26,190 nucleotides of DNA, from positions 1 through 26,190 of the IMG/VR virus record IMGVR_UViG_3300037153_000939; one strand, given 5' to 3'. Each line of letters begins with the position of its first letter. The first letter of the stretch is position 1. The translations under genes were made by a program, and so were the position numbers. The DNA is from a virus. Below are positions 1-26,190 of this stretch, piece after piece. The notes below the pieces were generated by a model, which saw nothing but the letters and a program-made list of their open reading frames with translations, had not been told where the DNA came from and made no database searches.

Positions 1-1452
1 CGCGAGGCCACGCGGGAGGACATCCGCGAAGCCTTCGGCTTCCCGAAGCCTCTGCTCGGCGCCGTGGACGACGTCAACCGGGCGAACGCCGAGGCCGCCG
101 AGTACGTGTTCTCGAAGTGGGTCCTCGTGCCCCGGCTGGAGCGCATCAAGGGCGCTCTGAACGCCGACCTCCTGCCCCTCTTCGGCGCCACCGATCTGGA
201 GTTCGACTACGACTCTCCGGTGGACGAGGACGGCGAGCAGGCGAACGCCGAGCGCGACTCGAAGGTGGCCGCCGCCACGGCGATGATCCAGCTCGGCGCC
301 GACCCGGCCGAGGTCTTCGAGTGGCTCGACCTGCCCGACCTGGCGGTGGCCGTCGCCACCGAGGACGGCGCCGGCTCGATGCTCGACCCGCACGCCCTGG
401 CTGAGCTGGTCCAGAAGCTCTACCTGGGCGTCGGGCCGCTCATCACCTACGGGGAGGCCCGCACGCTGCTGGCCGCCGCCGGGATGCCCGTGGACCCCAC
501 GGCGCCGCCGCCGCCCGCTCCTGCGCCGGCCATCGGCCCGGGGGAGGAGGGCCCGCCCGCCCTGCCGCCCGGCCGCCGGGGCGGCGCGAGCGAGAACCAC
601 TGGGACGAGCAGGTCCACCGAGGCCAGCACGATCCCTCGGCCTGCGCCGCCTGCCGCTTCGCCCGTTTCCAGGGCCAGGTCGAGCGCGAGGACTGGGAGG
701 ACCGCCTGGACGCCCTCCTGGAGCGCTGGGAGACCGAGGTGACGCCCGGCCAGATCGACGCCCTGGTGGCCTCCATCGAGACCGTGGTGACGAACGGGGC
801 GCCCGCCGACCTCGCTCAGCTGAGCGCCCCCACCGACGTGGCCGAGGCCCTCCTGGGGGACGCCATGCTCGACCAGGCCGCCGCCGCCGGCCAGCGCATG
901 GCCGAGCTGGCCGAGGAGCAGGGCGTGGCCATCAGCCCCGTGACGCCCTGGCCGACCGCCCAGGCCCGCCTCCTGGGCAAGACGCGGCGCAAGGCGCCCA
1001 CCTACTCCGAGGGGCTCGGCGCCGACCTGCGCGCCGCCGCCCGGGTCCAGACGAAGTTCCTGGGCCAGGGCCTCTCGGCCTTCGCCGCTCAGGAGGCCCT
1101 GCACCACTGGCAGCCGGGGAGCGCCGGCACCGACGTGGCCACGGCCGTGCGCGACCGCCTGGAGTCGCTGACCGTCCAGTCGCTTCGGACCGACCTCGGG
1201 AGCCAAATCTGGGCGGGCGAGAACGAGGGCCGCTTCGCCACCCTGGAGAAGGCCGCCGAGGACCAGAGCATCAGCGTCACCTACGTGGCCGACGAGGTGC
1301 GCGACTCGAACACGTGCCCCGCTTGCGCCGAGGTGGACGGCAAGCAGTACGACGACCTGGCCGAGGCCCAGGCGGACTACCCCTTCGGGGGATACTCGAA
1401 GTGCGACGGCCGTCAGCGCTGCCGCGGAACCATCCGGCCCGACTGGAGCTGA
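1..1452 (+). CDS. Portal protein fused to MuF-like head morphogenesis domain (5' partial)
   Basis: The reading frame is open from base 1, so the true start lies outside the window; 483 codons are visible. The portal forms the dodecameric ring through which DNA is packaged and to which the tail attaches. The first residues (EDIREAFGFPKPLLG, then DDVNRANAEAAEYVFSKWVL and PRLERIKGALN) are the characteristic C-terminal part of siphovirus portals. A proline-rich linker (about residues 160-195) leads to a helical region and a C-terminal MuF-type domain with NTCPAC, DGKQY, YPFGGY and CRGT near residues 435-475; its four cysteines could bind zinc. MuF domains take part in head assembly, and portal-MuF fusions are common in actinophages. 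A GTG at 64 is an internal codon, not the start. The prohead protease gene follows after 2 bases. Confidence 0.9.
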   Translation, partial: REATREDIREAFGFPKPLLGAVDDVNRANAEAAEYVFSKWVLVPRLERIKGALNADLLPLFGATDLEFDYDSPVDEDGEQANAERDSKVAAATAMIQLGADPAEVFEWLDLPDLAVAVATEDGAGSMLDPHALAELVQKLYLGVGPLITYGEARTLLAAAGMPVDPTAPPPPAPAPAIGPGEEGPPALPPGRRGGASENHWDEQVHRGQHDPSACAACRFARFQGQVEREDWEDRLDALLERWETEVTPGQIDALVASIETVVTNGAPADLAQLSAPTDVAEALLGDAMLDQAAAAGQRMAELAEEQGVAISPVTPWPTAQARLLGKTRRKAPTYSEGLGADLRAAARVQTKFLGQGLSAFAAQEALHHWQPGSAGTDVATAVRDRLESLTVQSLRTDLGSQIWAGENEGRFATLEKAAEDQSISVTYVADEVRDSNTCPACAEVDGKQYDDLAEAQADYPFGGYSKCDGRQRCRGTIRPDWS

Positions 1453-1454
1453 AG

Positions 1455-2663
1455 ATGCCCCGACCCCGAGCCTCCCACCAGGATCTCCAGCACCCCCAGC
1501 CGACGGGCCGAGCCCGCCCCCTGGCCCGCGTGGTCGAGGGGGCCTCGTGGTGGAGGATCAGCAACGCCGCGGGCGACGGCGGGGCGCCGGCCCGGGTCGA
1601 CATCTACGACGAGATCGGCTGGTACGGCGTCACGGCCTCGGCCTTCGTGGCTCAGCTGAACGAGATCACGGCGGGCTCGATCGAGCTGCACATCAACTCG
1701 CCCGGCGGGGACGTCTACGACGGCATCGCCATCTACAACGCCCTGCTCGACCACCCGGCCGACGTCGAGGTCCGGGTGGACGGCCTGGCCGCCAGCGCCG
1801 CCTCGTTCATCGCCCAGGCTGGTGACCGCGTGGTCATGGGGCGCAACTCCGAGATGATGATTCACGACGCCCTCGGCATGACCATCGGCAACGCCGCCGA
1901 CCATCGGGCCATGGCCGAAATGCTCGACGCCGCCTCGGACAACCTGGCCAGCATCTACGCCGCCCGCGCCGGCAACGGGGGCGTGAAGTCCTGGCGCAAG
2001 CGCATGGAGGACGAGACCTGGTACACGGCCGACGAGGCCGTGGCCGCCGGCCTGGCCGACTCCGTGAGCGCCACCCCGCGCCGCCGGGGCGAGGCCGCCG
2101 CCTCAGCCGAGCCCGTCTGGGACCTGTCGGTCTTCAAGCACTCGAACCGCCAGGAGGCCGGCCCGCCGCCGGGCGTGCGCCCCCGGGCCGAGGAGGCCAA
2201 GTGCTCGAAGTGCGGCGCCGAGCTGACCGACGCCCAGAAGGCGAAGGGCTTCTGCTCCGAGTGCGACGAGAGCCTGGAGGACGCCGTGACCGATGCGAAG
2301 TGCCCCGACTGCGGCGCCGACGTGCCCGACGGGGCCACCTCGTGCCCGGACTGCGGCGCCTCGATGCGCGAGGACGAGTCGGACCTGACCGACCTGCTCG
2401 ACTCGCTCCCCGAGCTGGACGTGAAGGCGATGCACCTGGCCATGATCGACGCCGCCGACGAGGCCGGCCTGGACGTCGACACCACGGCGCTACGCGCCTC
2501 GCTCGAAGGCGATTGGACCTTCGACCCCGATGTCTTCCGAGCGACCCTGCTCGAAGAACTGGAGGCCCCGGCGCACGCCGTGGAACCGCCCCCAGTCCCA
2601 ACCCCCACAACCATCCGTATCGACGCCGTCGCTGACGCCCTTCGAGGAGCACTCCAGCCATGA
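1455..2663 (+). CDS. ClpP-fold prohead maturation protease with two C-terminal zinc ribbons
   Basis: A 402-residue serine protease of the S14/ClpP fold, expected to cleave scaffold and capsid N-termini during head maturation. The ATG at 1455 is chosen because it has GGAG six bases upstream and follows the portal stop. ClpP hallmarks are present: HINSPGGDVYDG (79-90), the nucleophile S114 in GLAASAASF, H137 in MMIHDALG, and a probable third residue D186 before TADEAVAAGLADSV. Unusually, residues 250-300 hold two consecutive four-cysteine ribbons: C250/C253 with C267/C270, and C283/C286 with C297/C300. The acidic tail (305-402) contains DLTDLLDSLPELDV and may act as scaffold; no separate scaffold gene is seen. 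Its stop overlaps the capsid ATG (ATGA), suggesting translational coupling. Protease assignment is firm; the role of the ribbons is unknown. Confidence 0.9.
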   Translation: MPRPRASHQDLQHPQPTGRARPLARVVEGASWWRISNAAGDGGAPARVDIYDEIGWYGVTASAFVAQLNEITAGSIELHINSPGGDVYDGIAIYNALLDHPADVEVRVDGLAASAASFIAQAGDRVVMGRNSEMMIHDALGMTIGNAADHRAMAEMLDAASDNLASIYAARAGNGGVKSWRKRMEDETWYTADEAVAAGLADSVSATPRRRGEAAASAEPVWDLSVFKHSNRQEAGPPPGVRPRAEEAKCSKCGAELTDAQKAKGFCSECDESLEDAVTDAKCPDCGADVPDGATSCPDCGASMREDESDLTDLLDSLPELDVKAMHLAMIDAADEAGLDVDTTALRASLEGDWTFDPDVFRATLLEELEAPAHAVEPPPVPTPTTIRIDAVADALRGALQP

Positions 2664-4087
2664 CCGCACGCACTCTCGCCTCCTCGACGACCGACGTCGA
2701 GGACATCACCATTCCCGACAGCCCGGCGGCGCTCGAAGAGTTCATGAGCGACCGGAAGAACATGCTGGCCGTCCTCCAGCAGAACAAGTTCGACGACCTC
2801 GTCCGGGCCTACGCGGGCATCGTGATGAAGAAGAACCTGGACATCCATAAGCAGGTCGACGAGCAGGTCCAGGCCAGCCTCGCCAACTTCCTGCGCGAGC
2901 AGCGCGACGAGGGCGGCTATGTGCCCGTCAACATGACGCTGCCGAGCGCCGGCCCGTCGGGCATCACTCGCGGCGACGCCCGCATGGACGCCAAGTACGG
3001 CCTGTTCAACCCGAAGGCCCTCGGCGCCGGCCTCGACCGCGACTTCCAGGGCGAGCACGGCGCGAGCGAGTTCTTCAACCTCATCTGGCGCAACCACAAG
3101 CGCACGCTGGACACGGCGGGCGCCGCCAAGATGGGCCGGGTCCGGGCGGCCTTCCAGTCCGACGTCCCGAGCGACGGCGGCTTCCTCATCCCCGAGAACC
3201 TCCGCTCGGAGCTGCTCCAGGTGTCCGTCGAGAACAGCGTGGTCCGCTCGCGGGCCCGCACCATCCCGATGGAGACCCTCCGGGTCCCCTTCCCCACGCT
3301 CGACTCGACCTCGAACGCCTCCAGCGTGTTCGGTGGCGTCGTCTGCTACTGGACCGAGGAGTCGGCGCCGCTGACCGACTCGTCACCCCAGTTCGGCCGC
3401 ATCGTGCTCGACGCGAAGAAGCTCACGGCCTACACCCAGGTGCCCCAGGAGCTGGTCGCGGACAGCATCATCAGCTTCCAGCCCTTCATCAGCCAAATCT
3501 TCCCCGAGGCCCTGGCCTTCTACGAGGACTTGGCCTTCCTGAAGGGCACGGGCGTGGGCGAGCCCCTGGGCGCCCTGTCCGCCGGCAACCGGGCCATCAT
3601 CTCGATCAGCGCCGAGTCGCTCCAGTCGAGCGCGACCATCGTCTGGGAGAACCTCATCAAGATGTTCGCCCGGATGCTGCCCAGCTCGATGGGCCGCGCC
3701 GTCTGGGTGGCCTCGATCGACACCCTGCCCGAGCTGGCCACCATGGCCCTGAACGTCGGGACGGGCGGCTCGGCCATCTGGCTGACCAACGGCACCCAGG
3801 GTCCGCCCATGACCATCCTCGGCCGGCCCGTGATCTTCACCGAGAAGGCCCCGTCCGTGCTCGGCGGCGCGGGCGACATCAGCCTGGTGGACTTCGGCTT
3901 CTACCTGATCGGTGACCGCCAGGTCATGTCCTCGTCCGTGTCGGAGCACTACCGCTTCGGCAACGACGAGCTGGCATTCAAGATCGTGGAGCGGGTCGAC
4001 GGAAAGCCCTGGCTCCAGAGCGCCATCACGCCGCAGAACGGCGGGCCGACCCTGAGCCCGTTCGTCCAGCTGGCCGCCCGCCCCTGA
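2660..4087 (+). CDS. Major capsid protein, HK97 fold
   Basis: A 475-residue protein directly after the prohead protease. The first 90 residues are polar and helical (AALEEFMSDRKNML, VDEQVQASLANFLREQ), matching the scaffolding delta-domain that the protease removes. The HK97-fold core begins around DVPSDGGFLIPENLRSELL (about residue 170), with the typical following segments: VRSRARTIPMETLRVPFPTLD, FGRIVLDAKKLTAYTQVPQELVADS, EDLAFLKGTGVGEPLG and PMTILGRPVIFTEKAP, ending with GDISLVDFGFYLIGDR. GAGGAG lies upstream of the ATG at 2660. A perfect GC hairpin follows the gene. The exact proteolytic site cannot be told from sequence alone. Confidence 0.95.
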   Translation: MTARTLASSTTDVEDITIPDSPAALEEFMSDRKNMLAVLQQNKFDDLVRAYAGIVMKKNLDIHKQVDEQVQASLANFLREQRDEGGYVPVNMTLPSAGPSGITRGDARMDAKYGLFNPKALGAGLDRDFQGEHGASEFFNLIWRNHKRTLDTAGAAKMGRVRAAFQSDVPSDGGFLIPENLRSELLQVSVENSVVRSRARTIPMETLRVPFPTLDSTSNASSVFGGVVCYWTEESAPLTDSSPQFGRIVLDAKKLTAYTQVPQELVADSIISFQPFISQIFPEALAFYEDLAFLKGTGVGEPLGALSAGNRAIISISAESLQSSATIVWENLIKMFARMLPSSMGRAVWVASIDTLPELATMALNVGTGGSAIWLTNGTQGPPMTILGRPVIFTEKAPSVLGGAGDISLVDFGFYLIGDRQVMSSSVSEHYRFGNDELAFKIVERVDGKPWLQSAITPQNGGPTLSPFVQLAARP

Positions 4088-4094
4088 CGCCGCC

Positions 4095-4124
4095 GGCCCC
4101 GGGGCATTGACACCCCCCGGGGCC
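4095..4124 (+). terminator. GC hairpin after the capsid gene (possible partial terminator), with TTGACA in the loop
   Basis: A perfect 10-bp stem (GGCCCCGGGG at 4095-4104 with CCCCGGGGCC at 4115-4124) encloses a 10-nt loop, in the 80-bp gap between the capsid gene and the next gene. There is no T-run after it, so it is not a classical intrinsic terminator; it could attenuate transcription or protect the end of a capsid mRNA. The loop holds a perfect TTGACA (4107-4112), a consensus -35 hexamer, but no convincing -10 lies 16-18 bp downstream, so a promoter is only a weak possibility. Confidence 0.5.
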
Positions 4125-4167
4125 CGGTCGATGTGGCACTAAACCCCCACAGAGAGAAGGCAAGAAC

Positions 4168-4599
4168 ATGGAAGGGCTCGGAAGGCTCTACAACTACCGT
4201 CACCTGGCCGACGGCGGATGGGTCAACCTCCAGGACGCTGGGGGCGTGGACTTCTTCTGCTACCTGGCCGGCGCCGCTGGCGACACCTACACGCTCCAGG
4301 AGGCGACCTCCTCGGGCGGCGCCGGGGCGCAGAACCTGGCGGTCATCACCCGGTACTACACCTGCACGGGCGACGGCTCCGACACGTGGACGAAGCGCAC
4401 CCAGGCGGCCGCCGCCACGGTGGTCACGGCCGCCGCGGCGACGCAGAACAGCATGTGCGTGTGCATCGAGGACGTCCAGCTCTCGGCCGGCTTCAAGTTC
4501 GTCAAGCTCACCTCGACCGGTGCCGGTCTGGTGACCGCCGTCCTCCGAGACCTGGAGGTCCAGCGGGCGCCCGCCAACCTCCGCGCCGTCTCGGTCTGA
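4168..4599 (+). CDS. Small capsid-associated or virion protein, function unknown
   Basis: 143 residues, rich in Ala, Thr and Gly, with alternating hydrophobic segments (FFCYLAGAAGDTYTLQEA, FKFVKLTSTGAGLVTAVLRDLEV) that suggest a beta-sandwich. An AGAGAAGG sequence precedes the ATG at suitable spacing. No catalytic motif is seen. Its position directly after the capsid gene, set off by the hairpin, fits a decoration or other virion protein made in large amounts; this is inferred from position, not recognised from a family. Confidence 0.65.
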   Translation: MEGLGRLYNYRHLADGGWVNLQDAGGVDFFCYLAGAAGDTYTLQEATSSGGAGAQNLAVITRYYTCTGDGSDTWTKRTQAAAATVVTAAAATQNSMCVCIEDVQLSAGFKFVKLTSTGAGLVTAVLRDLEVQRAPANLRAVSV

Positions 4600-4615
4600 A
4601 GGGAGCACCAGCACC

Positions 4616-5089
4616 ATGTCCACCCTGATGCGGGGGGCGGCCTTCCGCTCCCAGGCGCTCGGCCTGGTCGTCAACCGGGCCACCGCCACCACGGGCCTGA
4701 CGGGCGCCACCGGCACCCTGTTCACGGTCACGGGCGGCCGGGTCATCGTGACCTCGCTCGTGGGCGAGCTGACCGTGGCCACCGGCGCGACCGCCTCGGT
4801 CGCGAAGCTGCTCAGCACGCCGTCCACCGGGTCCGCGGTCGACCTCACCTCGACGACCTCGGTCGCCTCGAAGGAGGTCGGGGCCAAGATCACCCCGGCG
4901 GCCACCCTCGGTGGCGCCCTGAGCGTGACGAACGCGGGCGCCGCGTTCGTGGCCCTCGGGACCGGCCTCGTCATCCCCACGGGCTCCATCCAGCTGAACA
5001 CCTCGGCCGACCCGACCGGCGGCGGCTCAGCGAAGTGGACCCTGACCTACTTCCCCCTGGACGACGGCGCCGCCGTCGCCGCGGCCTGA
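4616..5089 (+). CDS. Beta-rich virion protein, possible capsid decoration protein
   Basis: 157 residues, almost entirely short beta-strand-like stretches of Val, Thr, Ala and Gly (TGTLFTVTGGRVIVTSLVGEL; GTGLVIPTGSIQLNTSAD), with very few charged residues in the middle. Small proteins with a LFTVTGGRVIVTSL-type segment are frequent just downstream of phage capsid genes and usually end up in the virion. An AAGGGAG ribosome site sits about 11 bases before the ATG. Together with the gene before it, this makes two consecutive small beta proteins; either could be the head decoration protein. Confidence 0.6.
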   Translation: MSTLMRGAAFRSQALGLVVNRATATTGLTGATGTLFTVTGGRVIVTSLVGELTVATGATASVAKLLSTPSTGSAVDLTSTTSVASKEVGAKITPAATLGGALSVTNAGAAFVALGTGLVIPTGSIQLNTSADPTGGGSAKWTLTYFPLDDGAAVAAA

Positions 5090-5100
5090 GAGGAGCCCCC

Positions 5101-5607
5101 ATGCCGAAGATCAGCAAGGCCCAGGGCCCGACCATCGAGCCCGACCTGCCGGCCCCCGAGGGGCCCCAGACGCCCGTCGACCAGACGGCGCCGACGCCCG
5201 CCGACGTGCTCCGCTCCCGGGGCAAGCTCGGCCCGTACGGCAAGGGCGACGGCGACGAGCCGGCCACGACCGACGTCGGCCACGGCGCCGCCGCCTACGA
5301 GGAGGAGGACCCGCCCCAGGAGGTCTTCACCGAGCGCGATGGCCCCGAGGGCGACCTGGTGAACCCCGAGGTCGACGAGCAGGACGACGCCGCCCAGGAC
5401 GAGGGCAAGACGTCGGAGGAGGTCCAGAAGGAAGGCGAGGTCGACGAGGCCCCGGCGCGCGACCAGGCGCCGGCCCGGCCGGCCCCGAGCGCCTCTCGGG
5501 CGAAGTGGGCCGAGTACGCCGAGCGGGTCTCGGGTGAGCCCGTGCCCGAGGACACCACGAAGGCCATGCTCGTCGAGCAGTACGGCGAGGACCCGAGCAA
5601 GCAGTGA
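5101..5607 (+). CDS. Acidic, disordered structural-module protein with a helical C-terminal motif
   Basis: 168 residues. The ATG at 5101 is chosen because GAGGAG precedes it; the open frame further upstream overlaps the previous gene. Residues 1-125 are proline-, aspartate- and glutamate-rich and probably disordered. The last 40 residues (SRAKWAEYAERVSGEPV, then DTTKAMLVEQYGED) look like a small helix-extended-helix or SAP/Rho-N-like motif, as in many phage head proteins at this position. The stop overlaps the GTG of the next small gene. It may be a minor head protein; a binding partner cannot be named. Confidence 0.65.
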   Translation: MPKISKAQGPTIEPDLPAPEGPQTPVDQTAPTPADVLRSRGKLGPYGKGDGDEPATTDVGHGAAAYEEEDPPQEVFTERDGPEGDLVNPEVDEQDDAAQDEGKTSEEVQKEGEVDEAPARDQAPARPAPSASRAKWAEYAERVSGEPVPEDTTKAMLVEQYGEDPSKQ

Positions 5608-5768
5608 GCTGGGAGCAGCTCCAGGACATCCAGCGGGAGGCCGCCGAGATGCAGCAGGAGGACGCCACGGCGCCGCCGACTGCCTGCCCGCTCGACGGCA
5701 CCCCGCTGGACCTCGGCCTGAACGGCGTCCTGGGCTGCCCCTGGTGCGGCTGGAGGAGCCCAGAATGA
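5604..5768 (+). CDS. 54-residue zinc-ribbon-like protein
   Basis: A short gene starting at GTG 5604, which overlaps the previous stop (GTGA), and ending at 5768 in an ATGA overlap with the next gene. It reads MSWEQLQDIQREAAEMQQED, then TACPLDGTPLDL and GVLGCPWCGWR. An N-terminal amphipathic helix is followed by CP-x-DGTPL...CPWCGW, resembling small proteins of the form ACPxDGTPL...GVLxCPxxGWRP found after head genes in many actinophages. Three cysteines plus an Asp or another ligand may hold zinc. Both overlaps and the near-total use of G/C at codon third positions argue that it is real. Role unknown, perhaps head assembly. Confidence 0.75.
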   Translation: MSWEQLQDIQREAAEMQQEDATAPPTACPLDGTPLDLGLNGVLGCPWCGWRSPE

Positions 5769-6181
5769 CCGTGCTGAACGCCGAGGACGTCTACGCCGCC
5801 GGAGGGCCCACGGCCCTGCGCCTCGCCTGCCGCGGGGCCATCCGGCTGCTGACCCAGCAGGGCCGCGCCGCCGAGATCCTCATGGAGGTGGCGGTCCCCA
5901 TCGTCGACCTGGCGAACCGCCTCCGGGCCATCGGCCAGAAGGCCGAGGCGAACGGCATCTTGGAGCACGCCGTCCACGACGGCATCCAGGCGTCGGTCCT
6001 GGCTGAGGCCATCGAGCACTCCACGACCACCACCATCCGGGCCGACGCGACGCCCGCTCAGCTGAGCGTCGGCCCCCACGGCGGCCTGATGGCCGGTCCG
6101 CCGCCGGCCGCCACCGACCTGGGCTCGACCATGGCCCTGGCCAACTACGTCCGTGACCGCCTCCTGAGCTTCGAGGGCTGA
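5765..6181 (+). CDS. Hypothetical protein in head module
   Basis: 138 residues from the ATG at 5765, which overlaps the preceding stop. The first 75 residues form likely helices (GPTALRLACRGAIRLLTQQGRAAEILMEVAVPIVDLANRLRAIG), followed by a Thr/Ala/Gly/Pro-rich stretch and a final helix (LANYVRDRLLSFEG). I do not recognise the family. It is preserved inside a tightly packed virion operon, so a structural or assembly role is likely. Confidence 0.6.
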   Translation: MTVLNAEDVYAAGGPTALRLACRGAIRLLTQQGRAAEILMEVAVPIVDLANRLRAIGQKAEANGILEHAVHDGIQASVLAEAIEHSTTTTIRADATPAQLSVGPHGGLMAGPPPAATDLGSTMALANYVRDRLLSFEG

Positions 6182-6183
6182 CC

Positions 6184-6501
6184 ATGCCGACCTACCGCGA
6201 GCGCTCGGCCGACGCCGAGGACCCCGTCCTGATCGCCCGCGTGCGCAACGGGCTCGTCAAGTTCGTCATCTACAAGTTCGGCACGAGCGCCACCGACGCC
6301 GAGAAGCGCCTGGGCCTCCAGATCCTGGCCAACCCCGAAGCGTTCGCCCGGACCTTCGCCATCGGCGTCACCGCGAACGACTTCTGGCGCTCCGGCAACG
6401 CCGCCAACGACCCCGAGCCGGACAACGCCACGGGGGACACGAAGCTCCAGTCCATCATCGAGGCCACGCTGTGGCCCATCTACATCACTGAGGCACCCTG
6501 A
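6184..6501 (+). CDS. Hypothetical protein in head module
   Basis: 105 residues. It starts 2 bases after the previous stop and ends in a one-base overlap with the next ATG (TGATG). The sequence contains VLIARVRNGLVKFVIYKFGTSATDAEKRLGLQILANPEAFARTFAIGVTAND, probably a mixed helix/strand fold, and DTKLQSIIEATLWPIYI at the end. No family recognised and no catalytic motif seen. Confidence 0.6.
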   Translation: MPTYRERSADAEDPVLIARVRNGLVKFVIYKFGTSATDAEKRLGLQILANPEAFARTFAIGVTANDFWRSGNAANDPEPDNATGDTKLQSIIEATLWPIYITEAP

Positions 6502-6902
6502 TGGCCGTCGGCATCTCAGCAGCTATCGCGAACGACATCCTCGACGCCCTGGCGAAGAACGATGCGTTCACCACGCTCCCGGTCAGCGCCGTGTGGATCA
6601 AGCTGCACGTGGCCGACCCGGGCTCGGCCGGCACGAGCAACGCCGCCGGCAACACGACCCGGAAGCAGGCCACCTTCGGCTCAGCTGCTTCGGGCGGCTC
6701 GATCTCGAACACGGCGGACATCGCCTGGAGCACAGGCGAGGTGACCACCTCCGAGGACTACTCGCACTACTCGGCGTGGACCGCCTCGACCGCCGGCACG
6801 TTCCTGTTCTCGGGCGTCATCACCGCGAACGCCGTCACCTCGGGCGACCAGTTCACCATCCCGACGGGCTCCCTCACCCTGTCGCTGACCGTCGCGTCCT
6901 GA
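6501..6902 (+). CDS. Phage tail-fibre-type beta protein (LHVADPGSAGTSN family)
   Basis: 133 residues with the recognisable pattern WIKLHVADPGSAGTSNAAGN, then TRKQATFGSAASGG, SNTADIAWS, YSHYSAWTASTAGTFLFSG and TIPTGSLTLSL. This family is common in siphoviruses, where it is usually annotated as a minor tail or fibre protein, and it forms a beta-rich domain. Here it lies directly before the large adhesin in the head region, so it may anchor that adhesin to the virion. It contains TCA GCT GCT at 6681, three A/T-ending codons in a row, within the repeated TCAGCTG word. Confidence 0.65.
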   Translation: MAVGISAAIANDILDALAKNDAFTTLPVSAVWIKLHVADPGSAGTSNAAGNTTRKQATFGSAASGGSISNTADIAWSTGEVTTSEDYSHYSAWTASTAGTFLFSGVITANAVTSGDQFTIPTGSLTLSLTVAS

Positions 6903-6913
6903 GCGGCTGACCG

Positions 6914-9886
6914 GTGGCGGCGCCCACCTTCGTCAGCTACACGGCGACCACGAGCTTGGTCACCTCCGGCACGCCGAAGACCGTCAGCGTCTCGGTCCAG
7001 TCGGGCGATCGCATCGTGGTCGTGGGCTGCTCGGAGGATTCCGCCTACACCCTCGGGACCCCGAGCGACGGGACCAACACCTACACGTCAGCGCAGAACC
7101 TGGGCGTCACCTCGTACGCCCGGGTGGCCATCTGGACGGCCACGGCCGCCAGCACGGCCTCGCTCACGATCTCCATGACGCTGAGCAACTCGGGGAAGAA
7201 CTGGGGCTTCGCGGTCTTCGTCTTCCGTGGCTCAGCTGGGTTCGGCGCCTCGAACAGCACGAACGCCTCCACGGGCGGGCCCTCGCTCGGGCTCACCACC
7301 ACGGCGGCCAACTCGGCCATCATCTTCATCAACGGCGACTGGGCAGCGGTCGACGGCGCCAGTCGGACCTTCCGTCAGGTCAACTCGACGAACCCGACTG
7401 ACCGGTCCTACGCCCGCGACGCCGCCACGCACACGGTCTATGTCGCCAGCTACGCCGATGCGGGCGCCGCCGGGGCGAAAACCGTCGGGCTCTCGGCACC
7501 CTCCACCCAGAAGTACGCCATAGCGGCCGTGGAGGTGAAGGGCTCGGCGGGCTCGTCGGTCACGGGCTCCGCCACGGGGACCTTCGCTGGCTCGTACGCC
7601 GCCGCGGGCACGCCCACGGTTGTGGGAACCGCCACCCGGACGCTGGGGCCCACCACGGCCGCCTCAGGCCGCCCCACGAAGGTGGGCGTGACCACCGGGG
7701 CGTTCGGGGGCACCTACCCGGCGGCGGGCCGGCCCACGGTCGTAGGCACCGCCACGCGCACCTTGGGTCCGACCACGGCGGCCAGCGGTCGACGCACGAC
7801 CTCGGGCGGCGCCACCGGGGCCTTCGGCTTCAGCGCGCCGGGGCGCTCGACCCAGGGCACGCTCCGGCGCGACCTCCACAAGAGCCTTGGCCACGCGCCG
7901 GCCGCCATCTCGGACTACGTGACCGCCTTCAGCCCGAACACCGCATCGGGGGGCTGGCACCGGGGCGACGGGGGCGAGTCGATCCTGGGCCCGTCCTGGC
8001 ACCTGTTCGTCTTCAATGACTTCTTCATCAGCAACGGCTCGGGGGGCGTCAACGCCCTGCCCGTCAACAACTCCATCATGGAGGTGGAGAACGACGGTCA
8101 GGTCTACTGGCTGAACGGCGGCAACGGGGGCGCCGCCGGCACGAACGCCTTCCCCGACGTGACCGGCGGGCGCGTCGTCTGGCTGAAGGGCGGCTGGGTT
8201 ACCAGCTCGACCTCGGCCATGATCCTCGCCTACGTCTGGCTGGGGGGCGTCCTCCAGGGCTACCAGGTCATGGCCATCACCGGCATCGGCACCTCGACGC
8301 CGAAGCACTCGCCCGTCTACCCGTGCGGGATACCGGACGAGGGCATCAACTGGGGCGGAACGCCGTACCTGCACAACGGCTACGTGTACCTGCATGGGTT
8401 CCACCTGACGAACTTCACGGCGCACGTGTGCCGATGCGCCCTGAGCACGAACCCGAACGCCTACGGCTCGTGGGAGGTCTGGACGGGCTCGGCCTGGGCC
8501 AGCTCCGGCGCCGGCACGGTCACCATCGGGACCGGGCCCTTCGGCTACCTCTCGGTCATCCCCGGGAACGCCAACTACTCGACGCTGCTGGCCTCCTCGA
8601 AGGAGTTCAACACGGCGCCGGGCCTGGGCATCCCGACCGACACCTGGAGCGAGATCAGGGGCTGGAGCGCCAGCGCGCCCGAGGGCCCCTGGACCTACCA
8701 GGGGGTCTTCTACCAGCCGACGACCCGGACCGACTGGTACTCGTACTCGGGCCGGATCGAGCGCTACCTGGGCGTGGACCGCATGGTGGCGGTCTGGTCG
8801 CTGAACGCCGAGCCCGCCGACTTCGACCCGGACGTCTACGGCGTCCAGCTGGCGAACGCCCGGAATCAGCTGAGCGGCACGGCCACGGGCTCGTTCGGCT
8901 TCAGCGCGCCGGCCGCCGGGCGCCCGACCGTGCGCGGCTCGACCACGCTGGCGCTCACCTTCACGGCGCCGGCCACCGCTCGGCAGAGCGCGGTGGGCGT
9001 GGCCACGCTGCCCCTAGCACTGAGCAGTAACGCCACCGGTAAACGCATCGTCAACGGCCCGTCAACGCTCCTGGTCGGGGGCCTGTACTCGGCTGCTGGT
9101 CGGCCGACGGTCGTGGCCGCCGTCACGCTCTCGGGGGGCTTCAGCGCGCCGGCCTCGGGCGTGCCGACCGTGCGCGGCGCCGTCACGCTCCTGGGGGGCT
9201 TCACGGCGCCGGCCGCCGCCCGACCGACCGTGGTCGGCGCCAGCTCGACCAGCTTCGGCTTCAGCGGCCCCGCCTCGGGCGTCGTCTCCGGCGCCGGGTC
9301 GGGCTCGGCCACCGGGCTGTTCGGCTTCACGGGCCCGGCGGCGGGCCGGCCGATCGTGGTCGGTGCGACCTCGGTCACGCTCTCCTTCGGGAGCGCCGCT
9401 ACAGGGCGCGCCACGGTCGTGGGCGGCGCCACCCTGCCGATGGGGCCCGGCACCGCCGCGGCGGGCCGTCCGACGCACCTGGGGGCCGCTGGCGGGGCGT
9501 TCGGCTGGACCAGCCCGGCCGCCGGCCGCCCGATCGTGGTCGCCTCGACCTCGGGGACCGCCTGGACCTTCACGGCGCCGGCCTCGGGCACGGTGGCCGC
9601 CGGCAAGACGGGCACCGCCACCCTGGCTGTGACGTTCGTCGCCCCGGCCTCGGGACGCCCGGTCGTGCGCGGCGCCGGTCAGCTGAGCGTGGCCTTCGGG
9701 GCGGCCACCCAGGGCCGGCCGACACGGCGGGGCTCGGCCACGGGGCCCTTCGGCTTCCTCGCCCCGGGCTCGGGCTACTCGTTCATCCCGGCGCCCGGCA
9801 TCGGCGGCCTGGTCGAGGGCCCGGACATGGTCGGGGCCGGCGCGATCGTCACCGGGTCAGGGCACATCTCTGGGGGCATTACGTGA
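6914..9886 (+). CDS. Large modular adhesin: beta-sandwich, 20-residue repeats, propeller-like domain, repeats
   Basis: 990 residues starting at a GTG (6914, MAAPTFVSYTATTS) with a weak ribosome site. Residues 1-215 look like a beta-sandwich (GDRIVVVGCS, WGFAVFVFRGS). About 217-315 and 655-953 hold roughly 5 and 15 copies of a 20-residue repeat, xATxxFGFxAPAxGRPTVVG. Between them, 317-651 is a distinct domain with Trp-rich strands: GPSWHLFVFNDFF, NDGQVYWLNGG, GYVYLHGFHL, GPFGYLSVIPGN, GPWTYQGVFYQPT, WYSYSGRIERY. This pattern recalls GH43/DUF4185-type carbohydrate-binding propellers, though I cannot identify catalytic residues. The product is probably a host-glycan or surface adhesin. Codons at about 9013-9066 (CTA, GCA, AGT, GGT, AAA, TCA) are atypical, hinting that one repeat was replaced. 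The location between capsid and connector genes is unusual. Confidence 0.75.
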   Translation: MAAPTFVSYTATTSLVTSGTPKTVSVSVQSGDRIVVVGCSEDSAYTLGTPSDGTNTYTSAQNLGVTSYARVAIWTATAASTASLTISMTLSNSGKNWGFAVFVFRGSAGFGASNSTNASTGGPSLGLTTTAANSAIIFINGDWAAVDGASRTFRQVNSTNPTDRSYARDAATHTVYVASYADAGAAGAKTVGLSAPSTQKYAIAAVEVKGSAGSSVTGSATGTFAGSYAAAGTPTVVGTATRTLGPTTAASGRPTKVGVTTGAFGGTYPAAGRPTVVGTATRTLGPTTAASGRRTTSGGATGAFGFSAPGRSTQGTLRRDLHKSLGHAPAAISDYVTAFSPNTASGGWHRGDGGESILGPSWHLFVFNDFFISNGSGGVNALPVNNSIMEVENDGQVYWLNGGNGGAAGTNAFPDVTGGRVVWLKGGWVTSSTSAMILAYVWLGGVLQGYQVMAITGIGTSTPKHSPVYPCGIPDEGINWGGTPYLHNGYVYLHGFHLTNFTAHVCRCALSTNPNAYGSWEVWTGSAWASSGAGTVTIGTGPFGYLSVIPGNANYSTLLASSKEFNTAPGLGIPTDTWSEIRGWSASAPEGPWTYQGVFYQPTTRTDWYSYSGRIERYLGVDRMVAVWSLNAEPADFDPDVYGVQLANARNQLSGTATGSFGFSAPAAGRPTVRGSTTLALTFTAPATARQSAVGVATLPLALSSNATGKRIVNGPSTLLVGGLYSAAGRPTVVAAVTLSGGFSAPASGVPTVRGAVTLLGGFTAPAAARPTVVGASSTSFGFSGPASGVVSGAGSGSATGLFGFTGPAAGRPIVVGATSVTLSFGSAATGRATVVGGATLPMGPGTAAAGRPTHLGAAGGAFGWTSPAAGRPIVVASTSGTAWTFTAPASGTVAAGKTGTATLAVTFVAPASGRPVVRGAGQLSVAFGAATQGRPTRRGSATGPFGFLAPGSGYSFIPAPGIGGLVEGPDMVGAGAIVTGSGHISGGIT
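7565..7858 (+). repeat. Protein-coding 60-bp repeats, upstream block (about 5 copies)
   Basis: About five 20-residue units, such as TATRTLGPTTAASGRPTKVG and VTTGAFGGTYPAAGRPTVVG, before the propeller-like domain of the adhesin. Units 2 and 4 encode almost the same peptide but differ at many synonymous positions. The repetition is therefore kept at protein level and is not a fresh DNA duplication. Confidence 0.8.
8876..9772 (+). repeat. Protein-coding 60-bp repeats, downstream block (about 15 copies)
   Basis: About fifteen 20-residue units of the form [AS]xTLxxxFxAPAxGRPTVVG behind the propeller-like domain, for example AVTLSGGFSAPASGVPTVRG and AVTLLGGFTAPAAARPTVVG. The spacing of the GRPTV core is almost constant (20 residues, sometimes 22-23). 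The regular hydrophobic/glycine pattern suggests a trimeric beta-rich shaft; that structure is inferred. Confidence 0.8.
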
Positions 9887-9899
9887 GAAGCTGGGGACC

Positions 9900-10955
9900 G
9901 TGAGCATCAGTCGACCCACCTACGTGACCCGCGAGGATGTGGCGCTGGCGCTCGACCTGAACGAGTCGGCGGCCGCCTATGACCGGGTGGACCGGGCCAT
10001 CGAGTCGGCCACCGAGGACGTGCGCGGCACGCTCCGGCGCGAGTTCTCGCCCTACCTGGCCACGAAGCGCTTCGGCTGGCCCGACGCCGCCTACCGCACG
10101 CCGTGGCGCCTCTGGCTCGACGACGCCGAGGTGATCGAGGTCACAGCCTTCACCGCGGGGAACGTGACCCTCGACACGGCCGACCTCTTCCTGGAGCCCG
10201 CCAACAGCGGCCCGCCCTACTGGTCGATCGAGACGAGCCTGGCCACCTCGGCCAGCTTCCAGGCCGGGGACACGCGCCAGCGCGCCCTCGCGGTCACGGG
10301 CCTCTTCGGCTTCCGCGACGACGAGGAGCCCGTGGGCGAGCTGGCCGGCACCCTGGCCGCCGACATCAACGCCACCGCCTCGGTCACCTGGAGCACGCCG
10401 AAGGTGGGCGTCGGCTCCCTCCTGCGCATCGGCTCGGAGCGGGTCCTGGTCACGGACCGCTCGATGGTGAGCACGGGCCAGACCCTTCAGAGCCCGCTCG
10501 CGGCCTCGACGTCGGCCACCGCGGTCAGCGTGGTGGACGGCGCGGCGTTCGGCGCCGGCCAGGTCATCCTCCTGGACGGCGAGCGGATGCGGGTCACCGC
10601 GGTGGCCGGCAATACGCTCGTGGTGAAGCGCTCGGTGGACGGCTCGGCCATTGCCAGCCACACGGGGTCGACCATCTACAGCCTGACGGGCGTCACGCTC
10701 AGCCGAGCGGCGCAGGGCTCGACCCTGGCCGCGCACTCCTCGGGCACGACCATCTACCGCCACCTGGTGCCGTCGCTCGTGCGCGACCTCGCCCTGGCCT
10801 ACGCCCTGAACCAGTTCCTCCAGGAGGGCGCCGGCTACGCCCGCATGGTCGGCGCCGGGGAGAACGCCACCGAGGCCAGCGGCCGGGGCCTCCGGGCGCT
10901 CGAAGCGGACGCCCTCCTCCGGTACGGCCGCCAGCTGCTCTACGGGGCCGTGTGA
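9900..10955 (+). CDS. Head-tail connector (adaptor) with an inserted beta-rich region
   Basis: 351 residues from GTG 9900, preceded by GAAGCTGGGGACC. The first 95 residues (VTREDVALALDLNESAAAYDRVDRAIESATEDVRGTLRREF) and the last 70 (LVRDLALAYALNQFLQEGAGYARM, with LLRYGRQLLYG at the end) are helical and match head-completion adaptor proteins that bind the portal ring. Between them lie two similar beta units, VGVGSLLRIGSERVLVTD (about 173-190) and FGAGQVILLDGERMRVTAVAGNT (about 217-239), each followed by Thr/Ser-rich strands. This makes the protein about twice the length of compact adaptors. The stop overlaps the next start (TGATG). Confidence 0.8.
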   Translation: MSISRPTYVTREDVALALDLNESAAAYDRVDRAIESATEDVRGTLRREFSPYLATKRFGWPDAAYRTPWRLWLDDAEVIEVTAFTAGNVTLDTADLFLEPANSGPPYWSIETSLATSASFQAGDTRQRALAVTGLFGFRDDEEPVGELAGTLAADINATASVTWSTPKVGVGSLLRIGSERVLVTDRSMVSTGQTLQSPLAASTSATAVSVVDGAAFGAGQVILLDGERMRVTAVAGNTLVVKRSVDGSAIASHTGSTIYSLTGVTLSRAAQGSTLAAHSSGTTIYRHLVPSLVRDLALAYALNQFLQEGAGYARMVGAGENATEASGRGLRALEADALLRYGRQLLYGAV

Positions 10956-11338
10956 TGGCGACCAACGTCGTGGCCGACTACGAGGTCCAGGTGAAGGGGC
11001 CCATCTTCACGGGCGCCATCCGCGGTCAGATGAAGCGGGCCATCCGCGACATCGAGGACGACATCGGGGACGCCCTCGTCGAGGAGATCCGCTCCATCGA
11101 CGACAGCACCTTCAGGGAGCCGACGGGTCACGCCACGAGCATGGTCACGAAGGAGCGCAAGGGCTCGACCATGACCGTCGACCGCCAGGGCCTGGTCTAC
11201 GGGCCGTGGCTGGAGGACGGGGGCAGCCGGTCCGAGCTGTTCCCCGGCTACCACGCGTTCCGCGATGCGACCCGAGAGGTCGACGACAAGGTCCCTGACA
11301 TCGTGGACAACGCCATCGCGAGGTACCTGATCCAATGA
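10955..11338 (+). CDS. HK97 gp10-like neck / head-tail joining protein
   Basis: 127 residues from the ATG at 10955, which overlaps the connector stop. The open frame extends far upstream inside the connector gene, but only this start fits the operon and the family length. The C-terminal part (LVYGPWLEDGGSRSELFPGYHAFRDATREVDDKV) is typical of gp10-like proteins that join the neck to the tail tube. Order adaptor, gp10-like, terminator, tube is the canonical siphovirus layout. The stop overlaps the next ATG (ATGA). Confidence 0.8.
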   Translation: MATNVVADYEVQVKGPIFTGAIRGQMKRAIRDIEDDIGDALVEEIRSIDDSTFREPTGHATSMVTKERKGSTMTVDRQGLVYGPWLEDGGSRSELFPGYHAFRDATREVDDKVPDIVDNAIARYLIQ

Positions 11339-11826
11339 TCGAGCTGGAGCTGGAGCAACTGGCGACGAACCTCGTCGATGGCCTGGCCTCGTTCACCCTG
11401 TCGACCGGGCGGTTCGACAAGGTGAACCAGCACGAGCCGAAGTCGGCGCCGGGCTCGGGCCTGACGGCGGCCATCTGGGCCGACTACATCGGGCCGAGCC
11501 CCCAGGGCGCCGGCCTCGACGTGACCGACGGGCTGCTGGTGCTGAAGGAGCGGCTCTACATGCCGCTGGGCTCGGAGCCCGAAGACGGCATCGACCCGGC
11601 CATGATGAGCGCGTGCATGGTCCTGATGGCCGCCTACTCGGCCCGCTTCAGCCTGGGCATCGTCGACACGGACGGCGACGCCGCGGCCTGGATCGACCTT
11701 CGGGGCATCTCGCGCAACCGCCTGGAGGCCGCCGCCGGCTACCTGAAGTACGACGAGCGCCAGTACCGGGTGATGACCATGACGGTCCCCGTGATCGTTG
11801 ACGACCTCTGGCCACAAGGGCAATAG
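11335..11826 (+). CDS. Tail terminator protein
   Basis: 163 residues, starting in a 4-base overlap with the gp10-like gene. An N-terminal helix (MIELELEQLATNLVDGLASF) precedes strands and the segment DGIDPAMMSACMVLMAAYSARFSLGIVDTDGDAAAWIDLRGI. Size, helix-strand pattern and position directly before the tail tube gene fit the terminator that caps tail polymerisation and docks the tail on the head. Assignment rests mainly on gene order. Confidence 0.7.
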   Translation: MIELELEQLATNLVDGLASFTLSTGRFDKVNQHEPKSAPGSGLTAAIWADYIGPSPQGAGLDVTDGLLVLKERLYMPLGSEPEDGIDPAMMSACMVLMAAYSARFSLGIVDTDGDAAAWIDLRGISRNRLEAAAGYLKYDERQYRVMTMTVPVIVDDLWPQGQ

Positions 11827-11835
11827 GAGACCAGC

Positions 11836-12588
11836 ATGGCCAAGCAATCCGGCCTAGGTGACCAGCTGTTCATCGACGGCTACAACGTCTCGGGTGATGT
11901 CGGCTCGATCGACACGATCAGCACGCCGATGGAGCCCTTCGAGGTGACCGGCATCAACAAGGGGGCGAAGGAGCGCATCGGCGGCAAGCGCGACGCCCAG
12001 ATGTCGTTCATGTCGTTCTTCAACCCCGCGGCGAACCAGAGCTTCCAGCGGCTGAAGCTGCTCCCGACGACCGACGTCATCGCCACCTACTTCCACGGCT
12101 CGACCATCGGGAACGTGGCCTTCGGGATGCAGGGCAAGCAGGTGAACTACGACGGCTCCCGGGGCGACGACGGTTCGCTGACCTTCAAGACGGACGTCAC
12201 GGGCACGCCCAACGGCGGCAACTGGGGCGAGATGCTGACGCCCGGCATCGCCACGATCGGCGCCGCCGGGGCCCAGTCCAGCCTCGACTACGGGGTCTCG
12301 GTAGGCACGACGAACTTCGGCCTCCAGGCGTTCCTCCAGGTCTTCGCCCTGACCGGCACGTCAGCAACCGTCGCCATCCAGTCGAGCACGGACAACGGGG
12401 CGGGCGACGCCTTCAGCAACGTCACGGGCGCCGTGTTCACCGCGGCCACGGGCGTCACGAGCGAGCGCATCATCACGGGCTCGACCCAGGCGGTCGAGCG
12501 GTACCTACGGGTCAACGTGACCGGCACCTTCACGCTGCTCTGGTTCAGCGTGATGGTCTGCCGCAACACGGTGGCCACGAGCTTCTGA
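11836..12588 (+). CDS. Major tail tube protein with C-terminal beta domain
   Basis: 250 residues, after a clear AGGAG ribosome site. Residues 1-135 (MAKQSGLGDQLFIDGYNVSGDVGSID, then EVTGINKGAKERIGGKRDAQMSFMSFFNPA and YDGSRGDDGSLTFKTDV) are the tail tube fold that stacks as hexameric rings around the tape measure protein. Residues from about 150 on (YGVSVGTTNFGLQAFLQVFAL ... ITGSTQAVERYLRVNVTGTFTLLWFSV) form a separate beta-sandwich that probably projects from the tube surface. A shorter paralogue is encoded at 13058. Confidence 0.85.
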   Translation: MAKQSGLGDQLFIDGYNVSGDVGSIDTISTPMEPFEVTGINKGAKERIGGKRDAQMSFMSFFNPAANQSFQRLKLLPTTDVIATYFHGSTIGNVAFGMQGKQVNYDGSRGDDGSLTFKTDVTGTPNGGNWGEMLTPGIATIGAAGAQSSLDYGVSVGTTNFGLQAFLQVFALTGTSATVAIQSSTDNGAGDAFSNVTGAVFTAATGVTSERIITGSTQAVERYLRVNVTGTFTLLWFSVMVCRNTVATSF

Positions 12589-12598
12589 GGAGAGCACC

Positions 12599-13048
12599 AT
12601 GGGCTTCGGCGAACCCTTCCGGGTCACCCCCACCGGCAAGGTGACCGACATGGAGACGTGGGGCCTGCGCCCCTACCTTCGGCCGGCCACGTGCGCCGAG
12701 GTCGGGTGCCGCCCCCACGAGAACGGCTGGCGCACGACGGTGGCCGCCGACGACGCCGCCTTCCTCCGGCTGGCCTGCGCCGGCCAGGTCGACGGGCTCG
12801 TCCGCCACGCCATCGAGATCCCCCAGGCGGACGGCTTCATCCAGTTCGTCTTCGAGGCCGGCCAGCCCTGCCTGAAGGCCCGCTCCCACCAGGTCCACCA
12901 GGAGCGTGACCCGATCGCCCTCCGGCGCGGCGGGGACTGGCGGGCGGCCACGACGCCGAACCGCACGTACGACCGCCTCGACCAGTGGACCGACGACCTG
13001 CACACCAGCACGACGAAGCTCACCGAGCTTCGTGAACGACACGGATAG
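12599..13048 (+). CDS. Conserved tail-module protein of unknown function (GGDWR motif)
   Basis: 149 residues, ATG with a GAGGAG ribosome site. It has two cysteine/histidine pieces, ATCAEVGCRPHENGW (about 31-45) and AGQPCLKARSHQVHQERDPIALRRGGDWR (about 88-116), then TPNRTYDRLDQWTDDLHTS. Small proteins with a C-x4-C-x2-H segment and a RRGGDWR motif are frequent in phages of Streptomyces and relatives, where the function is not established. Here the gene is wedged between two tail-tube-like genes. A structural zinc site is plausible but inferred. Confidence 0.7.
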   Translation: MGFGEPFRVTPTGKVTDMETWGLRPYLRPATCAEVGCRPHENGWRTTVAADDAAFLRLACAGQVDGLVRHAIEIPQADGFIQFVFEAGQPCLKARSHQVHQERDPIALRRGGDWRAATTPNRTYDRLDQWTDDLHTSTTKLTELRERHG

Positions 13049-13057
13049 GAGCGCCTC

Positions 13058-13450
13058 ATGGCGAAGGAATCCGGCCTCGGGTGGACGACCCTGACCGTGG
13101 CCAGCAACGACCTGCGCAACGACGTCCGATCCCTGGACATCGCCACCCCGCGCGAGGTCCAGGACGTAACCGGCATCGACAAGAGCGCCTACGAGCGCCT
13201 GTTCCTCCTGGCCGACGGCTCGGTGGACATGAACGGCGTCTTCAACGACGCCGCCTCGAAGTCGCACGTCACGCTGAAGGGCGTCGCCACGGCCTCGGCC
13301 TCGGTGGCGGTGGCCATCGGCGTGTCGGGCCAGACCCTGAGCATGAACATGCTCCAGACGGACTACGCGCTCAGCCGAGGCGACGACGGCGCGCTGACCT
13401 GGAAGGCGCCGTTCACCCTCGCGGACGGCACGGCGCCGGCCTGGTCGTGA
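13058..13450 (+). CDS. Second, shorter tail-tube-like protein
   Basis: 130 residues, ribosome site AGGAG. The N-terminus MAKESGLGWTTLTVASNDLRNDVRSLDIATPREVQDVTGIDKSAYERL aligns with the start of the tail tube protein at 11836 (MAKQSGLG...VTGINKGAKERI), and YALSRGDDGALTWKAPFTLADG matches its YDGSRGDDGSLTFKTDV. It lacks the C-terminal beta domain. It is probably a paralogue forming alternative tube rings or a tail-tip ring; alternatively it could be the main tube subunit while the longer copy decorates. Confidence 0.8.
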   Translation: MAKESGLGWTTLTVASNDLRNDVRSLDIATPREVQDVTGIDKSAYERLFLLADGSVDMNGVFNDAASKSHVTLKGVATASASVAVAIGVSGQTLSMNMLQTDYALSRGDDGALTWKAPFTLADGTAPAWS

Positions 13451-13488
13451 CCCAGACCCCCCACCAGAGGAACCGACAGGAGAAGCGC

Positions 13489-13983
13489 ATGGCGCACCGA
13501 CGCAAGGTCAAGCAGCTCCGGCTGCACTTCGAGGATGGCCCGCTGGGCCCCGACCCGGCGGTGCCGGGCGACGAGGGCCTGACGGTCCTCATGCGCTCGG
13601 TGCCCATCGGGACCATCTTCGAGCTGGGCGAGTTCGCCACCATCGAGAACCAGTTCTCGGCCGAGGGCATGGCCGCGATGACCAAGGTCTTCGAGGTGCT
13701 CTCGGCTGCCGTCATCGAGTGGAACCTGACCGAGGGGCGGTGCCCGCTGCACGACTCGGCCGAGTGCGAGGAGTGCCCCGAGACCTCGTTCATCGACCAC
13801 CCGGTCCCCGCGACGCTCGAAGGGGTGAAGACCCTCGACCTCGACGAAGCCCAGCTGCTGATCCAGCGCTGGACCGAGGCCGCGGCGGGCGTCAGCGCCC
13901 CTTTGGCACAGCCCTCCGGCGGTGGAAGGCCGTCGGGAGCGCTGGATCTTCTGCCCATGGAGGTGGCAAGCCCGGCATCTTGA
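13489..13983 (+). CDS. Tail assembly chaperone, upstream product (G-like)
   Basis: 164 residues from the ATG at 13489, preceded by GACAGGAGAAGCGC. It lies directly before the tape measure gene, the standard position of the chaperones that coat the tape measure protein during tail assembly. It has LTVLMRSVPIGTIFELGEFATIE and MTKVFEVLSAAVIEWNLTEG, typical of actinophage G proteins. CPLHDSAECEEC adds three cysteines and a histidine near the middle. The zero-frame tail after residue 139 (AQPSGGGRPSG...) is low-complexity. A slippery heptamer at 13899-13905 allows extension into the next frame. Confidence 0.85.
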   Translation: MAHRRKVKQLRLHFEDGPLGPDPAVPGDEGLTVLMRSVPIGTIFELGEFATIENQFSAEGMAAMTKVFEVLSAAVIEWNLTEGRCPLHDSAECEECPETSFIDHPVPATLEGVKTLDLDEAQLLIQRWTEAAAGVSAPLAQPSGGGRPSGALDLLPMEVASPAS

Positions 13984-14129
13984 CGAAGGCCGAGCTGGTG
14001 CTGGGAATCCTCGAACGGTTCTCGGGCTACACCTACACGACCTTGATGGAAGAGGACCCCGAGCTGCTCCGGCTCGTACAGATCGAGCAGCTTGGATCGA
14101 GGGAACGGCGCGATGGCCAACATCATTGA
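13489..14129 (+). CDS. Tail assembly chaperone, -1 frameshift product (GT-like)
   Basis: Made from the same start as the upstream chaperone by a -1 slip at CCCTTTG. Zero-frame codons CCT TTG re-pair as CCC TTT. Translation then continues in the -1 frame (GTALRRWKAVGSAG, then GILTKAELVLGILERFSGYTYTTLMEEDPELLRLVQIEQ) to the stop at 14129, giving about 213 residues. The -1 frame region has no independent start with a good ribosome site, and its coding-like helical sequence ends 17 bases inside the tape measure gene. Shifted chaperones are nearly universal in siphoviruses; the heptamer is seen directly, the efficiency is unknown. Confidence 0.75.
13899..13905 (+). promoter_or_regulatory. Slippery heptamer for -1 ribosomal frameshift
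   Basis: CCCTTTG in the zero frame reads C CCT TTG, which matches the X XXY YYZ rule (X=C, Y=T, Z=G). It sits about 80 bases before the zero-frame stop and connects exactly the two chaperone frames. The CCT and TTG codons used here are otherwise rare in this genome, supporting selection for the slip site. Confidence 0.75.
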
Positions 14130-16617
14130 CATCACGATTCGGGCCCTCGACCAGACGGGCTCAGGCGTCGCCAGCGCCGGCAAGGCCGGCAACTTCCTCG
14201 CGGGCATCTTCCAGGGCATCGGCCAGAAGGCCGCCGGCATGGTGGCCGAGCTACCGAGCAAGGCCATCAGCTTCTTCAGCGACGCCATCGGCGCCGCCTC
14301 GGACCTGGGCGAGACCGTCTCGAAGAACCAGACCATCTTCGGGGCGGCCTCGAAGGAGCTGCTGGACTGGGCCGAGAACGCGCCCCGGTCGCTGGGCCTG
14401 ACCAAGCAAGCCGCGCTCGACGCCACGGGCACCCTCGGGAACCTCTTCACTCAGCTGGGCATCACCACGGACGAGGCCCGGAAGATGAGCCAGGCCAACG
14501 TCCAGCTGGCGACCGACTTCGCCTCGTTCCACAACGCCGACCCGACCGAAGTCCTCGAAGCGATGACCGCGGCCTACCGGGGCGAGTACGACGCCGTCCA
14601 GCGGTACGTCCCCGTCATCAACGCGGCGAAGGTCGAAGAGGAGGCCCTGGCCCAGACGCACAAGAAATCCGCGAAGGAGCTGACCGAGAAGGACAAGGCC
14701 CTGGCGGTCTCGTCCCTCATGCAGAAGAACGCGGGCGCCGCCGCCGGGGACTTCGCCCGCACGAGCGACAGCGCCGCCAACAAGACGCGCATCGCTGCGG
14801 CCGCCTTCGAGGACCTGAAGGTCAAGATCGGCAACGCCCTGCTGCCGACCTGGTCCGCCCTGCTGAGCTTCGTCACGGGCTCGTTCCTGCCCATGCTCAG
14901 CAACGTGGCGGACGCCGTCATCGGCAAGGTGGGGCCCGCCTTCCAGATCGCCTCGGACGCCCTGAAGCTGTTCGTGGGCGCCTTCACGGGCGAAGGCGCT
15001 GACATCCAGTCCGACCTCGGGGGCTGGATGAACACGATCATCGACTGGGGCGCGACCGCCCGGGGCGTGTTCGACAGCGTGATGAACTTCTTCGGTCAGC
15101 TGAAGGCGGGCTGGGACGCGCTGGTCTCGGCCTTCCAGACCGGCATGACCGAGAACGAGTCAGGCTGGGGCACCTTCAGCCAGATCATGGAGCAGGTGGG
15201 CCTGATCGCCCGCACCGTGTTCGAGTGGCTTCAGTCGAACGTGCCCAACATCCTGGCGACCCTCCAGGGGGCCCTCGCGCCGCTCGTGGGCAAGCTCCAG
15301 GAGTTCTGGGACATGATCGGCGGGAACCAGGCCCTGCTCGTCACCATCGGCGTCCTGATCGGCTCCGTGGTCCTCTCGGCGGTCCTCGCCCTGACCGGCG
15401 CCCTCTGGTCCATGGCCGCCGCCGTGCTGGCCGCTACGTGGCCGCTGGTGGCCATCGTGGCCGTGATCTTCGCTGTGGTCGCGGCGCTCATGTACGCCTA
15501 TAACAACTGGGAGTGGTTCCGCAACGGCATCGCCACCGTGGTGGGCTGGCTTCAGACCAACGTGCCGCCGGCCTTCGAGATGGTGAAGGCGGCCGTGATG
15601 GTGGCCTTCGACTGGATCGCCAACGTGGCCGTGCCGGCGGTCATGAACGCCTTCAACGCCTTCATGGGCTTCCTCCAGGGGACCCTCCTGCCGGCGGTCA
15701 CCACTGTGTGGAACGGCATCTGGTCAAGCGCCGAGCAGCTGGCCGCCATCCTGATCGACGTCTTCACTCGCATCAGCAACTTCATCAGCGATAACTGGAA
15801 CTGGATCAGTGGCCTTGCTCGTGCCGTCTGGGACCTGATTACGAACATAATCAGCAACGCCTGGCAGATCATTAGCAACATAATCCAGCTGTTCCTGAAC
15901 ATCATTACCGGCAACTGGTCCGGCGCCTGGCAGAACATCCAGAACATCCTCTCGGCCGCCTGGAACATGATCGTGGGCGTCATCAGCGGCGCCGCCTCGA
16001 TCATCGGCAACCTGTTCATGATCATCGTCTCGGCCGCCGGCAACCTGGCCGCCGCCGTGGCCGGCAAGGTGGGGGAGCTGATCGGCTGGTTCCAGCGGCT
16101 CCCCGGCCAGATCATGGGGGCCATCGCTGGGCTGGCGGGCGACATGCTGGCGGCCGGCGGGCGCATCATCCAGAGCCTGATCGACGGTATCCGCTCGAAG
16201 ATCGGCGGGGCGGTCGACGCCGTGAAGGGCGGCCTCCAGTCCATCCGCAACCTGCTCCCCTTCAGCCCCGCGAAGGAGGGCCCCTTCAGCGGGCGTGGCT
16301 GGACGCTCTACTCGGGCCAGTCGATGGTCGAGGCCATCGGGGAGGGCTTCACCTCGCGCCGGGGCTCGATGCTGGCGGCCGTGCGCTCGACCATGGAGGC
16401 CACCCAGCGGGCCATCAGCGCTGGCACGAACCTGGGCGGCTACATGCCGGGCCAGCCGGCCATCGCGGCCGCCCTGGCCGGCGCCGGGGGCGGCACGACC
16501 GTGAACCAGTACATCCAGGGCTCTATCCGCTCGGACCGCGACCTGGTTCGGCTGATCCGAGACGACCTGGACAACCTCGGGCTCGGCCCGCAACGCACGG
16601 GCGCGGGGAGGATCTGA
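14113..16617 (+). CDS. Tape measure protein
   Basis: 834 residues. The ATG at 14113 is chosen over an upstream TTG because GAGGGAA lies 7 bases before it. The protein fixes tail length and is ejected with the DNA. Residues 1-250 are alanine-rich helices (DITIRALDQTGSGVASAGKAGNF, VSKNQTIFGAASKELLDWAENAPRSLGL, DAVQRYVPVINAAKVEEEAL). About 408-465 is strongly hydrophobic (several possible membrane spans), followed by Trp-containing repeats (NNWEWFRNGI, NWNWISGLARAVWDLI, TGNWSGAWQNI). The end carries RNLLPFSPAKEGPFSGRGWTLYSGQSMVEAIGEGF, typical of tape measure proteins. By the usual rule of about 1.5 angstrom per residue, the tail would be near 125 nm. Codons at 15790-15915 are unusually A/T-ending. 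Confidence 0.95.
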   Translation: MANIIDITIRALDQTGSGVASAGKAGNFLAGIFQGIGQKAAGMVAELPSKAISFFSDAIGAASDLGETVSKNQTIFGAASKELLDWAENAPRSLGLTKQAALDATGTLGNLFTQLGITTDEARKMSQANVQLATDFASFHNADPTEVLEAMTAAYRGEYDAVQRYVPVINAAKVEEEALAQTHKKSAKELTEKDKALAVSSLMQKNAGAAAGDFARTSDSAANKTRIAAAAFEDLKVKIGNALLPTWSALLSFVTGSFLPMLSNVADAVIGKVGPAFQIASDALKLFVGAFTGEGADIQSDLGGWMNTIIDWGATARGVFDSVMNFFGQLKAGWDALVSAFQTGMTENESGWGTFSQIMEQVGLIARTVFEWLQSNVPNILATLQGALAPLVGKLQEFWDMIGGNQALLVTIGVLIGSVVLSAVLALTGALWSMAAAVLAATWPLVAIVAVIFAVVAALMYAYNNWEWFRNGIATVVGWLQTNVPPAFEMVKAAVMVAFDWIANVAVPAVMNAFNAFMGFLQGTLLPAVTTVWNGIWSSAEQLAAILIDVFTRISNFISDNWNWISGLARAVWDLITNIISNAWQIISNIIQLFLNIITGNWSGAWQNIQNILSAAWNMIVGVISGAASIIGNLFMIIVSAAGNLAAAVAGKVGELIGWFQRLPGQIMGAIAGLAGDMLAAGGRIIQSLIDGIRSKIGGAVDAVKGGLQSIRNLLPFSPAKEGPFSGRGWTLYSGQSMVEAIGEGFTSRRGSMLAAVRSTMEATQRAISAGTNLGGYMPGQPAIAAALAGAGGGTTVNQYIQGSIRSDRDLVRLIRDDLDNLGLGPQRTGAGRI

Positions 16618-17438
16618 TGGCGCTGTGGATACCCAACCAGGGCGAAGAGATCCTCCTGGACATCATCCTGGCGACGGGCATGACCCTGAAGCTCTACAAG
16701 AACGACGTGACCGCGGGGCTCACCACCAGCCAGAAGGAAGCGCTCACCGAGGCCAGCTTCACGGAGGCCAACTTCACGGGCTACTCGGCCAAGACGCTGA
16801 CCGGCGGGTCATGGGTGACCACCCAGGCCGAGCCGAGCACGGGCGTCTACGCCCAGCAGACCTTCACCAGCTCGGCCAACCAGACCGCCCAGAGCATCTA
16901 CGGCTACTACGTCACCCGGACCTCGGACGGGAAGCTGCTCTGGTTCGAGCGCTTCGCGGGCCCGGTCTCGATCAGCCTCATCAACGACGCCATCAGCGTG
17001 ACGCCGACCATCACCCTCGACGACGACCAGGAGGCCACCGTGGCAGCCCAGGGCGTGAAGGCGCTGTTCTCCTCGACCTCCCCGAGCACGACCTACACGA
17101 CGACCACGACCACGGACATGGTGCTGAACAGCTTCGTGGCCGACGGCACGCGCAACTACCGCATCGTCATCAGCGCCGCCTGCTACACCACGGGCGCCGG
17201 TACGTGGTTCTCGAAGCTCTCGATCGGGGGCACCGACACCTCACGGCTGGGAGCGCTCACGGGCGTCTCGGGCACGACCGACGGGTATCACTCGGCGTCC
17301 TACCTCTGGCAGCCAGCCAGCGGCACCTACAATCTGGCCGTGGTGGCCACCGAGCTGAGCGGCACGGCCTCGTTCACCTACTACGCCGATTCGGTGGACC
17401 CTCGCCAGTTCTGGATTGAGGACGTCGGGCCCCGCTGA
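16617..17438 (+). CDS. Minor tail protein with two beta domains
   Basis: 273 residues; the ATG overlaps the tape measure stop (TGATG). The N-terminal half (GMTLKLYKNDVTAGLTTSQKEALTEASFTEANFTGYSAKTL, then GYYVTRTSDGKLLWFERFAG) resembles a domain common in phage minor tail and fibre proteins. The C-terminal half (SSTSPSTTYTTTTTTDMVLNSFVADGTRNYRIVISAACY ... ATELSGTASFTYYADSVDPRQFWIEDVGPR) is a separate beta-sandwich that probably trimerises or binds a surface ligand. Position behind the tape measure suggests a tail-tip component. Confidence 0.7.
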   Translation: MALWIPNQGEEILLDIILATGMTLKLYKNDVTAGLTTSQKEALTEASFTEANFTGYSAKTLTGGSWVTTQAEPSTGVYAQQTFTSSANQTAQSIYGYYVTRTSDGKLLWFERFAGPVSISLINDAISVTPTITLDDDQEATVAAQGVKALFSSTSPSTTYTTTTTTDMVLNSFVADGTRNYRIVISAACYTTGAGTWFSKLSIGGTDTSRLGALTGVSGTTDGYHSASYLWQPASGTYNLAVVATELSGTASFTYYADSVDPRQFWIEDVGPR

Positions 17439-17441
17439 GCC

Positions 17442-20400
17442 ATGGCCACGACCTCGTACTACTCGCCCTACGGGGGCGCGCTGCTCACGGGCTCGGCGCC
17501 GGTCGCCTTCACCTCGGGCACGACCGGCGGCCAGGTCGACAGCAACCTGACCATCGAGTGGGACTTCGACCACGATGGCGACTTCGACCAGAGCGTGGAG
17601 AACATCACCTCGGACGTGCTGGCCGCCCAGGTGGCCTACGGGCGCGACTTCCCCTCGTCACTGACCGGCCGGTCAGGTCCGGGTCAGCTGAAGCTGACGC
17701 TCCGCAACGAAGACGACCGCTACTCGTACTTCAACGCCGCCAGCCCCCTGAACGCCTCGCCCTTCAGCCTGCGCACGGGGCGCAAGATCCGGGTCCGGGC
17801 CAACGACGCCGTGACCGGCGCCGCCTCGATCAGCTACGTAGGCATCGGCACGGCGCAGAACGGCTCGAACACGTCGCTGGTGCCGGGCCTGCCCACGGGC
17901 CTGCTCTCGGCCACGACCTCGACGGACGGGAACGCTGACCTCATGGTCATTGTGGCCTCGATCCGCAACAGCGGCACGGGCACCGTGGTGGCGCCGAACG
18001 GCTGGACGAAGATGGTCGAGACCGGCAACGTGGCCGTGCTCGCCCGCTTCTACCACGATGGCGACACGGCGCCCACGGTCACGTTCTCGGGGGGTGTGGC
18101 GAACGCGACGACGCTGGCGCAGTGCTTCGCCTTCCGGGGCACGCACCAGACCCTGAGCCGGGCCTTCGTCAACAGCACCAGTCAGCTGAACGCCTCGGCG
18201 CAGAACATCGCGGTGCCGGGGCTTGTGGCCTCGGCCACCTCGTGGATGACCGACCCGGACACCGTGGCCACGGTCGTCATCGGGTGGAAGCAGGACGACT
18301 GGACCTCGGTCGCTCAGCTCTCGGGCCAGTTCCTGACCGAGATCAGCGACACGCCGACGACCACGGGCGACGACGCTGGCCTGGAGATCCAGTACCGCCT
18401 CGGCGGCTTCAGCGGAGCGAAGACCTTCAGCGCCACGAGCCTGGTCGTCACGGGCGGGGCCTCGGCCATCAGCCGGGCCGTGGTCTTCCAGCTGGCGCCG
18501 GCCGTCGCCCGCACGGAGCCCGTGCTGCTCGCCTGGGACAACTTCGAGCGGGCCACCGGGAACTTCCTCGGCTCAGCTGATGTCGGCGGCACCTGGACGG
18601 CGCGCTCGGGCGGCGGCTTCGGCATCAGGAACACGGGCTGGGCCGGCGGCCAGGCGACGGCGCGCACGGGCTACGCGGCCCAGTACAACACGGCCATTAT
18701 CTCGACCGTCGACACGGGCCGGACTGACCACTACGTCCAGGTGCTCATGAGCATCAGGGTCCAAGACGGAGACGTCGGGCTCGTCTTCCGCTACGTCGAC
18801 AGCAACAACTACGCCCGCATGTACTACAACAACAGCGATCGAGGGATCACCGTCCAGGAGGTCAAGGCGGGCGTCGTCTCGACCATCCTCACGGCCTGGC
18901 AGATCGAGAGCTGGGACGGCATGACCCTGGGGGTCGGAGTCGAGAACCAGGACGTGACCGTCTACGTCGGCGGCCAGCCCCTGGAGACCGAGGTCCCCGT
19001 TCAGCTGACCAACACGATCACGGGCACGCACGCGGGGCTCTATGCGAAGTGGCAGAGCCACAGCGACACGCCGCCGCTGATGACCGACTTCCGGGTCTGG
19101 GACCAGGTGGCGAAGGCGCGGGACGGCATCATCTGGACAGGCTGGGTCCGCTCGGTCAAGCCCTCCGTGACGGCCGGGCCGATGAAGCTCGTCGAGGTCG
19201 AGGCCGCCGGCCCGCTGGCCGGCATGGCGGGCGTCGAGGTGGCGGCGCCCCGCATCGTGCGCGAGGTGGGCGAGACCGAGGGCGACAATCACTCGGTGCC
19301 CGCCGGCTGCATCGTGGGCGACCTCATCTCGCGCGCTGGCCTGCTGAACCCTCCGTACCCGCTCCCGACCTACCCGACCTCGCACATCGGGAACGTGAGC
19401 TTCAAGGACGGCAAGGCCCTGGAGCTGGCGCGCATGATCGAGCTGGCCGAGCGGGGCCCGAACGGCTCGGGCTGGCTGAAGGAGACCCCGGAGGGCTACA
19501 TCACCTTCGAGGACCGCGAGTACCGGGCGACGCTCCCCGGTACGGGCTGGTGGTCCGACGCCTCGGGCACGGGCCAGTTCCACTACGAGGCGATCGAGCC
19601 CCTCGACCACGAAGGCCAGATCGTCAACCGGGCCATCGCCCAGGCGGCGCCGCAGTGTCCGACCGTGGTCGACGTCTCGAACCAGAGCGACGACGACGCC
19701 TCGACGCTCGACGTTTCGATAATCGTTCCCAACGTCTCCACGGGCCAGCTCGTGCTCGTCTTCATCGCCTGCTCGTCGGTCCAGGACTCACGCCAGTGGC
19801 TGAACCCTCCGGGCTGGACGAGCCATCGCGACGTGGGCGACGACATCGGCATTCGCATCTACTCCCTGGTGGCCGACGGCTCCGAGTCGGGCACCCAGGT
19901 GTACTTCCTGAAGACCGAGCAGCAGGGCACGTTCATCGCTCACATCTACGTGATCGACCACTGGTTTGGCACGGACGACGGCATCAAGGTGGGCCGGGTC
20001 AGCTCGGGCGCGGTGTACGGCCAGAACGCCTACCCGGTCAGCCCCGGGTGGAACCGGGCGCCGGCCCTCTACATCGTCTTCCAGGGCGCCATCGGGGCAA
20101 ACAGCGGCATCCTGTGGGGCGACCTCGCCGCGCCGCCGCCGCTGGGCTACGACTACAACAGCCTGGAGGGCCTCGTGGTGGTCACGAGCCCGGTCAGCTT
20201 CGAGACGGGCGTGGAGTCGATCTACAAGACCGACATCACCGACACCGAGGACCCGGGGCCGTGGCTCGGCGTGTTCACGGACTACGTGCTGCTGGAGACC
20301 GTGTGCGTCGCCATCCGGGGCTACAACGGGCCGCTGAGCAAGCCCAGCCTGGAGGACTCGAAGGCCGTCGGGGGCGAGGGCATCATCTTCCAGATCGACG

Positions 20401-20735
20401 ACGCGGACAGCCAGTCTGAGCACGCGTTCATCCGCTCGAACCCCGACATCCCGACGCTGCTCTACGCCGACTACGACGCCCGTGTCTGGGACGAGTGCGT
20501 CATCGCCCAGTTCAGCGACGACCGGCCCATCGTCACGATCTCCTTCACGGCCTCGAAGAACGCCCTACTCCGCTCCCAGGCCATCCGGCGCCGCACCTCC
20601 GACAAGGTGACCATCTCGGCGTCGGGGCGCTCGGGGCTGGGGATCTCGGGCGAGTTCCACATCGAGCACGTCCACCACGCGTGGTCGAATGGGACGAAGC
20701 AATGGGTGACCACCTGGGAGTGTTCACCCGTGTGA
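17442..20735 (+). CDS. Large modular tail-tip protein (Tal/baseplate-like) with lectin-like insert
   Basis: 1097 residues. Residues 1-125 (VDSNLTIEWDFDHDGDFD, then ITSDVLAAQVAYGRD, LKLTLRNEDDRYS and LRTGRKIRVRA) form the conserved start of actinophage minor tail proteins. About 127-353 is a beta-sandwich (VAPNGWTKMVE, ATTLAQCFAFRG). About 359-553 looks like a concanavalin-A/LamG-type lectin domain (LAWDNFERATGNFLG, VGLVFRYVDSNNYARMYYN). About 556-737 returns to the baseplate backbone (DGIIWTGWVRSVKPSV, DGKALELARMIELAERGPNGSGWL). About 738-963 is a second beta-sandwich related to the first (NPPGWTSHRDVGDD). The end 964-1097 is again the conserved backbone. The protein likely forms the tail tip and displays carbohydrate-binding inserts. 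Confidence 0.8.
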   Translation: MATTSYYSPYGGALLTGSAPVAFTSGTTGGQVDSNLTIEWDFDHDGDFDQSVENITSDVLAAQVAYGRDFPSSLTGRSGPGQLKLTLRNEDDRYSYFNAASPLNASPFSLRTGRKIRVRANDAVTGAASISYVGIGTAQNGSNTSLVPGLPTGLLSATTSTDGNADLMVIVASIRNSGTGTVVAPNGWTKMVETGNVAVLARFYHDGDTAPTVTFSGGVANATTLAQCFAFRGTHQTLSRAFVNSTSQLNASAQNIAVPGLVASATSWMTDPDTVATVVIGWKQDDWTSVAQLSGQFLTEISDTPTTTGDDAGLEIQYRLGGFSGAKTFSATSLVVTGGASAISRAVVFQLAPAVARTEPVLLAWDNFERATGNFLGSADVGGTWTARSGGGFGIRNTGWAGGQATARTGYAAQYNTAIISTVDTGRTDHYVQVLMSIRVQDGDVGLVFRYVDSNNYARMYYNNSDRGITVQEVKAGVVSTILTAWQIESWDGMTLGVGVENQDVTVYVGGQPLETEVPVQLTNTITGTHAGLYAKWQSHSDTPPLMTDFRVWDQVAKARDGIIWTGWVRSVKPSVTAGPMKLVEVEAAGPLAGMAGVEVAAPRIVREVGETEGDNHSVPAGCIVGDLISRAGLLNPPYPLPTYPTSHIGNVSFKDGKALELARMIELAERGPNGSGWLKETPEGYITFEDREYRATLPGTGWWSDASGTGQFHYEAIEPLDHEGQIVNRAIAQAAPQCPTVVDVSNQSDDDASTLDVSIIVPNVSTGQLVLVFIACSSVQDSRQWLNPPGWTSHRDVGDDIGIRIYSLVADGSESGTQVYFLKTEQQGTFIAHIYVIDHWFGTDDGIKVGRVSSGAVYGQNAYPVSPGWNRAPALYIVFQGAIGANSGILWGDLAAPPPLGYDYNSLEGLVVVTSPVSFETGVESIYKTDITDTEDPGPWLGVFTDYVLLETVCVAIRGYNGPLSKPSLEDSKAVGGEGIIFQIDDADSQSEHAFIRSNPDIPTLLYADYDARVWDECVIAQFSDDRPIVTISFTASKNALLRSQAIRRRTSDKVTISASGRSGLGISGEFHIEHVHHAWSNGTKQWVTTWECSPV
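17661..17698. repeat. Two adjacent 16-bp dyads inside the tail-tip gene
   Basis: CTGACCGGCCGGTCAG (17661-17676) is a perfect 16-bp palindrome. Six bases later, GTCAGCT-GA-AGCTGAC (17683-17698) is a second dyad with 7-bp arms, and it contains one copy of the iterated TCAGCTGA word. Both contain GTCA/TGAC ends. They lie in coding sequence. Confidence 0.8.
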
Positions 20736-20755
20736 CCCACCGAAGGAGAACCATC

Positions 20756-21019
20756 ATGCCCACCTCTTCCGCCTCCTGGGGCAAGGACACCGTGGAGCGG
20801 GTCCTGGCGACCGTGGTCGAGCTGGTCCTGGGCGCCGCCACCGCGGCCTTCATCCAGAAGATCAGCGGCACCGAGACCGTCACCCTGGACTCGGTCTTCC
20901 AGGCCCTCACGGCCGGCGCCACGGCCGGCTACGCCGTGCTGAAGGCGTACCTGGCGAAGCTCGTCCAGAACGCCATCTCGCCCGCCTCGCTCGCCCCGGC
21001 GGACACGCCCACCCCCTGA
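20756..21019 (+). CDS. Small membrane protein, probable holin
   Basis: 87 residues from the ATG at 20756, with AAGGAGAA upstream. The sequence has two hydrophobic helices, VERVLATVVELVLGAATAAFIQ (about 13-34) and a second around ALTAGATAGYAVLKAYLAKLV (about 50-70), with a polar N-terminus and a proline-rich C-terminus. This resembles r1t-type holins of actinophages in size and arrangement (SWGKDTVERVLAT...). It is the last gene of the rightward block, where lysis genes are common, but no endolysin is found nearby, so the assignment is by topology and position. Confidence 0.65.
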   Translation: MPTSSASWGKDTVERVLATVVELVLGAATAAFIQKISGTETVTLDSVFQALTAGATAGYAVLKAYLAKLVQNAISPASLAPADTPTP

Positions 21020-21024
21020 CGCGC

Positions 21025-21058
21025 AGCGGCGCCCGGCCTCAGCTGACCGGGCGCCGCT
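21025..21058. terminator. GC-rich hairpin between converging operons (bidirectional terminator candidate)
   Basis: AGCGGCGCCCGG (21025-21036) pairs perfectly with CCGGGCGCCGCT (21047-21058), a 12-bp stem around a 10-nt loop. It sits in the 46-bp gap between two converging stop codons, exactly where a two-way terminator is expected. There is no T-run, as is common in high-GC phages. The loop contains TCAGCTGA (21039-21046). Confidence 0.7.
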
Positions 21059-21065
21059 CGGGGGC

Positions 21066-22802
21066 TCAGAAGTCGACGTCGTCCAGGCTGTTCGAGACCG
21101 CCACCTGGGCGGCCAGGTTGGCCGGGGCCTCGGTCGCGGCGGGCTCGTAGGGCCGGCCCGCGTACTCGTCGGCCACGGCCTTGTACTGCTCGACCAGCTC
21201 GCCCACCCATTCGTCGAAGTCGGCGCCGGCACCGAGGAACGAGGCCGTGACGTTGGCCAGCGTGGCGCCCTCCAGGGCGATGTCGGCCTTCACCAGCTCC
21301 TCGACGAGCATGGGCCAGGTCTCCTCGACGCCGAGCGCCTCGACCGCATCGTTCAGGGTCTGCCACTGGACACGGCGCAGCTCGCGCCGGGCCTCGTCCG
21401 GGTCGGGCGCCGGGGGCTCCTCCTGGACCGGCTGTGCGGGCCGCTCCGGGGCCGCGGGGGGCGCGGACGGGGCCTTCGGCGCCCGGGGGCTCGGGCGGCC
21501 GCTGGAGGCCGTCCTGCGCACGTTGGCGATGGCGGTCATGACGGGCTGGAAGGAGTCGGCGGCCAGCTGGTCGCCCAGGCGGTGGCCGGCGCCCTGCGCC
21601 CACTGCTCGACCTCGGCCCGCTTCGCTTCGGTCAGCTCGCCCAGCTGCTTGGCCACGGTCTCGCGCTGGACCTTGGACGCCAGCTTCGCCCCACCGGCCT
21701 GGCGCCGGGCCGCGCCGGCATCGGCGGGCGGCGCCGGGGGAGCGGCGGCGGCCAGCTGCTCGGCGGCCTCACGCTGATGGACCAGCGCGCCGGCCCGGCC
21801 GATCAGCCACTGGAGGGTCCCGACCGTGAACTGGCCCGACTTGATCGAGAAGCCCCGCTCCTCGCGCTCGGCCTTGATGCGCGCCCGCTCGGCGTCGGTC
21901 AGGTCGGCCATGACCGTGTTCAGGTGCTCGATGTCGGCCTGGGTCACGTGCTCGTCGGCGGACCGCTCGGGGCGCCGTGCCGGATTCTCGACCGGCGCCG
22001 AGGGGCTATCCACAACCTGTGGATTAGGCGCCGGCTCGGGGTCATCGGCAGGCGGGGCGGACGCCTCGGGCTTGCCGGCGGCAGCGGCCTTCGCCCGGCT
22101 GGCCACGTACGGCTTCAGCTGGGCGTAGTCGCCCCGGGTCAGCTGAGCCTTCGTCACGACCATGCCCCGCTCGGCTGCCCAGTCCTTTACGCGCTCGCGC
22201 TCGGCCTCGGGCAGGGCCTTGATGGCGTCGGCCACCTCGGCGTACTGGGCCTCGCTCACGCGCTGGACGTGCGGCCGCTCGTCCACGCGGTCAGGCCGCT
22301 CGGAGTCCGGGTCCTCGGTGGCCAGCTGGAGCAGGTCGACCAGCATGTTCTTCCGGGCGCTCGTGTCGGCCTTGTTCGTGGCCTTGTCCGAGCCGAAGTC
22401 GACCGCCTGGCCCGTGGCCTCGGTCGTCAGGCTGTCGCCCAGCGGGCCCACGATCTCGTAGCGCACGGTCATGACGCACTCCTGCGCCTTGCCGTTGGCC
22501 TTCAGCTCGTGCTTGAGAACCTCGACCTTGCGCCAGTGGATGCCCAGCGCGACGAGGGGGCCGTGGCCCTCGTTCAGGATGTCCTCGATCTTGCGGAAGG
22601 CGTAGGTGGGGCCCTTGCGCTCTCCGTCCTTCACCTGGGGGACCATCTGGCCGGACTTGCCGATGGGGCCGATCTCGCGCTTCAGCAGGGGCAGCAGCAG
22701 GTGAAGGGGCAGCAGGTACCGGGGGCGGTCGTCGGGCGGCACCTCGGCGGCATCGAGGAGCGCCTTCAGCTCGTCGGGCTCGTAGACCTTGCGGTCGATC
22801 AT
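21066..22802 (-). CDS. ERF-family single-strand annealing protein with tandem C-terminal modules
   Basis: 578 residues. The start at 22802 is chosen because AGGAGG lies 7 bases upstream and MIDRKVYEPDELKALL begins the family-like sequence. Residues 25-165 are an ERF annealase domain (PTYAFRKIEDILNEGHGPLVALGI; TEATGQAVDFGSDKATNKADTSARKNMLVDLLQL), which anneals complementary strands in phage recombination. After this, modules of about 55 residues recur near 181-235, 286-343 and 377-430, with a more diverged one at 470-540. They share a hydrophobic helix, an ERxRVKxWAxERG-like core and a QLxxxxYxxL-like end, separated by Pro/Ala-rich linkers. The protein ends NSLDDVDF, an acidic tip with final Phe like that of single-strand binding proteins. 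It is much longer than typical ERF proteins. Confidence 0.85.
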   Translation of the reverse strand: MIDRKVYEPDELKALLDAAEVPPDDRPRYLLPLHLLLPLLKREIGPIGKSGQMVPQVKDGERKGPTYAFRKIEDILNEGHGPLVALGIHWRKVEVLKHELKANGKAQECVMTVRYEIVGPLGDSLTTEATGQAVDFGSDKATNKADTSARKNMLVDLLQLATEDPDSERPDRVDERPHVQRVSEAQYAEVADAIKALPEAERERVKDWAAERGMVVTKAQLTRGDYAQLKPYVASRAKAAAAGKPEASAPPADDPEPAPNPQVVDSPSAPVENPARRPERSADEHVTQADIEHLNTVMADLTDAERARIKAEREERGFSIKSGQFTVGTLQWLIGRAGALVHQREAAEQLAAAAPPAPPADAGAARRQAGGAKLASKVQRETVAKQLGELTEAKRAEVEQWAQGAGHRLGDQLAADSFQPVMTAIANVRRTASSGRPSPRAPKAPSAPPAAPERPAQPVQEEPPAPDPDEARRELRRVQWQTLNDAVEALGVEETWPMLVEELVKADIALEGATLANVTASFLGAGADFDEWVGELVEQYKAVADEYAGRPYEPAATEAPANLAAQVAVSNSLDDVDF

Positions 22803-22885
22803 GCGCTGGCCTCCTGGGCCTCGATGTTGGGTCTCGATCTCTCGGGCCGGCGCGCTGGGCCTGGCTGGCCGGGGGAGACCGTCAC
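22799..22885 (-). CDS. Possible 28-residue leader peptide upstream of the ERF gene
   Basis: GTG at 22885 with a perfect AGGAGG (22895-22900 on the plus strand as CCTCCT) 9 bases before it. The peptide starts MTVSPGQPGPARRPE and its TGA (22801-22799) overlaps the ERF ATG (ATGA). The GTG lies within a dyad GACCGTCACGGTC (22877-22889), so it could be hidden in a hairpin. Codons include two AGA and two CCA, rare in this genome. Translation of this leader could couple to and tune ERF production. It could also be chance. Confidence 0.4.
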   Translation of the reverse strand: MTVSPGQPGPARRPERSRPNIEAQEASA

Positions 22886-22947
22886 GGTCGGGCGCCTCCT
22901 GGGGCGGCCGTCGCTCGTCGCTCCCCCGGCTGAGCCGAGAGGGCCAG

Positions 22948-22976
22948 AGCGTAGCAGACCGGTTGCGCCTGCGCAA
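22948..22976 (-). promoter_or_regulatory. Candidate promoter P1 for the ERF gene
   Basis: On the minus strand TTGCGC (22976-22971) is followed after exactly 17 bp by TACGCT (22953-22948), which fits the actinobacterial TANNNT -10 box. The predicted transcript start near 22941 leaves about 140 bases before the ERF start codon. The -35 box is one arm of the GTTGCGC/GCGCAAC dyad. Confidence 0.6.
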
Positions 22977-22977
22977 C
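22962..22977. promoter_or_regulatory. 16-bp dyad (operator candidate), copy 1
   Basis: GTTGCGCCTGCGCAAC: perfect 7-bp arms around a 2-base centre, placed immediately after the stop codon of the preceding leftward gene and overlapping the -35 box of P1. The same sequence with one base changed recurs at 25379-25394 in the other promoter region. No third full copy is seen in the window. Confidence 0.65.
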
Positions 22978-23691
22978 TCACGCGAAGCGAACGATCTTCC
23001 GCTTCGGTGCCGTAGCGCGGCACTCGTCCGGGTCGACGCCGATGGCCCGGAGCTGCTTCACCCGGAACGTGGGCGAACCGAGGATCTCCTTCACGACCCC
23101 GAGCATCGCCAGGACGCCGCGCTCGGCCTCGGGGCTCAGCTCCCCGGTCTCGGGGTCGGCCGCCCGGCGCCGGGCCTCGTCGAGCGCCTCGGGCCAGACC
23201 GCCTCGGCGTCCCACGAGACGTGACCGCCCCGGGTGTCGCGCTGGAGGATGCCGGCGGACGTCTCGACCCACGGACCGTCGATGGCGGCGGCCAGCTGCT
23301 CGACCAGCTCGGCCTCGACCTCGCCCAGGGCCAGCTCGGCCTCCTGGACCTGGTGGAGCCCGACGGCCTGGTCGTCGAAGGTGGCCAGCGTGTCGAACCA
23401 GGCCGTGAGCGCCCGCCTCAGCTGAATAGGGCTCAGCTGGACGGGTACGAGCTGGGCATGGTCTCGATCGTGCTCTACGTCATCGCCGGGCTGATGGTGG
23501 TCATCCACCTGATCGGCGGCGCCCTCGGCGGCATCCAGCTGATCCCCTGGGCGCTGCTCCTGGTCATCATCGGGCTGATCCTCGGCGCCATCGGCGTCGG
23601 CGGGCCCGTGGTCATCCACCGCAACGGGTAGCGCGTCGAGGACGAGCGGCTCGTCCAGCGGCACGTCGAAGGGGTGGACGTAGGCCGTCAT
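22978..23691 (-). CDS. Hypothetical protein interrupted in frame by an antisense membrane gene
   Basis: 237 codons from the ATG at 23691 (ATGA overlap with the upstream gene stop). Residues 1-22 (MTAYVHPFDVPLDEPLVLDALP) and about 84-237 (VQLSPIQLRRALTAWFDTL, then HQVQEAELALGEVEAELVEQL and WPEALDEARRRAADPETGELSPE) use almost only G/C-ending codons. Residues about 23-83 are an Asp/Gln/His-rich stretch with roughly 30 percent A/T-ending codons, many of them GAT. That stretch is the antisense of a well-formed plus-strand membrane protein gene. Removing 183 bp between two 7-bp direct repeats would restore a compact 176-residue protein. Family not recognised; there is no in-frame ATG, GTG or TTG just after the insert, so translation probably crosses it. 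Confidence 0.6.
   Translation of the reverse strand: MTAYVHPFDVPLDEPLVLDALPVAVDDHGPADADGAEDQPDDDQEQRPGDQLDAAEGAADQVDDHHQPGDDVEHDRDHAQLVPVQLSPIQLRRALTAWFDTLATFDDQAVGLHQVQEAELALGEVEAELVEQLAAAIDGPWVETSAGILQRDTRGGHVSWDAEAVWPEALDEARRRAADPETGELSPEAERGVLAMLGVVKEILGSPTFRVKQLRAIGVDPDECRATAPKRKIVRFA
23441..23447. repeat. 7-bp direct repeat, left copy (ACGGGTA)
   Basis: ACGGGTA here and again at 23624-23630 bracket the nested membrane gene. The offset is 183 bp, exactly 61 codons. It may mark the edges of an insertion, though a 7-bp match can arise by chance. Confidence 0.5.
23458..23631 (+). CDS. Small two-helix membrane protein nested antisense in a leftward gene
   Basis: 57 residues from the ATG at 23458, starting MVSIVLYVIAGLMVVIHLIG and continuing with a second hydrophobic segment WALLLVIIGLILGAIGVGG, ending VVIHRNG. 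Two transmembrane helices joined by a Gly/Pro turn are predicted by eye. Every sense codon ends in G or C, whereas the opposite frame over the same bases does not, so the plus strand is the better coding strand. The ribosome site is weak (GAGCTGGGC). It is the only rightward gene in a leftward operon. A chance hydrophobic antisense ORF is the alternative; codon use argues against it. Confidence 0.6.
   Translation: MVSIVLYVIAGLMVVIHLIGGALGGIQLIPWALLLVIIGLILGAIGVGGPVVIHRNG
23624..23630. repeat. 7-bp direct repeat, right copy (ACGGGTA)
   Basis: Second copy of ACGGGTA, overlapping the TAG stop of the nested membrane gene. See the copy at 23441-23447. Confidence 0.5.
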
Positions 23692-23819
23692 CCGCGCGGC
23701 CGCCGGATGGCCCAGAGGGCCACGCCCAGCACGACGAGCCAGCCGGCCAGGAGCAGGTACCCGCCGACCCCCGGCGGGCTGTTCTCCATCACCTGGTGCG
23801 CCGCCGTAAACGGGACCAT
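23688..23819 (-). CDS. 43-residue single-helix membrane protein
   Basis: The ATG at 23819 overlaps the upstream stop (TGATG), and its own stop overlaps the next ATG (ATGA). Sequence: MVPFTAAHQVMENSPPGVGG, then a hydrophobic helix YLLLAGWLVVLGVALWAI and a basic end RRPRG. The positive C-terminus suggests an N-out, C-in orientation. It is translationally coupled on both sides. No function can be assigned. Confidence 0.65.
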   Translation of the reverse strand: MVPFTAAHQVMENSPPGVGGYLLLAGWLVVLGVALWAIRRPRG

Positions 23820-24394
23820 CAGGCCGCCCCCAGGCTCTCGTCTTCCCCGAGGTCCATCGCCTCGGCCAGGCCCGAGGTCAGGCGCTGCTCGGCGTCCTCG
23901 CCCTTCATGACCGACTGCATCAGGTTCACGATGCGGTCGAACAGGGCGATGGCCTTCGCCGCTCCCCGGAAGAGGCCCTCGGCCAGGTCGCGGTCGTGGC
24001 GGGCGTCGGCGCACAGCCAGTTCAGGACCACCTCGTAGCTCTTGGCCAGCGACAGGTCGCCCACCTCGATGCCGGCCGGCGGCGGGCCGGCGGTCCAGGT
24101 CTTCCAGACCTCCTCGTCGGGCCCGGGGGTGACGGGCTGGCCCTTCGAGCGCATCGAGGCGAGGAGCACGTGGACGGCGCCCTGGCGGTAGCGGTAGGCC
24201 CGCTCGGCGGCGGCCAGAGTCTCGGCCCGGCGCCGGTACACCTGGAGCGCCACCCGGCCGTCTCCGGCGGCCTTCACCGCGAGGGCTTCCAGCTCCCGGC
24301 GCTCGGGCGTCTTCGGGGAGCGGGCGAGGCCCTCCAGCTGGGACAGGCGGCGCTGGATGCCGCGGAGGGCGTTCTGATCGGTCACGGTCGTCAT
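23819..24394 (-). CDS. Hypothetical helical protein
   Basis: 191 residues; the ATG overlaps the HicA-like stop (ATGA). It is largely helical and charged: LRGIQRRLSQLEGLARSPKTPERRELEALAVKAAGDGRVALQVYRRRAETLAAAERAYRYRQ, then LAKSYEVVLNWLCADARHDRDLAEGLFRGAAKAIALFDRIVNLMQSVM. The first part could form a coiled coil. No motif allows a family call. It belongs to the leftward, presumably early, operon. Confidence 0.6.
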   Translation of the reverse strand: MTTVTDQNALRGIQRRLSQLEGLARSPKTPERRELEALAVKAAGDGRVALQVYRRRAETLAAAERAYRYRQGAVHVLLASMRSKGQPVTPGPDEEVWKTWTAGPPPAGIEVGDLSLAKSYEVVLNWLCADARHDRDLAEGLFRGAAKAIALFDRIVNLMQSVMKGEDAEQRLTSGLAEAMDLGEDESLGAA

Positions 24395-24597
24395 CGGGCG
24401 TTCGCCTCCGCTCGGGCCAGGGTGGTCTTCAGGTTCTTCATGGCCCGGTGGTCCCCGGGCGTCGAGCCGGCCACGACCGGCCGGCGCCCTTCCTTGAGGA
24501 ACACCAGGTGTCCCTTCCTCGTGTACTTCAGCTCCCAGCCCAGCTCGTCGGCCAGGGTCAGAAGCTCACGGACGTGTCGGGTGATTCGTTGGCCCAT
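24391..24597 (-). CDS. HicA-like small protein (orphan toxin fold)
   Basis: 68 residues from the ATG at 24597, with AGGAG 8 bases before it; it overlaps the end of the HNH gene by 40 bases. The pattern HVRELLTLADELGWELKYTRKGHLVFLKEGRRPVVAGSTPGDHRAMKNLKTTLARA matches the HicA fold: a helix, strands with the conserved G-H pair (G29, H30) that carries the catalytic histidine of HicA mRNA interferases, and a STPGDHRAxKN segment as in actinophage members. No HicB antitoxin gene is adjacent. It may be an RNase toxin, or an RNA-binding protein reused for phage functions. Confidence 0.75.
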   Translation of the reverse strand: MGQRITRHVRELLTLADELGWELKYTRKGHLVFLKEGRRPVVAGSTPGDHRAMKNLKTTLARAEANAR

Positions 24598-24893
24598 CGG
24601 TACGGCTCCTCGGTCTCGATCGGTGCGCCCAGCAGGCCACGGGCTCGGGCCCACGCGGGGTTCGCGTGGATGTGCTCGTGGCAGCTGAAACAGAGGTCCA
24701 GCGTGTTGTCCGGGCCGTCGCCCCCTCCCTGGGAGCGGCGGCGGATGTGGTGGCGGTGCTCGGCGCGCCCCGAGCAGATGCGCCCGATGGCCGCCTGGCA
24801 TCGGGTCGCAAGCGGGCGGTCAGGGTCGGCCCGGAGAACCCTCGGCCGGCGGCGCCGGGGGCCCTCCTTCCAGCGGGGCTCGACCTCGGGCAT
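24558..24893 (-). CDS. HNH endonuclease
   Basis: 111 residues; the ATG at 24893 overlaps the stop of the upstream gene (ATGA). The HNH core is visible: C32 and C40, AEHRHHIRRRSQGG (H48/H49), N63 in DGPDNTLDLC, then C68-x2-C71-H72 and H76, giving a zinc-stabilised beta-beta-alpha metal nuclease. The cysteine spacing in the first pair (C-x7-C) is wider than the usual C-x2-C, so zinc binding there is uncertain. Free-standing HNH proteins in phages may act in packaging, homing or host DNA cleavage. Confidence 0.85.
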   Translation of the reverse strand: MPEVEPRWKEGPRRRRPRVLRADPDRPLATRCQAAIGRICSGRAEHRHHIRRRSQGGGDGPDNTLDLCFSCHEHIHANPAWARARGLLGAPIETEEPYRWANESPDTSVSF

Positions 24894-25336
24894 CAGCTGT
24901 TCCCGCCGCGCTGGCCCTGGAGGATGGTCGGGCTCATCATCTCGTCCACAGCGGTGGCGGCCGCCCTGGCGATGGCCACGTCCAGGATCAGCTGAACGAG
25001 GTCGAGCGGGCTCATCTCCGGCGGGTACTCGATGCCGTGGCGCTCGCCCAGCAAGGTCAGCTCGTAGTCGAAGGCGCCCCACAGCTCCAGGGCCTCGGTG
25101 GCCTGGGCGAGGAGCGGGCCGACCCGGTCCAGCTCGTCCATGGCCAGCTTCGTGGCCTGGCGGACCATCTGGTCAGCGATGCGCCGGGCGTCGGTCTCGA
25201 ACAGCACGCGGACGGGTCCGCCGACGGGGCGGGCGGCCACGGTCCGGCTGGCCTGCTCGAAGGGGTCGGGCACGAGCGGAGCCGGCAAGGCCGCCGGCTG
25301 GGGGTCGGCGGGGACGTCGTCGCGGATGTCGGGCAT
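24893..25336 (-). CDS. Hypothetical protein, first gene of leftward operon
   Basis: 147 residues. The ATG at 25336 is chosen because GGAGG lies 5 bases upstream and promoter P2 about 30 bases upstream; the frame extends further but would cross the promoter. A Pro/Asp-rich N-terminus (DIRDDVPADPQPAALPAPLVPDPFEQ) precedes helices: TDARRIADQMVRQATKLAMDELDRVGPLLAQATEALELW, then PPEMSPLDLVQLILDVAIARAAATAVDEMM. Not recognised. Its first-gene position under the dyad promoter suggests early expression. Confidence 0.65.
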   Translation of the reverse strand: MPDIRDDVPADPQPAALPAPLVPDPFEQASRTVAARPVGGPVRVLFETDARRIADQMVRQATKLAMDELDRVGPLLAQATEALELWGAFDYELTLLGERHGIEYPPEMSPLDLVQLILDVAIARAAATAVDEMMSPTILQGQRGGNS

Positions 25337-25364
25337 GGGCACCTCCAGGGGTCTCGGGGCTGTC

Positions 25365-25393
25365 ATCCTACCCGCGCCGTTGCCCCTGCGCAA
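25365..25393 (-). promoter_or_regulatory. Candidate promoter P2 for the leftward operon
   Basis: On the minus strand TTGCGC (25393-25388), 17 bp, then TAGGAT (25370-25365). The predicted start near 25358 gives a 20-odd base leader containing the GGAGG ribosome site of the 25336 gene. Its -35 box is the right arm of the dyad at 25379-25394, back to back with P3. Confidence 0.6.
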
Positions 25394-25394
25394 C
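25379..25394. promoter_or_regulatory. 16-bp dyad (operator candidate), copy 2, shared by divergent promoters
   Basis: GTTGCCCCTGCGCAAC differs by one base from the dyad at 22962-22977. Its left arm is the -35 box of the rightward promoter P3 and its right arm is the -35 box of the leftward promoter P2. Two RNA polymerases could not use both at once, and a protein bound here would block both. Confidence 0.65.
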
Positions 25395-25408
25395 GCATCC
25401 GATATGCT
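25380..25408 (+). promoter_or_regulatory. Candidate promoter P3, likely giving a leaderless mRNA
   Basis: TTGCCC (25380-25385), 17 bp, TATGCT (25403-25408). Only 8 bases separate the -10 box from the ATG at 25417, so transcription should start at or within two bases of the start codon. No ribosome site exists between them, which agrees with leaderless translation, common in actinobacteria. Confidence 0.65.
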
Positions 25409-25416
25409 CTCGTCCC

Positions 25417-25941
25417 ATGGCGAAGACCGACGCGCCCGAAGGCGCCCCCACCGATACCGACGAGCTGGTCCGCCAGCTCCGTGACCTCTACGACCGTCGG
25501 GCCGCCGTGCTCGACGCCATCCACCGCGGCCCGCTCGCGGCCGAGCGTGACGCCATCCTCCTGGAGCTGTGCGGCTTCCGGGGGATGCAGTACACCGAGG
25601 CCGCCGAGCTGGTCGGCTTCACCCGCGAGGGCATCGCCCGCCGGGTGCGGCCCCAGCTGGAGGCCCTGAAGCTGGAGGGCCTGACGCCCTTCGAGCGCTC
25701 GGTGGCCAAGGTCCGCCGGCCGCTGCGCAAGAAGGACACGGCCGACCTCGTGACCCAGCTTCGCACGGCCGACGAGGGCCTGGCCCGGCGCACCATGGGC
25801 GACGAGGCCCGGGACCTGCTCGACGAGATGCGCGCCGTCCTCGATCAGCTGAAGGCGAAGGGCATGAGCTGGAAGGCCGTCGCGGACGAGCTGGGCGTCC
25901 ACGCCTCGACCATCCACCGCCTGCGCGGCATCCTGTCGTGA
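25417..25941 (+). CDS. Protein with two helix-turn-helix motifs, probable transcription regulator
   Basis: 174 residues from the ATG at 25417. The frame is open far upstream, but promoter P3 lies immediately before this ATG. Residues 14-50 are a charged helix (DELVRQLRDLYDRRAAVLDAI). The first HTH is YTEAAELVGFTREGIARRVRPQ (about 59-80) and the second is SWKAVADELGVHASTIHRLRG (about 151-171). Between them lies a helical segment (GDEARDLLDEMRAVLDQLKAKG). The HTHs resemble sigma-region-4 or small phage regulator types. As the first gene next to the dyad, it is the best candidate to bind that dyad and control all three promoters including its own; this is inference. Confidence 0.7.
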   Translation: MAKTDAPEGAPTDTDELVRQLRDLYDRRAAVLDAIHRGPLAAERDAILLELCGFRGMQYTEAAELVGFTREGIARRVRPQLEALKLEGLTPFERSVAKVRRPLRKKDTADLVTQLRTADEGLARRTMGDEARDLLDEMRAVLDQLKAKGMSWKAVADELGVHASTIHRLRGILS

Positions 25942-26190
25942 AGAGGTTCGCCAGCTACCCCCATAACGGCGCCCTGATCCAGGCCGCGCACGACCTCGGC
26001 CACGTGCGCGGCCTGGTGCTGGACGCCACCTTCGGGAAGGGGACCTGGTGGCGCAGCGCCGAGGGCCTGACCCAGGTGACCGGCCGCATCGCCATGGACC
26101 TGCACCCGGTCAAGGCCCGCCGGGCCCTGGACCGCATCGAGCGCCAGCGCGTGGTCCATGGCGACTTCCGCCGGCCGCCCTTCCGGCCCG
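25938..26190 (+). CDS. SAM-dependent methyltransferase, probably DNA methylase (3' partial)
   Basis: GTG at 25938 overlaps the upstream stop (GTGA); 84 codons are visible before the window ends. The segment GLVLDATFGKGTWWRSAEG has the SAM-binding motif I pattern (hhDxxxGxG), followed by an acidic strand end, IAMDLHP, and VVHGDFRRPPF, where the motif before the catalytic D/N-PP-Y usually begins. The catalytic motif itself lies beyond the window, so base specificity and even DNA as the substrate cannot be settled. A SYPHN start also fits phage methylases. Confidence 0.7.
   Translation, partial: MKRFASYPHNGALIQAAHDLGHVRGLVLDATFGKGTWWRSAEGLTQVTGRIAMDLHPVKARRALDRIERQRVVHGDFRRPPFRP

Follow-up and report, generated by a model that had tools for sequence, protein, structure and literature searches.

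A candidate small membrane-protein gene embedded antisense in an ERF-operon gene of a GC-rich uncultured phage

Known embedded antisense genes and the phage locus

Embedded antisense genes have been described in Escherichia coli, where pop lies antisense to ompA (PMC7103648), where laoB has been described as an overprinting of an existing gene (PMC5810103), and where strain O157:H7 has yielded three more examples (PMC9927249). Antisense overlaps in viruses have had little attention, according to one review (PMC7457138). Among phages, Pseudomonas phage Fc02 carries the overlapping opposite-strand genes olg1 and gene 10 at a locus with exclusion activity (PMC9936078). The arrangement considered here—a 57-residue putative membrane protein (TM57), read rightward from inside a leftward frame of 237 codons (L237)—resembles the bacterial cases in that a gene lies wholly inside another on the opposite strand and both frames are open; the layout is real and rare, and of this already described embedded antisense type. 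It differs in its apparent history. Whereas overprinting is the origin described for laoB, here it is the nested frame rather than the host frame that shows typical and older-looking codon usage, a pattern suggestive of an insertion or of an old resident. The E. coli genes, moreover, come with evidence of expression, while TM57 is a prediction from sequence. Compared with Fc02, both cases concern small, overlapping, opposite-strand phage genes, and one can imagine TM57 in a comparable membrane or exclusion role; however, the Fc02 overlap lies in the lysis–lysogeny control region and is transcribed, whereas TM57 lies in an operon with an ERF-type gene.

A further comparison is offered by morons, small accessory genes that have been added in between the other genes of a phage. 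TM57 is likewise small, orphan, and on the strand opposite its neighbours, but it sits inside an open reading frame (ORF) rather than between genes, and scans for sigma-70 promoters and intrinsic terminators (these types only) found neither for it. Its product could nonetheless serve as a membrane protein of the moron kind, in a role such as exclusion or host modification, and the gene would presumably be expressed from a promoter of its own.

The window (the whole stretch of DNA that was analysed, 26,190 bases) is the uncultured virus record IMGVR_UViG_3300037153_000939, a single metagenomic contig with a GC content of 70.7%. It carries an HK97-type capsid gene whose nearest named relative is the capsid gene of Streptomyces phage Dagobah (50%), and relatives of its tail protein occur in actinomycete genomes. 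Structural genes run rightward; a leftward operon that includes an ERF-type annealing protein extends from approximately 21066. Three successive leftward junctions in this operon overlap by 1–4 bp, the last being the ATGA at 23691 where L237 starts. Elsewhere in the record, the Clp-type protease directly ahead of the capsid gene (1314-2663) has a C-terminal double zinc ribbon (Pfam), a 990-aa protein at 6914-9886 contains many short repeats of the type AAGRPTVVGTATRTLGP, and in the region 24391-25082 the beginning of a phrog_2089 protein (24391-24597, minus) shares bases with an HNH endonuclease ORF (24558-25082, minus). The features of the locus are as follows.

21066..22802, minus strand: ERF-type single-strand annealing protein, the next gene of the leftward operon (phrog_155, 3.5e-10)
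22978..23691, minus strand: L237, an ORF of 237 codons open through the nested gene; its start overlaps the preceding stop as ATGA
22978..23427, minus strand: conserved domain of L237, from QLRRAL on, distantly similar to the Pseudanabaena phage Pam4 protein Pam4_47
23441..23631: stretch read on both strands, comprising TM57 and 17 upstream bases; leftward, an Asp/Gln/His-rich linker
23441-23447, plus strand: ACGGGTA, first copy (exact match)
23458..23631, plus strand: TM57, 57 aa, antisense within L237 (ORF, codon composition, codon-usage score)
23624-23630, plus strand: ACGGGTA, second copy (exact match), overlapping the TM57 stop codon
23632..23691, minus strand: first 20 codons of L237 (MTAYVHPFDVPLDEPLVLDA), with leftward codon usage
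23688..23819, minus strand: small membrane-protein gene, 43 aa, preceding L237 in the operon (TGATG and ATGA junctions)
23819..24394, minus strand: ORF for a 191-aa operon protein, with no confident family in phrog and other family searches

The coding strand of the nested stretch

The coding strand was assessed from synonymous codon usage, trained on the long ORFs of the record (12 ORFs, 237 windows of 57 codons). By this measure the 57 codons of TM57 score +30.1 bits when read rightward against −18.8 when read leftward, which puts 48.8 bits between the two, while the antisense beats the sense strand in none of the 237 training-gene windows (maximum −1.3). One training ORF (8866-9621, minus) is probably itself an antisense frame, an inclusion whose only effect is to blur the contrast. 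Codon usage thus assigns the coding role in this stretch to the rightward frame. On both flanks the preference is leftward: over the first 20 codons of L237, which average 0.42 bits per codon and are all favourable or neutral except the last, and again from approximately codon 92 onward. The switch of coding strand is sharp at 23631/23632, the stop codon of TM57; at the other end some 40 bases (23415-23457) show no clear preference. These flank scores and switch points come from an earlier training set that included some doubtful frames.

Base composition tells the same story from the leftward side. The sequence-only reading had noted poor third-position G/C in the nested part of a leftward ORF open over 237 codons, and both observations hold: the frame meets no stop between 23691 and 22978, and in codons 23–84 third-position GC drops to 0.71, with first-position GC at 1.00, compared with 0.955 before and 0.942 after. 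Its description of the opposite strand is likewise borne out, in that all 57 sense codons of TM57 end in G or C and the encoded protein is hydrophobic with two predicted membrane segments. A structure model takes the form of one long helix (pLDDT 88), with which a Foldseek search returned no matches. No strong ribosome-binding site was found. Judged by its codons and predicted topology, TM57 qualifies as a genuine rightward gene for a small membrane protein. Relatives at other loci, which the sequence-only reading had suggested looking for, did not turn up in IMG/VR pattern scans, phage tblastn, PHROGs, Pfam, and NCBIfam searches, or capsid- and tail-related contigs; a match to PRK13682 (NCBIfam; E 0.0039 over 22 residues, far under the cut-off) was taken as chance.

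An open frame across TM57 is, in itself, unremarkable. L237 and TM57 share codon boundaries, so that each TM57 codon faces exactly one L237 codon, and in this phase a leftward stop requires a TTA, CTA, or TCA codon; at this GC content such codons are rare. In 80% of windows the phase runs for 61 codons without a stop, as expected in DNA this GC-rich; survival of the L237 frame therefore needs no special mechanism. The ACGGGTA direct repeats, previously proposed to bound the segment, are indeed exactly 183 bp apart, but a shared 7-mer occurs in both boundary zones in 6–12% of random placements (4–8% if it must also be in frame), so that as a target-site duplication the pair has a frequency close to chance (4–12%). 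Deleting one 183-bp unit does leave a continuous frame of 176 aa, as had been claimed; given the 80% figure, openness is a weak argument for an insertion. What is unusual is the combination—a well-coded small nested gene between two leftward coding parts in one frame—and an ORF that is coding, antisense-coding, and coding again, with an intact hydrophobic antisense ORF, was encountered only this once in approximately 850 kb of related contigs.

The leftward frame and its distant relatives

The codon usage described above indicates that L237 is a real gene on both flanks of TM57, and translation would presumably begin at 23691. GTG 23508, which lies inside TM57, and ATG 23106, well within the domain, have no in-frame ATG, GTG, or TTG between them; the conserved part thus has no usable canonical start outside the nested stretch. 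Either translation takes in all 237 codons, or the conserved part begins inside that stretch or with a non-canonical start codon. An AlphaFold model of L237 was too poor for use (mean pLDDT 44).

Close homologues of L237, with or without the nested stretch, were absent from IMG/VR pattern scans, phage tblastn, and capsid- and tail-related contigs; family searches (PHROGs, Pfam, NCBIfam) gave nothing convincing, and searching 395 genomes of the class with a profile produced no match. A pattern for the N-terminal motif matched a single, unrelated contig. A degenerate pattern for the C-terminal motif recovered two contigs with the same distant protein and led to Pam4_47, which sits two genes from an ERF gene. 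L237 and Pam4_47 align with a pairwise E of 1e-5, and none of 5000 shuffles did as well; most of the signal is in the C-terminal motif that had been used to find the family, and outside that motif it is weak (p 0.025). The alignment begins at QLRRAL, directly past the nested stretch, and runs almost to the end of L237. At the level of distant similarity, the L237 domain is shared with an ERF-adjacent phage protein. Homologues lacking the 61-residue stretch had been put forward as a check on insertion, and the two that were found, both distant, do lack the Asp/Gln/His-rich segment. They also lack the first 22 residues, and therefore fit an insertion without being proof of it.

Competing accounts of the arrangement

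Taken together, these observations favour an embedded antisense pair, in which TM57 would lie in the N-terminal linker of the ERF-operon gene L237, just ahead of its conserved domain. We assign this reading a probability of roughly 0.55. The TM57 segment may have entered the 5′ end of L237 by insertion or may have ended up there in another way. Two properties would have let the host gene survive: stops are almost absent from the strand that faces a GC-rich gene in codon register, and hydrophobic codons (V, L, I) read as hydrophilic ones (D, Q, H) in antisense. L237 would thereby have gained an acidic, probably disordered linker of approximately 61 residues, at a place in the protein where it could be tolerated. 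Of the earlier proposal that a small cargo gene had been captured with its host gene intact, the real rightward gene and a frame that reads through from an overlapping start stand; recent capture is not proven.

The main reason for not accepting captured cargo outright is the only record found to share the ERF locus, IMGVR_UViG_3300043432_000200 (here L065), which has a similar membrane gene at the equivalent place. In L065 (9798-10598, 9807-9965), a hydrophobic 52-aa gene lies on the minus strand, opposite both neighbours and immediately ahead of the 5′ end of a gene resembling Mu Gam. As called mechanically, the ORF of this Gam-like gene continues in frame through the antisense of the 52-aa gene, but the Gam-like gene has its own GTG start adjoining the latter, and the layout is therefore an ordinary divergent pair. 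By analogy, TM57 could be an old divergent gene that is merely a neighbour, with the conserved leftward gene beginning beside it at a non-canonical codon or having lost its start; the 237-codon ORF would then be a by-product of a stop-poor antisense phase, joined to its first codons by frame chance. This account is possible though unlikely. ACGGGTA stands 10 nt ahead of the membrane ATG in both phages, the frame would be open in four cases out of five regardless, and the similarity to Pam4_47 starts only past the nested stretch. The account nonetheless has to do without a canonical start for that gene, turns the opening 20 codons, which are well coded and have the overlapping start, into a gene without an end, and draws on two membrane proteins that are too dissimilar for a homology call: the shuffle p is 0.026, an unrelated membrane ORF scores higher, and the two are not demonstrably related. 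Because L065 has a similar opposite-strand gene beside its neighbour, TM57 may still be an old resident of the locus whose neighbour has changed.

An artefact, with the layout created by faulty joining or a frame error in the metagenomic contig, is improbable. The locus comes from a single uncultured record without a near-identical contig; however, both flanks and the nested part keep clean frames and genome-like codon usage, both joints fall within one operon, and the error would also have had to preserve the leftward frame. Least probable of all is that L237 always had its Asp/Gln/His segment and that the TM57 frame is a chance antisense ORF or one newly born by overprinting, a model that can appeal to the frequent openness of this phase, to the genetic code (which makes the antisense of an acidic stretch hydrophobic), and to the weak translation signals of TM57, but that is at odds both with the absence of the segment from two distant homologues and with the codons themselves: leftward they score as poorly as a real gene read in antisense, and rightward they score better than the average gene.

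The embedded antisense pair admits a more specific version, in which the insertion was in frame and antisense, both genes are expressed, and the membrane helices, read in antisense, became an acidic linker of the host protein, so that new sequence was added and neither gene was lost. This version is speculative and rather unlikely. If true, it would show that nested antisense genes can arise otherwise than by overprinting: where the genome is GC-rich, an antisense insertion in codon register would usually be readable through, so that the target gene can survive and gain a hydrophilic linker. It would also predict further cases in GC-rich phages, where gene finders would call one long ORF and miss the small gene.

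Several minor observations concern the sequence around ACGGGTA and small ORFs of this kind. A -10 box of a leaderless promoter was considered at the ACGGGTA end (TAGGGT in L065, TACGAG here); the final T is missing here, and the box is not claimed. An ACGGGTA-N10-ATG arrangement in contig L043 falls inside another gene and was set aside as chance. In L065, TACCCGTG (9976-9983) contains the GTG start of the Gam-like gene, and at the like place here TACCCGTC (23440-23447, leftward strand) has GTC where a start would be expected. A further small two-helix ORF, on the strand opposite both of its long neighbour genes, is present at L080:16040-16210.

Follow-up and report, generated by a model that had tools for sequence, protein, structure and literature searches.

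A short inverted repeat, GTTGC-N6-GCAAC, is probably the operator of an autoregulated phage early regulon, in which its arms double as -35 boxes and a dimer of a two-HTH protein would shut the promoters. Dyads of this form, coupled to -10 boxes at a fixed distance, are rare in the window, by which we mean the whole stretch of DNA analysed (virus record IMGVR_UViG_3300037153_000939, 26,190 bases, 71% G+C), and both their geometry and their position are conserved in a distant relative, G028. Head and structural genes occupy the + strand, and an early block lies at the right side of the record, where P0004, an HNH nuclease, a HicA-like protein, P0006, P0005 and an ERF-family annealing protein are encoded leftward, and the two-HTH protein and a methyltransferase-like gene truncated by the record end are encoded rightward. 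The host is probably an actinobacterium, as judged from the high G+C, the leaderless-type starts and the ERF and capsid relatives in actinobacterial phages, the capsid relative in Streptomyces phage Dagobah being 49.6% identical. The features of the early block are the following:

21066-22802, - strand: gene of an ERF-family single-strand annealing protein, predicted target of promoter P1 (phrog_155, E 3.5e-10; Pfam ERF score 18.9 bits, under the family cut-off of 25)
22948-22976, - strand: predicted promoter P1, TTGCGC-17 bp-TACGCT (TACGCT at 22953-22948), upstream of the ERF gene
22962-22977: dyad 2, GTTGCGC-CT-GCGCAAC (GTTGCGCCTGCGCAAC), with perfect 7-bp arms, at the predicted ERF promoter
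24391-24597, - strand: HicA-like small protein, a weak Pfam assignment (15.0 bits against a 27-bit cut-off)
24558-24893, - strand: HNH endonuclease of the P2 operon
24893-25336, - strand: P0004, 147 aa, first gene of the P2 operon
25365-25393, - strand: predicted promoter P2, TTGCGC-17 bp-TAGGAT (TAGGAT at 25370-25365), for the leftward operon from 25336
25379-25394: dyad 1, GTTGC-CCCTGC-GCAAC (GTTGCCCCTGCGCAAC), between P0004 and the HTH gene, which diverge from it
25380-25408, + strand: predicted promoter P3, TTGCCC-17 bp-TATGCT (TATGCT at 25403-25408), upstream of the two-HTH gene
25417-25941, + strand: two-HTH protein P0001, 174 aa, candidate dyad binder, gene 1 of the rightward operon
25938-26190, + strand: start (GTG) of the methyltransferase-like gene, which exits the record; the gene order is the same in G028

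A reading made earlier from the sequence alone had placed two copies of the dyad at 22962-22977 and 25379-25394, both upstream of a gene. A re-check of the sequence agrees on the positions and puts both copies between genes, with the proviso that intergenic status depends on the start codons chosen, since open frames run nearly everywhere in GC-rich DNA. It had also proposed that the arms double as -35 boxes of three promoters with 17-bp spacers and, in fact, the window contains no TTGNNN-(14 to 20)-TANNNT pairs other than P1, P2 and P3. The two arms of dyad 1 form the -35 boxes of both P2 and P3, and dyad 2 directly follows the P0005 stop codon (22978), ahead of the ERF start at 22802, which leaves a P1-to-ERF leader of about 140 nt. 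P2 is followed by a short leader with GGAGG ahead of the ATG at 25336, while the HTH start codon stands 8 nt past the P3 -10 box, so that a leaderless HTH mRNA is predicted. A -10 box is thus present for three of the four dyad arms of the window and absent for the rightward arm of 22962. According to a report on M. tuberculosis (PMC3898074), TANNNT is the -10 motif at 73% of primary starts, without any -35 motif being detected, and leaderless mRNAs occur extensively.

Both components of this arrangement are scarce. A scan of the window for TTGC...GCAA over arm spacings 0 to 13 returned spacing 6 at the two dyads only, plus one case at spacing 13, and GTTGC occurs just twice on the + strand. 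TANNNT is found ten times on both strands together, seven times inside late-gene ORFs (4195-17333); for all three intergenic occurrences, the distance to the TTGCNN of a dyad is exactly 17 bp. Among 500 dinucleotide shuffles of the window, two dyads were reached in one and three TTGNNN-17-TANNNT pairs in four, and a dyad with a 17-bp-spaced -10 box in none, nor in any of 500 shuffles of G028. Likewise, no dyad-to-TANNNT spacing other than 17 was seen in the window and G028 over the range 10 to 24, and many copies scattered inside genes, which the same reading had named as evidence against itself, were not seen in either record. The late genes (window 1-20735) showed no TTGNNN-(14 to 20)-TANNNT promoter, so that another promoter type or read-through is needed there.

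The relative G028 (IMGVR_UViG_3300043432_000200; 38,016 bases, 70% G+C) has a capsid protein 56% identical to that of the window and an ERF protein 69% identical over residues 7-247; of the 33 records searched, no other yielded the ERF protein. It contains exactly three TTGC-N6-GCAA dyads, which give four predicted promoters, every spacer being 17 bp:

G028 5683-5698: divergent dyad flanked by the HTH gene and a 147-aa P0004-like gene, with its two promoters back to back
HTH gene side of the 5683-5698 dyad: counterpart of P3, TTGCCA-17-TATAGT, with an ATG 7 nt past the -10 box
divergent 147-aa gene side of the 5683-5698 dyad: counterpart of P2, TTGCAG-17-TAGACT
G028 10829-10844: ERF dyad, upstream of a gene set including ERF, -10 box TAGACT
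G028 527: dyad upstream of a 95-aa gene, -10 box TAGGCT

In both phages the divergent dyad abuts the HTH gene, and its divergent neighbours, P0004 in the window and P0009 in G028, occupy the same place, are both 147 aa long and are 35% identical over 66 aa. On the other side, the methyltransferase-like product is 53% identical to its G028 counterpart over their common part (its Pfam match to Methyltransf_25 reaches only E 0.21), and the regulator-side operon of G028 also encodes a replication-initiator-like protein with an HTH_36 domain. Across the dyads of the two genomes the arms are constant and the 6-bp centre is variable (one arm of the G028 divergent dyad, at 5684, reads CTTGC instead of GTTGC), a -10 box lies at 17 bp for seven of the ten arms, and the second arm, GCAA(C), is retained at the one-way promoters at 22962, 10830 and 527. 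By sequence comparison, conservation of the arms, geometry and placement is confirmed in one distant relative only, and the exact dyads that support the regulon are five in number, from two records only. The joint control of HTH, nuclease/HicA-like and ERF genes proposed earlier is strengthened by this recurrence of geometry and positions, with the reservation that the HicA homology is weak.

When one arm mismatch is allowed, the window has three sites, one of them without a -10 box at 17 bp, and G028 has nine (the three exact dyads, 37839 and five others), five of them without a -10 box. The site at 37839 has a 17-bp spacer to TATTCT, followed by an apparently leaderless gene. At this place a long palindrome, AACATGGGGC...GCCCCATGTT (G028 37828-37863; L102:17828-17863), overlaps the TATTCT -10 box and the apparently leaderless gene and includes the one-mismatch version of the dyad. 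G028 also has a TTGNNN-17-TANNNT pair at 21107 without dyad-like sequence, and leaderless-type TANNNT starts without a dyad, from which it follows that the dyad is dispensable for transcription as such.

Conservation of the dyad in relatives, whose lack the sequence-only reading had named as evidence against itself, holds for the arms around a variable 6-bp centre and not for the exact 16-mer. The latter was tried as a conserved site and rejected: at 37 other viral-contig loci that contain it, none has TANNNT at 15-19 bp from either arm, and these occurrences were treated as chance. A search with the capsid protein yielded 60 relative loci in viral contigs, and among the 28 available as whole records the full dyad-promoter pattern was present in one, G028 (four matches), the reversed-pattern control giving 0. 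TTGC-N6-GCAA occurs in 7 of the 60 capsid-relative stretches, in no case 17 bp away from a -10 box, the dyads of G028 lying outside its own stretch in that set (L087). Searching these 60 stretches by tblastn with P0001-P0007 gave nothing at E <= 0.05; the HTH protein search covered the whole record for G028 and the fetched stretches for the remaining capsid relatives. No close relatives were found in viral contigs by P0001 or P0003 alone. Alignment searches returned G028 alone in viral contigs for the ERF protein, with none in GTDB genomes, and likewise G028 alone in viral contigs for the HTH protein. With the methyltransferase-like protein, G028 and four distant loci were obtained in viral contigs and none in genomes; the four distant loci showed no dyad promoter and no convincing HTH relative, the best P0001 match having E 0.036 over 25 residues (L137), and one of them, L139, has a dyad with no -10 box at 17 bp. 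Among isolated phages, ERF matches were found in 60 records, all below 60% identity and mostly from phages of Mycobacterium (32) and Streptomyces (22). The 23.8 kb examined of Tubberson (about 39 kb in all) contain one dyad and no dyad promoter, and neither the 24.3 kb examined of Raleigh (about 41 kb in all) nor the whole Dagobah record has a dyad promoter.

The divergent pattern, with GTTGC/GCAAC arms and both -10 boxes, was also searched for in viral contigs and gave 23 stretches, G028 being missed because of the CTTGC arm of its divergent dyad. None of the 23 had tblastn matches at E <= 0.1 to P0001, P0003, P0004, P0008, P0009 or P0011; many are AT-rich, and four (L104, L107, L123 and L126) share one site. 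The bare divergent pattern is therefore not restricted to this lineage. The only one near phage-like GC, L106 (72% GC; IMGVR_UViG_2593339203_000002), is prophage-like and has GTTGC-TACTGC-GCAAC at 11339-11354 with 17-bp-spaced -10 boxes on both sides, between two ORFs named by eye as a small excisionase-like HTH and an Xre-like one, with an ORF near that is tyrosine-integrase-like, again by eye. No HTH or ERF protein relative was detectable in L106, and its dyad reflects convergence on this form of operator, or else chance.

The two-HTH protein is, by adjacency and homology, which are evidence of association, the likeliest binder of the dyads, and another phage or host protein could also fill this role. 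Its G028 homologue, P0008 (173 aa), is 33-35% identical to P0001, and in the region of the first HTH recognition helix, picked by eye after the alignment had been viewed, 8 of 13 residues are identical (REGIARRVRPQLE against REAIAKRIRPLKE) compared with about 34% for the protein overall. Pfam and PHROGs searches with P0001 and P0008 produced generic HTH matches only. An AlphaFold2 model of P0001 built from a two-row alignment (pLDDT 80, pTM 0.59) has helices at 41-54/59-66/70-83 and 129-147/152-159/163-173, which may be read as two HTH-like units joined by helices. A fold search of the PDB with this model gave none at E <= 0.001; in VIA-align its best match was to a helical coiled-coil (Z 7.0), no better than helical models are expected to score by chance, and several HTH regulators scored Z 4-5.7; in BFVD the best matches had E 0.019 and 0.026, one of them to a Corynebacterium phage Dina protein. 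In isolated phages P0008 had no match at E <= 0.1 (six records up to E 10, best E 0.5); the matches of P0001 (19 records to E 1, best E 0.006) were nearly all to T4-type baseplate-hub genes and were set aside as chance.

From this arrangement we infer that P1 to P3 are active, that the two-HTH protein binds the dyads and that it does so as a repressor, autoregulated early control by repression being the most likely mode of action. Host RNA polymerase would begin early transcription at the dyad promoters; these would be of the sigma-70 type, a TTGCNN arm serving as the -35 hexamer at a constant 17 bp from a TANNNT -10 box. The rightward arm would direct the regulator and the methyltransferase-like gene and the leftward arm the nuclease/HicA-like genes, and ERF would stand under its own operator copy. 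As both -35 boxes are arms of one 16-bp sequence, P2 and P3 are expected to be mutually exclusive even without protein, two polymerases being unable to occupy one dyad. The two-HTH protein would be translated from the P3 transcript, predicted to be leaderless, and its dimer would then sit on the dyad so that the two TTGC arms, about one helical turn from each other, each receive one HTH. In the usual numbering the dyad extends from about -36 to -21, that is, over the -35 box and half of the spacer, and consequently a bound dimer should exclude RNA polymerase; one dimer at 25379 would shut both its own operon and the divergent one, and a second dimer would shut the ERF operon. The retention of the second arm at one-way promoters appears to be the best evidence for a dimeric site over a decorated -35 box, because the -35 box there does not require it, and this evidence is tempered by the position of the three one-way dyads, all 0-11 nt after a stop codon, where a hairpin is possibly favoured. 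The early-control part of the switch envisaged by the earlier reading is consistent with these data, whereas its lysis-lysogeny part is unsupported, as the Resolvase (PF00239) and Phage_integrase (PF00589) profiles matched nothing in the window or G028, both records being possibly incomplete.

Activation is the main rival to repression, although we regard it as unlikely. The two-HTH protein would in that case be an activator or sigma-like recruiter at the TTGC arms, turning the early/replication and recombination promoters on with positive self-feedback. The overlap of the dyad with the -35 box, with arms fixed relative to the -10 box, is compatible with this, as are weak Sigma70 region 4 matches in P0001 and P0008. 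In addition, sites of the CII activator of lambda and P22 are TTGC-N6-TTGC (PMC2629481), and thus have the same half-site, in direct orientation, with the same 6-bp spacing near a promoter; unlike these direct repeats, the arms here are inverted and the half-site is the -35 box itself, and the CII family is absent from the Pfam/PHROGs matches of P0001. However, a TTG -35 box that lies 17 bp from a TANNNT -10 box should already be usable by host polymerase, and early promoters normally fire before any phage protein is present. Furthermore, the sigma matches are under the cut-offs and fall on the second HTH in P0001 and on the first in P0008, as expected from generic HTH similarity. A bolder form, to which we give little credence, makes the two-HTH protein a phage-encoded -35 reader whose dimer would take over or replace the sigma region 4 contacts, giving a single-site bistable switch; if it were true, one dimer would select which of the divergent promoters is used by polymerase, that of the regulator/replication arm or that of the recombination arm.

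It is comparably improbable that a host regulator or another phage protein reads the dyads while the two-HTH protein works elsewhere. A 5-N6-5 geometry is common among dimeric HTH regulators and GTTGC-N6-GCAAC fits it, and the L106 dyad has its -10 boxes both ways with no relative of the tested proteins. Nevertheless, the single capsid-relative record with the full pattern, among 28 whole ones, is also the single one of 33 with the ERF gene, and in both phages it is the HTH gene that the divergent dyad adjoins.

A role of the dyads as transcription terminators or RNA hairpins, instead of or besides operators, is very improbable. A stop codon lies 0-11 nt before each of the three one-way dyads: the stop before 22962 ends at 22978, a 59-aa ORF ends at 10817 before the G028 dyad at 10830, and at G028 527 the upstream ORF ends at 541, inside the outer base of the dyad. 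The dyad at 10830 is moreover part of a 14-pair hairpin (z -4.8, none of 200 shuffles as stable). In contrast, the other four of the five dyads are no more stable as RNA than their shuffles (z +0.2 to -1.2), the two divergent dyads sit between gene starts with no gene end there, no T run follows any of the five, and seven of ten arms have a 17-bp-spaced -10 box. The hairpin with the G028 ERF-operon dyad, at G028 10820-10853 (L101:10820-10853), 11 nt past the 59-aa ORF stop, is possibly terminator and operator at once, a dual role which would not contradict the operator model. Finally, a chance origin as symmetric -35 boxes of a GC-rich genome with no regulator is scarcely credible and largely refuted: TTG is the expected -35 core, a single palindrome can arise randomly and the separate components did turn up in a few window shuffles, but the joint pattern did not in either genome, one-way promoters retain the second arm, and the placement matches in a diverged relative.

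Among known systems, divergent early promoters under one operator region are found in lambda OR/OL, where CI and Cro act. The sites described here resemble it in having back-to-back promoters with an operator over the -35 elements and an autoregulated HTH dimer expected, and differ in that both promoters take their -35 box as well as their operator from one 16-bp dyad; a second repressor was not identified, and neither record, both being possibly incomplete, yielded an integrase. An operator overlapping divergent early promoters is of a well-known kind, and the single-palindrome layout is unusually compact. The actinobacterial phage phiC31 has conserved inverted repeats bound by its repressor at several early promoters, a likeness by description only. 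In a study of Cluster A phages (PMC9283540), the L5 repressor has 183 aa and more than 20 operator/stoperator sites per genome, the L5-type repressor uses two DNA-binding units to bind asymmetric 13-mers as a monomer, and the lambda CI dimer binds symmetric operators. By that account (PMC9283540), the two-HTH protein is similar to the Cluster A repressors of L5 and TipsytheTRex, being small (174 aa) with two HTH-type units and having multiple sites in promoter/intergenic regions of a probably actinobacterial phage. Unlike the asymmetric L5-type sites, the 16-mers here are symmetric, two in 26 kb and three in 38 kb, all at predicted promoters, and comparison of P0001 with Pfam, PHROGs and PDB sequences returned nothing more specific than generic HTH and no match to the L5-type family. 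A text search of the literature for the inverted TTGC-N6-GCAA motif found no paper, which does not prove its absence in print.

The design is an economical one: two divergent early operons take their -35 boxes and their operator from a single palindrome. For an uncultured phage lineage, the sequence by itself yields an operator, a regulator and promoters that are open to experiment. Two diverged regulator homologues with common half-sites make specificity testable, and TTGC-N6-GCAA-N9-TANNNT can be used as an early-promoter search pattern in related records. Some further observations concern the surrounding genes. At 21025-21058 of the window an inverted repeat with perfect 12-bp arms around a 10-nt loop lies between convergent ORF ends (the + strand ORF ends at 21019 and the ERF gene at 21066) and is a possible bidirectional terminator. 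The methyltransferase-like protein of G028 (gene at L101:4080-4946), for which no Pfam or PHROGs family was found at E <= 0.01, has DADYKLNG where the distant relative in L137 has DPPYKLNG, and its catalytic motif may be altered relative to the latter. The early region of G028 also encodes, at L101:8733-9446, a shikimate-kinase-like protein (Pfam SKI, E 8.9e-34), an unusual cargo.
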